Positions 1-64,000 of a DNA stretch of 64,000 nucleotides are shown piece by piece. Every line of letters begins with the position of its first letter. The stretch's first letter is position 1. This DNA is from Spiribacter sp. 2438 (GTDB lineage: Bacteria; Pseudomonadota; Gammaproteobacteria; Nitrococcales; Nitrococcaceae). Position numbers and translations under genes: made by a program. The DNA is taken from positions 620,001-684,000 of the forward strand of contig NZ_CP046046.1 of NCBI RefSeq assembly GCF_009676705.1, in the 5' to 3' direction. Below the pieces are notes generated by a model. The model was not told the DNA's origin and searched no databases. It was given only the letters and a program-made list of their open reading frames with translations.

Positions 1-22
1 CTACCAAACAGGCATCTTCGAG

Positions 23-47
23 AAGGCCGCTTGCGGCCTTTTTTTTT
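23..47 (+). terminator. Intrinsic terminator upstream of rimP
   Basis: A perfect 8-bp stem (AAGGCCGC, loop TT, GCGGCCTT) runs directly into an uninterrupted T tract. This is the classical intrinsic terminator shape. It probably ends a transcript that enters from left of the window; in related bacteria tRNA genes precede rimP, but none is visible here. Confidence 0.85.
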
Positions 48-77
48 GCCGGCGCCCGGAAGGGGGCTGGCCAAGGG

Positions 78-101
78 AAATGGGCCTATGGCCCATTTTT
101 T
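78..101 (+). terminator. Second hairpin with T tract just before rimP
   Basis: A perfect 9-bp stem (AAATGGGCC, loop TAT, GGCCCATTT) is followed by six T residues. It sits about 30 bp before the rimP start, so it may be a backup terminator or an attenuator that rimP-operon transcripts read through. Its loop and right arm contain an ATG at 88, which argues against that ATG as the rimP start. Confidence 0.7.
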
Positions 102-129
102 GTTCCGGCCGGAGCCGGAAGCGGAAAGC

Positions 130-609
130 ATGAAAGCGCCTGAACGCGTAACCAAATTGCTGGAGCCGGTGGTCACGGGACTTGGCTACGAGCTGGTCGG
201 GGTGGAGTTTCATCCGGGTCGGCGCCAGGGGACGCTGCGTCTGTACATCGACCGGCCCGAGGGGATCGAGGTGGATGACTGTGCACGGGTCAGCCATCAG
301 GTCAGTGGTGTCCTCGACGTCGAGAATCCGATAGCCGGCGAATACCTGCTGGAGGTTTCTTCACCCGGGCTGGATCGGCCGATTTTCAAGACCGAAGACT
401 ACGACCGGTTTGCCGGGGAGACCGTCCATCTGCGGTTGCGTCGACTGCTGGACGGCCGGCGGCGTCATCACGGCCGGCTGGTCGGGTTGCGGGATGATCA
501 GGTGGTGATTCACGAAGAGGGCGAGGAGATTGCCGTCCCACTGACGGAAATTGATCGCGCGCATCTGGAGCTGGAGCCCGAAACGGGCGGCCATCGGGAG
601 AGCAAATAG
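130..609 (+). CDS. rimP: Ribosome maturation factor RimP
   Basis: Encodes a 159-residue RimP, the cytoplasmic factor needed for maturation of the 30S subunit. The N-terminal half carries family signatures GYELVGVEF, DDCARVSHQVS and the loop EVSSPGLDRP, and the C-terminal half is the expected SH3-like barrel. Length matches the usual 150-160. The start at ATG 130 matches family N-termini; an in-frame ATG at 88 would add 14 residues but lies inside a terminator-like hairpin. It is the first gene of rimP-nusA-infB-rbfA-truB-rpsO-pnp, and its TAG stop lies 3 bp before nusA, so tight co-transcription is likely. Confidence 0.96.
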   Translation: MKAPERVTKLLEPVVTGLGYELVGVEFHPGRRQGTLRLYIDRPEGIEVDDCARVSHQVSGVLDVENPIAGEYLLEVSSPGLDRPIFKTEDYDRFAGETVHLRLRRLLDGRRRHHGRLVGLRDDQVVIHEEGEEIAVPLTEIDRAHLELEPETGGHRESK

Positions 610-612
610 ACG

Positions 613-2109
613 ATGAGCAAGGAAATTCTGCTGGTTGTTGATGCCATCGCCAATGAAAAGGGCGTTGAGCAGGAGGTCATCTTCGAGGCCATCGAAGCCG
701 CACTGGCGTCAGCGACCCAGAAGCGGCACGAGGGTGATATCGATGTCCGCGTGGCTGTCGATCGGCGCACCGGCGACTACGAGACCTTCCGCCGCTGGCA
801 CGTGGTCGAGGATGACGTCGAGATCGAGTGGCCCGATCAGGAAATCCCGGTGACCACGGCAAAAGAGAGTGATCCGACGCTCGAGGTCGGCAGCGTTATA
901 GAATCGCCCATGGAATCCGTGGAGTTTGGTCGCATTGCCGCCCAGACCGCCAAACAGGTGATTGTCCAGAAAGTCCGCGAGGCTGAGCGGGCCCAGGTGA
1001 TCGAAGCCTACCGAGACCGGGCCGGAGAACTCATCACCGGCATCGTCAAGCGTGTGGAGCGCGGCAGCGTTTATCTGGATCTTGGCAGCAACGCTGAGGC
1101 CTACATTCCCCGGGAGGAAATGATCAATCGCGAAGCGGTGCGGCCGGGGGATCGGCTGCGTGCCTGGTTGCGCGAAGTCCGGGAAGAGGTCCGGGGCCCT
1201 CAGCTTTTTGCCAGCCGTTCGGCACCGGATTTTCTGGTTGAACTGTTCAAGCTGGAGGTGCCCGAGGTCGGCCAGGATCTCCTCGAAATCCTGGGGGCGG
1301 CGCGGGATCCCGGGCTTCGGGCCAAGATCGCGGTGAACGCCCTGGACACCCGAATTGATCCGGTGGGTGCCTGTGTCGGCATGCGAGGCTCCCGGGTACA
1401 GGCCGTCTCCAACGAGCTGTCCGGCGAGCGCATCGACATTATCCTCTGGGATGAAAACCCGGCCCAGTTCGTCATTAATGCCATGGCTCCGGCCGAAGTC
1501 GAGTCCATCGTGGTTGACGAGGATCGCCACAGCATGGACATCGCCGTGGGCGAGGAACAGCTGTCCCAGGCCATCGGCCGGGGTGGGCAGAACGTCCGTC
1601 TCGCCAGTGAGCTGACCGGCTGGGAACTGAACGTGATGACGGCTGAAGAAGCCGAGGCCAAGAGCGAAGCCGAAGCGGCCGAGCTGGTTGAAATGTTCAT
1701 CAGCAACCTCGACGCCGAAGAGGAGCTGGCGGCTTTGCTGGTCGAAGAAGGATTCTCCAGCGTCGAAGAAGTGGCCTACGTGCCCACGGCTGAGCTGCTG
1801 GAGATCGAAGGGTTTGATGAGGACCTGGTCAACGCGCTGCGACAGCGGGCGCGGGATGTTCTTGCCGAGCGGGAGGCGGCGGTAGCCGCCGAGAATGCAC
1901 CGGCGGAGGATCTTCTGACCATGGAGGGCATGGATGCCGAGACGGCAGGACGGTTGGCGGCCCAGGGGATTCGCACCATGGAAGACCTCGCCGAGCAGTC
2001 CGTCGATGATCTTTTGGAGGTTGAGGGGCTTGATGCCGAGCGCGCCGGCGCGCTCATCATGAAGGCCCGTGAGCCCTGGTTTGCCGCTGACGAAGGCGAT
2101 CGGGCCTGA
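613..2109 (+). CDS. nusA: Transcription termination/antitermination factor NusA
   Basis: Encodes a 498-residue NusA, which binds RNA polymerase and nascent RNA to modulate pausing, termination and antitermination. In order: N-terminal polymerase-binding domain (about 1-125), S1 domain (about 135-200, with [16 protein letters not shown]), two KH domains ([11 protein letters not shown] and [18 protein letters not shown] near 300-345), then two acidic C-terminal helix-hairpin repeats (about 365-430 and 435-498). The two C-terminal repeats are the form typical of gammaproteobacteria. It lies second in the operon between rimP and infB, the conserved order. Confidence 0.97.
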
Positions 2110-2126
2110 GTCCGGGTGCCCGGGAC

Positions 2127-2132
2127 GGAGGA
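2127..2132 (+). promoter_or_regulatory. Ribosome binding site that selects the infB start
   Basis: GGAGGA abuts an ATG at 2133 with no spacer, but lies 6 nt before a second in-frame ATG at 2139. The spacing therefore favours 2139, which also gives the family-like N-terminus [10 protein letters not shown]. Confidence 0.7.
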
Positions 2133-2138
2133 ATGGAT

Positions 2139-4748
2139 ATGACGCAGAACACGGTCAGAGAGTTTGCAGAGCACACGGGAGTCCCCCTTGAGCGACTGAT
2201 GACGCAACTCCGTGAAGCCGGGATTGATGGGGATGATCCCGACGCCGAGTTCGCGGAGGCGGACAAGTCGGCTCTGCTGGAGCACATCCGGCAGACCCAT
2301 GGACGCAAGAGCGGCGATGAAGCCGACGGCGCCCCGTCGCAGATCACGCTGAAGCGACGCAGTCACAGCCAGCTTCGGGTGCCATCCAGTGGCGGAGAAC
2401 GCCGAGGGGCCCGGGGCACCCGAGCGGGCAGTGGCAAGACCGTCAATGTCGAAGTGCGCAAAAAGCGGACCTACGTCAAGCGCAGTGTCGTCGAAGCGGA
2501 AGCGGCGGAACAGGATGCGCAGATTCTGGAGCGGGCACTCAAAACCGACCTGGAGGCGGCGGAGGCCGCCCGGGCGGAGGCCGAGGCCGCCGAGGCTCAG
2601 CGCCAGCGGGAAGCCGAGGCAGCGGCCCAGGTCGCTCAGGAGTCTGAAACCTCAGCGACCGAGTCGGCGGCGGATGAGTCGGCGGAGGCGTCCACCAGCG
2701 AGGCCGCCGGGGAGCCGGCGGCGACCGTGGCCGACCTCGAGGCGGAGACCCAGAAGGCGGAATCCGAGGCGGCCCGCAAAAAAGAAATCGAGGACGAGAA
2801 GGAGCGCAAGCGCCTCGAGGCCGAAGCCAAGCGGGAGCGCGAGGCCGAGGAGCGGGCTCGGCGTAAGGCCGCCCGGGGCAAGGGCAAGGCACGCAAGCGG
2901 GCCGAGGCCGGCGGTCGTTCGGCGCGACGGGGTGCCGCGGGCGCAGCCAGTTCCGCGCTGCAGCAGGAATTCGAAAAGCCCACGGCACCTGTCGTACGCG
3001 ACGTGGACGTCCCTGAAACCATCACCGTGGGTGACCTGGCCCAGCGCATGAGCGTCAAGGCGGCGGATCTCATCAAAGAAATGATGAAGCAGGGCGTCAT
3101 GGCCACCATCAACCAGGCCATCGACCAGGACACCGCGGTGCTGCTGGTGGAAGAGATGGGGCATCGCCCGCGGGTGGTGCGCGAGGACGACCTTGAGGAA
3201 GCGGTGCTGGGGCAGGCCGTCGAGCCGGCCGGTAAGGAAGAACCGCGTTCTCCGGTGGTGACCATTATGGGTCACGTCGACCATGGCAAGACCACGCTGC
3301 TGGATTACATCCGTCGGGCCAAGGTGGCGGCGGGTGAGGCCGGTGGCATCACCCAGCATATCGGTGCCTATCGGGTGCAAACCGAGAAGGGCGACCTTAC
3401 CTTCCTGGATACCCCCGGCCATGAGGCCTTTACGGCGATGCGGGCACGGGGCGCTCAGGTGACCGATGTGGTCATCCTGGTGGTGGCGGCCGACGATGGC
3501 GTCATGCCGCAGACCGAGGAAGCGGTTAAACACGCCCGGGCGGCGGGCGTGCCCATCGTGGTGGCCGTGAACAAAATGGACCGGGAAGATGCCGATCCCG
3601 ACCGGGTCAAAAACGAATTGGCGGCCTTCGAGGTCATCCCGGAGGAGTGGGGCGGTGATACTCAGTTCATCCACTGCTCGGCCCTGAAGGGTGACGGCGT
3701 GGACGCACTGCTGGAAGCGGTGGCGTTGCAGTCCGAGCTGCTCGAGCTCAAGGCGGTCCGCGAATGCCCGGCCTCGGGCATCGTAGTGGAGTCCAGCCTG
3801 GATCGGGGCCGCGGCCCGGTGGCTACGGTTCTGGTTCAGAACGGTATCCTGCGCCAGGGCGACACGATCATTTCCGGGACCGAATTTGGTCGGGTGCGGG
3901 CCATGCTCGACGAGCGGGGTGATCGGATCAAGGAAGCGGGTCCGTCAACGCCGGTGGTAGTGTTGGGGCTCTCGGGGCTGCCGGAGGCGGGCGACGACGT
4001 GCTCATGGTGGATGATGAGCGCCGGGCTCGAGAGCTGGCGGACCATCGGCGCGAGAAGAGCCGCGACAAGCGCCTTCAGGCCCAGCAGGCGGCCAAGATG
4101 GACGAGCTGTTCTCCCGCATGCAGGACCAGGACGTCATGACCGTCAATCTGGTGGTCAAGGGCGATGTGCAGGGCTCGGTGGAAGCGCTCACCCAGTCCC
4201 TGACCAATCTGTCCAATGACGAAGTGCGGATTACTCCGATGGCGACCGGTGTGGGCGCCATTAACGAGTCCGACGTCAACCTGGCCCTGGCCTCGGAAGC
4301 GCTGCTGATCGGTTTCAATGTGCGAGCCGATGCCAAGGCCCGTCGCCTGGCGCAGGAAAACGGCGTCGAACTGCATTACTACAGCATCATTTACGACGCC
4401 ATCGACCAGCTGCGGGCGGCCATCAGCGGCATGCTCGAACCCGAGACTCAGGAGCGCATCATCGGCACCGCCGAGGTCCGTGACGTGTTCCGTTCCTCCA
4501 AGCTGGGGCAGATCGCCGGTTGCCTGGTGGTGGATGGCGTGGTCCGTCGCAGCAACCCGATTCGCGTGTTGCGGGACAATGTGGTGGTGTTTGAGGGGGA
4601 GCTGGAGTCCCTTCGCCGCTTCAAGGACGACGTCAACGAGGTTCAGTCCGGTACCGAGTGCGGAATCGGAGTGCGCAACTACAACGATGTTCGGGCCGGG
4701 GATCAGATCGAGTGCTACGAGCGGGTCACCATCGAGCGCTCCCTGTAA
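2139..4748 (+). CDS. infB: Translation initiation factor IF-2
   Basis: Encodes an IF-2 of 869 residues, the GTPase that places initiator tRNA on the 30S subunit and promotes subunit joining. An N-terminal IF2-N fold is followed by a long Ala/Glu/Arg-rich charged linker (about residues 110-285), a second IF2-N domain ([19 protein letters not shown]), then the G domain: P-loop GHVDHGKTT (378-386), DTPGH, and NKMD. Domains II, III and C2 complete the protein, ending in the conserved [17 protein letters not shown] region. The start at 2139 is chosen by ribosome-binding-site spacing over 2133. Fully typical in length and position. Confidence 0.97.
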
Positions 4749-4763
4749 GCGCCGGAGTCGGTC

Positions 4764-5144
4764 ATGGGCAATGATTTTCCACGCAGTCGCCGGGTCGCTG
4801 ACCAGATACAGCGGGAACTCGCCGAGCTCATTCGGGATGAAGTCCGCGACCCGCGGGTGAGGTCGGTGACCGTGTCCGAAGTGGACGTCACCCGCGATTT
4901 CTCCCATGCCAACGTTTATGTCACCGGCCTGGGACAGTCGGAGGCCGACTCCCGGCTGATGGCCGAGGTATTGAACGGTGCAGCCGGTTTTCTTCGCAAA
5001 CAGCTGTCCCGTCGCCTGCGCCTGCGCACGGTGCCGGCGCTTCACTTCCACTACGATCCGGTGTTCAACCAGGGCGCCCGTCTGAATGAGTTGATCGACC
5101 GGGCGGTGTCCGACGACGACGACCGTCAGCGCGACCCGGACTGA
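4764..5144 (+). CDS. rbfA: 30S ribosome-binding factor RbfA
   Basis: Encodes a 126-residue RbfA, a KH-like cold-shock factor that binds 16S rRNA during 30S maturation. Recognisable features are the SRRVADQIQRELAELI N-terminus, the conserved D-P-R-V segment (VRDPRVRSVTVSEVDVT), the AxVYVTGLG strand and the FHYDPVFNQGARLNELID C-terminal block. It follows infB by 15 bp and precedes truB by 11 bp, as expected for this operon. The C-terminal tail is short and acidic. Confidence 0.96.
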   Translation: MGNDFPRSRRVADQIQRELAELIRDEVRDPRVRSVTVSEVDVTRDFSHANVYVTGLGQSEADSRLMAEVLNGAAGFLRKQLSRRLRLRTVPALHFHYDPVFNQGARLNELIDRAVSDDDDRQRDPD

Positions 5145-5155
5145 ACCTCCCGGCC

Positions 5156-6112
5156 ATGGCACGCAAGAGTGGACGCGACGTTCACGGCATTCTGTTGCTG
5201 GACAAACCCCCGGGGCAGACGTCCAACCGGGTGTTGAGGCGTGTCAGTCGGTTGCTGGATGCGCGCAAGGCGGGGCACACCGGTAGCCTTGATCCGCTGG
5301 CAACCGGCCTGCTGGTGGCCTGCTTCGGCGAAGCTACCAAGCTGAGTGGCTGGTTGCTGGATGCCGACAAGACTTATGTGGCCACGGCCCGGCTCGGGGT
5401 CACGACGGACAGCGGCGACGCGGATGGCAGGCCACTCCAGGAGCGAGTCGTTCCACCTTTGGCTGCCGAGGCACTCGAGGAAATCCTTGCCGGATTCCGT
5501 GGCGAGCAACAGCAGATTCCTCCCATGTTCTCGGCGCTCAAGCATGACGGGCGACGCCTGCACGAACTGGCTCGAGCCGGGCAGACCGTGGATCGGCCAC
5601 CCCGTCGGGTGGTGATCCATGAGTTGCGCGGTGAACCGCTGTCCGCTGACCAGCTCCGTCTGGAAGTGCGCTGCTCGAAAGGCACCTACATCCGCAGCCT
5701 GGTGGAGGACATCGGTGAAAAGCTGGGTTGCGGCGCTCACGTTGAGACGCTGCGGCGCACCGGACTGGGGCCGTTCCGTGATCCGGCAATGCAGAGTCCT
5801 GAAGTGCTGGAGGCCGAGGTGGCCAAGGCGGGATCGGTGGAGAGCGTCGAGCGGCATCTCCTGCCCATCCATCTGGCACTATCCGAGCACCCCTCGGTAG
5901 CGCTGGACGGCCCGCGAACCCGGCGTTTTCAGCAGGGCCAGGCGGTCGAGGTGACGGCATCCCCCGACGCTGCCGCGACGGCCCATCCGAGTACGGATTC
6001 CATCGTGGCGGTCTTCGAATCGGAGGGCCGCTTTCTGGGAGTGGGCGAATGGGCCGGCGATCATTGGCTCAAACCCCGCCGATTGCTTGTTCACCGAACC
6101 CCCGAGGGCTAG
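5156..6112 (+). CDS. truB: tRNA pseudouridine(55) synthase TruB
   Basis: Encodes a 318-residue TruB that converts U55 in the T-loop of tRNAs to pseudouridine. The N-terminal [15 protein letters not shown] motif, the catalytic loop [12 protein letters not shown] with Asp46 as nucleophile, the [10 protein letters not shown] strand and the [11 protein letters not shown] motif are all intact. A C-terminal PUA-like region ends near 310. The TAG stop overlaps the -10 element of a candidate rpsO promoter. Confidence 0.97.
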
Positions 6113-6115
6113 AAT
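6087..6115 (+). promoter_or_regulatory. Candidate sigma70 promoter for rpsO-pnp
   Basis: TTGTTC (6087-6092), a 17-bp spacer and TAGAAT (6110-6115, five of six matches to consensus). The -10 element contains the truB stop codon. An internal promoter before rpsO is known in E. coli, which makes the match plausible, but the -35 is weak. Confidence 0.5.
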
Positions 6116-6156
6116 GCCCCATTCTGTTAAATCAGCAAGTTAACCAGGAGTCATTG

Positions 6157-6426
6157 ATGTCACTCAGCGCCCAGCAGAAGCAGGAGATTGTCCGTGATTA
6201 CGGACGCTCCGATGGCGATACCGGATCACCGGAGGTGCAGATCGCCCTTCTGACCGCCCGCATCCAGCATTTGACCGAGCATTTCGGTACTCATAAGCAG
6301 GATCACCATTCCCGCCGGGGCCTGCTGAAGCTGGTCAACCAGCGCCGGCAGCTCCTCGATTACCTGCACCGCAAGAGCCTCGAGCGTTATCAGTCCGTCA
6401 TCGAGCGACTCGGCCTGCGCAAGTAA
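6157..6426 (+). CDS. rpsO: 30S ribosomal protein S15
   Basis: Encodes S15, exactly 89 residues as in most bacteria, a primary 16S rRNA binding protein of the 30S platform. Signature blocks [32 protein letters not shown] and [12 protein letters not shown] are intact. The start at ATG 6157 has an AGGAG site 6 nt upstream; an upstream in-frame ATG at 6049 lies inside truB and would add non-family sequence. In E. coli S15 represses its own translation; I cannot demonstrate the corresponding pseudoknot here. Confidence 0.98.
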
Positions 6427-6460
6427 GGCCACCGATCAACAGACCAGGGGTGAGAACGCA

Positions 6461-8569
6461 GTGACTCCAACCGCCGTTAAAAAGTCCTTCCAGTATGGTG
6501 AGCAGACCGTCACCCTGGAAACCGGAAAAATTGCACGTCAGGCCTCCGGTGCCGTGCTCGTCAACATGTCCGACACCGTGGTGCTGGTCACCGTCGTCGG
6601 TAAGCGCGAAGAGGTGCCGGGACGCAGCTTCCTGCCCCTGACCGTGAACTATCAGGAACGAACCTACGCGGCGGGCAAGATCCCGGGAGGGTTTTTCAAG
6701 CGCGAGGGTCGGCCCTCCGAAAAGGAAACGCTAGTCTCCCGGCTTATCGACCGGCCCATCCGTCCGCTGTTCCCCGAGGGCTTCTCCAACGAGGTTCAGG
6801 TGATTGCCACGGTGATCTCCATGAACCCGGAAGTGGACGCCGACATCCCGGCGATGCTGGGTGCCTCGGCGGCACTGGCCATTTCGGGTGTGCCCTTCGA
6901 AGGCCCCATTGGTGCGGCCCGGGTGGGCTACAGCAGCGGCGAATTCCTGCTGAATCCGACTTTCAGCCAGGTCGAGACTTCCGAGCTGGATCTGGTAGTG
7001 GCCGGTACGCAGGACGCCGTCCTAATGGTGGAGTCCGAAGCGGATCGCCTGCCGGAACAGACCATGCTCGACGCCGTGCTGTTCGGTCACGAACAGATGC
7101 AGACCGCCATCAATGCCATTAACGAATTGGCCGCCGAGACCGGTAAGCCGCGCTGGGACTGGGCCCCGGCGCCGGCGGACGAGACCCTCGCGGAGCGGGT
7201 GCGCAGCCTGGCGGAGAGTGATCTGACCGCGGCCTACGGCGTGGCCGACAAGCAGGCCCGTCAGGATGCCATTGGCACCGTCCGCCAGCGGGTGCAGGCG
7301 GAGCTGGTCTCCGAAGACGACAGCGGGGAGGGCTACAGCGCCGAAGCGGTGAGTGACGCCTTCAAGACTCTCGAGAAGTCCATCGTGCGGGGCCGCGTAT
7401 TGGCCGGCGAACCGCGCATCGACGGCCGCGATCTGCACACCGTGCGCCCCATCGATATTGAGGTGGGCACTCTGCCGCGGACCCATGGCTCCGCCATTTT
7501 CACCCGAGGCGAGACCCAGGCGATCGTGGTGACCACCCTGGGGACCGGCCGCGACGCGCAGATCATTGACGCCATCGAGGGTGAGCGCCGCGAGCCCTTC
7601 ATGCTGCACTACAACTTCCCGCCCTACTGCGTCGGCGAGACGGGGTTCATGGGCAGCCCCAAGCGGCGCGAGATCGGTCACGGCAAACTGGCCAAGCGGG
7701 GCATTCAGGCAGTGATGCCGTCGCCGGAGGACTGCCCGTACGTGGTGCGGGTGGTCTCGGAGATCACCGAATCCAATGGATCGAGTTCCATGGCCAGTGT
7801 CTGTGGAACCAGCCTCTCCCTGATGGACGCCGGTGTGCCGATCAAGGCACCCGTGGCCGGTATTGCCATGGGCCTGATCAAGGATGACGACCGGTTCGCC
7901 GTGCTAACCGACATCCTGGGTGACGAGGATCACCTTGGCGACATGGACTTCAAGGTCGCCGGTTCCGAGGACGGTGTCACCGCGCTGCAGATGGACATCA
8001 AGATCAAGGGCATCACCCGGGAGATCATGGAGCAGGCGCTGGCTCAGGCCCGTGACGGCCGGCTGCATATTCTCGGCCGGATGAACGACGTCATCGCCGA
8101 GCACCGGGAAGAGATGTCCGCCTATGCGCCGCGGCTCATCACCCTGCGCATTGACCCGGAGAAGATTCGGGATGTCATTGGCAAGGGTGGCGCGACCATC
8201 CGTCAGCTCACCGAAGAGACCGGCACCACCATCGATATCACCGACGACGGCACCGTCACCATCGGTTCGGTGGACAAGGCCGCCGGCGAGGAGGCGCGCC
8301 GCCGTATCGAGCTGCTGACCGCCGATGTCGAAGTGGGTCAGGTGTATGAGGGCAAGGTCATCAAGCTGATGGACTTCGGTGCCTTCGTGAACATTCTCCC
8401 CGGCCGGGATGGTCTGGTGCATATCTCCCAGATTTCCAACCGGCGGGTGGAGACGGTGGCCGATGAGCTCAGCGAAGGTCAGGCGGTTCGCGTCAAGGTG
8501 CTTGAGGTGGATCGCCAGGGGCGGATCCGGCTCAGCATCAAGGCGCTGGAAGAGGCCACCGAAGACTGA
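6461..8569 (+). CDS. pnp: Polyribonucleotide nucleotidyltransferase (PNPase)
   Basis: Encodes a 702-residue PNPase, the phosphorolytic 3'-5' exoribonuclease and degradosome component. It has two RNase PH-like domains (about 10-145 and 310-545, the second with [18 protein letters not shown]), a linking helical domain, a KH domain with GKGGATIR (about 555-615) and an S1 domain ([22 protein letters not shown]) near 625-695. The start is GTG at 6461 preceded by a GGGGTGAG ribosome binding site. It is the last gene of the operon, 34 bp after rpsO. I see no RNase III-type leader hairpin in the short gap. Confidence 0.97.
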
Positions 8570-8593
8570 TCCGGCCGAGTTCCGGATCCAGGC

Positions 8594-8620
8594 GCCCCGC
8601 TCTGCGGGGCGTTTTTTTTT
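8594..8620 (+). terminator. Intrinsic terminator of the rimP-pnp operon
   Basis: A perfect 8-bp stem CGCCCCGC / GCGGGGCG with a TCT loop is followed by eight T residues. The T tract overlaps the stop codon of the convergent exonuclease-fusion gene. Confidence 0.93.
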
Positions 8621-10703
8621 AGAAGGCCCGCTGCTGGCGGCGGAATTCGATCATCCGCTCCTGGGCAGCCACGGCGTCCCCGAGGGTATGGATGGACTCC
8701 CCCGGAAGAAGCGCCAGCAGTCGGATGAAAATTTCGGCGGTGGTGAGGGAATCGCCCAGGGCGGTGTGCCGACCGCCCACCCCGACGTCGAGCCGAGCGG
8801 CCACGCTCTCCATGGTGTGCTCACCGGTGTGGTCGTGGAGCATAATGGACAGCAGCAGGGCGTCCAGGGTGGGGTTGGCGAAAGTGATTCCGCAGATGCG
8901 CTGCTTCAGGCGCAGAAAACGCATGTCGAAGGCGATGTTGAACCCCACCAGAACGGCATCGCCGGCGAAGGCATGGAAACGCCGGATGACTTCTTCCACC
9001 GGAGGCGCCTCCGCCACATCTTCTTCGTGGATGCCGTGAATGCTGCTGGCCAGCGCCGGGATGCTCCGGCCGGGATTGGCCAGCAGCTCAAAGGTTTCGC
9101 CGTGCATCACCTGGCCCCGATGGATTCGCACCGCGCCGATGGAGACGATTTCATCGCCCTGGCTGGGTTCGAGGCCGGTGGTTTCACAGTCAAACACCAC
9201 GAAGTCCAGATCCCGAAGGGGGGTTTCCTTTGCCGTGCCCAGTGGACGGGTGTCTTCGTCCATGGCGAAGTCGTAAACCTCCGGGCGGGGCGGGACCACG
9301 GCCTGCGACTCCATTTTTTCGGGGGCCCCCGGCAGAGGCAGTCGAAGCAACGCCCGGCCGGTCCGTGACAGATCCGGTTGGCTCCAGGCGGTGGTGTCGT
9401 GGCGCTGCAAGACCTCCCGCAGCGTAACCGTGCCCCCCACATCATCGAGCCCGGCATCCAGCCACTCATCCAGGTGATCCGCAGAGACCACATCGCCGGA
9501 CCAGTTCATGTCCACGTACACGAGACTGCCTTCCTCACGGCCCGACAGGGCCACCGCCGTGACCCCCAGATCGCGGCGTAGCCGCATTAACAGCGCTTCG
9601 ATGACCTGATACAGCAGGTAAGGCTCCGCCGATAACCAGACATCGGCGCGGCACTGCAGGCGCGGCAGGCTTTCCGGGCCTCCGGCCTGACGGATGCCAT
9701 TGACCAGGCTGCCAAGATGAACATCTTCCAGGCGCCAGTTCGCCGTCAGGGCTGAGGAGGTCTCCCGGGACAGGTGGGCAAACCGTTCCGTCAATTTGTC
9801 CCGTTCTTCACTGATGATGTCGGTGAACTGGCCGACCTCCTGCTGCAACCCATGCTGATGGGCCAGTCGCAGGCTCTCCGTGGCAGCGCCCAGACTGGTG
9901 AGCGGGTTACGCAGGCTCTCGACGGCCGCCCGGAGCGCCTGTTCCCGACGCAGGGACTCCCGGGTTTCCCGGGAAACGTCCTGCAGGGTCATCACAAACC
10001 CCGAGGTGTCCGGATCCTCGGTGATCAGTCGGGCCACCCGGCAGCGGAGAAGACGCTCGCCACTGGCGGTGGCGCAGACCAGTTCGGCATCACTGGCAGC
10101 GCCCTCGCTGGTGAGCAGATCCAGGGTATGGCGCAACGGACCCTCGTTGAGCACTTCACCCACCCGCCGTCCCAGACCGAGGGCGGGTTCGGTGGAGAGC
10201 AGGTCGCGGGTGGTTCGATTGTAGAGCCGAATATGGCCCTCGGTGTCGCACACCATGACGCCTTCCCGAATTTCGCGAAGGATGGTCTCCAGCCGGGTTT
10301 TGCGGGCCTCAACCTTGGTGGTCCATGCCGCCGCAGCGGCTTCCAGGTCACGTCGCGAGCGGGCGATGCTAGCGGCCAGCGTGGACAGCGTATCCGGGAG
10401 GCGCTCCAGCCAGTGGCTGCCGCTCAGTTCCAGTCGGTGACCGGGGTTGGTGCCGGCCATGATTTCAGCGCCACGGATGGTGGCCACCAGCGGTTTGGCC
10501 AGACGCCGGTCGATCACCACGCCAATGATCAGGAGAAGGGCGGTGGGCAATCCCAGGGCGACGCCCAGCCAGGCAATTGGCACGGGCGGCCCGGTTGGCA
10601 GCCAGGCCCACGCACCCAGGGTAATCGCCCACTGCAGAAAGATCGCTCCGGCAATGGCCAGCCAGCACCGTCGTCGCAGGCGTGGCAGCCGGAACGCCCT
10701 CAT
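8619..10703 (-). CDS. Membrane PAS/pseudo-histidine-kinase fused to DEDDh 3'-5' exonuclease
   Basis: 694 residues. Two N-terminal membrane segments (about 12-34 and 42-62) are followed by a HAMP/coiled-coil stretch, a PAS domain (about 145-245) and a histidine-kinase-like dimerisation helix in which the phospho-acceptor His is replaced by Glu262 (ESLRNPL where kinases have HELRTPL). The following ATPase-like region lacks a clear N box. The last ~195 residues are a DnaQ-type exonuclease with all DEDDh motifs: DCETTG (Asp505, Glu507), GFNIAFD and HTALGD. It is therefore probably a membrane sensor without kinase activity coupled to a nuclease. It lies 3 bp after a response regulator gene in the same direction. 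DnaQ-like genes next to CBS/DUF294 and acetate permease genes occur in other gammaproteobacteria. The in vivo substrate is unknown. Confidence 0.85.
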   Translation of the reverse strand: MRAFRLPRLRRRCWLAIAGAIFLQWAITLGAWAWLPTGPPVPIAWLGVALGLPTALLLIIGVVIDRRLAKPLVATIRGAEIMAGTNPGHRLELSGSHWLERLPDTLSTLAASIARSRRDLEAAAAAWTTKVEARKTRLETILREIREGVMVCDTEGHIRLYNRTTRDLLSTEPALGLGRRVGEVLNEGPLRHTLDLLTSEGAASDAELVCATASGERLLRCRVARLITEDPDTSGFVMTLQDVSRETRESLRREQALRAAVESLRNPLTSLGAATESLRLAHQHGLQQEVGQFTDIISEERDKLTERFAHLSRETSSALTANWRLEDVHLGSLVNGIRQAGGPESLPRLQCRADVWLSAEPYLLYQVIEALLMRLRRDLGVTAVALSGREEGSLVYVDMNWSGDVVSADHLDEWLDAGLDDVGGTVTLREVLQRHDTTAWSQPDLSRTGRALLRLPLPGAPEKMESQAVVPPRPEVYDFAMDEDTRPLGTAKETPLRDLDFVVFDCETTGLEPSQGDEIVSIGAVRIHRGQVMHGETFELLANPGRSIPALASSIHGIHEEDVAEAPPVEEVIRRFHAFAGDAVLVGFNIAFDMRFLRLKQRICGITFANPTLDALLLSIMLHDHTGEHTMESVAARLDVGVGGRHTALGDSLTTAEIFIRLLALLPGESIHTLGDAVAAQERMIEFRRQQRAF

Positions 10704-10706
10704 GGT

Positions 10707-11081
10707 TCAGGCGGCCTCTCGGACCAGCTCCTGTACCCGTCCCAGGACTTCGGTGGGATTGAAAGGCTTGACGATGAAATCCATGGCGCCAAGGGAAATC
10801 GCTTTCTGGCGTTCCATGGCCAACTCCTGGGTGGTCAGCATCAGCACCGGAAGATGACTGCAGTGGGGCAGGGCCAGCAGGGCCTGGCAGAGCTCATAGC
10901 CGCTGCGGTCCGGCAGCGCGGTATCCAGGAGCACCAGGTCCGGCTGACACGTCTCGACGCTGTCCAGGGCTTCCCGAAAACTGCAGGCGGTCTGAACATT
11001 GAAACCGGAGTGTGCCAGAAGAAAACCCAGGCAGGCGCTGATGTTGGCTTCGCTGTCGACGATCAGAATATTTTTATACAT
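10707..11081 (-). CDS. Single-domain response regulator
   Basis: A 124-residue stand-alone receiver domain: phospho-acceptor Asp53 (VLLDTALPD), acidic pocket Asp9/Glu11 (IVDSEAN, with Ser replacing the second of the usual adjacent acidic pair), Thr in MLTTQE and Lys in DFIVKPFNP. There is no output domain. The start at ATG 11081 (MYKNILIVD) is chosen over an in-frame ATG at 11120 that would add 13 Arg-rich residues. No good ribosome binding site precedes 11081; a 10-codon open frame with a strong site overlaps it, so coupling is possible. It sits 3 bp before the sensor-exonuclease gene and presumably works with it. Confidence 0.88.
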   Translation of the reverse strand: MYKNILIVDSEANISACLGFLLAHSGFNVQTACSFREALDSVETCQPDLVLLDTALPDRSGYELCQALLALPHCSHLPVLMLTTQELAMERQKAISLGAMDFIVKPFNPTEVLGRVQELVREAA

Positions 11082-11106
11082 TTTGACGCTTCGATGCCCG
11101 GGGCAT
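11074..11106 (-). CDS. Possible 10-residue leader peptide overlapping the response regulator start
   Basis: ATG at 11106 is preceded by AGGAGG at 5 nt spacing and encodes MPRASKRQNV then TAA. The stop overlaps the response regulator ATG by 8 nt. The regulator itself has no convincing ribosome binding site, so translational coupling through this mini-frame is plausible. It may equally be chance. Confidence 0.3.
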   Translation of the reverse strand: MPRASKRQNV

Positions 11107-11108
11107 CG
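11092..11108. repeat. Perfect inverted repeat in the divergent intergenic region
   Basis: CGATGCCC, one central base, then GGGCATCG form a perfect 8-bp dyad. It covers the start codon of the possible leader peptide and lies about 20 bp downstream of the candidate promoter. It could be an operator or a small RNA hairpin that hides the leader start. Confidence 0.5.
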
Positions 11109-11129
11109 CCTCCTCCTCATTTTCTTCCC

Positions 11130-11160
11130 AGTATAGGGTATTCCCGCGGGGGTTTGTCGA
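11130..11160 (-). promoter_or_regulatory. Candidate promoter for the response regulator/exonuclease pair
   Basis: Reading the minus strand: TCGACA, a 19-bp spacer and TATACT. Each hexamer matches consensus at five of six positions, but the spacer is longer than ideal. It would place the transcript start just before the strong AGGAGG site of the leader frame. Confidence 0.4.
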
Positions 11161-11203
11161 GGTAATCTGCTGAAAATCCTCGAGGAAAAGCCAGAGTAAA
11201 CCC

Positions 11204-13108
11204 ATGGACCACGCTGAAGCCGACACCGGTCGGTCCGAAATCGCCCGCGATTTTCTGGATTCCCAGTCCCCCTTCGATCGATTCACCCGTCGCTTGAAGT
11301 CCTACTTTCTCGACCAGTGTGAGGTGTGTCGGTTCAACCGGGGCGAGGCCATTCTTGAACCCGGGGATGGACGGGTCGGGTATTTCTTTCTGGTGGTGGA
11401 GGGCCGGGTCAAGGCGGAGCGCCCGGGTGTGACTGAGGCCGGCGAAGAGCGCTTCGAGCTGGACAGTGGTGACAACTTCCCCATGGCGGCGCTGCTCGGG
11501 CAGCGGGCCACCCGCACCGTGTACACCGCCGCCACCGATGTCACCTGCCTGCGGCTGCCGGCTGCGGCCTTTGAGTATCTGCTCGGCCAGAGCCCGGAAT
11601 TCCGCGATTACTGCCTGCGGGGGGTCAGCAGCCTGCTGGACCAGATGCAGCGGGATATCCAGCAACACGCGGCAGGAACGTTGGGTGGGGACTCCTCACT
11701 GGATACGCCCCTTGGCAGCATGATGCATACCGACCCCGTGGCCTGCACCCGGGAGTTGAGCATTCGGGATGCGGTGGAGCGGATGCATCAGCGCAAGGTG
11801 GGCAGCATGCTGGTGGTGGACGGTCGCGGTGCGCCGTTGGGGATATTCACCCTCCACGATCTGCGGACGGTCATCGCCCAGGGTGTCGATCTGGGGGCGA
11901 ACATCGGCGAGGTCATGACCCCTGACCCCTGTGTGTTAACCACCGATACCTATGCTTTTGAAGCCGTGGTGGAAATGGCCCGGCGTCACATTCGGCATAT
12001 CGTGATCGCCGATCAGCGGGGACGCCTCGCCGGGGTGATCTCCGAGCGGGACATTTTCGCGCTCCAGCGCATCAACCTGGTTCATCTGGCACGGGCCATC
12101 ACCAGTGCCGATGACGTCGAGTCGCTGGTGCGGGCCCGGGATGACGTGGGGCCGCTCATCGACACCATGATGGCCCACGGCGCCGGTGTTGAGCAGATCA
12201 CCCGCATCATCACGCTGCTTAATGACCGGACCGTGACCCGCGCCATTGAGTTGTGCCTGGCCGACCATGGCGACCCGGATGTGTCCTTTACCTGGATTGC
12301 CTTTGGCAGTGAGGGGCGCAGTGAGCAGACCCGGGTGACCGATCAGGACAATGCCATTCTCTTTGACCCGGGCAGTGAGTTCGCGGATAGCGTCCGGGAG
12401 CGGCTGCTGCCGCTGGCCCGGGAGATCAATGAAGTGCTGGATCGCTGCGGATTCAGCCTGTGTACCGGCAACATCATGGCCAGCAACCCGGCTCTCTGCC
12501 TGAGTTTTGACGAGTGGGAGTCAACCTTCGGGCGGATGATTGCCAGTGCTACGCCGGAAAATCTGCTCAAGTCCACCATCTATTTTGACTTCCGATCCGT
12601 GTGGGGGGATCTGACGGCCGGGGATGCACTGCACACCCGCGTGGTGGAAATGGCCTCCCGGAACCGGGTTTTCCTGAAGACCATGGCGGGCAACAGCATG
12701 GCGATCAAGCCGCCGCTGGGCATGTTTCGGGACTTCTCCACCGAAAAGGACGCCGATGGCGTCAATCGTCTGGATATCAAGGTGCGTGGTCTCACGCCGT
12801 TTGTGGACTCGGCCCGGGTGCTGTCCCTTGAGGCGGGCATCGCCGAATCCAACACTCCCCATCGACTGCGTGGCCTCGCCGAGGCGGGCTTCCTGACACG
12901 GGAGGATGCCGGGGCATTCGAGCGCTCGTTTGCGTTCATTCAGTTGTTGCGGATGCGTGAGCATCAGCGCCAGGCGGCAGCGGGTGAGACCATGGGCAAT
13001 CGGCTTGATCCCGACGCCCTCAACCCCATGGATCGGCGCATCCTCAAGGAGGCGTTCCGTGAGGCCCGCCGGTTGCAGAAAAAGCTGGAAGTCCGCTATC
13101 AGCTCTGA
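11204..13108 (+). CDS. cNMP-binding/CBS-pair/DUF294 nucleotidyltransferase-like signalling protein
   Basis: 634 residues in four parts: a cyclic-nucleotide-binding-like barrel (about 25-150), a tandem CBS pair (about 170-300), a nucleotidyltransferase fold related to the GlnD N-terminus (DUF294) with motif GSEGRSEQT (368-376) and Asp380/Asp382 (TDQD), and a helical DUF294 C-terminal domain ending with an EAFREARRLQKKLE helix. The conserved nucleotidyltransferase residues are present, so transfer activity is possible, but no substrate is established for this family to my knowledge. CBS domains usually sense adenine nucleotides. It is divergent from the response regulator/exonuclease genes and convergent with the symporter gene, an association also known in other gammaproteobacteria near acetate permease genes. 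Confidence 0.9.
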   Translation: MDHAEADTGRSEIARDFLDSQSPFDRFTRRLKSYFLDQCEVCRFNRGEAILEPGDGRVGYFFLVVEGRVKAERPGVTEAGEERFELDSGDNFPMAALLGQRATRTVYTAATDVTCLRLPAAAFEYLLGQSPEFRDYCLRGVSSLLDQMQRDIQQHAAGTLGGDSSLDTPLGSMMHTDPVACTRELSIRDAVERMHQRKVGSMLVVDGRGAPLGIFTLHDLRTVIAQGVDLGANIGEVMTPDPCVLTTDTYAFEAVVEMARRHIRHIVIADQRGRLAGVISERDIFALQRINLVHLARAITSADDVESLVRARDDVGPLIDTMMAHGAGVEQITRIITLLNDRTVTRAIELCLADHGDPDVSFTWIAFGSEGRSEQTRVTDQDNAILFDPGSEFADSVRERLLPLAREINEVLDRCGFSLCTGNIMASNPALCLSFDEWESTFGRMIASATPENLLKSTIYFDFRSVWGDLTAGDALHTRVVEMASRNRVFLKTMAGNSMAIKPPLGMFRDFSTEKDADGVNRLDIKVRGLTPFVDSARVLSLEAGIAESNTPHRLRGLAEAGFLTREDAGAFERSFAFIQLLRMREHQRQAAAGETMGNRLDPDALNPMDRRILKEAFREARRLQKKLEVRYQL

Positions 13109-13131
13109 TCCCGTTTCAACCCAACCATGAA

Positions 13132-13163
13132 AAAACCCGGGGCCATGGCCACCGGGTTTTTTT
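13132..13163. terminator. Bidirectional terminator between convergent genes
   Basis: Stem AAAACCCGG / CCGGGTTTT with a GC-rich loop, flanked by A and T tracts on both sides. It can terminate the plus-strand DUF294 gene and the minus-strand symporter transcript. Confidence 0.9.
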
Positions 13164-13167
13164 GGGA

Positions 13168-13190
13168 CTGGCACCCGATTCGGGTGCCAG
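13168..13190. repeat. Perfect 10-bp stem-loop downstream of the symporter gene
   Basis: CTGGCACCCG, loop ATT, CGGGTGCCAG. On the minus strand it lies between the symporter stop and the terminator, without its own T tract. It may protect the 3' end of the symporter mRNA. Confidence 0.6.
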
Positions 13191-13205
13191 TGGTCAAGGC
13201 AGACT

Positions 13206-14999
13206 TCAGGATCGGGGCACGCGAATGCTTTCCACCAGATCCTGGATGTCCTTCGGCGGCGGTGCAGTAACCCGTGAGACGGCGTACGCCACCACGAAGT
13301 TACACAGTGCGCCAATGGCACCGAAGCCCGTCGGGTTGATGCCGAACAGCCAGTATTCGGCCGTATCCGGCAGGGTCAGGAACCCCGGGAAGCCCGGGAA
13401 GAAGAAGTAACCCTTGTAGGTGAAGATGTACACCAGCGTGACCAACAGGCCGGTGAGCATGCCGGCAATGGCGCCCTGCTTGTTCATGGTGCGCATGAAG
13501 ATGCCCATCAGGAGCGTCGGGAACAGACTGGCTGCCGCCAGACCGAACGCCAGTGCCACCACCTGCGCCGCGAAGCCGGGTGGGTTCAGACCCAGGTAAC
13601 CGGCGAACAGAATGGCACCCGCCATACTGAGGCGAGCCGCCCGCATCTCTCCCCGTTCGCTGATATTGGGTTTGAATACCCCCTTCAGCAGGTCATGGGA
13701 GATGGCGGAGGCGATCGCCAACAGCAGGCCGGCGGCCGTCGACAGGGCGGCCGCGATGCCACCGGCGGCCACCAGGGCCACCACCACGGCTGGCAGATTC
13801 GCGATTTGCGGATTGGCCAGCACGATGATGTCCCGGTCAACGATCATCTCCGAACCCTGCCAGCCCTGCTCTTCAGCAAAGGCGGCCATCTCCGGATCAT
13901 CTTCGTTGTAGTACTGCAGGAAGCCATCATCATTGAGATCGGTGGTGTCCAGCAGGCCAGTGGCTGCCCAGTGGCGCATCCAGTCCGGCTGGTTCTCTTC
14001 GGCCAGCCAGGCATCCGGCTCGGCGAGGGCCTCGCGGTTATCCCAGATCTCCGTGGGCTCCGCGATGACTGTATTGAGCGTGTTCCACATGGCCATGGCG
14101 CCCACCGCCGGCGCGGTGGTGTAGAGAATGGCAATGAAGAACAGCGTCCAGCCGGCGGACCGGCGGGCATCACTCATCTTGGGCACGGTAAAGAAACGGA
14201 CGATCACGTGGGGCAGGCCCGCCGTACCGATCATCAATGAGAGGGTCAGCAGGAACATGTTGGCCATCGTCATGCCGCCCAATTCGCTGTAGGGCGCGAA
14301 GCCGATTTCCACCAGTGTTTTGTCCAGAGCGGTGATCAGATGCTCGCCCGTACCGGTGGTACCGCCCAGACCGATCTGCGGTATCGGCACTCCGGTGATG
14401 GTGAGTGAGATAAACACCGCCGGGACCGTGTAGGCAAAAATCATCACGCAGTACTGAGCAATCTGCGTGTAGGTAATGCCCTTCATGCCGCCGAACACGG
14501 CGTAGATAAACACCACCGCCATGCCGGATATCAGGCCGATCTCCAGGGGCACCTCGAGGATGTTCGAGAAGGCGATGCCCACGCCCCGCATCTGCCCGAT
14601 CACGTAGGTAATCGACATGGCGAGCAGTGACACCACGGCAATGATCCGGGCCCCCTTGGAATAGAACCGGTCACCGATGAATTCGGGCACCGTGAACTTG
14701 CCGAATTTCCGGAGGTAAGGCGCGAGCAGCAGGGCCATCAGCACATAGCCGCCGGTCCAGCCCATCAGGTAAGCGCCACCGGAGTAGCCCAGGAAGGCAA
14801 TCAGGCCCGCCATGGAGATGAAACTGGCCGCCGACATCCAGTCCGCCGCCGTCGCCATGCCGTTGGCCACCGGGTGAACACCCTTGCCAGCCACGTAGAA
14901 CTCGGAGGTGCTGCTGGTTCTTGCCCAGATCGCGATGCCGATGTACAGGGCGAACGTCAGCCCCACCACCGACAGATTAAGAAGTTGCTGTGCATCCAT
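13206..14999 (-). CDS. Sodium/solute symporter, large subunit (VC_2705 subfamily, acetate-type)
   Basis: A 597-residue inner-membrane protein of the SSS family with about 13 hydrophobic segments. Family signatures include FYVAGKGVHPVANGMATAADWMSAASFI near the N-terminus and GLPHVIVRFF. Its partner is the small DUF4212 protein just upstream (24 bp gap), the hallmark of the VC_2705 two-subunit subfamily. Downstream position relative to acs suggests acetate or another short carboxylate as substrate. Unusual is a long soluble insertion (about 305-385) rich in acidic residues, with a DxNxDG loop at 354-359 resembling a calcium-binding loop. Substrate assignment is inferred from context. Confidence 0.9.
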   Translation of the reverse strand: MDAQQLLNLSVVGLTFALYIGIAIWARTSSTSEFYVAGKGVHPVANGMATAADWMSAASFISMAGLIAFLGYSGGAYLMGWTGGYVLMALLLAPYLRKFGKFTVPEFIGDRFYSKGARIIAVVSLLAMSITYVIGQMRGVGIAFSNILEVPLEIGLISGMAVVFIYAVFGGMKGITYTQIAQYCVMIFAYTVPAVFISLTITGVPIPQIGLGGTTGTGEHLITALDKTLVEIGFAPYSELGGMTMANMFLLTLSLMIGTAGLPHVIVRFFTVPKMSDARRSAGWTLFFIAILYTTAPAVGAMAMWNTLNTVIAEPTEIWDNREALAEPDAWLAEENQPDWMRHWAATGLLDTTDLNDDGFLQYYNEDDPEMAAFAEEQGWQGSEMIVDRDIIVLANPQIANLPAVVVALVAAGGIAAALSTAAGLLLAIASAISHDLLKGVFKPNISERGEMRAARLSMAGAILFAGYLGLNPPGFAAQVVALAFGLAAASLFPTLLMGIFMRTMNKQGAIAGMLTGLLVTLVYIFTYKGYFFFPGFPGFLTLPDTAEYWLFGINPTGFGAIGALCNFVVAYAVSRVTAPPPKDIQDLVESIRVPRS

Positions 15000-15023
15000 C
15001 TGCGTGGTCTCCCCTTTTTATTA

Positions 15024-15296
15024 TTAGTCGACGTCGAATTCGCGATCGAGTCGGTTCATGTACCAGGCGTAGAAAAAAATCAACGCGAGGAACACGTAGA
15101 TGGAACCCTGCTGGGCGATAAAGAACCCCAGGGGATAGCCCCCGATCGAGCCCAGCGCATTGAGCGTTGGTCCGAGCAGGACACCCAGGAGCAGCGATAC
15201 CGTTGCCCATATCGTTAGCAGGATGGTGATGACCCGGATGTTTCGTCGCCAGTATTCGCGGCGGCCGGTGTCTTGTTGCTGATTGCTCTCAGCCAT
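15024..15296 (-). CDS. DUF4212 small subunit of the sodium/solute symporter
   Basis: A 90-residue membrane protein with two hydrophobic segments (about 22-45 and 53-78). YWRRNIRVITILLTIW and FFYAWYMNRLDREFDVD match the DUF4212 family, which is nearly always encoded immediately upstream of a VC_2705-type symporter. A GGAGGAG ribosome binding site precedes the ATG. The 208-bp gap to acs upstream holds a dyad and a weak sigma54-like site, so it may have its own promoter. Confidence 0.9.
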   Translation of the reverse strand: MAESNQQQDTGRREYWRRNIRVITILLTIWATVSLLLGVLLGPTLNALGSIGGYPLGFFIAQQGSIYVFLALIFFYAWYMNRLDREFDVD

Positions 15297-15368
15297 GGTT
15301 TCTCCTCCATTCTCCGCAGTTGGACTTTATCGTGGTGACCGGGTCCAATCCGGTGCACCCAACTGATA

Positions 15369-15385
15369 TGCAAAAATCATGCACA
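15369..15385 (-). promoter_or_regulatory. Weak sigma54-like -24/-12 element before the symporter genes
   Basis: On the minus strand TGTGCATGATTTTTGCA has a good TTGCA -12 part, but the -24 part reads TG instead of the nearly invariant GG (10-bp spacing kept). It would start transcription about 60 nt before the DUF4212 ATG. Reported only because the adjacent regulator is sigma54-dependent and a dyad lies at enhancer distance. Confidence 0.3.
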
Positions 15386-15435
15386 GGTGAGCTCCAAGGG
15401 TTCCGGCGGTCGTCAGCCTTGATCACCCAGGGGGG

Positions 15436-15474
15436 CGTTACCCATCGTAGCAACCGCTGTGTGGTTGGGTAACG
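15436..15474. repeat. Inverted repeat CGTTACCCA / TGGGTAACG, candidate enhancer site
   Basis: Two perfect 9-bp arms separated by 21 bp, with a second nested pair CAACC/GGTTG. The arms contain GTTAC and GTAAC, which resemble the TGTTAC/GTAACA half-sites I recall for CbrB in Pseudomonas, though the spacing here is larger. The element lies 65-105 bp upstream of the sigma54-like site, the usual place for an activator binding site. Alternatively it is an RNA hairpin after acs; no T tract follows. Confidence 0.45.
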
Positions 15475-15504
15475 GCGGCTGTCCGCCGCCGCTACCCGTG
15501 ACCA

Positions 15505-17442
15505 TCATTGATTGGCGCGGTTGCTGATGAGCTCATCCACCACCGAGGGATCCGCCAGCGTGCTGGTATCCCCCAGACTGTCCAGCTCGTTGGTGGCCAC
15601 CTTGCGAAGGATGCGCCGCATGATCTTGCCGGATCGTGTCTTCGGCAGGCCGGGTGACCACTGAATGACATCCGGTTTGGCGATGGGACCGATTTCTTTC
15701 CGCACCAGGTCGGTCAGCTCCTTCTGCAAGCCGTCATTGGGTTCCACGCCGGTCACCAGGGTGACATAGCAATAGATCCCCTGGCCTTTCACGTCATGGG
15801 GGTAACCCACCACGGCGGCTTCTGCCACGGCGTCATGCAGCACCAGTGCACTCTCGATTTCGGCGGTGCCCATGCGATGGCCCGAGACGTTCAGCACATC
15901 ATCCACCCGGCCGGTGATCCAGTAGTACCCATCCTCGTCCCGGCGGGCACCATCACCGGTGAAGTACTTGCCGGAATAAGTGGTCAGGTAGGTGTTCATG
16001 AAGCGCTCATGATCGCCGTAGATGGTGCGCATCATGCTGGGCCAGGCCCGGGCAATGCACAGGTTGCCCTCGGTGGCGCCCTCCAGCACGTTGCCCTCGT
16101 TGTCCACCAGCTGTGGCTCAACACCGAAGAAGGGCAGTGTGGCGGATCCCGGCTTCAGGTCGATGGCGCCAGGCAGGGCGGAGATCATAATGGCGCCGGT
16201 TTCCGTCTGCCACCAGGTATCCACGATCTGGCACCGCTCGTCGCCCACCACCCGGTAGTACCATTCCCAGGCTTCGGGGTTGATGGGCTCGCCGACGGTC
16301 CCGAGGATCCGAAGGCTCGCACGGGAGTGCTTTTTGACCAGTTCTTCTCCCAGTCCCATCAGCGAGCGGATGGCCGTGGGAGCGGTGTAGAAAATGTTCA
16401 CCTGGTGGTCGTCAATGACCTGCCAGAAGCGGCCGGCATCGGGGTAGGTGGGGACCCCCTCGAAAACCAGTGTGGTGGCGGCGTTGGACAGTGGCCCGTA
16501 GACGATATAACTGTGCCCGGTGACCCAGCCCACGTCCGCGGTGCACCAGTAGACCTCACCGTCGTGATAGTCGAAGACATACTTGAAGGTCATGGAGGCC
16601 TGTAGCAGATACCCGCCGGTGGTGTGCAGCACGCCCTTGGGTTTACCCGTGGATCCGGAGGTGTAGAGGATGAACAGCGGGTCCTCGGCATCCATTTCTT
16701 CCGGCGCGCACTCCGGCGACGCCTCACTGATCGCCTCCTGGTACCAGACATCCCGATCCGGATTCCACGGGACCTGGTTACCGGTGTGGCGGACCGTGAT
16801 GACGGTGTGTACGGAATCCAGGCCATCCAGGGCCTTTTCCACGTTCTCTTTCAGGGGCACCGGCTTGCCACTGCGCAGCCCCTGATCGGCGGTGATCACT
16901 GTTCTGCAGTCAGCATCCTCGATGCGGTCCCGGAGCGCGTGAGGCGAAAATCCACCGAAGACAATCGAATGCACTGCGCCGATCCGCGTGCAGGCCAGCA
17001 TGGCCACCACGGCTTCCGGGATCATCGGCATGTAGATGGACACCCGGTCGCCCTTGGCCACTCCGCGCTCTTTGAGGACATTGCTCAGCCGGCAGACCTC
17101 CTCGTGCAGCTCGCGGTAGGTGATGCGCCGGACGTTGCCGGGTTCATCGCCTTCCCAGATCACCGCATGACGGTCGCCATGGGTCTCCAGGTGTCGATCC
17201 AGGCAGTTGTAGCTCACATTGAGCTTGCCACCCTCAAACCAGCGAATCTGGCCTTTGCTCAGATCGTTGTTGCTGACCCGGTCCCATTTGCGAAACCAGG
17301 TCAGGAATCGATCCGCCTGTTCGGCCCAGAAAGACTCGGGTTCATCCAGAGAGCGCCGATACATGGCCTCGTATTCACCCTGGGTGAGCAAAGCGTTATC
17401 AGCCACTCCCTGGGGTACCGGATAGATTTTACTTGCAGACAT
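15505..17442 (-). CDS. acs: Acetyl-CoA synthetase
   Basis: A 645-residue AMP-forming acetyl-CoA synthetase (acetate + ATP + CoA to acetyl-CoA). Visible motifs: adenylation loop [12 protein letters not shown], the W-W-Q-T-E-T-G motif around 410-420, [20 protein letters not shown], and the C-terminal TRSGKIMRR with Lys606, the residue acetylated for inactivation in homologues. The start at ATG 17442 is preceded by AAGGAGGAG. It begins 51 bp after the CbrB-like regulator gene and is followed by the symporter pair, so uptake, activation and regulation are clustered. Confidence 0.97.
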
Positions 17443-17493
17443 CGTGTCACTCCTCCTTGGTCTCCATTGCTTGAATACTGATTCTCAGGCCCT

Positions 17494-18828
17494 TCACCCT
17501 GCCTGTGTTTTGCGGAGCAGACCAGTTCGCTGGCGTCGCTCCCACAGGGCTTTACGGCTTATACCGAGGCGTCGGGCAAGTTCTGTTTCGGTGAGTTCCC
17601 CCTCGTGGGCGCGAACGAACTCCTGAAAATATTCCTCCAGTGACAGGCTAAGCGACCGGGCGCTTGCCCGATTGCCATTCACTGGCAGGGCCAGGGTCTC
17701 GACCGACACCTCGTTGTCGTCACTGAGGATGACGGCTCGCTCGATGATGTTTTCCAACTCCCGCACATTGCCCGGCCACGGATAGTGCTGGATGGCCTCC
17801 ATGGCGTCATTGGTGAGCGTCATGCTCGGTCGATTCAGGCGTCGACAGGATTTTTCGAGCATAAACTGTGCCAGCTCGGGCAGGTCATCCATTCGTTCGC
17901 GCAGGGCAGGGAGCTCGATTTCCATCACATTGATCCGGAAATACAGGTCACTTCGAAAGCCCTCCTGTTCCACCAGTGCGCCGAGATCCCGGTTAGTGGC
18001 GGCCACCAGGCGAATGTCCACCCGGCGGCCCTGATCGGCGCCCACCCGGCGGATTTCGGATTCCTGCAGGGCGCGTAACAGCCGCGCCTGGGCACTGCCT
18101 GGCAATTCGGCAATTTCGTCCAGAAAAAGGGTGCCGCCACTGGCCGCCTCGATCAGCCCTTTGCGAGGGGCATCGGCACCGGTGAATGCGCCTTTCTCGT
18201 GGCCAAAAAGCTCGGCTTCAATGAGGGACTCCGGAATGGCGGCGCAGTTGACCGCAATCAGCGGACCGCCGCGACGGGGGCTCTCCTCGTGGAGGGCGCG
18301 TGCAACCAGTTCCTTGCCGGTGCCGGACTCCCCGAGAATAAGCACCGTGGTGTCCGTGGGCGCCACCCGCTGGATCCGCTGGAGGACTTTCTGCATGGGC
18401 TGGCAATGACCAATGATTCCGTGAACCGGATAGGCCTCATCGATCTGGGCGCGCAGGGCCGCATTCTGTCGCCGCATGGCGTACTCCCGCAGCGCTCTCT
18501 CCACGGTCAGGCGCAGTTCGTCGTTATCAAAGGGCTTGGCGATATAATCCACCGCGCCACGTCGCATGGCATCCACCGCCGACCGGACGCTGGCATAGCT
18601 GGTCATGATGATGACCGGCGTGTCGCCAGCCAGGTCGATGATATCCATGCCATCCCGCCCGGGTAGCCGGAGATCGGCCAGTACCAGGTCATGGTTGCCG
18701 AGCGGCCCGTCGCGGAGGGCCGCTTCCACGGACTCGGCACCCTGGGCGTGCAGACCCGCCTTGACCAGGAGCCGGACGATGGCTTCCCGGATGACTTTTT
18801 CGTCTTCGATGATGAGGACGCTAGCCAC
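17494..18828 (-). CDS. Sigma54-dependent response regulator, CbrB/NtrC type
   Basis: 444 residues: receiver domain (Asp52 in LADLRLPG), sigma54-interacting AAA+ domain (Walker A GESGTGK at 166-172, GAFTGA loop, GGTLFLDEI Walker B), and a Fis-type helix-turn-helix (ELARRLGISRKALWERRQRTG) at the C-terminus. The start is taken as GTG 18828, which overlaps the sensor kinase stop by 8 nt; longer in-frame starts lie inside the kinase gene and would add non-receiver sequence. gluQ-small membrane protein-sensor-NtrC regulator is the gene order I know for cbrA-cbrB in Pseudomonas. Likely target here: acs and the symporter. Confidence 0.93.
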   Translation of the reverse strand: MASVLIIEDEKVIREAIVRLLVKAGLHAQGAESVEAALRDGPLGNHDLVLADLRLPGRDGMDIIDLAGDTPVIIMTSYASVRSAVDAMRRGAVDYIAKPFDNDELRLTVERALREYAMRRQNAALRAQIDEAYPVHGIIGHCQPMQKVLQRIQRVAPTDTTVLILGESGTGKELVARALHEESPRRGGPLIAVNCAAIPESLIEAELFGHEKGAFTGADAPRKGLIEAASGGTLFLDEIAELPGSAQARLLRALQESEIRRVGADQGRRVDIRLVAATNRDLGALVEQEGFRSDLYFRINVMEIELPALRERMDDLPELAQFMLEKSCRRLNRPSMTLTNDAMEAIQHYPWPGNVRELENIIERAVILSDDNEVSVETLALPVNGNRASARSLSLSLEEYFQEFVRAHEGELTETELARRLGISRKALWERRQRTGLLRKTQAG

Positions 18829-21760
18829 TGGCGGGTACTGCCTCCGTTTCGGTGGCAAGGGGCAGGCGCAGCACCACCTGGGTGCCTTTTTGCCGGCCAC
18901 GACGGGGCTGGATGCTCAACTCGCCGGCGCATTCGCTAATGATGGCCCACGCCAGCGACAGGCCGAGACCCGTGCCCTTGCCGGGTGCCTTGGTGGTGAA
19001 AAAGGGTTCGATGACCTTGTCTTTGATGGCTTGATCGATGCCATGGCCATCATCAACCATCCGGATGACCGCATTGCCGCGTTGGCGGCGGGCGCTGAGA
19101 GCAATTTTTCCGCCAGGTTCGCAGGCGTCCATGGCATTGGTGTAGAAGTTCACGAACACCTGGACCAGACGCTGGTGTCCCGTCAGAACACTCAACGTCG
19201 CGGGAATATCGCGGCTGAAGTGCAGCGTTTTGGCCCGTGGGTTCAATCGCACCAGGCGTTCCGCTTCTTCGGCGGCGCTCGCCAGTGAGGCCCGTTCCAC
19301 GGCGCCGTTGCCCGTCGGCGGGCCGGCGTGGGCGTAACCCACCAGCGCCTGGACAATGTGGGTGATCCGCTGGGTCTGTTGCAGGATCTCCGTGGCGCGA
19401 TCGTCGTTGGTGTGTTCCTCCCGCCACTCCTGGGCCAGGCAGTCAATGGCCGTCACTGGATTACCGATTTCGTGGGCCACACCGGCGGCCAGGCGGCCGA
19501 TAGAAGCAAGCCGCTCGCTGTGGGCCAGCTCGTGCTCCAGTCGCTGCACATCGGTGACATCTTCCAGCAGGATCAGGCGGTCGGCGTTCTCGTCGCCATC
19601 GGGCTCGCCGATCATGGCTTTGTGCAACGTCAGCCAGCGCTCCCCGGCGGGCAGGCTGACCGGGCGCTTGTGAGCCTGGTCAACCGGCTCCTTGAGGAAT
19701 TGCTCCAGCAGTGCTCCCCAGGGGGCCGGGAGTTCCCGCAGGTGGCGCCCCAGTACCGCATGATCGCCCAGGCCGGTCAGGGTCCGGACCGCCGGATTCC
19801 AGCGGGCAATTCGTCCCAGCCGGGTCACTGCCACGACGCCGAGGGGCAGGTCTTCCAGTATCTGGCGGTGGTAGCGGCGCAGCGCGTCCAGTTCCGCGGC
19901 GATGCCCCGCAGACCGCCGCCGTGCCGCTCCAGCCGTTCTTCGATGATGCGGACGTTCTGAGCCAACGCGGTTCGGTGATCGGTATCCAGTCGCAGGCAC
20001 TGATCGACGATGTCCCGGGCCAGCACCGGTCCCATCATGCCGGATAGATTCCGCTTGACCTGATCGCGGAGCTGATGGAGGCGGTCCGGGCGGCTTTCTG
20101 TCCAGTCCAGCCCGGCATCCTGTAGCGCTTTGACGATCTCTCCATGCGCGGCGGGCGCGCCGGTGACCGGGGTCAGTTGCTCCACGAACTGCGCCGGCGA
20201 CCGGGCCACCAATGCGCCCGAGGGAACGTCGGTGATCACCCCGCGACAGGCATTGGCCGCCTCGGACTCGCCGCTGTCCTGCCGGGAGAGCAGTGACACC
20301 GCCGCAAAAACCACGGCGTTGACACTCACCGTCCAGAACGTCAACCGTCCGAAGTGGCCGGCGGTCTGGGCAGCACCCAGATCCAGACCGATCAGCTGAA
20401 TGGGCCCCACCGTCACGAGGGCCGGGAACAGCCCGGCGATCCCCCAGATGGCACCGCCGGCTATCAGCCCGGCCAGAAATCCCGCTCGGGTGGCCCCCTG
20501 CCAGAAGAGCATGGCGAGCACCCCGGGGATGAGCTGAGCCATGGCCAGAAAAGCGATCAGCCCCCAGGAGACCAGTGCTTCGGTCCGGTCCAGGCTCAGA
20601 TAGAACAGATAGCCCGCAGCGATAATGATGGCAATCAATGCACGGCGAACCCAGCGGAGGGTGGCATAGAGGTCATTGAGCGGTGCCAGGCGCATCAGCG
20701 GCAGGACGAGATGATTGAGGCACATGGAGGACAGCGCCAGGGTCGAGACAATGATCATGGCGCTGCCCGCGGAGATGCCCCCCAGATAGATGAACAGTGC
20801 GATGGCCGGATTGCCGGTGAGCTGGGAAATACCCAGCACGGTGTAATCCGTGGGCACGTTCAGGGCCAGCGCCTGGCCCGCCCAGAGCAGCGGAGGAACC
20901 GCGGCGGCCAGCAATAGCAGAAAAAGCGGGAAGGCCCAGCTGGCGGTGCGCAGGCCGCTGTCACCGAGGTTTTCGATGAACAGCATGTGAAATTGCCGGG
21001 GCAGCAGGAAGGCCGCAGCAAAGGCGAGGAACAACAGCCCGGTCCACTCCTGACCGGCCACGGGCGCCATGAAGTGCTCCAGGCGTTCGGGATTGGCAGC
21101 CAGCCAGTCTCCCAGCCCCTGCCAGCCACCGAAAGCCATGGACACCGCAATCACGGCCACCAGCAGCAGGGCGGCGATTTTCACCAGTGATTCGAAGGCA
21201 ATGGCGGCCACCAGGCCGCTGTGTTTTTCCCGCGGCGTGACATGGCGGGCGCCGAAAACGATGGCAAAGACCGTGACGATGATGCAGAACACCACCGCCA
21301 CGGGCTCGGTGGCGGTGTCGGTGCTGAGGATCTGGGTCGACTCGGCCACCGCCCGGATCTGCAGGGCGATGTAGGGGAGGCTGCCGGTCAGGATCATCAG
21401 GGTGACCAGCACCCCGGCCAATCGGCTGTCAAAGCGGAAAGCGAACAGATCCGCGACCGAGGTGAGCTGATGACGGCGGACCAGCCGCAGTAACGGCATC
21501 AACAACAGGGGCGTCATCGCAAAGGCGATGGTGACGCCGATGTAGATGGTGGCAAACAACAGCCCCGAGCTGCTGGCAAAGCCGACGCTGCCGTAGTAGC
21601 TCCAGGTGGTGGCATAGACGCCCAGTGACAGCACGTAGACCGCTGGATGGCGAACCACCGCCGCCGGGATCCAGCGGCGCTCCGTGGCATGGGCAATGAG
21701 AAAAAGCAGGCACAGGTACCCCACGGCGGCCAGGAACAGGGTGGCGGGGTTAAAGACCAT
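18821..21760 (-). CDS. CbrA-type sensor histidine kinase with symporter-like N-terminus
   Basis: 979 residues. The first ~500 form a sodium/solute-symporter-like module with about 13 membrane segments (for example YATTWSYYGSVGFASSSG). A PAS domain follows (about 630-740), then the HisKA box GVAHEIGNPVT with phospho-acceptor His763, and a complete HATPase (N box NFYTNAMDACEPGG, DDGHGID, FFTTKAPGKGTGLGLS). This is the CbrA/CrbS architecture, which controls carbon-source or acetate use. It is encoded just before its regulator and 11 nt overlapped by a small membrane-protein gene. The ligand cannot be read from sequence; acs next door makes acetate plausible. Confidence 0.94.
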   Translation of the reverse strand: MVFNPATLFLAAVGYLCLLFLIAHATERRWIPAAVVRHPAVYVLSLGVYATTWSYYGSVGFASSSGLLFATIYIGVTIAFAMTPLLLMPLLRLVRRHQLTSVADLFAFRFDSRLAGVLVTLMILTGSLPYIALQIRAVAESTQILSTDTATEPVAVVFCIIVTVFAIVFGARHVTPREKHSGLVAAIAFESLVKIAALLLVAVIAVSMAFGGWQGLGDWLAANPERLEHFMAPVAGQEWTGLLFLAFAAAFLLPRQFHMLFIENLGDSGLRTASWAFPLFLLLLAAAVPPLLWAGQALALNVPTDYTVLGISQLTGNPAIALFIYLGGISAGSAMIIVSTLALSSMCLNHLVLPLMRLAPLNDLYATLRWVRRALIAIIIAAGYLFYLSLDRTEALVSWGLIAFLAMAQLIPGVLAMLFWQGATRAGFLAGLIAGGAIWGIAGLFPALVTVGPIQLIGLDLGAAQTAGHFGRLTFWTVSVNAVVFAAVSLLSRQDSGESEAANACRGVITDVPSGALVARSPAQFVEQLTPVTGAPAAHGEIVKALQDAGLDWTESRPDRLHQLRDQVKRNLSGMMGPVLARDIVDQCLRLDTDHRTALAQNVRIIEERLERHGGGLRGIAAELDALRRYHRQILEDLPLGVVAVTRLGRIARWNPAVRTLTGLGDHAVLGRHLRELPAPWGALLEQFLKEPVDQAHKRPVSLPAGERWLTLHKAMIGEPDGDENADRLILLEDVTDVQRLEHELAHSERLASIGRLAAGVAHEIGNPVTAIDCLAQEWREEHTNDDRATEILQQTQRITHIVQALVGYAHAGPPTGNGAVERASLASAAEEAERLVRLNPRAKTLHFSRDIPATLSVLTGHQRLVQVFVNFYTNAMDACEPGGKIALSARRQRGNAVIRMVDDGHGIDQAIKDKVIEPFFTTKAPGKGTGLGLSLAWAIISECAGELSIQPRRGRQKGTQVVLRLPLATETEAVPASG

Positions 21761-21944
21761 GGCGGCTCCCGCGGCGGGTGGTCAGCGCCACCAGCGCGAT
21801 GTAACCCAGCCACAGCAGAAAAGGGAAATGCCAGGACAGACCGACGTCAGCCCACCATAAGGCCAGTGGCGAAACGAACAGCAGCAGCCCGACCATGAGC
21901 AGCAACAGGCCGACGGAACCCCCGGGGGAATTCTGTCCAATCAT
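21750..21944 (-). CDS. Small CbrX-like membrane protein
   Basis: 64 residues with two hydrophobic segments (about 9-32 and 38-54) and a basic tail (TTRRGSRHG). It has a strong GGGGAGGAG ribosome binding site, and its TAA stop lies inside the beginning of the sensor kinase gene (11-nt overlap), which suggests translational coupling. Pseudomonas cbrA is likewise preceded by a small overlapping frame named cbrX; similarity here is mainly positional, as such short membrane proteins align poorly. Confidence 0.7.
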   Translation of the reverse strand: MIGQNSPGGSVGLLLLMVGLLLFVSPLALWWADVGLSWHFPFLLWLGYIALVALTTRRGSRHGL

Positions 21945-21964
21945 GGGCTCTCCTCCCCATTGAC

Positions 21965-21979
21965 GTTACCGAAGGTATC
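21965..21979. repeat. Imperfect dyad between gluQ and the CbrX-like gene
   Basis: GTTACC, three bases, GGTATC: five of six arm positions are complementary. It overlaps the gluQ stop codon and sits about 20 bp before the CbrX-like start. It shares the GTTAC core with the dyad at 15436, so an autoregulatory site is conceivable, but the match is short. Confidence 0.25.
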
Positions 21980-22895
21980 ACAGGGGATGGGGCAGGAGGA
22001 AAGCCTCTTCGCCCGGCCGGGATTGCAGCCGTACCGGACGCCAGTGACGCACCGCCCATTCCAGCAATTCGCCGGGAGGCGCTCCGTCGAATTCTGCCGG
22101 CGGGGGATGAGCCAGAAATGCGAGAACCGCCGCCGTGATCGCCGACGCCTGTCTCGGATCGACGGCGGTAGCGGCGTTGGTTTTGCTCAGTTTGCGGCCG
22201 AGCTCATCCGTCGCCACTGGCACATGCAGGTAGCGGGGCGTCGGCAGGCCAAGCTCCCGCTGCAGAGCCACCTGGGGCGCCGTCGCCGGCAGCAGGTCCG
22301 CGCCCCGGACGATATCGGTCACTCCCAGTTCGGCATCGTCCACCACCATCGCCAGGGGGTAGGCATGCAGACCGTCACCCCGTTTCAGCAGGAAGTCGCC
22401 CACCAACTCGTCCACCGCGACGGTCTGATGGCCGTGGCATCGATCCAGGAAAGCCACCGGTTGCGATTCGGCTCGAAAGCGCCAGCTGCGAGCGGTGCGG
22501 CCGGGTGGCAGACCTCCGCGACAGGTGCCGGGATAGATCAGCCCGGCGGGACCGGGTCGGCCCAGCGATTGCACCTCGCGTCGGGTGCAGCCACAGGGGT
22601 AGGCTCGCCGCCGCTCAATCAGCTGGTCCAGCGTCTCGGCATACAAGCCCCGGCGGCTGTCCTGGTTCTGTACCGCCCCGTCCCAGTGCAGTCCGAACGC
22701 CTCCAGGGTCGAGCAGATGCTCGTCGCCCACGCCGGTCGGCAGCGGGTACTGTCCAGGTTGTCGATTCGCAATCGCCACTGGCCGCCGGCCGCCCTGGCG
22801 TCAACGAAGCTGGCAATGGCGGCCACCATGGATCCCAGATGTAGCGGGCCGGTGGGGCTGGGAGCAAAGCGGCCAATGACGGGTGTGCGGGTCAT
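21978..22895 (-). CDS. gluQ: Glutamyl-Q tRNA(Asp) synthetase
   Basis: A 305-residue truncated glutamyl-tRNA synthetase paralogue that attaches glutamate to the queuosine base of tRNA(Asp). It keeps the class I signatures GRFAPSPTGPLHLGS (HIGH variant) and KLSKT (KMSKS variant) plus a zinc site with the Cys pair CGC and a later Cys (YPGTC), and lacks the C-terminal anticodon-binding domain, as the family does. It is 33 bp upstream of the CbrX-like gene on the same strand, so it may be co-transcribed with the sensor system. Confidence 0.95.
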   Translation of the reverse strand: MTRTPVIGRFAPSPTGPLHLGSMVAAIASFVDARAAGGQWRLRIDNLDSTRCRPAWATSICSTLEAFGLHWDGAVQNQDSRRGLYAETLDQLIERRRAYPCGCTRREVQSLGRPGPAGLIYPGTCRGGLPPGRTARSWRFRAESQPVAFLDRCHGHQTVAVDELVGDFLLKRGDGLHAYPLAMVVDDAELGVTDIVRGADLLPATAPQVALQRELGLPTPRYLHVPVATDELGRKLSKTNAATAVDPRQASAITAAVLAFLAHPPPAEFDGAPPGELLEWAVRHWRPVRLQSRPGEEAFLLPHPL

Positions 22896-22974
22896 GCCGC
22901 TATCCTACCCCCGGGTTCGGCGCCAGACCGAGGGCTTGGTAGACTCTCCGCCTTTAGTCCTCGGAGTCTCGCCC

Positions 22975-24144
22975 ATGCCGGTCCCACTCGCTGCCCGGAC
23001 TCATCGCATCCAGCCATTCCATGTGATGGCGCTGCTGGGCCGGGCCCGGGAGCTGGAGTCCGCCGGATGCGATGTGGTGCACATGGAGATCGGCGAGCCG
23101 GATTTTCCCACGGCTCAGCCGGTGGTGGAGGCCGGGCGTCAGGCGCTGGCCGACGGCCGGACGGGCTATCTGCCCGCCGCCGGCTTACCGGCCCTTCGCG
23201 AGGCCATCGCCGATCACTACCAGCGCCGGCATGGCGTTGATCTCGATCCCGGCCGCATCCTGATCACACCCGGGGCCAGCGGTGCCCTGGTCATTGCACT
23301 GGCACTGCTGGCGGATCCGGGGCGCAACGTTTTGCTGCCGGACCCGGGTTATCCCTGCAATCGCAATTTCGTGGAGATGGTGAACGCAGAGCCCCGCGCG
23401 GTTCGGGTCACGGCGGAGACCGATTATCAGCTCACGGCGGAACGGGCCGAGGCAGCCATGGATCAGGCCACCGCGGCCATGCTGGTGGGCTCCCCCGGTA
23501 ATCCCACCGGAACACTGGCCACCGCGGACGGGCTACGGTCACTGGCTGGCCTGGCCCAGGTCCGGGGCGTCGGATTGATCATCGACGAAATTTATCATGG
23601 CCTGCATTACGGCGATCCCCCGGCCCAGGGACTGGAGCACGCGCCGGAGGCCATTGTCGTCAACAGCTTTTCCAAATACTTCGGCATGACCGGCTGGCGT
23701 CTGGGTTGGATGGTGGTGCCGAACGACTGGGTGCCGGTGGCGGAGAAGCTGATGCAGAACCTCTTTATTAGCGCGTCGACGCCCGCCCAGTATGCGGCAC
23801 TGGCCTGTTTCTCCTCATCCGCCGAGGCCATATTCGAAGAGCGCCGGGCAGCATTTGCCGAGCGCCGGGACTTCCTGCTGCCCGCCCTTCGCGACATCGG
23901 CTTCCGCATTCCCGGAACGCCAGCCGGCGCGTTCTACCTGTACGCCGACATTTCTGCACTGGCCGGCGACAGCTCAAGTTTTGCCTCATCCCTGCTCGAG
24001 GCCGCGCATGTGGCGGTCACGCCGGGCATCGATTTTGAGCGCACGGCGCCCGAAGCCCATGTTCGATTTGCCTACACCACCGACCTGGACCGCCTGGCGA
24101 CTGCCGTTGAGCGTATTCGCCGGCACCTGCGGGGTGGTGCCTAG
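22975..24144 (+). CDS. Class I/II pyridoxal-phosphate aminotransferase
   Basis: A 389-residue fold type I aminotransferase: IGEPDFPT substrate loop near the N-terminus, GASGALVIALALL, DPGYPCNR, SPGNPTGT, DEIYHGLHY, and the PLP lysine Lys234 in NSFSKYFGMTGWRLGW. Best described as an AspC-like enzyme; amino acid specificity cannot be fixed from sequence. The start at ATG 22975 gives a normal N-terminus; a longer in-frame start would run antisense through gluQ. The stop TAG overlaps the stop of the convergent DUF779 gene within one CTAG. It could supply the aromatic transamination step, since no hisC lies in the pheA-tyrA cluster. Confidence 0.9.
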   Translation: MPVPLAARTHRIQPFHVMALLGRARELESAGCDVVHMEIGEPDFPTAQPVVEAGRQALADGRTGYLPAAGLPALREAIADHYQRRHGVDLDPGRILITPGASGALVIALALLADPGRNVLLPDPGYPCNRNFVEMVNAEPRAVRVTAETDYQLTAERAEAAMDQATAAMLVGSPGNPTGTLATADGLRSLAGLAQVRGVGLIIDEIYHGLHYGDPPAQGLEHAPEAIVVNSFSKYFGMTGWRLGWMVVPNDWVPVAEKLMQNLFISASTPAQYAALACFSSSAEAIFEERRAAFAERRDFLLPALRDIGFRIPGTPAGAFYLYADISALAGDSSSFASSLLEAAHVAVTPGIDFERTAPEAHVRFAYTTDLDRLATAVERIRRHLRGGA

Positions 24145-24488
24145 TCGGCCAGATTGCAGAGCTCCGAGCGGGTGAGGAATCGCTTGCCCTCCGGCGCTTC
24201 CAGCGAGAACCCGGCGCCTCGCCCGACCACCACATCAATAATCAAATTGGTGTGGGACCAGCGTTCGTACTGGGCGCCGCCGATATAAAACGGCTCTCCG
24301 CCAATGTCGCCGAGATAGACATCCCGTGCCCCAATGCGGAACTCCTCTCTCGGATAACACATGGGGGCGCTGCCGTCACAGCAGCCACCGGATTGATGAA
24401 AAACCAGCGGTCCATGACGCTCCCGCAGCTCGGCGACAAGGGCCTCGGCCTCCGGTGTGGCGCTGACCCGTGTTGTAGACTGATTCAT
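24141..24488 (-). CDS. DUF779 protein associated with aldehyde dehydrogenase
   Basis: 115 residues of the DUF779 family with its conserved cysteine cluster (HQSGGCCDGSAPMCY: Cys36, Cys37, Cys44) and the block DVYLGDIGG..FYIG. Members are usually encoded next to acetaldehyde-type aldehyde dehydrogenases, as here, but the biochemical role is not established. The Cys arrangement suggests metal or redox function (inference). A GGAGGAG site precedes the ATG at 24488. Separated from the dehydrogenase gene by about 200 bp containing a dehydrogenase remnant and a hairpin. Confidence 0.88.
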   Translation of the reverse strand: MNQSTTRVSATPEAEALVAELRERHGPLVFHQSGGCCDGSAPMCYPREEFRIGARDVYLGDIGGEPFYIGGAQYERWSHTNLIIDVVVGRGAGFSLEAPEGKRFLTRSELCNLAD

Positions 24489-24510
24489 GGCTCTCCTCCA
24501 TTGAGTCAGC

Positions 24511-24544
24511 GGTGGCCGACCGAATCATGGATCGGCCGGCCACC
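24511..24544 (-). repeat. 13-bp stem-loop between the dehydrogenase remnant and DUF779 gene
   Basis: Arms 24511-24523 and 24532-24544 pair over 13 positions; the single mismatch becomes a G-U pair in the minus-strand transcript. No T tract follows. It could stabilise or process the mRNA, or be left over from the loss of the neighbouring gene. Confidence 0.5.
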
Positions 24545-24559
24545 CTGTCAGGAATGATG

Positions 24560-24685
24560 TCAGTTGATCATGACCAGCACCATCCGGCCGTCGATGGTGC
24601 CGGCACGCATTTCATCAAAAATCGTGTTGATGTCATCAATGCTTCGCCGGGTCACCGTTGGCTTCACCAGCCCCTCGCCCCCGGG
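24560..24685 (-). pseudogene. C-terminal remnant of a zinc-dependent alcohol dehydrogenase
   Basis: The minus strand encodes about 42 residues ending at TGA (24560-24562): GLVKPTVTRRSIDDINTIF followed by DEMRAGTIDGRMVLVMIN. The pattern VKP-x-V-x-R-x(4)-IN-x(2)-F-D-E-M-R-x-G-x-I-x-G-R-M-V is the usual C-terminus of medium-chain zinc alcohol dehydrogenases. There is no start codon or catalytic domain; the frame runs upstream into the end of the aldehyde dehydrogenase gene in a different phase. An alcohol dehydrogenase gene has probably been deleted here, leaving its last ~40 codons. Confidence 0.75.
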
Positions 24686-24687
24686 GT

Positions 24688-26208
24688 TCAGAAGAAACCC
24701 ATCGGTGCCTGGCTGTAACTGACCAGCAGATTCTTGGTCTGCTGGTAGTGCGCCAGCATCATCAAATGGTTCTCGCGTCCAATACCGGAGTGTTTGTATC
24801 CGCCAAATGCGGCGTGGGCCGGGTAGAGGTGATAGCAGTTGGTCCAGACGCGGCCCGCCTGAATCCCGCGGCCCATGCGGTAGGTGGTATGGGCACTGCG
24901 CGACCAGACACCGGCGCCAAGCCCATAAAGGGTGTCATTGGCGATTTCCAGCGCATTGTCCATGTCAGAGAAGCCGGTAACCGAGACCACAGGCCCGAAA
25001 ATTTCCTCTTGGAAGATCCGCATGGCGTTGCTTCCTTCGAAGACCGTTGGCTGGATGTAGAAACCGCCGGAAAGGTCTCCCCCGGGTTCCAGGGCCTCGC
25101 CGCCGGCGAGCACCTTGGCGCCCTCCTGTTTGCCGATATCCACGTAGGCCAGGATCTTCTCGAACTGATCCTGGGAGGCCTGAGCACCCACCATGGTGTC
25201 GGTATCCAGCGGATTACCGGCTTTGATGCGTCCCACCCGATCCAGGGCGGCGTCCATGAAATCCCCGTAGAACGACTGCTGGACTAGCGCCCGGGAGGGG
25301 CAGGTGCAGACCTCGCCCTGATTCAAGGCAAACATCGCAAAGCCTTCCAGGCACTTCTCGCGAAAACCGTCGTCCTCGGCAAAGCAATCCGCGAAGAACA
25401 CGTTCGGGGATTTGCCGCCCAGCTCGAGGGTGACCGGGATCAGGTTTTCCGAGGCGTACTGCATGATCAGTCGCCCGGTGGTGGTTTCGCCGGTGAAGGC
25501 GACCTTGGCGATCCGCGGGTTGGACGCCAGTGCCTTGCCCGCCTCGGCTCCAAACCCGTTGACCACGTTGAGGACACCCGGCGGCAGCAGGTCGGCGATG
25601 AGCTCCATCACCAGCAGGATGCTGGCGGGGGTCTGTTCCGCGGGCTTGAGGACAATGCAGTTACCTGCAGCCAGGGCCGGAGCAATTTTCCAGGTGGCCA
25701 TCAGGATCGGGAAGTTCCAGGGGATAATCTGACCCACGACCCCCAGGGGTTCGTGAATGTGGTAGGCCACGGTGTCGTTATCCAGCTCGCCCACCGTGCC
25801 TTCCTGGGCGCGGATGACGCCGGCAAAATAACGGAAGTGGTCTATGGCCAGCGGGATGTCCGCCACCAGGGTCTCCCGCACCGGCTTGCCGTTCTCCCAG
25901 CTTTCGGCCACGGCGATCTTTTCCAGATTGGCCTCGATGCGGTCGGCGATCCGGTTGAGGATGACCGCCCGTTCTGCCACCGGGGTGGTGCCCCAGGCGC
26001 CCTTGGCGGCGTGGGCGGCGTCCAGCGCGAGTTCAATATCGGCGGCGGTGGATCGGGGGATACGGCAGAACGTCTGCCCGGTGACCGGCGTTGGGTTATC
26101 GAAATACTGTCCATCCACCGGCGGTTTCCATTCTCCACCGATGAAATTCTCGTATTGGTCCTTATAGCTGACAACGGCATCAGAGCTGCCAGGGGGAGCG
26201 TAAATCAT
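24688..26208 (-). CDS. Aldehyde dehydrogenase, acetaldehyde-oxidising type
   Basis: 506 residues of the NAD(P)-dependent ALDH superfamily, closest by pattern to ExaC/AcoD-type acetaldehyde dehydrogenases. Motifs: [35 protein letters not shown] with the general-base Glu, catalytic Cys301 in [18 protein letters not shown]. The unusual Cys pair (301 and 303) is typical of this group. Product acetate would feed acs nearby. A GAGGAGAG site precedes the ATG, and a near-perfect sigma54 promoter lies about 60 bp upstream, opposite a divergent AcoR-like activator. DUF779 follows downstream. Confidence 0.94.
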
Positions 26209-26265
26209 GATCTCTCCTCATGGGTATTTTTTTAACCAGTACCACAGCACGGCACGAGAGCTATC

Positions 26266-26281
26266 AGCAAAATCCGGGCCA
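26266..26281 (-). promoter_or_regulatory. Sigma54 promoter of the aldehyde dehydrogenase gene
   Basis: On the minus strand TGGCCCGGATTTTGCT matches TGGCACG-N4-TTGCW, with the invariant GG and GC exactly 10 bp apart. It predicts a transcript start near 26255 and a leader of about 47 nt. The divergent gene encodes a sigma54 activator. Confidence 0.85.
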
Positions 26282-26340
26282 GAAACCGCCACGCCTTTCT
26301 ATCTTCATGAATTCTTTGCAATCCCGGGCCCGCCGGGGCA

Positions 26341-26376
26341 GTCTGCAGACAGACGGCACCACCGCTCTGCTGTGCC
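26341..26376. promoter_or_regulatory. Candidate activator-binding dyads upstream of the sigma54 promoter
   Basis: Two dyads lie 70-110 bp upstream of the -12 element: the palindrome GTCTGCAGAC (26341-26350) and GGCAC-N12-GTGCC (26355-26376). The position fits an enhancer site for the divergent AcoR-like protein. Which, if either, is bound cannot be told from one sequence. Confidence 0.4.
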
Positions 26377-26421
26377 ACGGCGGGACGGGGTGTCCGGAAT
26401 TGCGACGGGGAGGAGAGTCCT

Positions 26422-28305
26422 ATGGGTCGCAGAGACAGCGTCGAACGCCCCGCTGGGCAGATCCGCGGGCAGTTGCTTGATGGCGCAGAATCACCCGCTG
26501 GCGCTGCGGAAGGCGTGGGGCGCTCCTGGCAGCGCTCCCGGGAAAACGGCTTAACGCCGGAGCGCAGCGCCGCGGATGCCATGCTCGAGCAGGCGGCACT
26601 GGCCCTGGTCAGGGAGCGAAACCAGCGCTTGATCGCCTTTGCCCTGCCCGAGCTTGAGAACCTCCGGCACCAGATCGCCGGCACCAACAGCGCGGTATTA
26701 CTGGCCGACGCCAACGGCGTGATCCTCGAACGTCACGGTGATCCGGCGTTCAGCCGCCGGAGCCAGCGGGTGGCGCTGCAACCGGGCGCCTGCTGGGGGG
26801 AATCGGCGCGGGGCACCAATGCCATTGGCCTGGCGTTGGCCGAGCAGCGGAGTGCATCGGTTCACGGCGAGGAGCACTTTCTGGCCTGCAACACTTTCCT
26901 GACCTGTGCGGCCACGCCCATTCGGGACGTTAACGGCCAGTTGACGGGTCTTCTGGATGTCTCCGGCGACCAGCCGGCAAGGCAGCTGCACGCGCTGGGT
27001 CTGGTGCGTATGGGGGCTCGGATGATCGAAAACCGGATGCTCGAAACCGAGTTCCCGGACGCCATTTATCTCCACTTCCATGTCCGCCCGGAACTGGTGG
27101 GAACCCTGGGGGAGGGCATTGTTGCAGTGGAGCCATCCGGGCGGGTGCTGGCATTTAACGAAGTGGCCTCCCGGCACATGAGCGCACTGACGGTCCATGC
27201 TGAGTTGGACGGCCTGCTGGAATCGAGTTTCGATGAACTGGCCGGGCGGAGCGACGAGTGGATCATCCTGCGCACCCGGGACGGACTGAATGTCACGGCA
27301 CGGATTCAGGGACCGGCGTCGCGGGGTGAGCGGGTCAGCGTGCCGATGGGTCGGCGGTCAGGCCAGCCGCGGGCGGCTGACGTCGATGACCCGTTTCCCG
27401 CTTTGCATGCCGGCGATCCGGGGTTTGTGGACCTGATGTGGCGAGCTCGGCAGGTTTTCAATCGCGGCATTCCGCTGGTCCTCGAGGGGGAAACCGGCAC
27501 AGGCAAAGAGTGGGTGGCTCGTCGGCTGCACGACTGCAGTGAACGAGGTGCCGGGCCGATGATCAGCGTGAACTGTGCCGCCATCCCGGATTCCCTGGCC
27601 GAAGCGGAGTTGTTTGGTTATCGGCCCGGCGCTTTTACCGGCGCCAGCCGGGAGGGTGCGGCGGGGCATGTGCAGCGAGCGGATGGTGGCACCCTGTTCC
27701 TGGATGAAATCGGCGACATGCCACTGTCCATTCAGAGCCGGTTACTACGGGTCCTCCAGGAGCGCGCGGTTGTCCCAATTGGCGGCACCGACCCGATTCC
27801 GGTGAATTTTTCGCTGGTCAGCGCCACCCACCAGAATCTGGCGCAACGGGTGGAACAGGGCGCTTTTCGGGCGGACCTTTATTATCGAATCTGTGGGTTT
27901 CGTGTCACCTTGCCGGCGCTGCGGAACCGCGCCGACCTCGAGGGCCTGATCAGCCGGATGCTGGCGGTAGAAGACCCGAGTGCGCGAATCGCACCGGCGG
28001 CCCGGGATTGCCTGCTTCGTTACCCCTGGCCCGGTAATCTGCGTGAACTGCAGAATGCGCTGCGCACGGCCCTTGCCCTTGCCAAGCCCGGTTGGCCTAT
28101 CGAAATCCTGGACTTGCCGGAGCCGATCCGTGCATCCGATATGGCTGTAGCCGGTGAGCCGTCAGAAGCGACCGGTGGGCTGAGGGAAGCTGAAGAACGC
28201 TGCATGCGCGACGCCGTTGAAGCCCATGGGGGAAACTATGCGGCCGCGGCTCGGGCCCTGGGGATCAGTCGCAGCACGCTGTACCGGCGCCTGCGGCGCG
28301 GTTGA
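26422..28305 (+). CDS. AcoR-like sigma54-dependent transcriptional activator
   Basis: 627 residues with the AcoR layout: N-terminal RSW-x-RS box and GAF-type sensor domain (about 75-210, containing GACWGESARGTNAIGLAL), a PAS-like linker (about 225-300), AAA+ domain (Walker A GETGTGK at 356-362, GAFTGA at 403-408, GGTLFLDEIGDMP) and a Fis-type helix-turn-helix (NYAAAARALGISRSTLYRRL). AcoR relatives activate acetoin, ethanol and aldehyde oxidation genes with sigma54; the divergent aldehyde dehydrogenase has such a promoter. No receiver domain, so it probably binds a small effector. GGGGAGGAG precedes the ATG. Confidence 0.92.
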   Translation: MGRRDSVERPAGQIRGQLLDGAESPAGAAEGVGRSWQRSRENGLTPERSAADAMLEQAALALVRERNQRLIAFALPELENLRHQIAGTNSAVLLADANGVILERHGDPAFSRRSQRVALQPGACWGESARGTNAIGLALAEQRSASVHGEEHFLACNTFLTCAATPIRDVNGQLTGLLDVSGDQPARQLHALGLVRMGARMIENRMLETEFPDAIYLHFHVRPELVGTLGEGIVAVEPSGRVLAFNEVASRHMSALTVHAELDGLLESSFDELAGRSDEWIILRTRDGLNVTARIQGPASRGERVSVPMGRRSGQPRAADVDDPFPALHAGDPGFVDLMWRARQVFNRGIPLVLEGETGTGKEWVARRLHDCSERGAGPMISVNCAAIPDSLAEAELFGYRPGAFTGASREGAAGHVQRADGGTLFLDEIGDMPLSIQSRLLRVLQERAVVPIGGTDPIPVNFSLVSATHQNLAQRVEQGAFRADLYYRICGFRVTLPALRNRADLEGLISRMLAVEDPSARIAPAARDCLLRYPWPGNLRELQNALRTALALAKPGWPIEILDLPEPIRASDMAVAGEPSEATGGLREAEERCMRDAVEAHGGNYAAAARALGISRSTLYRRLRRG

Positions 28306-28390
28306 CGGTTTTGAGCCCTGGCACATTTTCCAGTCTGCTAAAAAACCGGTATTTTCTCCATTTTGCCACCACGGGGATTCCGGGCCTGCA

Positions 28391-31300
28391 ATGCGCCTTA
28401 GCAAGATCCGCCTGAACGGGTTCAAATCCTTTGTGGATGCCACCCCCGTGCCGTTACTGGGCGGCATCACAGCCATCGTCGGGCCCAATGGCTGTGGCAA
28501 GTCCAACATTATCGATGCAGTTCGCTGGGTGATGGGCGAGAGCTCCGCCCGGCATCTGCGCGGCGGATCCATGGCGGACGTCATTTTCAGTGGTTCCCGC
28601 AGCCGCAAGCCCGTGGGCCAGGCCAGCATTGAGCTGGTGTTCGACAACTCGGACGGGGCGCTCGGCGGGCAGTACGCGGGTTTTGCGGAAATCGCCATTC
28701 GCCGCCAGGTGAACCGGGATGGTCAGTCCGCTTACTACCTCAACGGCAGTCGCTGCCGCCGGCGGGATATTACCGATGTTTTTCTGGGCACCGGACTGGG
28801 TCCCCGCAGCTATTCCATTATCGAGCAGGGTACGATTTCGCGGCTCATCGAAGCGAAGCCTGAGGAGCTTCGCGGCTATCTGGAGGAAGCCGCCGGCATC
28901 AGCCTTTACAAGGAGCGCCGTCGGGAGACCGAGCGGCGGATGCGGGACACCCGGGAGAACCTCGAGCGTCTGGAGGACGTCCGGGATGAGGTGGGTCGGC
29001 AGCTGGAAAAACTCTCGCAGCAGGCCGAGACCGCGGAGCGCTACCGAGCCCTCAAGGCCGAGGAAAGGGAGCGGCGGGCCGAACTGCTGCTGCTGCGAAC
29101 CCGCGGGTTGCAACAGGAGCGGGCGACACTGCAGCAGGAATTGGCAGAGCGCGACAATGCACTGGAGTCCCGCATCGCCGATCAGCGGGGGGTGGAGCGG
29201 GAGATGGAGGCGCTGCGCGCGAGTCACGCTGAGCAGAGCGATGCCCTGAACGAAATCCAGGGACGCTTTTACCAGGTGGGGTCGGACATCGCCCGCCTGG
29301 AGCAGCGCATCAGTCATCGCCGCGAGCTGCGTGAAACCAGCGCTCGGGAGCTGTCCCGCAATAACGAGGCTCTGGAGCGGGTGCAGGCGGAGTTGGCCGA
29401 AGACCAGAAAAAGCTCGGGCTGCTGCAGGAGCGCCTGCAGACCCTGAATCCCGAAATCGAGTCCCTGGACGAAGCACTGACCCGCTCAACCGTGAGTTTG
29501 GAGGAGGCCGGCAAGCGCCTGGAGGCCGCCCGCGCCGCCCGGGATGAGCAGGCACGGCGACAAGCGGACGCCGACCGGCAGGCCGAGGTGGAGCGGGCAC
29601 GGATCGAGCAGCTGGAAGCGCGGCAACTGGATCGTCGCCGACGCACGGAACAACTGGCGACGGAACTCGGCGAACTGGACAGCGATGGCGACGGCGACGT
29701 GGCCGACGTGGCGTCACGGATCGGCGTGCTGGAGCAGGAGCGCGATCAGTTTGACGAGCGTATCGCGGATCTGGATGAGCAGATTGGCTTCGAAGCGGGT
29801 CAGCGGGACGAGCATCGGGACGAGCTGGACGCGCTGCGGGAGCGGCGCTCGGAGCTCAAAGCCCGACAGACATCGCTGGAGACCCTGCAGGAGGCGGCCC
29901 TGGGCGCGGAGACTGGCGCCGGCGAGTGGCTTGAAGCCATGGGTCTCGGGGACGGAAAGCGTCTGGGCGAGTGCCTCGAAGTCGAAGCCGGATGGGAAAC
30001 CGCGGTGGAAGTCGTCCTTCAGGATGCGCTTCAGGCCGTGGCGGCGGACGATCTCGGCCGGCTGGGTGGGCAGGCCGAGCAGCTGGGCGGTGGTGCCGTG
30101 ATGCTCTACCGGTCGGACGCCGCCGGTGACACCGAGTCTGGATTCGGCGCCCATGCTGCCGGTGACGATCGGCTTTTGACCCGAGTGAAGGGGCCGGCCC
30201 CGCTCCAGGACCTGCTGGCGGGTGTGCATGTCGCGGATGACGAGCAGCAGGCACTCAGCCGGCTGGCTTCCCTGCCGGCCGGGGAGTCCGTGGTGACCCG
30301 TCGGGGGCAGTGGTTCGGTCGACGCTGGCTGAGGATTCAGGCCGCGGCCAGTGATGATCAGGAGGGCGTCCTGGCTCGAGGCCGAGCCCTTGAGGCCCTC
30401 GGCAATGAAGTGGCTCGACTGGATGAAGCGATGGCTCAGCGCGAGGCGCTTTACCAGGAGGCCGTGCAGCGGGTTGCACTACTGGAGGAGCAGAGGGCCG
30501 AGCGAGCCGACGAGCGCGGTGGCGTGGATCGTGAGCTGGCCGCGGCCCGGGCGCGGCTCGAGGCCGCCGAACAGCAACAGGCGCGTCGGCGGGAGCGGCG
30601 TGAGACTTTGCTGGGCGAGCAGCAGACCCTGCAGGAGGCGCTGGAGGCGGGTGATCGGGATATTCGCACCACCCGGGAGCAGCTGGAGTCGGCACTGGCC
30701 ACGGGTGAGCAGGCGCAGGCGGCGATGGCTCCGCTGGATGCAGACTGTCATTCGGCCCGGGAGGCCGTGGAAGCGGCACGGCTGGCGGCAGACCAGCTCC
30801 GCGAGCAGCGTCAGGATGTGGCGCTGCGCCTGGAAACGGCCAGAACGGCGGGTCAATCCCTTGAGGAGGCCATTGCCAGACTCCAACGTCAGGAAACCGG
30901 ACTGAGCGCCCGTAACGCCGAGCTTGAACAGACGCTGAACGAGGTGTCCGGATCGGATGACAGCCTGGAGGCGGAGCGCCAGGCACTGCTTAAAAAACGC
31001 GCCGCGGTCGAGGAAGAATTGGCAGCCGCACGGCGGGCGCTGGGAGAGGCCGACGAGGCGCTACGCACCCTGGATATCCGCCGGGGTGAAGCCGAGTCCG
31101 CCATTGTCGAGCTGCGGGAGGCGGCGGAGTCGGCCCGCTACCGCGATTATGAACTGAAAGCGCGGTTGCAGACGCAAACCGAGCAGTTGCAGAGCCTGCA
31201 GGTCGATCCGGCGGCCGTGGCCGAAAAGCTATCGGAAACCGCCACCGAATCCGACTGGGAAAAAGAACTCGAGCGCCTGGATAACCGGATCCGTCGGCTG

Positions 31301-31918
31301 GGACCGATTAACCTGGCCGCCATTGACGAGCACCGAACGCTTTCGGAGCGAAAAAGTTATCTGGATGCCCAGCAGGCGGACCTGAGTGAGGCACTGGAAA
31401 CTTTGCAGAACGCCATCCAGAAAATCGACCGGGAAACCCGCAGCCGCTTTCGTGACACCTTCGACAAGGTCAACAGTGGCCTACAGCGGCTTTTTCCGCG
31501 GTTGTTCGGTGGGGGTCAGGCTTATCTCGAAATGACCGACGATGACCTGCTGGAAACCGGGGTTACGCTGATGGCCCGGCCTCCCGGCAAGCGGATCACC
31601 AATATTCATCTGCTCTCCGGTGGCGAGAAGGCGCTGGCGGCGGTGGCGCTGGTCTTTGCCATCTTCGAGCTGAATCCGGCGCCCTTCTGCATGCTCGACG
31701 AGGTGGATGCACCGCTGGACGAAGCCAACGTGGGACGTTTCTGCGATCTTCTCTCCGAGATGTCCGAGCGGGTGCAGTTCATCGTGATCACTCACAACAA
31801 GGCCACCATGGAAGCCGCCAGCCATCTGGCTGGCGTTACCATGGCGGAGCCGGGGGTCTCCCGACTGGTCGCGGTGGACATCGAATCCGCAGCGGCCATG
31901 ACCGAGGCGGATGCTTGA
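28391..31918 (+). CDS. smc: Chromosome segregation ATPase SMC
   Basis: A 1175-residue SMC protein: N-terminal Walker A GPNGCGKSN, a long coiled coil (about 165-500), hinge (about 515-650), returning coiled coil (about 660-1010), and the C-terminal head with ABC signature LSGGEKAL and Walker B FCMLDEVDAPLDEANV. With ScpA and ScpB, encoded about 7 kb downstream, it forms the bacterial condensin that compacts and segregates the chromosome. The start at ATG 28391 gives the standard MRLSKIRLNGFKSF N-terminus; a longer frame starts inside the upstream gene. smc-zipA-ligA is a conserved gammaproteobacterial order. Confidence 0.97.
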   Translation: MRLSKIRLNGFKSFVDATPVPLLGGITAIVGPNGCGKSNIIDAVRWVMGESSARHLRGGSMADVIFSGSRSRKPVGQASIELVFDNSDGALGGQYAGFAEIAIRRQVNRDGQSAYYLNGSRCRRRDITDVFLGTGLGPRSYSIIEQGTISRLIEAKPEELRGYLEEAAGISLYKERRRETERRMRDTRENLERLEDVRDEVGRQLEKLSQQAETAERYRALKAEERERRAELLLLRTRGLQQERATLQQELAERDNALESRIADQRGVEREMEALRASHAEQSDALNEIQGRFYQVGSDIARLEQRISHRRELRETSARELSRNNEALERVQAELAEDQKKLGLLQERLQTLNPEIESLDEALTRSTVSLEEAGKRLEAARAARDEQARRQADADRQAEVERARIEQLEARQLDRRRRTEQLATELGELDSDGDGDVADVASRIGVLEQERDQFDERIADLDEQIGFEAGQRDEHRDELDALRERRSELKARQTSLETLQEAALGAETGAGEWLEAMGLGDGKRLGECLEVEAGWETAVEVVLQDALQAVAADDLGRLGGQAEQLGGGAVMLYRSDAAGDTESGFGAHAAGDDRLLTRVKGPAPLQDLLAGVHVADDEQQALSRLASLPAGESVVTRRGQWFGRRWLRIQAAASDDQEGVLARGRALEALGNEVARLDEAMAQREALYQEAVQRVALLEEQRAERADERGGVDRELAAARARLEAAEQQQARRRERRETLLGEQQTLQEALEAGDRDIRTTREQLESALATGEQAQAAMAPLDADCHSAREAVEAARLAADQLREQRQDVALRLETARTAGQSLEEAIARLQRQETGLSARNAELEQTLNEVSGSDDSLEAERQALLKKRAAVEEELAAARRALGEADEALRTLDIRRGEAESAIVELREAAESARYRDYELKARLQTQTEQLQSLQVDPAAVAEKLSETATESDWEKELERLDNRIRRLGPINLAAIDEHRTLSERKSYLDAQQADLSEALETLQNAIQKIDRETRSRFRDTFDKVNSGLQRLFPRLFGGGQAYLEMTDDDLLETGVTLMARPPGKRITNIHLLSGGEKALAAVALVFAIFELNPAPFCMLDEVDAPLDEANVGRFCDLLSEMSERVQFIVITHNKATMEAASHLAGVTMAEPGVSRLVAVDIESAAAMTEADA

Positions 31919-31971
31919 GTTGACCTCCCGGAGATTGCAATCTGACACCAACGGGAAAAACGGAAGCCGCA

Positions 31972-34802
<2,831 letters not shown>

Positions 34803-34826
34803 CCGTTCGGGATTTTCGCCGCGGGG

Positions 34827-35657
34827 CTACTGGGCCCAGTCGGCGCGATAATCGATATCCGCGCTTTCACGCAGGCTGTCGAGCCTTGCTTCGATACGCT
34901 CGTTGACCATGGTCATGGCCAGTTGCTGTGACACCGCTTCAAAGGCGGGCACGCTCCCCTCGCGGGTGTCGTCCAGCTGGATGACATGCCAGCCGAAACG
35001 GGTTTCTACCGGCTCGGTGGTCATTTCGCCCGGTTCCAGGGCCACCACGGCGTCGGCGAACGACGCCACCATGTCACCCCGGGTGAACCAGCCGAGGTCG
35101 CCGCCGTCCTCGGCGCTGCCATCCTGGGAATGCTGGCTGGCCATCTCGGCAAAGGTTTCGCCGCCCTCGATCAGTTCGATGATCTCCTCCGCGAGACCCC
35201 GCTCGCTGACCAGGATGTGCCGGGCGCTGTACTCCAGCGGTGCGCCGGCTCCGTAATCCTCTTCATAGCGAGCCCTCAGGGCGTCATCGGAAATCTGGTC
35301 CATCTGCGCGAAGCTGCGCACGAAGGCCTGGGCAAGCGCCTGACGGCGGCTGTTGGTGAGCTGGGCCTGAGCCTCCGGCGTGGGCTCAACGGACTCGGCC
35401 TCGCCCGCCTGGGCCAGCAGGATCAGGTTGATGGTTTCGTCCAGGAAGCGCTGCCGCTGAACGGGGGGCAGATCCGTCCCGCCACCGGTCTGCTGCGCGA
35501 TCAGCTGATTGAGTTCGGTCTGGGTAATGACTTCGCCGTTAATTTCGGCCACCACGGGGGACTCGCTGGAGTCCTGAGCGATGGCAACCGTCGTCATGGT
35601 GCCGAGCAGGCCTGCGATCAACAGGTTCATGGGGTTGAGAATGCGTTTGATAGGCAC
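34827..35657 (-). CDS. Periplasmic parvulin-type peptidyl-prolyl isomerase
   Basis: A 276-residue exported PpiC/parvulin-family isomerase. A signal peptide (KR, hydrophobic core NLLIAGLLGTMTTVAIA, cleavage likely before Gln28) is followed by a SurA-like N-terminal helical region and one rotamase domain (about 137-235: YSARHILV, FAEMASQHSQDGSAEDGGDLGWF, VETRFGWHVIQL). It probably assists folding of envelope proteins. It lies 20 bp downstream of a bolA gene, an arrangement common in gammaproteobacteria (yciI-bolA-ppi). Confidence 0.92.
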   Translation of the reverse strand: MPIKRILNPMNLLIAGLLGTMTTVAIAQDSSESPVVAEINGEVITQTELNQLIAQQTGGGTDLPPVQRQRFLDETINLILLAQAGEAESVEPTPEAQAQLTNSRRQALAQAFVRSFAQMDQISDDALRARYEEDYGAGAPLEYSARHILVSERGLAEEIIELIEGGETFAEMASQHSQDGSAEDGGDLGWFTRGDMVASFADAVVALEPGEMTTEPVETRFGWHVIQLDDTREGSVPAFEAVSQQLAMTMVNERIEARLDSLRESADIDYRADWAQ

Positions 35658-35677
35658 GTATATCTCTCCGGGTTAAT

Positions 35678-35995
35678 TTATCGTTGGTCTGCAGCTGGGG
35701 TAGGGTCCGCGTCCGGGGTCAAGGCTTCAATGCTGAGGGCGTGGATGCAGTCGTTGCGCATCGCGTCTCCCAACGCATCGTAAATCATGCGATGGCGCTG
35801 TAACACGCTCTGATCGTTGAAGGCCTCGCTCACCACCCGCACATGGTAATGCCCGCCGCCGGCTTTGGCACCCGCGTGGCCGGCGTGTCGATGACTGTCA
35901 TCCCGTACTTCCAGACGTTGGACCGGCAGATTCTGCTCCAGACGCGCCCGGATCATTGCCGGGCGTTCGCTTTTGGGGATATCCGCCGCATTCAT
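35678..35995 (-). CDS. BolA family protein
   Basis: 105 residues with the BolA fold signature: N-terminal [14 protein letters not shown] helix, the DDSHRHAGH loop with conserved His residues, [13 protein letters not shown] strand and the [13 protein letters not shown] helix. BolA proteins pair with monothiol glutaredoxins in iron-sulfur cluster handling and also influence envelope genes. The ATG overlaps the yciI stop in an ATGA motif, so translation is coupled. Confidence 0.94.
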
Positions 35996-36291
35996 GGCAA
36001 CACCCGCTTGAATGGCTTCACGGTGACCCGTCGATAAACGCCGGCGTCCACGTAGGGATCCGCGTCTGCCCAGGCCTGGGCGGCCTCCAGGGAATCGAAT
36101 TCGGCAATCACCAGGCTGCCGGTGAAGCCCGCGGGCCCCGGGTCTTCGCTGTCGATGGCGGGATGTGGCCCGGCCAGCAGCAGTCGTCCCTCGTCCCGCA
36201 GGATCTCCAGTCTCGCCAGGTGATCCGGTCGGGCCCCGGCGCGTTTCTCGAGGCTGTTTTCGGTGTCTTCACTGATGATTGCGTAGTACAT
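35992..36291 (-). CDS. yciI: YciI family protein
   Basis: 99 residues, the exact YciI size. Signatures are MYYAIISED at the N-terminus, [17 protein letters not shown] and [22 protein letters not shown] at the C-terminus. YciI is a small ferredoxin-like-fold dimer with a His-Asp pair; its enzymatic role is not settled. The start at 36291 is chosen because the remaining upstream frame runs antisense into yciO. Shares an ATGA overlap with bolA. Confidence 0.93.
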
Positions 36292-36366
36292 GGGCCTGGC
36301 CCGTCTGCTGAAATCAACTCGAAACGCTACCATAGAGCCACAATCGCAAGCAGCGGAATCGGAACC

Positions 36367-36990
36367 ATGAGTCAGTATTTTGAAGTTCACCCGGAGACAC
36401 CGCAGCCGCGGCTGGTTCGTCGAGCGGTGGAAATCATCCGTGCCGGCGGTCTCGTGGCCTATCCCAGCGGTACAACCTATGCGCTGGGTTGTGGTCTGGG
36501 TGAGAAGGCCGCCGTGGAGCGGATTCGGGCGCTGCGCCAGCTTGACGAGCGGCATCACTTCACCCTGGCCTGTCGGGATCTCTCCGACATCGGCAGCTAC
36601 ACCCGCATGGACAATACCGCCTTCCGGTTGCTGAAAGCCCATACCCCGGGGCCCTACACCTTTGTGCTGCGCGCAACCGCCGAGGTCCCCCGACGCCTTC
36701 AGCACTCCCGGCGGCGGACGGTTGGCATTCGGGTGCCGGATCACCCGGTGGCGCGAGCGATTCTGACGGAGCTGGGGGAGCCGTTGACCACCAGTACGCT
36801 GCTGTTGCCCGACGAGGACTACCCGATGACGGATCCGGCGGATATCCGTGACCGCATTGGTCGCCAGCTGGATGCGGTCATTGACGCCGGGCCGGGTGGC
36901 CTTGAGCCGAGCACCGTGGTGGATCTGAGCGGCGAGGCGCCACAGGTGCTTCGACACGGTGCCGGCGATGCCGATGTATTCGAGTCCTGA
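36367..36990 (+). CDS. yciO: YciO/TsaC/Sua5 family protein
   Basis: 207 residues of the YrdC-like fold. The N-terminus [20 protein letters not shown] and blocks [41 protein letters not shown] match E. coli YciO rather than TsaC, which makes threonylcarbamoyl-adenylate for tRNA t6A. YciO binds RNA/nucleotides but is less well defined. It diverges from yciI with a 75-bp shared promoter region, and precedes trpS. The start at ATG 36367 fits the YciO length of about 206. Confidence 0.93.
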
Positions 36991-37027
36991 TCGGCTATGA
37001 TGGCCCCCCGAACAGCCCTGAATCATC

Positions 37028-37032
37028 GGAGG
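37028..37032 (+). promoter_or_regulatory. Ribosome binding site supporting a TTG start for trpS
   Basis: GGAGG lies 5 nt before the TTG at 37038. No ATG or GTG in frame offers a comparable site before the conserved GMRPTGRLHLGH motif, so the TTG start is well supported. Confidence 0.7.
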
Positions 37033-37037
37033 TTACG

Positions 37038-38261
37038 TTGAGCAATTCGGTTGCCCAGGGGGATCGCATCCTGTCCGGAATGCGGCCCACGGGTCGTCTC
37101 CATCTCGGCCATTATCACGGCGTGCTGCGCAACTGGGTCGAGCTGCAGCAGAGTCACGAGTGCTTTTTCTTCATTGCCGACTGGCATGCGCTCACCACGG
37201 CGTATGAAGAGCGCGAGGTCATCTCCGACAATGTCTGGGACATGGCGGTGGACTGGATGGCCTGCGGGGTGAATCCCAACCTGGCGACGCTGTTCATTCA
37301 GTCCCGGGTGATGGAGCACGCCGAGTTGCATCTGTTGCTGTCGATGATTTCGCCCCTGGGCTGGCTGGAGCGGGTGCCCACCTACAAGGACCAGATCGAA
37401 CAGCTTCGCGAGCGGGATCTGGCCACCTACGGATTTCTGGGTTACCCGGTTCTGCAGAGTGCCGACATTCTCGTGTACGGGGCCGCCGGCGTGCCCGTGG
37501 GCGAGGACCAGGTGTCCCATGTGGAGCTGACCCGGGAGTTGGCACGCCGTTTTAATCACCTGTTCGGGCGGGAGCCGGGGTTCGAGGACAAGGCCGAGGC
37601 GGCCATTGGCAAAATGGGCAAAAAACAGGCCCGTCTGTATCGCGAGTTACGCCGTCGCTACCAGGAGGAAGGGGATGACGAGGCGCTCAGCGAAGCGCGG
37701 GCACTGCTGGAAAACCAGCAGAACCTGACCCTGGCAGACCGGGCCCGGGTGGCCGGCTATCTGGAGGGCGGCGGTCGCACCGTGCTGACCGAGCCCCAGG
37801 CATTGCTGACCCGGGCCCCCCGCATGCCCGGACTGGACGGTCGCAAGATGTCCAAGTCCTACGGCAACACCATCGCGCTGCGCGAGTCGGACGACCAGGT
37901 GGAGAAGAAGATCCGCACCATGCCCACGGATCCGGCCCGGGTTCGGCGCACGGACCCGGGGGATCCGGACAAGTGCCCGGTCTTTGACCTGCATCGGGTT
38001 TACTCCAGCGACGAAACCCGACGGTGGGCCGATCAGGGCTGCCGTTCGGCGGGAATCGGCTGCCTCGACTGCAAGGGGCCGTTGATTGATGCGGTCAAGG
38101 CAGAAGTGGGGCCGATCCGTGAGCGCGCCGAGGCCCTGGAGGAGGATCCGGGGCATGTGCGACAGGTCATCGGCGAGGGCTGTGAGCGCGCCCGTGAGGT
38201 CGCCCGTGACACCATGCGCGACGTTCGTTCGGCCATTGGACTGGACTACCGGCAGCGATGA
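37038..38261 (+). CDS. trpS: Tryptophanyl-tRNA synthetase, long form with predicted Fe-S site
   Basis: 407 residues, longer than the 334 of E. coli. Class I motifs are GRLHLGHYHG (HIGH) and RKMSKS (KMSKS); a charged insertion of about 70 residues precedes KMSKS. Near the C-terminus four cysteines (Cys313, Cys335, Cys342, Cys345) form C-x21-C-x6-C-x2-C, almost identical to the [4Fe-4S] cluster motif known from Thermotoga TrpRS (C-x22-C-x6-C-x2-C). It charges tRNA(Trp) in the cytoplasm. Starts with TTG and overlaps scpA by ATGA. Confidence 0.95.
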   Translation: MSNSVAQGDRILSGMRPTGRLHLGHYHGVLRNWVELQQSHECFFFIADWHALTTAYEEREVISDNVWDMAVDWMACGVNPNLATLFIQSRVMEHAELHLLLSMISPLGWLERVPTYKDQIEQLRERDLATYGFLGYPVLQSADILVYGAAGVPVGEDQVSHVELTRELARRFNHLFGREPGFEDKAEAAIGKMGKKQARLYRELRRRYQEEGDDEALSEARALLENQQNLTLADRARVAGYLEGGGRTVLTEPQALLTRAPRMPGLDGRKMSKSYGNTIALRESDDQVEKKIRTMPTDPARVRRTDPGDPDKCPVFDLHRVYSSDETRRWADQGCRSAGIGCLDCKGPLIDAVKAEVGPIRERAEALEEDPGHVRQVIGEGCERAREVARDTMRDVRSAIGLDYRQR

Positions 38262-39082
38262 CCGACGTCGAGTCGCCGGCGCTTTTTGATACCCAGGTCG
38301 CCGCCCGCGTTCAGGGCGAGCCCTACGGTGAACTGCCCCGGGATCTGTACATTCCACCGGATGCCCTCGAAGTGTTCCTGGAGGCCTTCGAGGGGCCGCT
38401 GGATCTGCTGCTGTATCTGATTCGGCGCCAGAATCTGGACATTCTCGATATCCCCATCGCGGAAATCACCCGGCAATACATGGGATATGTGGAGCTCATG
38501 AAAGAGCTCAGGCTGGAGCTCGCCGCCGAGTACCTGGTGATGGCCGCCATGCTGGCGGAGATCAAGTCGCGCATGCTCCTGCCCCGCCCACCGTCCACGG
38601 ATGAAGACAGCGACATCGATCCGAGGGCCGAGCTGATCCGGCGGCTGCAGGAATATGAACAGTTCAAGGAAGCGGGGCGGGAGCTGGATGCGCTGCCCCG
38701 GGTGGCACGCGATGTATTTCCCGCATTCGCGGCATCGCCGGACCTGCGGGTGGCCGCGGTCCCGCCGGCGGTGGGCCTGGACGAACTGCTGGTGGCGTTT
38801 GGCGAGGTGCTGGAGCGGGCGGATATGTTCACCCATCACCAGATTCGCCGGGACAGCCTGTCGGTGCGCGAGCGCATGACCGAGACCCTTTCCAGATTGC
38901 AGTCGGACGATTTTCTGTCCCTGGACGAGTTGCTGGATCCGGAGGAAGGCAAGGCTGGCGTGGTGGTGACATTTCTGGCCATCCTTGAGTTGCTCAAGGC
39001 TTCCCTGATCGAGCTGGTGCAGGCGGAGCCGTATGCCCCGCTGTATCTGCGGGGTGATCAGGGCGGATTGGCGGGGGATTGA
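38258..39082 (+). CDS. scpA: Segregation and condensation protein ScpA
   Basis: A 274-residue kleisin subunit of the SMC-ScpAB condensin. The N-terminal block FEGPLDLLLYLIRRQNLDILDIPI and KSRMLLPRP are diagnostic; the C-terminal winged helix (VTFLAILELLKASLIELVQ) binds the SMC head. An unusually long N-terminal extension of about 40 residues precedes the FEGPLDLL motif, as in other gammaproteobacteria. It overlaps trpS by 4 nt (ATGA) and precedes scpB, so the genes are probably co-translated. Confidence 0.96.
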   Translation: MTDVESPALFDTQVAARVQGEPYGELPRDLYIPPDALEVFLEAFEGPLDLLLYLIRRQNLDILDIPIAEITRQYMGYVELMKELRLELAAEYLVMAAMLAEIKSRMLLPRPPSTDEDSDIDPRAELIRRLQEYEQFKEAGRELDALPRVARDVFPAFAASPDLRVAAVPPAVGLDELLVAFGEVLERADMFTHHQIRRDSLSVRERMTETLSRLQSDDFLSLDELLDPEEGKAGVVVTFLAILELLKASLIELVQAEPYAPLYLRGDQGGLAGD

Positions 39083-39084
39083 CG

Positions 39085-39654
39085 ATGAGTGAACCGCGAC
39101 TGGAATGCATTCTCGAGGCGGCACTGCTGGCCGCCGGTGAACCGCTGTCGACGGAACAGCTGCTCAACCTTTTCCCGGATGATCAGCGCCCGTCTCGACA
39201 GGCCCTGGAAACGGCCCTGGAACATCTCCGTGAGGCCCTTCAGGGTCGAGGCGTGGTGCTCAATCAGGTGGCCAGCGGCTATCGGCTGCAGGTGCCGGAG
39301 ACCTTCGCTCCCTGGGTGGCCCGTCTCTGGGAGGAAAAGCCCGCGCGCTATTCCCGGGCGGTGGTGGAGACGCTGTCGATCATTGCCTATCGACAGCCCA
39401 TCACCCGCAGCGAAATTGAGGAGATCCGGGGCGTGAGTCTGAGCAGTGGCATCATGCGCACGCTGCAGGAACGGGGCTGGATTCGCGTTGCCGGGCATCG
39501 GGATGCGCCGGGACGGCCGGCGGTTTTCGCCACCACTCGGGAGTTCCTGGACCACTTCAACCTGGCCAGCCTTAAGGATCTGCCCAGCCTGGTCAGTCTT
39601 GGCGAGCCCGGGCCGGAGCATCCGGAACTCGATCTTGAGTTGCCGCAACCCTGA
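39085..39654 (+). CDS. scpB: Segregation and condensation protein ScpB
   Basis: A 189-residue tandem winged-helix protein, the dimeric partner of ScpA in the condensin. Signatures: LEAALLAAGEPLS, the second winged helix LSIIAYRQPITRSEIEEIRGV, and DAPGRPAVFATTREFLDHF. The start is taken at ATG 39085 after a GGGGG stretch; an in-frame TTG at 39079 overlapping the scpA stop is a possible alternative, adding two residues. The stop shares one base with the rluB start (TGATG). Confidence 0.95.
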   Translation: MSEPRLECILEAALLAAGEPLSTEQLLNLFPDDQRPSRQALETALEHLREALQGRGVVLNQVASGYRLQVPETFAPWVARLWEEKPARYSRAVVETLSIIAYRQPITRSEIEEIRGVSLSSGIMRTLQERGWIRVAGHRDAPGRPAVFATTREFLDHFNLASLKDLPSLVSLGEPGPEHPELDLELPQP

Positions 39655-40478
39655 TGGCTGCCGTCACTGAAAAACTGCACAAGGTGCTGGCGCAGGCCGG
39701 ACTGGGCTCCCGGCGTGAAATGGAACAGTGGATTGTTCAGGGTCGAGTGCGCGTCAATGGCCAGGTGGCCCGCCTCGGTGATCGGGTGGATGCCAAGGCT
39801 CGGATCAGTGTCGATGGCCGGCCGGTGCTTTCCTCCGCCCTGTCGGCGACTCCCCGGCGGGTGATTGCCTATCACAAGCCGCTGGGTGAGCTGGTGACCC
39901 GCCACGACCCGGAGGGCCGTCGCACGGTTTTTCAGCGCCTGCCGAAGGTGCAGGGCGGACGCTGGATTGCGGTCGGCCGGCTGGATATCAACACCGGGGG
40001 GCTGCTGCTTGTCACTACCGACGGTGAGCTGGCCAACCGCCTGATGCATCCCCGCCATGAGCTCGAGCGGGATTACGCCGTGCGGGTTTATGGGCGGGTG
40101 GACGAGGCCGTCTGCCAGAAGCTGCTGGCGGGGGTCGATCTCGAGGATGGTCGTGCCGCGTTTGAATCCATTGTCCCGGTTGACAGCGGTCGTGCCGCCA
40201 ACGAGTGGTACCGGGTGCGGCTGCTGGAGGGCCGTAACCGGCTGGTTCGTCGCCTGTGGGAGTCCCAGGGGTTACAGGTCAGCCGGTTGATGCGGGTGCG
40301 CTACGGACCGGTGGAACTGCCAGCAGGCCTTCGGGAGGGACGTTTCGAGGAACTGCCATCGGCGGCCGTCCGCCAGCTTGCCGAGCGGGTCGGCCTCGCC
40401 GAGACAAAGGCGCGCCAACCATCCCGTCGACCGGCCGGCAAGCGACCGCCGCGCCGACCGGCACGGCGGCGCCCATAA
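39654..40478 (+). CDS. rluB: 23S rRNA pseudouridine(2605) synthase RluB
   Basis: 274 residues: N-terminal S4 RNA-binding domain (KLHKVLAQAGLGSRREMEQWI), then the RsuA/RluB catalytic domain with Asp111 in VGRLDINTGGLLL, KPLGELVTRHDPEGRRTVF, and the LLEGRNRLVRRLWESQG motif. It converts U2605 of 23S rRNA to pseudouridine. A basic Arg/Pro/Lys-rich tail (last ~25 residues) probably binds RNA. The order scpA-scpB-rluB is conserved widely. The stop lies 1 bp from the end of the convergent PEBP gene. Confidence 0.95.
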   Translation: MAAVTEKLHKVLAQAGLGSRREMEQWIVQGRVRVNGQVARLGDRVDAKARISVDGRPVLSSALSATPRRVIAYHKPLGELVTRHDPEGRRTVFQRLPKVQGGRWIAVGRLDINTGGLLLVTTDGELANRLMHPRHELERDYAVRVYGRVDEAVCQKLLAGVDLEDGRAAFESIVPVDSGRAANEWYRVRLLEGRNRLVRRLWESQGLQVSRLMRVRYGPVELPAGLREGRFEELPSAAVRQLAERVGLAETKARQPSRRPAGKRPPRRPARRRP

Positions 40479-40479
40479 C

Positions 40480-40953
40480 TCAGCGCTGGTAGGTGCCGAT
40501 CAGGCGGTTCATGCCGATAACATGGGGTTCCACCTGCTCGAGGAACTGCCACAGGGACAGGCCCGGCTCCAGGTTCAGCGACTGATCGAGCGCCAGCACC
40601 CAGAAGTAGTAATGATGAACCCCATGGCCTTCGGGTGGCATGGGCCCGCCCCAGGCCTGACGGCCAAAGTCGGTGACCCCGTTGGTGTAGGCCTCACTGC
40701 CTTCCTCCAGCGCCGTGATATCGCCGGGGATGTTGTAGTACACCCAATGGGCAAAGCCATAGTTGCCCGGGCTGATGAGCGGCGCGTCCGGGTCGTGGCA
40801 GATCACCGCAAAGCCCTGGGTGCCTTCGGGCGCACCCTCCCACTGAAGCGGCGGTGCGATGTCATCACCATCCCCGGTATGACGAATCGGGATGGTTTCG
40901 TGCATGCCGAAAGCGGCGCTGCTCACCTGCATCGAGGAAAGTGCAAATCCCAT
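40480..40953 (-). CDS. YbhB/YbcL family PEBP-like protein
   Basis: 157 residues of the phosphatidylethanolamine-binding protein family. Recognisable parts: DDIAPPLQWEGAPEGTQGFAV, CHDPDAPL, FAHWVYYNIPGD, RQAWGGPMPPEGHGVHHYYFWVLALD. The DPDAP and GxHxY ligand-pocket motifs are intact. The function in bacteria is poorly known. No signal peptide, so it is likely cytoplasmic. It stands alone, convergent with rluB and 47 bp downstream of the SDR gene end. Confidence 0.9.
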   Translation of the reverse strand: MGFALSSMQVSSAAFGMHETIPIRHTGDGDDIAPPLQWEGAPEGTQGFAVICHDPDAPLISPGNYGFAHWVYYNIPGDITALEEGSEAYTNGVTDFGRQAWGGPMPPEGHGVHHYYFWVLALDQSLNLEPGLSLWQFLEQVEPHVIGMNRLIGTYQR

Positions 40954-41000
40954 CCTGGCTACTCCAAATCAATTAATGACTGTCTAGGATGACATACGTG

Positions 41001-41762
41001 TTACGGAGTGACGGAATACTGTCCGCCATTAATTATGGGCTCCGCTGGGTCCAGCAGTGGCAATATCGCCGCGGCGGCGGCATCCGGCGGCGGCGCCTCG
41101 TCGGCCATTTCCCCGGCATAGGCGGTTCGTCTCAGCGCCGTTCTCATGACCCCGGGATCGACGCTACAGGCCGCGACGGGATTGGCGGCGGATGACTCGG
41201 CCGCAATCAGCTGAACCAACCCCTCCAGCCCCCATTTGCTGACGCTGTAAGCCCCCATGGCCGAGGTGCCAGCCCGGCCGCAGTGGTCGCTGATGACGAC
41301 GATCCGCCCGGCGCTGCGTCGCAGCAGGGGCAGGCAGGCCCGAATCATCAGAAACGCGCCGTTGAGGTTGCCATGCAGGGTGCGCAGCCAGGTCTCCGGG
41401 TCGTAGAGCTCCAGAGGCGCCGGTTCACCCACATCCGCGGCGGCATGAACCAGACCGTCAATGCCGCCCATGGCCTCCTCAAGGCGCTGGGCCAGCTCGA
41501 CGTGATCGTCCGGACCGGCCCCCAGCAGATCCAGTGGGTAGAGCGCCGGCTGACCATGGCCGGCGGCTTCAATACGGTCATGCAGCGCCTCCAGGGCCTC
41601 CAGTTTCCGATCCAGCAGCACCAGTTCTGCACCGGCTTCGGCCGCCTGTTCGCAGAGCGTTTGCCCGAGCCCACCGGCCGCACCGGTCACCAGCAGTCGC
41701 TGGCCCTTTAACCGATTACCCGGCGGATTGGCTGACTTTTGCAGCGGGACGAATGCGGTCAT
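41001..41762 (-). CDS. Short-chain dehydrogenase/reductase (YciK-like)
   Basis: 253 residues with a Rossmann fold: TGAAGGLGQTL nucleotide loop, LDLLG acidic position, NLNGAFLMIRACLPLL, catalytic Ser in VVISDHCGRAG region and YSVSK (Tyr and Lys of the catalytic tetrad). Substrate unknown. The start at 41762 overlaps the stop of the preceding gene in ATGA. An SDR at this place downstream of gph-ubiG is also found in Pseudomonas, which supports a YciK-type assignment. Confidence 0.87.
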   Translation of the reverse strand: MTAFVPLQKSANPPGNRLKGQRLLVTGAAGGLGQTLCEQAAEAGAELVLLDRKLEALEALHDRIEAAGHGQPALYPLDLLGAGPDDHVELAQRLEEAMGGIDGLVHAAADVGEPAPLELYDPETWLRTLHGNLNGAFLMIRACLPLLRRSAGRIVVISDHCGRAGTSAMGAYSVSKWGLEGLVQLIAAESSAANPVAACSVDPGVMRTALRRTAYAGEMADEAPPPDAAAAAILPLLDPAEPIINGGQYSVTP

Positions 41763-42628
41763 TGGGTGGACTCTCCGGTGCGGGGGCGAACGCTCTTTGG
41801 CCGTCTGGCGGTTCGCCAGGCCAGCCATAGCTTTCGTAACGGGGTCAGGTGGTGCTGCCGGGTAAGAACCGGATAGTCGTCGGCAGCGATGCGATCCAGT
41901 AGCTGTCGATACAGCACCGCCAACACCAGTCCGTGCAACTGGTGGCGTCTTGATCCATCGGGAAGTTGGGCGATGGCGCTGTCGAGAAAGCGCCGGGCCC
42001 GGTCGCCCTGACGCTGCAGCAGTTGAGTGCGCTTGGATGCCTGTTCTTCGGTCATCAGACTGGTGCTATCCAGGCCCGACAGGCTGAGCTCGTCTTCGGG
42101 AATATAGAGGCGCCCGGCCCGCAGATCCCGCCGCAGGTGCCGGATCATTCGGGTGAGCTCCAGGCCCATGGCGAGATCGTGGGCGAAGGGCGCGGCGTCC
42201 TGTCCGGTATCGGGGCTGAGGCGCCAGGCCATATCGGCTACGGCGCCGCCGGCGCGGTGACAGTAAAGGGTCAGTTCCCTCAGGGTCGGATAACGACCGT
42301 ACTCGAGATCCATCCGGGCGGCCTCGATCACCTCGCTGAGCCCCTCGGTGGGCAGCTGGTATTCCTCAATGGCCGGGAGCAGGGCCTGGGTCACGGGATG
42401 GCGGGGCTGACCGTGGGACAGACGCTCCAGTTCCTCCTGCCAGAAATTCAGCTTGACCGCGCCCACGCCGGCGTCGCTGACCTCCCTCGGAATTTCCAGA
42501 ACCTCGTTTCGAAAGGCCGCCAGGGCCAGCAGGCCGTCGCGGCTCGCTGGCGGTGCGAACAGCAACGCGTAGTAAAAGCTTGATCCCTCCGGCGCGGCCT
42601 TGTTGCGGCAATATTCCAGGGGGTCCAT
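41759..42628 (-). CDS. Squalene/phytoene synthase-fold protein, NDUFAF6-like
   Basis: 289 residues of the all-helical squalene/phytoene synthase family, but the Asp-rich catalytic motifs are broken: where DDxxD is expected it reads N41-E-V-L-E45, and in the second motif His164 replaces the first Asp (TRMIRHLRRD). The segments LFAPPASRDGLLALAAFRNE and VKLNFWQEELERL closely resemble eukaryotic NDUFAF6, a respiratory complex I assembly factor. It is thus probably not a terpene synthase. It lies between the phosphatase and SDR genes (2-bp gap and ATGA overlap) in a run with ubiG. Confidence 0.8.
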   Translation of the reverse strand: MDPLEYCRNKAAPEGSSFYYALLFAPPASRDGLLALAAFRNEVLEIPREVSDAGVGAVKLNFWQEELERLSHGQPRHPVTQALLPAIEEYQLPTEGLSEVIEAARMDLEYGRYPTLRELTLYCHRAGGAVADMAWRLSPDTGQDAAPFAHDLAMGLELTRMIRHLRRDLRAGRLYIPEDELSLSGLDSTSLMTEEQASKRTQLLQRQGDRARRFLDSAIAQLPDGSRRHQLHGLVLAVLYRQLLDRIAADDYPVLTRQHHLTPLRKLWLAWRTARRPKSVRPRTGESTQ

Positions 42629-42630
42629 GG

Positions 42631-43338
42631 CTAAACCGCCAACGATTCGGGTGCGAGGGCGGCGGCGGAGGCGGTGGCCACCCAGCGGAGAATTTCCCCG
42701 GGCTGAATGATGAGTCCATCGGCGCCCCAGCGGCTGACGCGGTCATCGCCGGAGAGATAGCCATAAGTGGCGGCCAGGGTCATGGTGCCGGCCCGTCGAC
42801 CCGCCTGGATGTCCCGCTCGGCATCCCCCACAACCAGGCATTCGGCCGGTGCCAGTCCGATGGCCTGACAACCGGTCTCGATCTGGAACGGATGCGGCTT
42901 TCGCCGAGCCAGGTCATCGCCGGTGACCACACAGCTGGGGCGATGCTGGTACCCCAGTGCCTCCATCAGCGGATGAGTCAGCCAGCCGGGCTTGTTGGTG
43001 ACGATGCCCCACGGAATGTCCGCCGCCTCAAGGTGGTCCAGAACCCCCTCCATGCCGTCATAAGGGCGGGTGTGCTCGCTCAGGTTGTCGTGATAGAGCG
43101 CCAGGAACCGCTCCCGGAGCGGCTCGAAACGGGGATCGCTGGGGGCCAGGTCAAAGCCTCTGGCGATCATCGGGACGCTGCCATGGCCGACGGCACTGGC
43201 CAGCAGCGCCGCGGGCAGGGGCGGCAGTCCCTGCTCCGATCGCAGGGCGTTGAGGGCGGCCACCAGATCCGGTGCGGTGTCGAACAGGGTGCCATCCAGA
43301 TCCAGCAGGACGCCGCGGGCGAGGGACAGTCGATTCAT
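42631..43338 (-). CDS. HAD phosphatase, phosphoglycolate phosphatase/MupP type
   Basis: 235 residues of the HAD superfamily with DLDGTLFDT (nucleophile and acid Asp), VTNKPG (Thr motif II), the Lys in RRKPHPFQ and GDAERDIQAGRRAG (motif IV). It would be annotated Gph, but in Pseudomonas the gene at this position beside ubiG (PA3172) is MupP, the MurNAc-6-phosphate phosphatase of cell wall recycling, so either activity is possible. The start at ATG 43338 lies just after the ubiG stop; an in-frame ATG at 43359 would overlap ubiG. Confidence 0.88.
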   Translation of the reverse strand: MNRLSLARGVLLDLDGTLFDTAPDLVAALNALRSEQGLPPLPAALLASAVGHGSVPMIARGFDLAPSDPRFEPLRERFLALYHDNLSEHTRPYDGMEGVLDHLEAADIPWGIVTNKPGWLTHPLMEALGYQHRPSCVVTGDDLARRKPHPFQIETGCQAIGLAPAECLVVGDAERDIQAGRRAGTMTLAATYGYLSGDDRVSRWGADGLIIQPGEILRWVATASAAALAPESLAV

Positions 43339-43340
43339 GG

Positions 43341-44066
43341 CTATCGGGGTCGCCTGCAATGCATGAGGTAGTTGACCCGGGTGTCGTCCCCGAGCCGGTA
43401 TTGACGGGTCAGCGGGTTGTAACCCAGACCGGTGATGTTTTCGATGATCAGACCCGCCTGTCGGCCGAAGCGCCCCAGCTCTGCCGGGCGGATGAACGCC
43501 CGCGCATCATGGGTGCCGCGGGGCAGCAGCCGTAACAGATGCTCGGCACCCACCACCGCGAACAGCCAGGCGCGTACATTGCGATCGATGGTCGAGAAGA
43601 AAACCGAGCCCCCGGGGCGAACCAGGGTGGCGCAGGCGCGGACCACCGACGCCGGGTCCGGGACATGCTCCAGGAGTTCCAGGCAGGTGACGAGATCGAA
43701 TTCGCCGGAGTGGCTATCCGCGAAGGACTCTGCCGATACCTGCTGGTAATCGATTTCCAGACCGGACTCCAACGCGTGCAAGCTCGCCACTTCCAGGCTT
43801 TCGGGAGCGAGGTCGATGCCGGTGACCCGGGCGCCTCGGGCCGCCATGCCCTCGGATAACAGCCCACCGCCGCAGCCGACGTCCACGACGGTCCGGTCTC
43901 GTAGCGACCCGATCCGCCGCTCAATGTAGTCAAGCCTCAGGGGATTGATGTCATGCAGGGGGGCAAATGGGCCGGCCGGGTCCCACCAGGCACTGGCGTC
44001 CGAATCGAACTTGGCGATTTCAGACTGACTCGCGTTGTCGCCCTGCATCGGACCCTGGGTATCCAT
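43341..44066 (-). CDS. ubiG: Ubiquinone biosynthesis O-methyltransferase UbiG
   Basis: A 241-residue SAM-dependent methyltransferase for both O-methylation steps of ubiquinone synthesis. Signatures: WWDPAGPFAPLHDINPLRLDYI, SAM loop VDVGCGGGLLSEGMA, GIDLAPESLEVA, TCLELLEHVPDP, FFSTIDRN and the C-terminal GLGYNPLT..YRLGDDTRVNY block. It sits 6 bp downstream of the methylthioadenosine deaminase gene and just before the phosphatase gene, the ubiG-gph arrangement typical of gammaproteobacteria. Confidence 0.97.
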   Translation of the reverse strand: MDTQGPMQGDNASQSEIAKFDSDASAWWDPAGPFAPLHDINPLRLDYIERRIGSLRDRTVVDVGCGGGLLSEGMAARGARVTGIDLAPESLEVASLHALESGLEIDYQQVSAESFADSHSGEFDLVTCLELLEHVPDPASVVRACATLVRPGGSVFFSTIDRNVRAWLFAVVGAEHLLRLLPRGTHDARAFIRPAELGRFGRQAGLIIENITGLGYNPLTRQYRLGDDTRVNYLMHCRRPR

Positions 44067-44072
44067 GCGCTA

Positions 44073-45392
44073 CTACTGATGAGCGGAAAGCGTATCACGC
44101 CACTCACGGGCCTGTTGACCGATCCGCCGGCTATCCAGGGTGGTTGCTTCGCCATCCTGCAACAGCTGTTGACCCGCCACCCAAACATGTCGGGCCTGAC
44201 TGCGTCCGGTGGCATAGACCAGCTGGGACAGGGGGTTGTGAACCGGCTGGCTCTCTGGCCCGGACAGGTCAAAGGCCACCAGATCCGCGGACTTGCCGGC
44301 GACAATACTGCCGATCTCCGCCTCTCGGCCCAGGGCCCGTGCGCCACCCAGGGTGGCCATTTCCAGGGCCTGGTGGGCGGGCAGAGCCGTCGCGTCCCGT
44401 GCGCTGCCCTTGGCGAGCAGGGCCGCAGTTCTCATCTCTGCCAGCACGTCCAGGTCGTTGTTGCTGGCAGCGCCGTCGGTGCCGATGGCGATCGCCGCGC
44501 CCCGGGCGGCGAGATCGGCAATGGGGGCGATGCCGCTGCCCAGCTTCAGATTGGCTTCCGGACAGTGGATGACATGGGTGCCCGTGGCCTGTACCCGATC
44601 CCGCTCCCGCTCATCCAGGTGGGTCATGTGGACCGCCAGCAGGCGGGGCCCAACCAGACCCATGGCATCCAGGCGCATCAGCGGGCGCTCGCCGGTTTTC
44701 TCGAGACTGTCCTCGATCTCCCCCAGGGTCTCGTGGATGTGCATGTGAATGCGCCGGTTCAGAGACTCCGCCAGCTCGGCGGCGCGCACCAGGTCGGGTT
44801 CGGAGACCGTGTAGGGCGCGTGGGGCGCCATGACCGTGTCAATGAGGGGGTGCTGCTGCCAGCTCGCATGCAGCGCCTGACCTTTCTCCAGATACTCATC
44901 CGGGTGGGCGGCATAGGCGGTGGGGAAGCCGATCAGAATCATGCCCACCGTCGCCCGCATGCCCGCGGCCGCCGCGGCCTCCGCCGTCACCTCGGGAAAG
45001 AAGTACATGTCGTTGAAGCAGGTCACCCCGCCGCGCAGCATCTCCAGCATGGCCAGCTCAGTGCCGGCACGCACGAACGCCTCCCGGGCGTGGGCCTGTT
45101 CCGCGGGCCAGATGTGCTCCTGTAGCCAGGTCATCAGCGGCAGGTCATCCGCGTATCCCCGCAGGAGCGTCATGGCTGCATGGGTATGGGCATTCACCAG
45201 CCCGGGCACCACCACCTGGTCCGGCAGCGGGGTCAATTGCCTGGCGGTATAGGCCTGATGCAGTTGCTCGCCGGGCCCGACGTCGACGATGCGGCCATCG
45301 TCGATGACGATCAGGTGGTCTTCCAGGACTTCACCGGCGGGTTCCACCGGGATGATCCACTGGGGAGCGAGGATCTGGTCAACGGATTGCAT
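44073..45392 (-). CDS. 5-methylthioadenosine/S-adenosylhomocysteine deaminase (TRZ/ATZ hydrolase)
   Basis: 439 residues of the amidohydrolase superfamily. Metal-binding and catalytic elements: [67 protein letters not shown]. The protein in this genomic position in Pseudomonas (PA3170, beside ubiG) deaminates methylthioadenosine to methylthioinosine. The start at ATG 45392 is chosen because the frame further upstream is antisense to the cyclophilin gene. mtnA, often adjacent, is not present in the window. Confidence 0.9.
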
Positions 45393-45467
45393 GGGGGGAT
45401 CCCGTGGCTTCAACTGGCCGGGCAGTGTGCGACAATTACGGGCTTGTTTCACAGGAGAACCATCATC

Positions 45468-46031
45468 ATGAAACTGTTTCCTCTCGGAATCGCTCTGGCC
45501 GCCGCGGTGGGCTCGGGAATGGCCAGCGCCGATAATCCGCAGGTGGTGTTCGAAACCAGCGCCGGCGACATTCGTCTCGAGCTTTACGCGGACGACGCCC
45601 CGGTCACCGTCGAGAATTTCCTCGAATACGTGGACAGCGGCTTTTACGCGGGCACCATTTTTCACCGGGTGATTCCGGGCTTTGTGATTCAGGGCGGCGG
45701 GTTTACCGAAGAGCTGTCCCAGAAATCCACCCGCGACCCCATCACCAATGAAGCGGACAATGGCCTGAAGAACGAGCGCGGCACCCTGTCCATGGCCCGC
45801 ACCCAGGTGGTGGACAGCGCTACCTCGCAGTTCTTCGTCAACCTGGCGGACAACCCCTTCCTGGATCACGGTGAGCGGGACTTCGGTTACGCAGTGTTCG
45901 CGCGAGTGGTTGACGGCATGAATGTGGTGGACCGCATTGCCGCCGGCGACACCGGTCGGCGGGGCGGCATGGCCGACGTGCCGATGGAACCGGTGGTGGT
46001 GGAGCGGGCCTACCGCGCCGACGGGCAGTAA
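45468..46031 (+). CDS. Periplasmic cyclophilin-type peptidyl-prolyl isomerase
   Basis: 187 residues. A signal peptide ([21 protein letters not shown], cleavage about residue 21) precedes a single cyclophilin domain with [38 protein letters not shown] and [16 protein letters not shown]. It resembles PpiA and is expected in the periplasm, catalysing Xaa-Pro isomerisation. It is divergent from the deaminase gene (75-bp gap) and 106 bp upstream of gyrA. AGGAG lies 10 nt before the ATG. Confidence 0.94.
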
Positions 46032-46051
46032 TCCGCAGCTGATTTCGCCGC

Positions 46052-46090
46052 CGGCGTCCGCTACGGCGTCCGGCGCCGGCATGCTATGCT
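46052..46090 (+). promoter_or_regulatory. Candidate gyrA promoter with upstream direct repeats
   Basis: TGCTATGCT (46082-46090) is an extended -10 element; no good -35 is seen. Directly upstream the 9-mer CGGCGTCCG occurs twice (46052-46060 and 46064-46072), 12 bp apart. gyrA promoters are often sensitive to supercoiling around the -10, but that cannot be judged here. Confidence 0.4.
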
Positions 46091-46137
46091 AGCGGCTTGT
46101 TTTTCCTGATATCCCATTGCCAGTCGAGAACCGTCTG

Positions 46138-48720
46138 ATGTCAAGCGTTGCCAAGGAAATTCTCCCGGTCAATCTCGAAGACGAGATGCGCCAGTCCTAC
46201 CTGGATTACGCCATGAGCGTCATTGTGGGGCGGGCGTTGCCGGATGTCCGGGATGGCCTCAAACCCGTGCATCGCCGGGTGCTGTTCGCCATGCGTGAGC
46301 TGGGCAATGACTGGAACCGCCCCTACAAGAAATCCGCCCGTGTGGTCGGTGACGTGATCGGTAAATATCACCCCCACGGTGACAGTGCGGTTTACGACAC
46401 CATTGTTCGAATGGCGCAGGATTTCTCCATGCGCTACCCGCTGGTGGACGGCCAGGGCAATTTCGGCTCCATCGATGGGGATAACGCCGCCGCCATGCGT
46501 TACACCGAAGTGCGCATGGCCCGGGTCGCGCATGAGCTGCTGGCCGACATCGACAAGGAAACCGTCGATTTTGCCGACAACTACGATGGCTCGGAGCGGG
46601 AGCCGCAGGTGCTGCCCACCCGCATTCCCAATTTCCTGGTCAACGGCGGATCAGGCATTGCCGTGGGTATGGCAACCAATGTGCCGCCTCACAACCTTTG
46701 CGAGGTGGTCGACGCCTGCGTGGCGTTAATCGAAGACGACAGCCTCGATATCGAGCAGCTCATGGAGTATATCCCGGGGCCGGATCTGCCCACCCGCGGG
46801 ATCATCAACGGTACCGAGGGGATCCGTGAAGCGTACCGGACGGGTCGTGGACGCATGGTCATGCGCGCTCGGTGTCGTTTCGAAAACGAAGACTCCGGCG
46901 GCAAGACCAGCATAATCGTCGAAGAGCTGCCCTATCAGGTCAACAAGGCGAGGCTGCTCGAGAAGATCGCCGAGCTGGTCAAGGAAAAACGCATCGAGGG
47001 GATCACCGAACTGCGGGATGAGTCCGACAAGGACGGCATCCGCATGGTCATCGAGCTGCGGCGCGGTGAGGTGCCCGAAGTGGTCCTGAACAACCTCTAC
47101 CAGCATACCCAGCTGGAGACGGTGTTCGGCATCAACATGGTCGCGCTTTTCGAGGGTCAGCCGCGCCAGCACAACCTCAAGGACGTCCTCGAGGCCTTCA
47201 TTGGGCATCGCCGCGAGGTGGTGACCCGCCGCACTGTCTACGAACTGCGCAAGGCCCGTGATCGCGCCCATGTGCTCGAGGGGCTGGCGGTGGCGCTGGC
47301 CAACATCGATCAGGTCATCCAGCTCATCAAGGCCTCACCCAATCCGGCGGACGCCAAGGTCGCACTGACCTCAAGGGACTGGGAGCCAGGGGTGGTGAGC
47401 GACATGCTGAGCCGCGCGGGAGCGGAAGCCTCCCGGCCGGAGGGGCTGGGCAACTCGGTGGGTCTGATCGGTGAGGTCTACCGCCTGACCGAGGCTCAGG
47501 CCCAGGCCATCCTCGACCTGCGGCTGCACCGGCTCACCGGTCTCGAACAGGATCGTATCGTCGAGGAATACCGGGAGATCCTCGGTCGGATCGAATCGCT
47601 ATTGATGATTCTCGGCAGCGCCGAGCGGCTGATGGAAGTCATCCGCGAGGAGCTGCTGGAGATCCGCGAGCGTTACGGCGACGAGCGCCGTTCCGAGATT
47701 CTGGAGCATCGCCTCGATCTCACCATGGAAGACCTGATTCCGGAGCAGGACGTGGTGGTGACCCTGTCCCACAGCGGATACGCCAAGTCTCAGCCGGTGG
47801 ATTCCTATCAGGCCCAGCGTCGTGGCGGCAAGGGCAAGGCCGCTACGCGAATGCGCAATGAAGATTTTGTCGACAAACTCTGGGTGGCGAACAGCCATGA
47901 CACCCTGCTGTGCTTCTCAAGTCACGGTAAATGTTACTGGCTGAAGGTCTATGAACTGCCCCACGGCAGCCGTGGCGCCCAGGGTAAACCCATCGTCAAT
48001 CTGCTTCCCCTGGAGGCGGATGAGCGCATCAACGCGGTGCTGCCGGTCAGCGAGTTTGATGAGGATCACTTCGTTTTCATGGCCACGCGCCAGGGGACGG
48101 TGAAAAAGACACCGCTGTCACATTTCTCAAGGCCACGCTCCAGCGGCATCATTGCGCTGCACCTTGCGGAGGACGACAGCCTCGTCAATGTAGGCATCAC
48201 CGATGGTGATCGGGACATCATGCTGTTCACCACCGCGGGCAAGGCCATTCGTTTCGAAGAAAGCCAGGTCCGGCCCATGGGTCGCACCGCCGCGGGCGTG
48301 CGCGGTGTCCGGCTGGGCCCGGCACAGTCAGTGATCGAGTGCCTGATTCTTGACAGTGGCAATGTGCTCACCGTGACCGCCAACGGCTACGGCAAGGCCA
48401 CGCCGGTGGATGACTACCCGCTGCGGGGCCGTGGCGGCATGGGGGTGATCTCCATCCAGGCGTCGGATCGCAATGGCCCGGTGGTGGGTGCCATCCAGGT
48501 CACTGAAGACGACGAAGTGATGCTGATCAGCAATGGCGGCACGCTGGTTCGCACTCGGGCTTCTGAAATCTCCATTTTGGGTCGCAACACCCAGGGCGTC
48601 AGACTGATCCGCCTCAGTGATGATGAGCATGTGGTGGGGCTGGCCCGAATCGAGTCCCTGGGGGAGGAAGACGGCGACGGCGATGCTGTCGATGGCATGC
48701 CCCCGTCGGGCTCCGCCTGA
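46138..48720 (+). CDS. gyrA: DNA gyrase subunit A
   Basis: An 860-residue GyrA, the breakage-reunion subunit of gyrase that introduces negative supercoils. Catalytic Tyr122 (AMRYTEVRM) and the quinolone region [20 protein letters not shown] are intact, with Ser83 and Asp87 in the wild-type (susceptible-type) state. The C-terminal pinwheel (about 535-840) carries the GyrA box QRRGGKGKA. The start at ATG 46138 matches family N-termini; a TTG at 46117 could add seven residues. No strong ribosome binding site precedes it. An acidic tail ends the protein. Confidence 0.97.
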
Positions 48721-48760
48721 ACCGCTTCAAGAACATTTCTCAACCTTTTTGGAGGCCGCG

Positions 48761-49843
48761 ATGACGCGTGTCTATAACTTCAGCGCCGGACCGGCAATTC
48801 TGCCCGAGCCGGTGCTCGAACAGGCCGCCGCCGAGATGCTCGACTGGCAGGGCACCGGCATGTCCGTGATGGAAATGAGCCATCGCGGCAAGGAGTTTGT
48901 TTCCATTGCCGAGCAGGCCGAGGCTGACCTGCGCGAACTGCTGGACGTGCCGGATGATTATCGGGTGCTGTTTCTCCAGGGCGGCGCTACGGCCCAGTTT
49001 TCGGCGGTGCCGCTGAACCTGGTGGGCGACGCCGAGAGTGTGGATTACATCAACACCGGCAGCTGGTCGAAGAAGGCCATTGCCGAGGCGCAGCAGTACA
49101 CTCAGGTCAACGTGGTTGCCGAGGGTGGCAAGGGCGATCCCATGGCCATCCCGGACCGCAGCGAATGGCAGTGTGATCCATCGGCGGCCTACTTCCACTA
49201 CTGCGCCAATGAGACCATCACCGGTGTGGAGTTCCCGGCCATTCCCGACGTGGGGGATGTGCCGTTGGTGAGCGACATGTCCTCGACATTTCTGTCCCGC
49301 CCCCTCGATGTCTCCCGCTTTGGCGTGATTTACGCCGGCGCCCAGAAAAACTTTGGGCCAGCAGGCCTGACGGTGGTGATTGTGCGCAGTGATCTGCTGG
49401 ATCGGGCGAGTTCACGCACGCCCGCCGTGTGGCACTACCATCGGCAGTCCGAGGCGGATTCCATGCTGAATACGCCGGCGACCTACAGCTGGTACATCGC
49501 CGGCCTGGTATTCCAGTGGCTCAAGCGCGAGGGTGGCCTCAAGGCCATGGGCGAGCGCAACGAGCGCAAGGCGCGGCGCCTTTACGATGCCATTGACGGA
49601 TCCGACTTCTATCGCAATCCGGTGGCCCCGGATGCCCGTTCCTGGATGAATGTGCCCTTCGTGCTCGCGGATGACCGCCTGGACAAGCAGTTTCTGGAAG
49701 AAGCCAGTCAGGCCGGTCTCAAGACCCTCAAGGGCCATCGGTCCGTGGGCGGCATGCGGGCGAGCCTCTACAACGCCATGCCCGAAGCCGGCGTCGATGC
49801 GCTGGTGGATTTCATGGCGGAATTCGAACGGAAAAACGGCTAA
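48761..49843 (+). CDS. serC: Phosphoserine aminotransferase SerC
   Basis: 360 residues, standard SerC length. Motifs: [50 protein letters not shown], and PLP lysine Lys196 in [14 protein letters not shown]. It makes phosphoserine from 3-phosphohydroxypyruvate and also serves pyridoxal phosphate synthesis. GGAGG lies 5 nt before the ATG. It follows gyrA by 40 bp and precedes serA by 6 bp; serC next to gyrA is a known gammaproteobacterial arrangement. Confidence 0.97.
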
Positions 49844-49849
49844 AGAATA

Positions 49850-51019
49850 ATGTACAACGTACTGACTCTGAACAATATTTCCGCGAAAGGTCTGGACCAG
49901 CTCCCCCGGGATCGGTTTGAAGTCTCCTCCGACACCCAGCGCCCGGACGCAGTCCTGCTTCGCTCGGCGAAGCTGCATGACTGGGATATCCCCCCCACCC
50001 TGAAAGCGGTGGGACGTGCCGGCGCCGGCGTGAACAATATCCCGGTGCCGGCCATGAGTGAGCGGGGCATCCCGGTTTTCAACGCACCGGGTGCCAACGC
50101 CAACGCGGTCAAGGAGCTGGTACTGGCCGGCATGTTCCTGGCGGCCCGCAACGTCTGCCAGGCCTGGGAATTCTCTCGTGGGCTGGAGGGAGACGACGCG
50201 GCCATGAATGCCGCCGCTGAGGCCGGCAAGAAGCAGTTTACCGGCTTCGAGCTGCCGGGCCGGACCCTGGGCGTTATCGGGTTGGGCGCCATTGGCGTCA
50301 ACGTGGCCAATGCTGCCGTGGGGCTGGGCATGAAGGTGGTGGGTTTTGACCCCCAGATCACCGTGCGCAGTGCCTGGAACCTGGAATCCGGGGTACGCCG
50401 GGCCCACAGTGTCGACGAAGTCATTGCCGCTTCCGACGTGATTACGTTGCATGTCCCGGAAACCGAGGACACCCGCGGGCTGATCAACGCGGCGCGTCTG
50501 GCCATCGGGCCGGCCAACAAGGTGCTGTTGAATTTCGCCCGGGCGGGCATTGTGGATGCCGATGCCGTGGTCCGGGCGCTGGACCAGGACCGCCTGTCCA
50601 TGTACGTCTGCGATTTCCCGGCGGAACAGTTCGCGGGCCGCAGCGACGTCATTGCGCTGCCGCATATCGGCGCGTCCACCCACGAGGCTCAGGAAAACTG
50701 CGCGATCATGGCCGCCGAGCAGGTGCGGGATTTTCTGGAAACCGGCAACATTACCAATTCGGTGAATTTTCCGGAGCTGCAGCTGCCGCGTAACGGCAGT
50801 GGCGACCGCATTACCGTGGCCAACGCCAACGTGCCGAATATGCTGGGGCAAATTTCGTCGGCGCTGGCGGAGGCAGATCTCAACATCGCGGACATGTACA
50901 ACAAGTCCCGGGGTGAGCTCGCCTACAGCGTCGTGGACATTGACGGATCAGTGCCGGCGGCGGTGGTGCAGCGACTGCGCGACACGGAAGGCGTTCTGGC
51001 GGTCAGGGTGATCGAGTAA
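49850..51019 (+). CDS. serA: D-3-phosphoglycerate dehydrogenase with ACT domain
   Basis: 389 residues of the D-2-hydroxyacid dehydrogenase family. Substrate part: VGRAGAGVNNIPVPAM; NAD-binding GLGAIGVNVANAAVGLGM; catalytic Arg in NFARAGIVD, Glu, and His in ALPHIGAS; C-terminal ACT domain (about 315-389, DRITVANANVPNMLGQISSAL) for possible serine feedback. Placed directly between serC and pheA, so serine synthesis steps 1 and 2 are adjacent. Shorter than the long SerA forms. Confidence 0.94.
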   Translation: MYNVLTLNNISAKGLDQLPRDRFEVSSDTQRPDAVLLRSAKLHDWDIPPTLKAVGRAGAGVNNIPVPAMSERGIPVFNAPGANANAVKELVLAGMFLAARNVCQAWEFSRGLEGDDAAMNAAAEAGKKQFTGFELPGRTLGVIGLGAIGVNVANAAVGLGMKVVGFDPQITVRSAWNLESGVRRAHSVDEVIAASDVITLHVPETEDTRGLINAARLAIGPANKVLLNFARAGIVDADAVVRALDQDRLSMYVCDFPAEQFAGRSDVIALPHIGASTHEAQENCAIMAAEQVRDFLETGNITNSVNFPELQLPRNGSGDRITVANANVPNMLGQISSALAEADLNIADMYNKSRGELAYSVVDIDGSVPAAVVQRLRDTEGVLAVRVIE

Positions 51020-51034
51020 CACGGGGGCAGGCCA

Positions 51035-52117
51035 GTGAGCGAGGAGTCACTTCAGGCCATACGGCAGCGAATCGATGCCATCGACGACCAGATACTGAAA
51101 CTGGTCAACCAGCGGGCGAGCGCGGCCGGCGAGGTGGCCGCCGTCAAGCAGGCGGAGGGTCGCCAGGAAGATTTCTACCGGCCGGCCCGGGAAGCGGAGG
51201 TGCTGCGGCGGCTGCGGGATGCCAACCCCGGGCCGCTGTCCGACCAGGACATCATCAGCCTGTTCCGGGAAATCATGTCCGCCTGTCTGGCTCTGCAGCG
51301 TCCACTGCGGGTGGCGTTTCTCGGACCGGAAGGAACCTTTACCCAGGAAGCCGCGCTCAAGCATTTCGGCCATTCCATCCGCAGCCTCCCGCTGGAAGGC
51401 ATCGATCCGGTTTTTCGGGAGGTGGAGACCGGCGCGGCCGAGTACGGCGTGGTGCCGGTGGAAAACTCCACCGAGGGCATGGTGACCCACACCCTGGATC
51501 GTCTGTTGTCCTCGCCGCTGCAGATTGTCGGCGAAGTGGAACTGCCCATCATTCAGCATCTGGCTTCGCGGGCCGCGGCCATGGATCAAATCCGCCGGGT
51601 CTATTCTCACCAGCAGGGCCTGGCCCAATGCCGTTTGTGGCTGGATACCCATCTGCCCCACGCCGAGCGCGTTGCCGTGTCCAGCACGGCCGAAGCAGCC
51701 CGGCTGGCCTCCGAGGACAATGGCGCGGCGGCCATCGCCTCGGAGGCGGCGGCCGATCGCTATGAACTACCCGTGATGCAGCCGTCCATTCAGGACGGAA
51801 CCGCCAACAATACCCGCTTTCTGGTGCTGGGCCGCGAGAGCCCCGAGCCCACCGGTGAGGACAAGACATCACTGGTCATCGCCCGGGAGAACCGTCCCGG
51901 CGGCCTGGCGGGTTTGCTGGCGCCGCTGGCGCGTTACGGGTTGAACATGACCCGGCTGGAGTCGCGTCCGTCCCGGGAGGGCATGTGGGAGTACGTCTTC
52001 TTCATCGACCTGGTGGGACATGCGGAAGACCCCAACCTCAAGCGGGCACTGGGCGAAATGCAGCAGCTGGCAAGTCTGCTCAAGGTACTGGGCTCCTATC
52101 CGCGGTCGGTGACCTGA
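51035..52117 (+). CDS. pheA: Bifunctional chorismate mutase/prephenate dehydratase PheA
   Basis: 360 residues: AroQ-type chorismate mutase (about 5-90: LQAIRQRIDAIDDQILKLVNQ), prephenate dehydratase (about 95-275: FLGPEGTFTQEAAL, VPVENSTEGMVTHTLD, GTANNTRFLVL) and C-terminal ACT domain (about 285-360) with the phenylalanine-binding ESRPSR motif. It converts chorismate to phenylpyruvate and is feedback-inhibited by Phe in homologues. The start is a GTG at 51035. It lies between serA and tyrA; no hisC-type aminotransferase intervenes. Confidence 0.96.
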   Translation: MSEESLQAIRQRIDAIDDQILKLVNQRASAAGEVAAVKQAEGRQEDFYRPAREAEVLRRLRDANPGPLSDQDIISLFREIMSACLALQRPLRVAFLGPEGTFTQEAALKHFGHSIRSLPLEGIDPVFREVETGAAEYGVVPVENSTEGMVTHTLDRLLSSPLQIVGEVELPIIQHLASRAAAMDQIRRVYSHQQGLAQCRLWLDTHLPHAERVAVSSTAEAARLASEDNGAAAIASEAAADRYELPVMQPSIQDGTANNTRFLVLGRESPEPTGEDKTSLVIARENRPGGLAGLLAPLARYGLNMTRLESRPSREGMWEYVFFIDLVGHAEDPNLKRALGEMQQLASLLKVLGSYPRSVT

Positions 52118-52126
52118 CCCGGCTTC

Positions 52127-53038
52127 ATGGACGACCGCAAACCCACCGTTTGCCTGGTTGGCGTCGGGCTGATCGCTGGCTCACTGGGGCAGGCCCTGCG
52201 GCGTCGGGGATTCGCCGGCGAGGTGGTCGGACTGGGGCGCAATGCCGCCAGTCTGGCCAGGGCGGTCCAGTGCGGGGCCATTCACCGCTATGCCCTGGAG
52301 CCGTCTGACGCCGTCAGTGACGCGGATCTGGTGATTCTCGGCGTGCCACTGGGCGCGACGGACGCGGTTTTCGAGGCCATTCGCGACCATCTGCCGGCCC
52401 ATGCGGTGATCACCGATGTGGGCAGTGCCAAGGGGTGCGTGGTGGAGTCAGCTCGGTCACGGCTTGGCGAAGCCCTGTGCCGGTTCGTGCCTGGCCATCC
52501 CATTGCCGGGACTGAACACAGTGGCGTGGAGGCCGCCTTCGACCATCTGTTCGTGGACCGGCGAGTGATCCTCACGCCACTGCCGGAAACCGACCCCCGG
52601 GCCACCGAGCGGGTGCGGGCCATGTGGCAGGCGGTGGGTGCCGAAGTGCGCACCATGTCCGTGGCCCACCACGACCGGGTGCTGGCCATCACCTCGCACC
52701 TGCCGCACATGCTGGCTTTCGGCCTGGTGGACAGTCTCTCCCGCAACCCGGATCACGAGGAAATTCTGCAATACGCGGCCGGGGGCTTTCGGGATTTCAC
52801 CCGCATCGCCTCCAGCGATCCGGTGATGTGGCGGGACATCTGTCTGGGGAACCGCCAGGCGCTGCTGGATGCGCTGCACGCCTACCGCGAAGATCTTGAA
52901 GTGCTGGCCCGGCAGGTGGAACAGGCCGACGCCGAGGGCCTGGAAGCCATTTTTCATAATGCCAAACACACCCGGGACGCCTATCTCGAGTGGTTCGAGG
53001 GCACTGCCACCGGAGAGAGGACGGATGACGGCGAGTAG
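52127..53038 (+). CDS. tyrA: Prephenate/arogenate dehydrogenase TyrA
   Basis: 303 residues of the TyrA family. NAD loop VGVGLIAGSLGQAL, then DVGSAKGCVV, PGHPIAGTEHSGVEAA and the C-terminal helical dimer domain with TSHLPHMLAFGLVDSL and GGFRDFTRIASSDPVMW. It carries out the dehydrogenase step towards tyrosine; whether it prefers prephenate or arogenate is not certain from sequence. The 3' end overlaps aroA by 14 nt in another frame. In Pseudomonas the two are fused. Confidence 0.95.
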   Translation: MDDRKPTVCLVGVGLIAGSLGQALRRRGFAGEVVGLGRNAASLARAVQCGAIHRYALEPSDAVSDADLVILGVPLGATDAVFEAIRDHLPAHAVITDVGSAKGCVVESARSRLGEALCRFVPGHPIAGTEHSGVEAAFDHLFVDRRVILTPLPETDPRATERVRAMWQAVGAEVRTMSVAHHDRVLAITSHLPHMLAFGLVDSLSRNPDHEEILQYAAGGFRDFTRIASSDPVMWRDICLGNRQALLDALHAYREDLEVLARQVEQADAEGLEAIFHNAKHTRDAYLEWFEGTATGERTDDGE

Positions 53039-54356
53039 GGATCGGCAATTTCATGTTCAACCCGAAGGCAGGCTGACGGGCCGGGTTCGCGTCCCGGGGG
53101 ACAAATCGATTTCTCATCGCGCGGTGATGCTCGGCTCCATTACCGAGGGGACAACCCGGGTGCGCGGCTTCCTGGAGGGCGAGGACGCCATGGCCACCCT
53201 CGCCGCCATGCGGGCGCTGGGGGTCCGCATCGACGGCCCGACCGCCGGCGAACTCACCATTCATGGGGTCGGACTCCACGGCCTGTCCGAGCCTGCCCGA
53301 CCACTGGATCTGGGGAACTCCGGCACGTCCATGCGGCTGTTTGCGGGTTTGCTGGCAGGGCAGCCATTTCCCACCGAGATGCGCGGCGATGCTTCATTGA
53401 TGCGGCGGCCCATGCGCCGGGTGACGGACCCGCTGGCGCGCATGGGGGCGTCCATCCACACCACCGGGAATGGCACGGCGCCGCTGCGCATCGAGCCAGT
53501 CAGTGGCCTGCAGGGATTGGACTACGACATGCCGGTGGCCAGTGCCCAGGTCAAATCCGCGGTATTGCTCGCCGGGCTGTATGCCCGGGGCAGCACCCGG
53601 GTCACCGAACCCGCCGTGACCCGGGATCACACCGAGCGGATGCTCGCGGCACTGGGCTACCCGGTGAATGCGGCCGACGGTGTGGTGGGCCTGCAGGGGG
53701 GCGGACGGCTCAACGGAGGCACCATCGAAGTGCCGGCGGACATCTCCTCGGCGGCGTTTTTTCTGGTTGGAGCCAGCATTGCACCTGGCTCTGAACTGGT
53801 GCTGGAGGAGGTGGGCCTCAACCCGTCCCGCACCGGAGTCATCGAAATTCTCAGGCAGATGGGGGCGTCCATCGAGGTGGAGCCCCTGGGCGACGGCGAC
53901 GGTGAGCCGGTGGGGCGGTTGACTGTCCGCTCGGCGGATCTTCAGGGCATCGATATTCCGCGTCATCTGGTTCCACTGGCCATCGACGAGTTTCCGGCCA
54001 TTTTTATTGCGGCGGCCTGCGCCCATGGCGAGACCATTCTGTCCGGCGCCGAGGAACTCCGGGTCAAGGAAAGCGATCGCATTGCCGTCATGGCCGACGG
54101 TCTCACCGCCATGGGCATTGAGGTGGATACCCGGCCCGACGGCGCACGGATTGTGGGCGGACGCCTGCGGGGCGCACAGGTCCGCGCCCACGGCGATCAC
54201 CGGGTTGCCATGGCGTTTGCCATGGCCGGGCTCGCCGCTGACGGGCCGTTGGAAATCAGTCAATGCGCCGAGGTGGATACGTCATTCCCGGGATTTGTGG
54301 CCATGGCCGCTCAGGCAGGCCTGGGCATCACGGATCAGGATGCCAGCCATGAATGA
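53025..54356 (+). CDS. aroA: 3-phosphoshikimate 1-carboxyvinyltransferase (EPSP synthase)
   Basis: 443 residues of EPSP synthase, which joins shikimate-3-phosphate and PEP. Motifs: GDKSISHRAVMLGSI, LDLGNSGTSMRLF, RGDASLMRRPMRRV, ASAQVKSAVLLAGL, TRDHTERML, EELRVKESDRI and GDHRVAMAF. These patterns are closer to the CP4-like class II group than to E. coli AroA, but the residue after Ser in GNSG is Gly rather than the Ala of CP4. The start is ATG 53025 with a GAGAGAGG site; 14-nt overlap with tyrA and 8-nt overlap with cmk. Confidence 0.96.
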   Translation: MTASRDRQFHVQPEGRLTGRVRVPGDKSISHRAVMLGSITEGTTRVRGFLEGEDAMATLAAMRALGVRIDGPTAGELTIHGVGLHGLSEPARPLDLGNSGTSMRLFAGLLAGQPFPTEMRGDASLMRRPMRRVTDPLARMGASIHTTGNGTAPLRIEPVSGLQGLDYDMPVASAQVKSAVLLAGLYARGSTRVTEPAVTRDHTERMLAALGYPVNAADGVVGLQGGGRLNGGTIEVPADISSAAFFLVGASIAPGSELVLEEVGLNPSRTGVIEILRQMGASIEVEPLGDGDGEPVGRLTVRSADLQGIDIPRHLVPLAIDEFPAIFIAAACAHGETILSGAEELRVKESDRIAVMADGLTAMGIEVDTRPDGARIVGGRLRGAQVRAHGDHRVAMAFAMAGLAADGPLEISQCAEVDTSFPGFVAMAAQAGLGITDQDASHE

Positions 54357-55041
54357 GCCCATCCCCGTGGTGACCCTGGATGGGCCTGGTGGCGCCGGCA
54401 AGGGCACCATGGCCCAGGCCATCGCCCGGCACTTCAACTGGCATTTTCTGGACAGCGGTGCCATTTACCGAATATTCGCCCTGCATCTCATCCGCAGCGG
54501 TCTGGAACCGGATGATGGGGAGGCACTGGCGGCCGAGGCCCAGTCCCTGAAGGTGGAATTTCCGCTGACTGGCGCTCAGGCCGGCGAAACATTGCTGGAC
54601 GGCGAAGTCGTCAGTCGCGCCATCCGCACGGAGGCCTGCGGGGCTCAGGCCTCCGTATTGGCGGCCGAGCCCGCGGTCAGGGCGGCGCTACTGCAGCGCC
54701 AGCGGGCCTTCCGTCAGCCCCCGGGGCTGGTGGCGGATGGCCGCGACATGGGCACGGTGGTTTTCCCGGACGCCACGGTGAAAATTTTCCTTACAGCCAG
54801 CGTCGAGGAACGCGCCCGCAGGCGCCATAAGCAGTTGATGGGGCAGGGTGTCAGTGCTAATCTCGCCGATCTTCTGCAGGAGATGCGGGAGCGCGACCGG
54901 CGGGATATGAACCGCAGCGAAGCGCCTCTGGTGCCCGCCGACGATGCGTTTGCGGTGGATACCACGGAATTGACCGTGGAGGCCGCCATCGAACAGATTC
55001 TCAGCCACGTGATTGCGGGGCTGGATGCAGGGGCGCCGTAG
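54349..55041 (+). CDS. cmk: Cytidylate kinase
   Basis: 230 residues, P-loop kinase that phosphorylates CMP and dCMP. Walker A DGPGGAGKGTMA, LDSGAIYRI (substrate site), DGRDMGTVVFPDA, and the lid RRDMNRSEAPL with conserved arginines. The start at ATG 54349 overlaps aroA by 8 nt; the MNEPIPVVTLDGPGG N-terminus fits the family. Its TAG stop lies inside the stem-loop of a terminator. Order aroA-cmk-rpsA-ihfB is conserved in gammaproteobacteria. Confidence 0.96.
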   Translation: MNEPIPVVTLDGPGGAGKGTMAQAIARHFNWHFLDSGAIYRIFALHLIRSGLEPDDGEALAAEAQSLKVEFPLTGAQAGETLLDGEVVSRAIRTEACGAQASVLAAEPAVRAALLQRQRAFRQPPGLVADGRDMGTVVFPDATVKIFLTASVEERARRRHKQLMGQGVSANLADLLQEMRERDRRDMNRSEAPLVPADDAFAVDTTELTVEAAIEQILSHVIAGLDAGAP

Positions 55042-55057
55042 AACGGCGCATTTTTTT
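55033..55057 (+). terminator. Terminator-like hairpin overlapping the cmk stop codon
   Basis: GCGCCGT, loop AGA, ACGGCGC, then one A and seven T residues. The cmk TAG lies at the loop. Ribosomes finishing cmk would cover the hairpin, so termination may depend on cmk translation; it would separate cmk from rpsA expression. Confidence 0.8.
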
Positions 55058-55101
55058 AACCAACCACTGGATCGGTTGACGGTCCCGGATTAGATCAGCC
55101 C

Positions 55102-56781
55102 ATGAGCGAAAGCTTTGCAGAACTCTTCGAACAGAGCCTGGCGCAGACCGACATGCGTCCCGGATCCATTGTCACGGCGCAGGTTGTTGCCATTGATGGC
55201 GAAGACGTCATCGTCAACGCCGGCCTCAAGTCCGAGGCGGTCATCCCGCTGCGGCAATTCAGTGACGAACAAGGCAATGTCGAAGTCAACATTGGTGATG
55301 AGGTCGAGGTAGCCCTGGACGCCGTGGAAGACGGCTCGGGTGAGACCCGGCTCTCCAGGGAAAAAGCCAAGCGGGCACGCGCCTGGCGCGTCCTCGAGGC
55401 CGCTTACGAGGGCTCCGAAACCGTCAACGGTCAGATCAGCGGCAAGGTCAAGGGTGGCTTCACCGTCGACCTTGGCAACATTCGCGCCTTCCTGCCGGGC
55501 TCCCTGGTGGATATCCGCCCGGTTCGCGACACCACCTATCTCGAGGGCAAGGACCTCGAGTTCAAGGTCATCAAGCTGGACGCCCGTCGCAACAACGTCG
55601 TGGTCTCGCGGCGTGCCGTGGTGGAAGAAGAGTACAGCGCCGAGCGCGAGGCGCTGCTGGAGAAGCTGCAGGAGGGCCAGACCCTCAAGGGTATCGTCAA
55701 GAACCTCACCGACTATGGTGCCTTCGTGGACCTGGGTGGCATCGACGGCCTGCTGCACATCACCGACATGGCCTGGCGGCGGGTAAAGCACCCGTCGGAA
55801 GTGGTCGAAGTGGGCCAGGAGATCGACGTCAAGGTCCTCAAGTTCGATCGGGAGCGCAACCGGGTGTCCCTGGGCCTCAAGCAGCTGGGTGAGGATCCGT
55901 GGGAGGCCATCGCCCGCCGCTATCCCGAAGGCAGCCGGGTGGTGGGCAAGGTCACCAACATCACCGACTACGGTTCCTTCGTCGAGATCGAGGAAGGCGT
56001 CGAGGGCCTGGTTCACGTCTCCGAAATGGACTGGACCAACAAGAACGTCAATCCGGCCAAGATGGTCTCCATTGGCGACGAGGTCGAGGTCATGATCCTC
56101 GACATCGACGAGGAGCGGCGCCGGATTTCGCTGGGCATGAAGCAGTGTCAGCCCAACCCCTGGGACGAGTTCGCTGCCAAGCACAACAAGGGCGACCGAG
56201 TGGTTGGTGGGATCAAGTCGATTACCGACTTCGGCATTTTCATCGGTCTGGAAGGCGGCATCGACGGACTGGTTCATCTCTCGGACCTCTCCTGGGCCGA
56301 CGGGGGGGAAGAGTCCATCCGCGATTTCCAGAAGGGCGAAGAGGTCGAGGCCGTGGTGCTGTCGGTGGATCCCGAGCGGGAGCGCATCAGCCTCGGCATC
56401 AAGCAGCTGGCCCAGGATCCGGTCTCCCAGTGGGTGGCTGACAATCCGAAGGGCTCCGTGGTCAAGGGCACGGCCCAGGAAGTGGATGCCAAAGGCGTGG
56501 TGGTTGACCTCGGCGATGGCGTCCAGGGCTACATCCGCGTGTCCGACCTGGACCGGGATCGGGTAGAAGATGCCCGCAGCGTTGTCAAGGAAGGCGACGA
56601 AGTCGAAGCGAAGTTCATGGCGGTGGATCGCCGCAACCGCATGATCAGCCTGTCCGTCCGTGCCAAGGACCAGCAGGATGAGCGGGAGGCCATGGAAGAC
56701 TTCGGTGCCAGTGGTGCAGCCGGGACGACCACGCTGGGCGATCTGCTGAAAGAGCAGATGGGCGACCGCGATCAGGACTGA
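55102..56781 (+). CDS. rpsA: 30S ribosomal protein S1
   Basis: 559 residues, the full six-S1-domain form. Domains repeat every ~85 residues, for example [79 protein letters not shown]1 brings mRNA to the 30S subunit. The start codon ATG 55102 has no recognisable purine-rich ribosome binding site, as also in E. coli, where S1 controls its own translation through a structured leader. A terminator separates it from cmk. Confidence 0.97.
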
Positions 56782-56793
56782 TAGGCGTAATGC

Positions 56794-56820
56794 TCCCACC
56801 GGCGTAAGGCGCCGGTGGGA
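56794..56820 (+). other. Strong stem-loop between rpsA and ihfB, no T tract
   Basis: TCCCACCGGCG, loop TAAGG, CGCCGGTGGGA: a perfect 11-bp stem. It lacks a following T run, so it is more likely an mRNA-stabilising or processing hairpin at the rpsA 3' end than an intrinsic terminator. It lies 18 bp before the ihfB start. Confidence 0.65.
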
Positions 56821-56838
56821 TCTCACGGGTGGTGCCAG

Positions 56839-57144
56839 ATGACCAAATCCGAGCTGATTGACCTGATCGCAAGGGGTCAGCAACACCTGCCACACCGGGA
56901 TGTCGAGCTGGCGGTCAAGACCGTGCTCGAGCACATGAGCGAGGCGCTGGCTTCCGGTGAGCGCATTGAGATCCGGGGTTTTGGCAGTTTCTCCCTCCAC
57001 CATCGTCCCCCGAGAATCGGGCGCAATCCCAAAACCGGCGAGCCGGTCTCTCTGCCGGGCAAGCATGTCCCCCATTTCAAGCCCGGCAAGCAGATGCGTG
57101 AACGGGTCGACGAGGGACGCGAACGGGAGGCGTCCGGCGGATGA
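56839..57144 (+). CDS. ihfB: Integration host factor subunit beta
   Basis: 101 residues of the HU/IHF family. [52 protein letters not shown] and the C-terminal [11 protein letters not shown] match IHF-beta. The DNA-intercalating proline region (GRNPKTGE) is intact. With IHF-alpha, encoded elsewhere, it bends DNA, for instance at sigma54 promoters such as the one at 26266. The start at 56839 is chosen over an in-frame ATG at 56815 inside the hairpin. The stop overlaps lapA (ATGA). Confidence 0.95.
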
Positions 57145-57434
57145 AGCGGTTCGTGTGGCTTTTGCTGGTGCTGATCGTGATTGCGATCGGGCTAAGCTTT
57201 GCCATGCTCAACCCGGGTGACGCCCCGCTCGACTTCTATTTTGGCGAGCTGACGCTCCCTATTTCCTTATGGCTAGTGATCGCCCTGGCTTTGGGTGCAT
57301 TGCTTGGTATGGGTGCCGCCATGGGCGTCATCGTTCGCCAGCGATGGCAGATTGCCCGTCTGCGCAAAGAGGCTGAGACATCCCGGAGTGAGCTTTCCGA
57401 ACTTCGCAAGCTGCCGATCCGGAACAGCCACTGA
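57141..57434 (+). CDS. lapA: LapA family inner-membrane protein (YciS)
   Basis: 97 residues with two membrane helices (about 4-23 and 40-66) and a cytoplasmic coiled-coil tail ([20 protein letters not shown]). [19 protein letters not shown] and the ihfB-lapA-lapB-pyrF order identify LapA (DUF1049). LapA works with LapB in lipopolysaccharide assembly. Start overlaps the ihfB stop by 4 nt; 2-bp gap to lapB. Confidence 0.93.
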
Positions 57435-57436
57435 CG

Positions 57437-58606
57437 ATGCTTCAGCTACTCTGGCTGCTACTTCCTCTGGCAGCCTTGTCAGGCTGGTGGATCGGTCGCC
57501 GTCGCGCTCCCGCCCCGGCCCCCCGCAATGAACTCGCCGGTCAGTACTTCCAGGGCCTGAATTATCTCCTTAATGAACAGCCGGATCGTGCCATCGAGGT
57601 ATTCACCCGCATGGTGGAACTGGATGAGGACACCGTCGAGACGCACCTGACGCTGGGGAATCTTTTCCGGCGCCGGGGCGAGGCCGACCGGGCCGTCCGC
57701 ATTCACCAGAACCTGATTGCGCGGCCGTCGCTGGCCACGGAGCAACGAGCGGCAGCACTTTTGGAGCTGGGCCGGGACTATCTGGCCGCCGGGCTGCTGG
57801 ATCGGGCCGAGGCATTGTTCCTGGAAGTCCGCGAGTTTGCCGGTCATCGGCGGCTGGCATTGCGGGCTCTGCTGGACATCTACCAGCGGGAGAAAGAGTG
57901 GGAAAAGGCGATCCAGACCGCCAGCACCCTTCAGCGCGAGACCGGGGAGCGCTATGGGCCGCTTATGGCGCAGTTCGCCTGTGAGCAGGCCGAGATGCAC
58001 CTGCAGCGCCATCGAGACGCCTCCACGGTCCGGCAGTATTTGCGACGGGCCTTCGGCTACGACCGCAATTGTGTGCGCGCGGCTCTCTTGTTGAGTGACC
58101 TGGAGCAGGCGGAAGGGCGCTGGCGGCCCGCGATCAAGGCGGCACAGCGGGTGGAATCCCAGGACCTGGACTATATTCCGGAAGCTCTGCCGCGGCTGGA
58201 AGCCTGCTACCGGGCCATTAACCAGCCCCGTCAGCTGCGGGCCGAGCTGGAGCGGTTGCTGGCCAGTTATCCGGGCGTTTCCGTCGTGATGAAGCTCGCC
58301 GAAATCATGGAGGCCGAGGAGGGCCGTCAGGCCGCCATTGATTTTCTCGCCAGGCAGCTTCGGGAGCGGCCCTCGGTTCGCGGGCTGAACCGGCTGATCG
58401 GGCTGAATATCAACGACGAGGATCCGGACCGGCGCCGGCAGCGGGACTTGCATGTCCTTCGGGACTTGCTTGAGGCATTGCAGGTGGACACTCCGCCTTA
58501 TCGGTGTATCGACTGTGGGTTCGAGGCAAGGCAGTTGCACTGGCAGTGCCCCGGCTGCCGGGCCTGGGCCACGATCAAGCCCGTACGGGGCCTCAAGGGA
58601 GAATAG
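57437..58606 (+). CDS. lapB: Lipopolysaccharide assembly protein LapB (YciM)
   Basis: 389 residues: N-terminal membrane helix (about 2-20), about nine TPR-like helical repeats (about 30-340, including [20 protein letters not shown]), and a C-terminal rubredoxin-like metal site with Cys357, Cys360, Cys371, Cys374. In E. coli LapB, with FtsH, controls LpxC degradation and so balances lipopolysaccharide and phospholipid. All features fit. Located between lapA and pyrF in the conserved order. Confidence 0.95.
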
Positions 58607-58610
58607 GTCG

Positions 58611-59318
58611 ATGGCCAAGCAACCCGTCATTGTCGCGCTGGACCTTGCTAGTGTCAGTGCCGCCCGATCGCTAGTGGAGCGTCTGGAGCCGGGATCGTGC
58701 CGGCTCAAGGTGGGCAAAGAGTTGTTCGTGCGCGGCGGCCCGTCACTGGTGGACGAGTGGGTCCGCAGCGGCTGGGATGTTTTTCTGGATCTCAAGTTTC
58801 ACGACATTCCCAACACCGTTGCCGCCGCCTGTCGGGCCGCTGCGGATCTGGGTGTCTGGATGGTGAACGTCCACGCCCTGGGCGGTGCCCGAATGCTCGA
58901 GGCGGCTCGCCGGGGGCTGGATGATGGCAACCATCGCCCACTGCTGACGGCGGTAACACTCCTCACCAGCCATGATGAACAATCGCTCACCGAGGTGGGC
59001 CTGCGCGCCCCTATGCCCCGGGCGGTGGACCGCCTGGCTGAGCTGGCATCTGACTGCGGGCTGGACGGGGTGGTGTGCTCTGCCCACGAGGCCGGGGCTT
59101 TGCGTGAGGCCTTCGGTGAGCCGTTCCGGCGGGTAACCCCGGGGATTCGTCCCACCGGTGTTGATGCCGGGGATCAGACCCGGGTCATGACTCCCCGGCG
59201 GGCCCTGGAAGCGGGTGCCACCGATCTGGTGATCGGTCGTCCGATTACGGCGGCCGCTGATCCGGTGACGGCATTGGCAGCGATCAATGCTGAGATCGGG
59301 TTCACACCTCCGTCTTGA
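58611..59318 (+). CDS. pyrF: Orotidine 5'-phosphate decarboxylase
   Basis: 235 residues; last step of UMP synthesis. Catalytic D-x-K-x-x-D motif is intact (Asp60, Lys62, Asp65 in [12 protein letters not shown]), as are [32 protein letters not shown] and the phosphate-binding TPGIRP...GRPITAA. The start at ATG 58611 lies 4 bp after the lapB stop; a longer frame would run inside lapB. The 48-bp gap downstream holds no terminator I can see. Confidence 0.96.
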
Positions 59319-59366
59319 TGGCTTCGCTAGTTTCCGGGTTCCCACTGAGGCAATCTGGAGGCTGCT

Positions 59367-59630
59367 ATGCATCGAATCGCTCTTTCCCTTCTCACCGCCG
59401 GCCTGATGGTGGCGGCTGCGGGTGCCACCGCCAATCCTACCGTCAACGTTAACGAGGCTGATTTTGATGAACTTCAGACGCTAACCGGTGTGGGTCCCGC
59501 CACCGCCGAAGCCATCATCGAGGCCCGCACCCAGCTCGGCGAGTTCCAGTCCATCGACGAGCTGACCCGGGTCAATGGCATTGGTGAAGCCACCCTGGAG
59601 CGGATGCAGGATCAAGTCATCGTCGAGTAA
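59367..59630 (+). CDS. ComEA-like helix-hairpin-helix protein
   Basis: 87 residues: signal peptide (MHRIALSLLTAGLMVAAAGATA, cleavage near 22) and one pair of helix-hairpin-helix motifs (VNVNEADFDELQTLTGVGPATAEAIIEAR and a second IDELTRVNGIGEATLERM, given here in part). This is the ComEA-type DNA-binding module, expected in the periplasm and possibly used in DNA uptake, though many bacteria carry such genes without known competence. CTGGAGG precedes the ATG. Confidence 0.88.
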   Translation: MHRIALSLLTAGLMVAAAGATANPTVNVNEADFDELQTLTGVGPATAEAIIEARTQLGEFQSIDELTRVNGIGEATLERMQDQVIVE

Positions 59631-59648
59631 AAGCCGGGGGCGGTTGAC

Positions 59649-59677
59649 CTGACAGGTGGGCCGCCCCGGGTTATATT
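59649..59677 (+). promoter_or_regulatory. Sigma70 promoter of galU
   Basis: CTGACA (59649-59654), 17-bp spacer, TATATT (59672-59677). Each hexamer matches consensus at five of six positions with ideal spacing, giving a leader of about 35 nt before galU. Confidence 0.75.
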
Positions 59678-59719
59678 GCCGCCATCGACAATCGCCGATT
59701 TCAGGGAGTGTGACGGCAG

Positions 59720-60595
59720 ATGGCGAAGCGTATACGCAAGGCAGTTTTTCCGGTCGCGGGTCTGGGTACCCGGTTTCTGCCGGCCACCAAGGCCAATCCC
59801 AAGGAAATGCTGCCGGTGGTGGATAAGCCGTTGATTCAGTACGCCGCCGAAGAAGCGGTGCGCGCGGGCATCGAGACGCTGATTTTCGTCACCGGCCGGA
59901 ACAAGCGCAGCATCCCGGACCACTTCGACAAAGCCTACGAGCTCGAGACCGAGTTGGAGCAGCAGGACAAGCTCGAGCGGCTTGAGGCGGTACGCAATAT
60001 CATCCCTTCCCATGTCGCGTGTATCTACATTCGTCAGTCAGAAGCCCTCGGGCTGGGTCATGCGGTCATGTGCGCCGAGCCGGCGGTGGGTGATGAGCCT
60101 TTCGCCGTGATTCTTGCCGATGATTTGATTGACGACGGCGACAACGGCGGGTGCCTGTCGCAGATGGTGGCCCGTTACGACGAGCAGGTCGCGAGCATCC
60201 TGGGGGTCCAGCGAGTGCCGGAGGCCCACACGGACCGCTACGGCGTGGTGGACATCGAGCCCATCGCCGAGCGCCTCGGGCGCCTGCAGGGCATTGTCGA
60301 GAAGCCTCAGCCGGCCGAGGCCCCGTCCAATCTGGGTGTGGTGGGGCGTTATATCCTGAACTCGTCCATCTTCAACAAGCTGCGGCAGACCCGGCCGGGT
60401 GCCGGCGGTGAAATTCAGCTCACCGACGCCATTGACGCCCTCCGTCAGGACGAGCCCGTCCTGGCCTATGAGTTCGAGGGCACGCGCTACGACTGTGGCG
60501 ATAAGCTGGGCTATCTGCAGGCCACGGTGGAATACGGTCTGCAGCATCCGGAGCTGGGTGAGGCGTTTGCCGAGTACCTGAGCCAGCGCCGCTAG
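59720..60595 (+). CDS. galU: UTP-glucose-1-phosphate uridylyltransferase
   Basis: 291 residues; makes UDP-glucose for exopolysaccharide, lipopolysaccharide and trehalose-type products. Nucleotide loop [67 protein letters not shown] and the GEIQLTDAI and [17 protein letters not shown] motifs are all typical. It has its own promoter and no operon partners close by; the pot operon begins 82 bp downstream behind another promoter. Confidence 0.96.
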
Positions 60596-60615
60596 CATCG
60601 GTCACCCCGGCGGGG

Positions 60616-60645
60616 GGTCAATCCTGCTGAGGGGTTCGTTATAAT
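60616..60645 (+). promoter_or_regulatory. Promoter candidate for the pot operon
   Basis: A perfect TATAAT lies at 60640-60645; the region around 60616-60622 (GGTCAAT) offers only a weak -35. The transcript would start near 60652, about 26 nt before potA. Confidence 0.55.
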
Positions 60646-60677
60646 GCCCGGCTAATGTCTTTCTGGAGATGTTGCCG

Positions 60678-61781
60678 ATGGCTGTCGAATCCGCCCGGGG
60701 AGGCGCTTCGGAAAAGACAGAGCCTGCTTCCACCATTGCCATTCGGGATGTGTCCCGGTTTTTTGATGGCCAGGTCGCCGCCCTGGATGGGGTGAATCTG
60801 GATATCCATGCCGGCGAGTTCTTCACCCTGCTGGGGCCGTCGGGTTGCGGCAAGACCACGCTACTGCGATTGCTGGCCGGGCTGGATACGCCGGACAGCG
60901 GCGAAATTCGCATCGGTGGGCGGCCCATGGAGCAGGTGCCGGCGCATCGGCGCAGCGTGAATACGGTGTTTCAGTCCTATGCGCTGTTTCCCCACCGCAA
61001 TGTCTATCAGAACATCGCCTTCGGACTGGAAATGCGTCGCGTGGACGCGGCCGAGACCCGGGAGCGGGTTCGCGCCATCGCCGAGCTGATCGGCATCGAA
61101 GACCTGCTGAATCGCTCGGTGGAGCAACTCTCCGGAGGGCAGAAGCAGCGGGTGGCACTGGCCCGGGCGCTGGTCAACGAGCCCGACGTGTTGCTGCTGG
61201 ATGAGCCCCTGTCCGCTCTGGACGCCGGGTTGCGGACGCGGCTGCAGGTGGAATTGAAGCGGCTGCAGCATCGGCTGGGGATCACCTTTGTGTTCGTGAC
61301 CCACGATCAGGAAGAGGCCATGGTGATGAGCGATCGTATTGCGGTGCTCAACAACGGCCGCATTGCCCAGGTGGGCACTCCCAGGGACATTTATGAATCC
61401 CCCCAGACCCTGTTCGTCGCCCGTTTCATGGGCCATGAAAACCTGCTGGCCATCACCGAGCGGGACGAGGTCGGCGTCACCACCGTGCTGGGGCGTCTGG
61501 AAGCGGCTCTCGAGTCGGGCAGCCATCTGCTCCTGCGCCCAGAGGCACTGCGGGTCCTGCCGGCGGACCAGGAGGCGGGCGATCACCGCTTTCCGGCTCG
61601 GGTGGAGGAGCGGCTTTACCGCGGGCCGTTTACCGACTATCGGCTTCGGTGCGGTGATCAGATACTGTCAGTCCGGGCCAGTAACTACGGTCAGGCTCAG
61701 CCGAGCCCCGGGGATTCCGTATGGCTGGAAGTCCTCCCGGAAGCCGCTGCCACCCTTCGCGATCAGGACCCGATGGATTGA
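60678..61781 (+). CDS. potA: Polyamine ABC transporter ATP-binding protein
   Basis: 367 residues: ABC ATPase with Walker A GPSGCGKT (53-60), Q loop VFQSYALFPH, signature LSGGQKQRVALARAL, Walker B VLLLDEPLSAL, and switch His in FVTHDQEEAM, followed by a TOBE-type regulatory domain (about 285-365). It energises spermidine/putrescine uptake. The start at ATG 60678 is preferred because GGAG lies 9 nt upstream; the ATG at 60669 directly abuts that site. First gene of potABCD order. Confidence 0.93.
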   Translation: MAVESARGGASEKTEPASTIAIRDVSRFFDGQVAALDGVNLDIHAGEFFTLLGPSGCGKTTLLRLLAGLDTPDSGEIRIGGRPMEQVPAHRRSVNTVFQSYALFPHRNVYQNIAFGLEMRRVDAAETRERVRAIAELIGIEDLLNRSVEQLSGGQKQRVALARALVNEPDVLLLDEPLSALDAGLRTRLQVELKRLQHRLGITFVFVTHDQEEAMVMSDRIAVLNNGRIAQVGTPRDIYESPQTLFVARFMGHENLLAITERDEVGVTTVLGRLEAALESGSHLLLRPEALRVLPADQEAGDHRFPARVEERLYRGPFTDYRLRCGDQILSVRASNYGQAQPSPGDSVWLEVLPEAAATLRDQDPMD

Positions 61782-62668
61782 GTCGGCTGCAGCGGGACAG
61801 CTTCCACCTGTTGGTGACCGTTGCACCGGGTGCGCTGTGCATCCTGGTGTTTCTGGTGATGCCCAGCGTCTACCTGATGGGCATGGCGTTCATGAGCACC
61901 GACACCACCGGCTTGCCCACGCGCCCGCTGAGTCTGGAGGCGTTTCGGGAGCTCGCCGGCTTCGGATTCCTGGGCTGGAGTCCCGGTAATCTCTACACCC
62001 TGTTGCGGTCCTTCTGGCAGACGTTTCTGGCCACCGTGCTGGTGATTCTGATCGCCTACCCGGCGGCCTTCTACATCAGCACCCGTCCCGCCCGCTGGCG
62101 GCCCCTGCTGCTGCTGGCGGTGGTGGTACCTTCCTGGACCAACCAGGTGATCCGTTCGGTGGGCTGGATGAATATCTTCGCGCCGGGCACGCCGATGTCC
62201 GATCTGGCGGTGATTCTGGGCCTCACCGATCCCCGCATGGGGCTCTTTCCCTCCCAGTTCGCCGTAATCGTGGGCCTGGTCTACAACTTTCTGCCGTTCA
62301 TGGTGCTACCGCTGTATGCCGCCTTCGAGCGCCTGGATCATGCCCAGGTGGAGGCGGCGCGGGATCTGTTTGCCTCGCCGTGGCGGGTGTTTCGCCATGC
62401 GGTACTGCCGCAGACCCTGCCGGGGCTGATGGCGGGCACGGTGCTGGTGGCCATTCCCGCGTTCGGCATGTACGTGGTCACCGAACTGCTGGGCGGGGGC
62501 AAGGCCACCATGATCGGCAATCTGGTGGCGCGGCAGTTCACCGGGGCCACCAACTGGCCGCTGGGGGCGGCCGGCGCCATCATCATGATCATCGCCACGC
62601 TGGTGGGCCTCTGGGTGCTCCGCCGTCTGGGCCGACGCCTTGGCGGAGACCGGGAGGTGGTGATTTGA
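61778..62668 (+). CDS. potB: Polyamine ABC transporter permease, PotB-like
   Basis: 296 residues with six predicted membrane helices and the permease EAA-type loop EAARDLFASPWRVFRHAVLPQ (in part). VPSWTNQVIRSVGWMNIF and YNFLPFMVLPLYAAFERLD are typical of PotB. The start is taken as TTG 61778, overlapping the potA stop (TTGA), with AGGA 9 nt upstream. An in-frame ATG at 61721 would add 19 poorly conserved residues and overlap potA by 61 nt. PotB and PotC form the transmembrane channel. Confidence 0.9.
   Translation: MSRLQRDSFHLLVTVAPGALCILVFLVMPSVYLMGMAFMSTDTTGLPTRPLSLEAFRELAGFGFLGWSPGNLYTLLRSFWQTFLATVLVILIAYPAAFYISTRPARWRPLLLLAVVVPSWTNQVIRSVGWMNIFAPGTPMSDLAVILGLTDPRMGLFPSQFAVIVGLVYNFLPFMVLPLYAAFERLDHAQVEAARDLFASPWRVFRHAVLPQTLPGLMAGTVLVAIPAFGMYVVTELLGGGKATMIGNLVARQFTGATNWPLGAAGAIIMIIATLVGLWVLRRLGRRLGGDREVVI
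62653..62657 (+). promoter_or_regulatory. Ribosome binding site supporting the TTG start of potC
   Basis: GGAGG lies 7 nt before TTG 62665, inside the end of potB. No ATG occurs near; the TTG start is the only one with such a site. Confidence 0.7.
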
Positions 62669-63450
62669 GCCGGTCGTTCCAGCGGGGATTGCGCGTCTTC
62701 TGGGTGGCGCTGATGGTGTTTTTGTACGCACCACTGGCGGTGGTGGTGTTCTTTTCGTTCAACAGCATCAACTCCTCGGCGCGCTTCGAGAGTTTTTCGC
62801 TGATGTGGTACGAGCGGTTGTTCGCCAATGACGCGATTCTCTCGGCGCTGGCCAACACCGCGGTGCTGGCCGTGGTATCCACCGCCATTGCCGTGCCGCT
62901 GGGCGCGCTCATGGGATACGGGCTCTACCGGCATCGGCACCGTCGACTGGCCTGGCTGATCTGGCTGATCTATCTCCCGGTGGTGATGCCGGATGTGGTG
63001 TTCGGCATTTCGGAGATGACCTTTTTTGTCACGCTGGATCGGCTGCTCGGCATTCTGCGCCCGGGCCTCGGGACCATGGTGATTGCCCACGTGACTTTCC
63101 AGGTGCCATTCGTGGCACTGCTGGTTTACGCTCGGCTGCTATCGCTGAACGCGCAGCTGTTTGAAGCCTGTGCCGACCTGTATGCCGGCCCCTGGCAACG
63201 GGCCCGGTTTTTCATCATTCCCGTGCTGGGGCCGGCGCTGGCGGCCAGTGTGTTGCTGGCATTGACCCTTTCCATCGACGATTTTGTGATCAGCTTCTTT
63301 ACCGCCGGCCCGGATAGCACCACACTCCCCATTTACATCTGGAGTGCCATTCGCAAAGGCGTGACCCCCGAGGTCAATGCCATCGCCACGCTGATGATTG
63401 TCAGCGTATTTCTGTTCGCCCTTTTGAGTCTGGTCCTGCGTCGCCGTTGA
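62665..63450 (+). CDS. potC: Polyamine ABC transporter permease, PotC-like
   Basis: 261 residues, six membrane helices, with FLYAPLAVVVFFSFN near the N-terminus, YLPVVMPDVVFGI and the EAA loop FEACADLYAGPWQRARFFIIP. The C-terminal LSIDDFVISFFTAGPDSTTLPIYIW is typical of PotC. Starts with TTG 62665 in a TTGA overlap with the potB stop, the same overlap type as potA-potB. Works as the second membrane subunit of the polyamine importer. Confidence 0.93.
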   Translation: MSRSFQRGLRVFWVALMVFLYAPLAVVVFFSFNSINSSARFESFSLMWYERLFANDAILSALANTAVLAVVSTAIAVPLGALMGYGLYRHRHRRLAWLIWLIYLPVVMPDVVFGISEMTFFVTLDRLLGILRPGLGTMVIAHVTFQVPFVALLVYARLLSLNAQLFEACADLYAGPWQRARFFIIPVLGPALAASVLLALTLSIDDFVISFFTAGPDSTTLPIYIWSAIRKGVTPEVNAIATLMIVSVFLFALLSLVLRRR

Positions 63451-63484
63451 CCGTCCGTTTCTGACTACCCTGGAGGTTTGCCCA

Positions 63485-64000
63485 ATGCTGTCGCGTTTTT
63501 CCGTTTTTGGTGTCCTCGCTGCCGGCGCCCTGGTGATTGCCAGCACCGCCAGCGCCCAGTCGGATCGCCTGGTGTTGCTCAACTGGTCCCAATATATCGA
63601 TCCGGCCCTCATTGAGGCCTTTGAAGACGAGCATGACGTCGAAGTCGTGGAGAATTTCTTCAACTCCAATGGCGAGCTGTTTTCCATGCTCCAGGCGGGC
63701 GGCGTTCGGCAATATGACGTGATCGTGCCGTCCAACTACTTCGTGCCGCGGCTCATCGAGGCCGGACTGGTGCAGCCACTGGACCATGACCGGATCCCCA
63801 ACCTGAATAACTTGATGGAAGAGTTCCGGGACCCGGGATACGACCCGAACAGCGAGTTCTCCGCGGCCTATCAGTGGGGCACCACCGGACTGGTCTACGA
63901 CCGCGCCGCCCTGGGTGAGCAGCCGGCCAGCTGGTCGGTGCTGTTCGACGAGTCCGTCAATCCCGATGCGCCGTTTGCCCTGCCGGAAGACGGGCAGGTG
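63485..64000 (+). CDS. potD: Polyamine ABC transporter substrate-binding protein, 3'-truncated by window end
   Basis: The first 172 codons of a PotD/PotF-type periplasmic binding protein; the frame is still open at the window edge. Signal peptide MLSRFSVFGVLAAGALVIAS followed by TASA, cleavage likely before Gln25. Mature start LVLLNWSQYIDPALIEAFE, then NSNGELFSMLQAGGVRQYDVI (split here by conserved Asn and Gly), VPSNYFVPRLIEAGL and YQWGTTGLVYD match the family. Whether it prefers spermidine or putrescine cannot be told. CTGGAGG precedes the ATG. 34 bp after potC. Confidence 0.92.
   Translation, partial: MLSRFSVFGVLAAGALVIASTASAQSDRLVLLNWSQYIDPALIEAFEDEHDVEVVENFFNSNGELFSMLQAGGVRQYDVIVPSNYFVPRLIEAGLVQPLDHDRIPNLNNLMEEFRDPGYDPNSEFSAAYQWGTTGLVYDRAALGEQPASWSVLFDESVNPDAPFALPEDGQV

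Follow-up and report, generated by a model that had tools for sequence, protein, structure and literature searches.

A predicted PAS pseudokinase fused to a DEDDh exonuclease recurs beside receiver and acetate-type uptake genes in proteobacteria

Introduction

Histidine kinase cores and 3'-5' exonucleases are joined in one predicted protein, P0001, encoded in the 64,000-nucleotide stretch of the genome of the halophile Spiribacter sp. 2438 analyzed here (the window; NZ_CP046046.1, positions 620,001 to 684,000). A sequence-only reading of this gene had described a membrane sensor built from a dead kinase and attached to a complete exonuclease. The locus raises the questions of whether the fusion is genuine, what could control its nuclease, and on what the nuclease could act.

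Results

Domain organization of P0001

The gene and the parts of its product are as follows.

8619..10703, minus strand: P0001, predicted membrane PAS pseudokinase-exonuclease, 694 aa (ORF, family alignment, model)
10296..10682, minus strand: residues 8-136, two likely membrane helices and a HAMP-like coil (model, family profile)
9966..10295, minus strand: residues 137-246, PAS domain (PAS_4; WalK PAS structures by family profile)
9744..9974, minus strand: residues 244-320, DHp-like two-helix segment (model helices, profile alignment)
9318..9743, minus strand: residues 321-462, degenerate CA (ATPase-like) domain with N box, G1 Asp and G2 box lost
9918..9920, minus strand: Glu262 codon, in place of the phospho-acceptor His (family alignment)
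9501..9503, minus strand: Trp401 codon, in place of the G1-box Asp (family alignment)
8634..9221, minus strand: residues 495-690, DEDDh 3'-5' exonuclease domain (D505, E507, D593, H646, D651)

The reading frame is single and unbroken in the ORF list. A structure model built from 72 aligned relatives reached a mean pLDDT of 88.4 with a pTM of 0.51, so the domain arrangement and inter-domain geometry are not relied on here. In the model, N-terminal helices at residues 8-34 and 43-84 are separated by a loop of about eight residues, and positions 10-133 of the family profile resemble a sensory-rhodopsin transducer (E 1.4e-6); the protein is likely to be anchored in the membrane. The Pfam scan placed PAS_4 at residues 144-246 (1.3e-7) and RNase_T at residues 502-659 (1e-29), with a sub-threshold HisKA match at residues 253-304 and no HATPase_c match, and found no RNA-binding domain in P0001.

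Since the structural matches listed for the whole model were taken up by the exonuclease, the kinase part was folded and searched separately. The model has DHp-like helices at 244-283 and 287-320, which align by profile with histidine kinases and DivL, followed by a mixed alpha/beta domain at 326-459. Positions 46-475 of the family profile match the VicK-like kinase 4i5s (E 8e-24), and the profile also matches the DivL structure 4q20 (E 1e-7), with the NifL structure 9qq6 among its other matches. Both sequence profiles and model thus place a DHp and CA fold in the family despite the lost motifs.

The losses are consistent across the 145 aligned members. None has His at the acceptor position, which is occupied by Glu in 99, Arg in 17, Asp in 8, and other residues or gaps in 21. 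A scan of the same members detected no H-box pattern anywhere in the protein, which also disposes of normal HELRTP or N boxes aligned elsewhere, and N-box and G2-box patterns were found in 0/145; the G1 pattern occurs in one member, inside the exonuclease part. The G1 Asp position (401) is Trp in 143 members and invariant in the 72-row and 40-row alignments, and Pfam HATPase_c matched 0/40 members at E 0.01. The CA-like fold keeps residues of its own, including W401 (143/145), H435 (139/145) and W440 (131/145). Judged from alignments and model, the histidine-kinase core of P0001 is a predicted pseudokinase, as the sequence-only reading had proposed from Glu262 and the unrecognizable N box.

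That reading had further suggested that Glu262 mimics a permanently charged state. In favour of a residue that imitates phospho-His and holds the protein in constant signalling, Glu (99) and Asp (8) predominate there; the Glu/non-Glu state at position 262 changes 16 times on a 106-row tree compared to a shuffled mean of 29.7, so it is kept within clades. However, Arg stands there in 17 of the 145 members, and in the same 106 rows the position ranks only 12th in conservation among 75 DHp positions, behind Arg265 (96%) and Glu300 (95%), with Arg265 and Trp401 far better conserved. Glu262 is not what the family conserves best, and we regard the constant-state explanation as very improbable.

The exonuclease active site has complete catalytic residues in 144/145 members. 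P0001 carries the full Asp, Glu, Asp, His, Asp set and an RNase H-like fold in the alignment and model, and its DEDDh exonuclease looks intact. The DnaQ/Pol III epsilon model TIGR01406 scored 84.8 bits against an equivalog cut-off of 222.7, and NF004316 scored 77.2 against 196, whereas the broader domain model TIGR00573 was passed (79 against 71.5). The overall anatomy, a dead kinase core with intact exonuclease residues, is predicted with high confidence from the alignments and the model.

Distribution of the fusion

P0001 matched proteins in 44 of 59 relatives at E 1e-20, in 40 of them in one frame over both parts. Larger samples were searched at E 1e-40, a match being counted from the match rows as full span when it covered both sensor and nuclease. 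As lower bounds, with 2 to 7 candidates scored per genome (2 in the phylum sample), matches were obtained in 22 of 370 genomes in the class sample, 53 of 397 in the sample of the phylum Pseudomonadota, 35 of 150 in family f96, and 19 of 289 in the class of genome G586; of these, 19, 35, 32 and 9, respectively, were full span. The 18 partial matches among the 53 from Pseudomonadota cover mostly the nuclease. In a scan of named genomes, the best 80 of 424 confirmed loci came from alpha-, beta- and gammaproteobacteria and from some metagenome bins otherwise labelled. Matches also came from 35 plasmid records, most of them from Paracoccus; in 24 the match spans at least 80% of the protein. Relatives in plasmid records carry annotations such as "3'-5' exonuclease", "exonuclease domain-containing protein" and "DNA polymerase III subunit epsilon". 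The proteins of L074 and of L002 (G003), from the genus of the window, are identical.

This recurrence across genomes rules out a frameshift or gene-fusion artefact joining two genes, and the pseudokinase-exonuclease fusion is a real and widespread architecture. No published description of the fused family was found in the open literature, to which the search was largely confined, subscription journals being mostly uncovered.

Two other identities were considered for the gene. It had no match in a phage collection at E 1e-30. The PADLOC matches of the fusion (a CRISPR-associated DEDDh model and PDC-S48) are confined to the nuclease half and the gene context is not defence-like, so a defence gene was rejected as well; PADLOC also gave a weak TIR-effector match (5e-4) for the DUF294 protein of the window.

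A quick tree of 61 exonuclease domains, whose key forks have 89-93% SH-aLRT with several marked open and which does not include the Pseudomonas putida protein PP_0353, grouped the fused domains together with L069 and L070 nested among them, and placed stand-alone DUF294-linked exonucleases apart, at two positions. L069 is an ORF of 217 aa within the fused group, so the exonuclease domain can exist without the sensor.

Several variant loci were also observed. L070, L272, L276, L277 and L279 are shorter ORFs, of about 470-510 aa, that match the query in the nuclease part only. In one genus member (L025 and L202, G008:C1:1035656-1037724) the fusion frame is broken around residues 400-438, by either pseudogene formation or an assembly error. 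In L049 (G049:C123, ORF 6024-8096, plus strand), which adjoins acs and CrbS-like kinase genes, the kinase residues are gone and so is most of the nuclease active site; the product is possibly a double-dead regulator.

Genomic neighbourhood

The genes next to P0001 in the window are listed below.

10707..11120, minus strand: stand-alone receiver (REC; Response_reg 9.6e-25)
11204..13108, plus strand: cNMP-CBS-DUF294 nucleotidyltransferase-like protein (DUF294 6.9e-42, DUF294_C 1.4e-44, CBS, cNMP_binding)
13206..14999, minus strand: VC_2705-family sodium/solute symporter (TIGR03648, 801 bits, cut-off 321)
15024..15296, minus strand: DUF4212 small protein (PF13937 3.5e-33)
15505..17442, minus strand: acetate--CoA ligase, acs (TIGR02188, 1040 bits, cut-off 725)
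17494..18900, minus strand: receiver and sigma54-type regulator, NtrC/AtoC-like (below all equivalog cut-offs shown)
18821..21760, minus strand: symporter-fused sensor kinase, presumably CrbS-like (HATPase_c 4e-18, HisKA 7.4e-7, PAS_4)

The REC gene lies upstream of the exonuclease gene and ends 3 bp before its start; its product keeps the phospho-Asp D66 and has Ser at acid-pair residue 23. The DUF294 gene, the next gene beyond and divergent from it, encodes a GS...DxD motif. The sigma54-type regulator scored 414 bits with the AtoC model (cut-off 714) and 406 with the NtrC model (cut-off 559). In the kinase, which we take to be CrbS-like by its architecture, the HEIGNP, N, G1 and G2 boxes are all intact; no SSF match was detected at 0.01, and its first part aligns at 36% identity with residues 19-649 of the L087 symporter-kinase. 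Further along the window, translations inspected by eye gave an aldehyde-dehydrogenase-like gene (24688-26208, minus strand) divergent from a sigma54-type regulator gene (26422-28305, plus strand).

The same neighbours recur elsewhere. We compared 80 loci having at least 5 kb of upstream and 4 kb of downstream sequence, taken from 115 non-identical ones; they are the closest relatives of the query and not a random sample, six come from the genus of the window, and G016 was excluded as a duplicate locus. A REC gene lies within 600 bp of the fusion in 61/80 loci, and 59 of the 62 REC genes found within 1500 bp are directly upstream on the same strand. Among the 19 loci with no REC within 600 bp, eight have Arg262. 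Within 9 kb, where flank was available, DUF294 occurs in 56/80 loci, an SSS symporter in 49/80 and acs in 22/80, and a symporter-kinase was found in 21/80 by our first criterion or 45/80 by a phmmer criterion (E <1e-40, at least 450 aa). Kinase ORFs similar to CrbS by the phmmer criterion lie within 600 bp in 42/80 loci, and in 39 of these the H, N and G1 boxes are present. DUF294, a symporter, a symporter-kinase or acs, alone or in combination, occurs in 76/80 loci, and three loci (L103, L125, L131) lack all four and REC. As a rough chance yardstick, about 1 in 80 flanks would hold DUF294, given one to few such genes per genome. DUF294 was also detected in 44/44 relatives with a P0001 match versus 3/15 without.

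Two annotated Paracoccus clusters each run in one direction. The gene order is acs-DUF4212-symporter-DUF294-hypothetical-REC-exonuclease in P. denitrificans and CBS(DUF294)-hypothetical-kinase-REC-exonuclease in P. ferrooxidans, where all four junctions have 4-bp overlaps. As a separate observation, the single fusion in each of the clusters L033-L039, L041-L044 and L046 is accompanied by two or three DUF294-type matches; in most of these clusters the acceptor position is Arg, and many lack a REC within 600 bp. Taken together, the REC, DUF294, symporter, acs and symporter-kinase context, on which the sequence-only reading was silent, suggests control via a receiver besides the PAS domain.

Parallel loss of receiver residues and symporter-kinases

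Residues 23 and 66 of the REC protein are Asp in 78/78 loci outside the genus of the window, a set without G016; an overlapping set of 163 pairs has two further non-genus receivers with Glu23. Judged by the best E-value per genome, 13/24 genomes contain a HELRTP-type symporter-kinase sharing 52-57% identity with the L087 protein (split over two frames in G030), and none was found in G016, G018 or the nine members of the genus that were searched. Of 13 genus members, 12 have Ser, His or Asn at residue 23 and four (G001, G002, G012, G013) have Asn at residue 66. Exactly these four yielded no CrbS-like protein, and D66 is kept in 8/8 members having one (G000, G004, G005, G006, G008, G009, G010, G011), G003 being outside this comparison. 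This pattern, read from sequences, is as expected if symporter-kinases feed the fusion-linked receiver. The genus members, and the four Asn66 members among them, are close kin, so the co-decay may represent one or two events. G016 counts against a simple rule, since its REC (L015/L284) has His23 and Glu66 though the genome holds a CrbS-like protein; Glu66 is a possible built-in phosphomimic. Because residue 23 of the window receiver is Ser, a full phosphorelay is not to be assumed in the window.

Proposed control of the exonuclease

We propose that the fusion is a DivL-like pseudokinase which would sense the receiver and gate its own nuclease in an acetate or related monocarboxylate module, with docking, gating and substrate all inferred; this reading could as readily be wrong as right. 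DivL has no kinase or phosphatase activity, binds DivK~P via its normal docking face, and has PAS domains that tune its binding preference, according to passages of PMC4211667. In the proposed route, a symporter-kinase would phosphorylate the stand-alone receiver, which would bind the DHp-like bundle in the way that DivK~P binds DivL. Docking, together with PAS and membrane input, would alter the dimer and thereby switch the C-terminal exonuclease. The target of the exonuclease could be an RNA or a nucleotidylated product linked to the use of acetate or related monocarboxylates, and the DUF294 enzyme may take part. In the window's genus, where no HELRTP-type symporter-kinase was found and the receiver is partly degenerate, the receiver may work without normal phosphorylation, or the CrbS-like kinase may supply its signal. 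In 163 REC/fusion pairs (Neff 87), no clear DHp-REC interface stood out by mutual information: the strongest pairs run through REC residues 102-105 and look like subgroup markers, and the block of DHp helix 1 against REC helix 1 contained two of the top 0.2% of pairs. The 19/80 loci lacking REC within 600 bp, the three loci with none of the partners and the two non-genus receivers with Glu23 also count against the proposal.

Alternatively, PAS and membrane input alone could drive the nuclease, the receiver having another target and the DHp-CA part being a mere dimer stalk. The PAS domain is well conserved, with N162 invariant in 72 rows, and this explanation accommodates both the 19/80 loci lacking REC within 600 bp and the sensor-free L069. 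On the other hand, most loci have REC directly upstream on the same strand, and the residues kept by the CA-like fold (W401, H435, W440) exceed what a stalk seems to need. We consider it on the unlikely side and hold the receiver link of the fusion with moderate confidence.

Candidate substrates

Confidence in the substrate is low, and two versions were weighed. In the first, the exonuclease would undo or trim the work of the DUF294 enzyme, which would attach nucleotides to a protein or to the 3' end of an RNA. Besides the 56/80 fused loci with DUF294 within 9 kb, a DEDDh exonuclease match lies within 1.5 kb of DUF294 in 21 (20 stand-alone, 1 fused) of the 30 best DUF294 loci in a class sample, and RNase_T occurs within 8 kb at no fewer than 23 of 48 DUF294 places (at least 23, picked by eye among the matches listed plus one place in the window's own genome). 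In that genome, another DUF294 gene is followed after 702 bp by a separate RNase_T gene (G000:C1:1300705-1302332, L184). Fused and stand-alone exonucleases separate in the quick tree, so DUF294 and the exonuclease may have been paired on more than one occasion. However, pyruvate growth in P. putida was slowed in the PP_0353 mutant and not in the mutant of its operon partner PP_0354, as described in passages of PMC9927547. We hold this version tentatively, at less than even confidence.

In the second version, the exonuclease would degrade mRNAs of carbon-use genes, as the authors speculated for stand-alone PP_0353 in the same passages (PMC9927547). These also report that PP_0353 deletion impairs growth on pyruvate and that ErdR binds the promoter region of its operon. 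Against it, the absence of an RNA-binding domain from P0001 leaves no evident means of mRNA choice, and the closest structures of the exonuclease are polymerase proofreading exonucleases, though RNase T and other RNases match as well; we judge this version doubtful. Growth of P. putida on 20 mM acetate was not slowed by deletion of either PP_0353 or PP_0354 (PMC9927547), which we count against the acetate-module reading. In P. fluorescens, a cAMP-binding/CBS/nucleotidyltransferase protein belongs to the CrbS/R regulon and its mutant had no phenotype (PMC5715377).

Combining the first substrate version with receiver control gives a two-component pathway ending in a nucleotidylation cycle and not in transcription. 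The symporter-kinase and receiver would gate the pseudokinase-exonuclease, which would remove the nucleotides that the DUF294 enzyme attaches to a protein or to the 3' end of an RNA; acetate or pyruvate supply would then directly set the modified state. We regard this extended scheme as unlikely.

Discussion

NifL is a kinase-like protein controlling NifA. The fusion resembles it in combining PAS with a kinase-like core (matches to 9qq6), but has another partner and output, NifL being without a nuclease. Like Caulobacter DivL, the fusion has a dead acceptor and a retained kinase fold, and a single-domain receiver is co-encoded with it in 61/80 loci within 600 bp; unlike DivL, it also lacks the N, G1 and G2 boxes and carries an exonuclease, and receiver docking is proposed here by analogy. 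If the receiver link holds, the fusion would be a variant of receiver-sensing pseudokinases with a nuclease output.

With PolC-type and DnaQ proofreading exonucleases P0001 shares the nuclease fold, but it falls below the proteobacterial epsilon cut-off and is fused to a sensor. PP_0353/PP_0354 of P. putida offers a similar setting, an RNase_T exonuclease beside a CBS-domain protein in an acetate/pyruvate context; passages of PMC9927547 describe the pair as a stand-alone RNase_T protein and a CBS-domain protein forming a target operon of MxtR/ErdR. The presence of DUF294 in PP_0354 we infer from the partial description of the P. fluorescens counterpart (PMC5715377). In contrast to the fusion, no sensor part is described for PP_0353 in those passages, and DUF294-linked stand-alone exonucleases group apart from fused ones. 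CrbS/CrbR (PMC5715377) and the other SLC5-STAC systems (CbrA/B, RpuS/R) are likewise built on symporter-fused kinases, whose targets or neighbours include acs or symporters. However, they are described with response regulators that control transcription, whereas the fusion loci have a stand-alone receiver and an exonuclease.

The recurrence of the fusion, often near acetate-type uptake genes, may point to signalling whose end point is a nuclease and not a gene switch. Record names such as exonuclease or DNA polymerase III subunit epsilon hide what is apparently a signalling protein. If the receiver gates the nuclease, the family would show DivL-like reversed information flow with an enzymatic output on nucleic acid, and would give a testable role to the DUF294 nucleotidyltransferases and stand-alone receivers that lie beside symporter-kinases.
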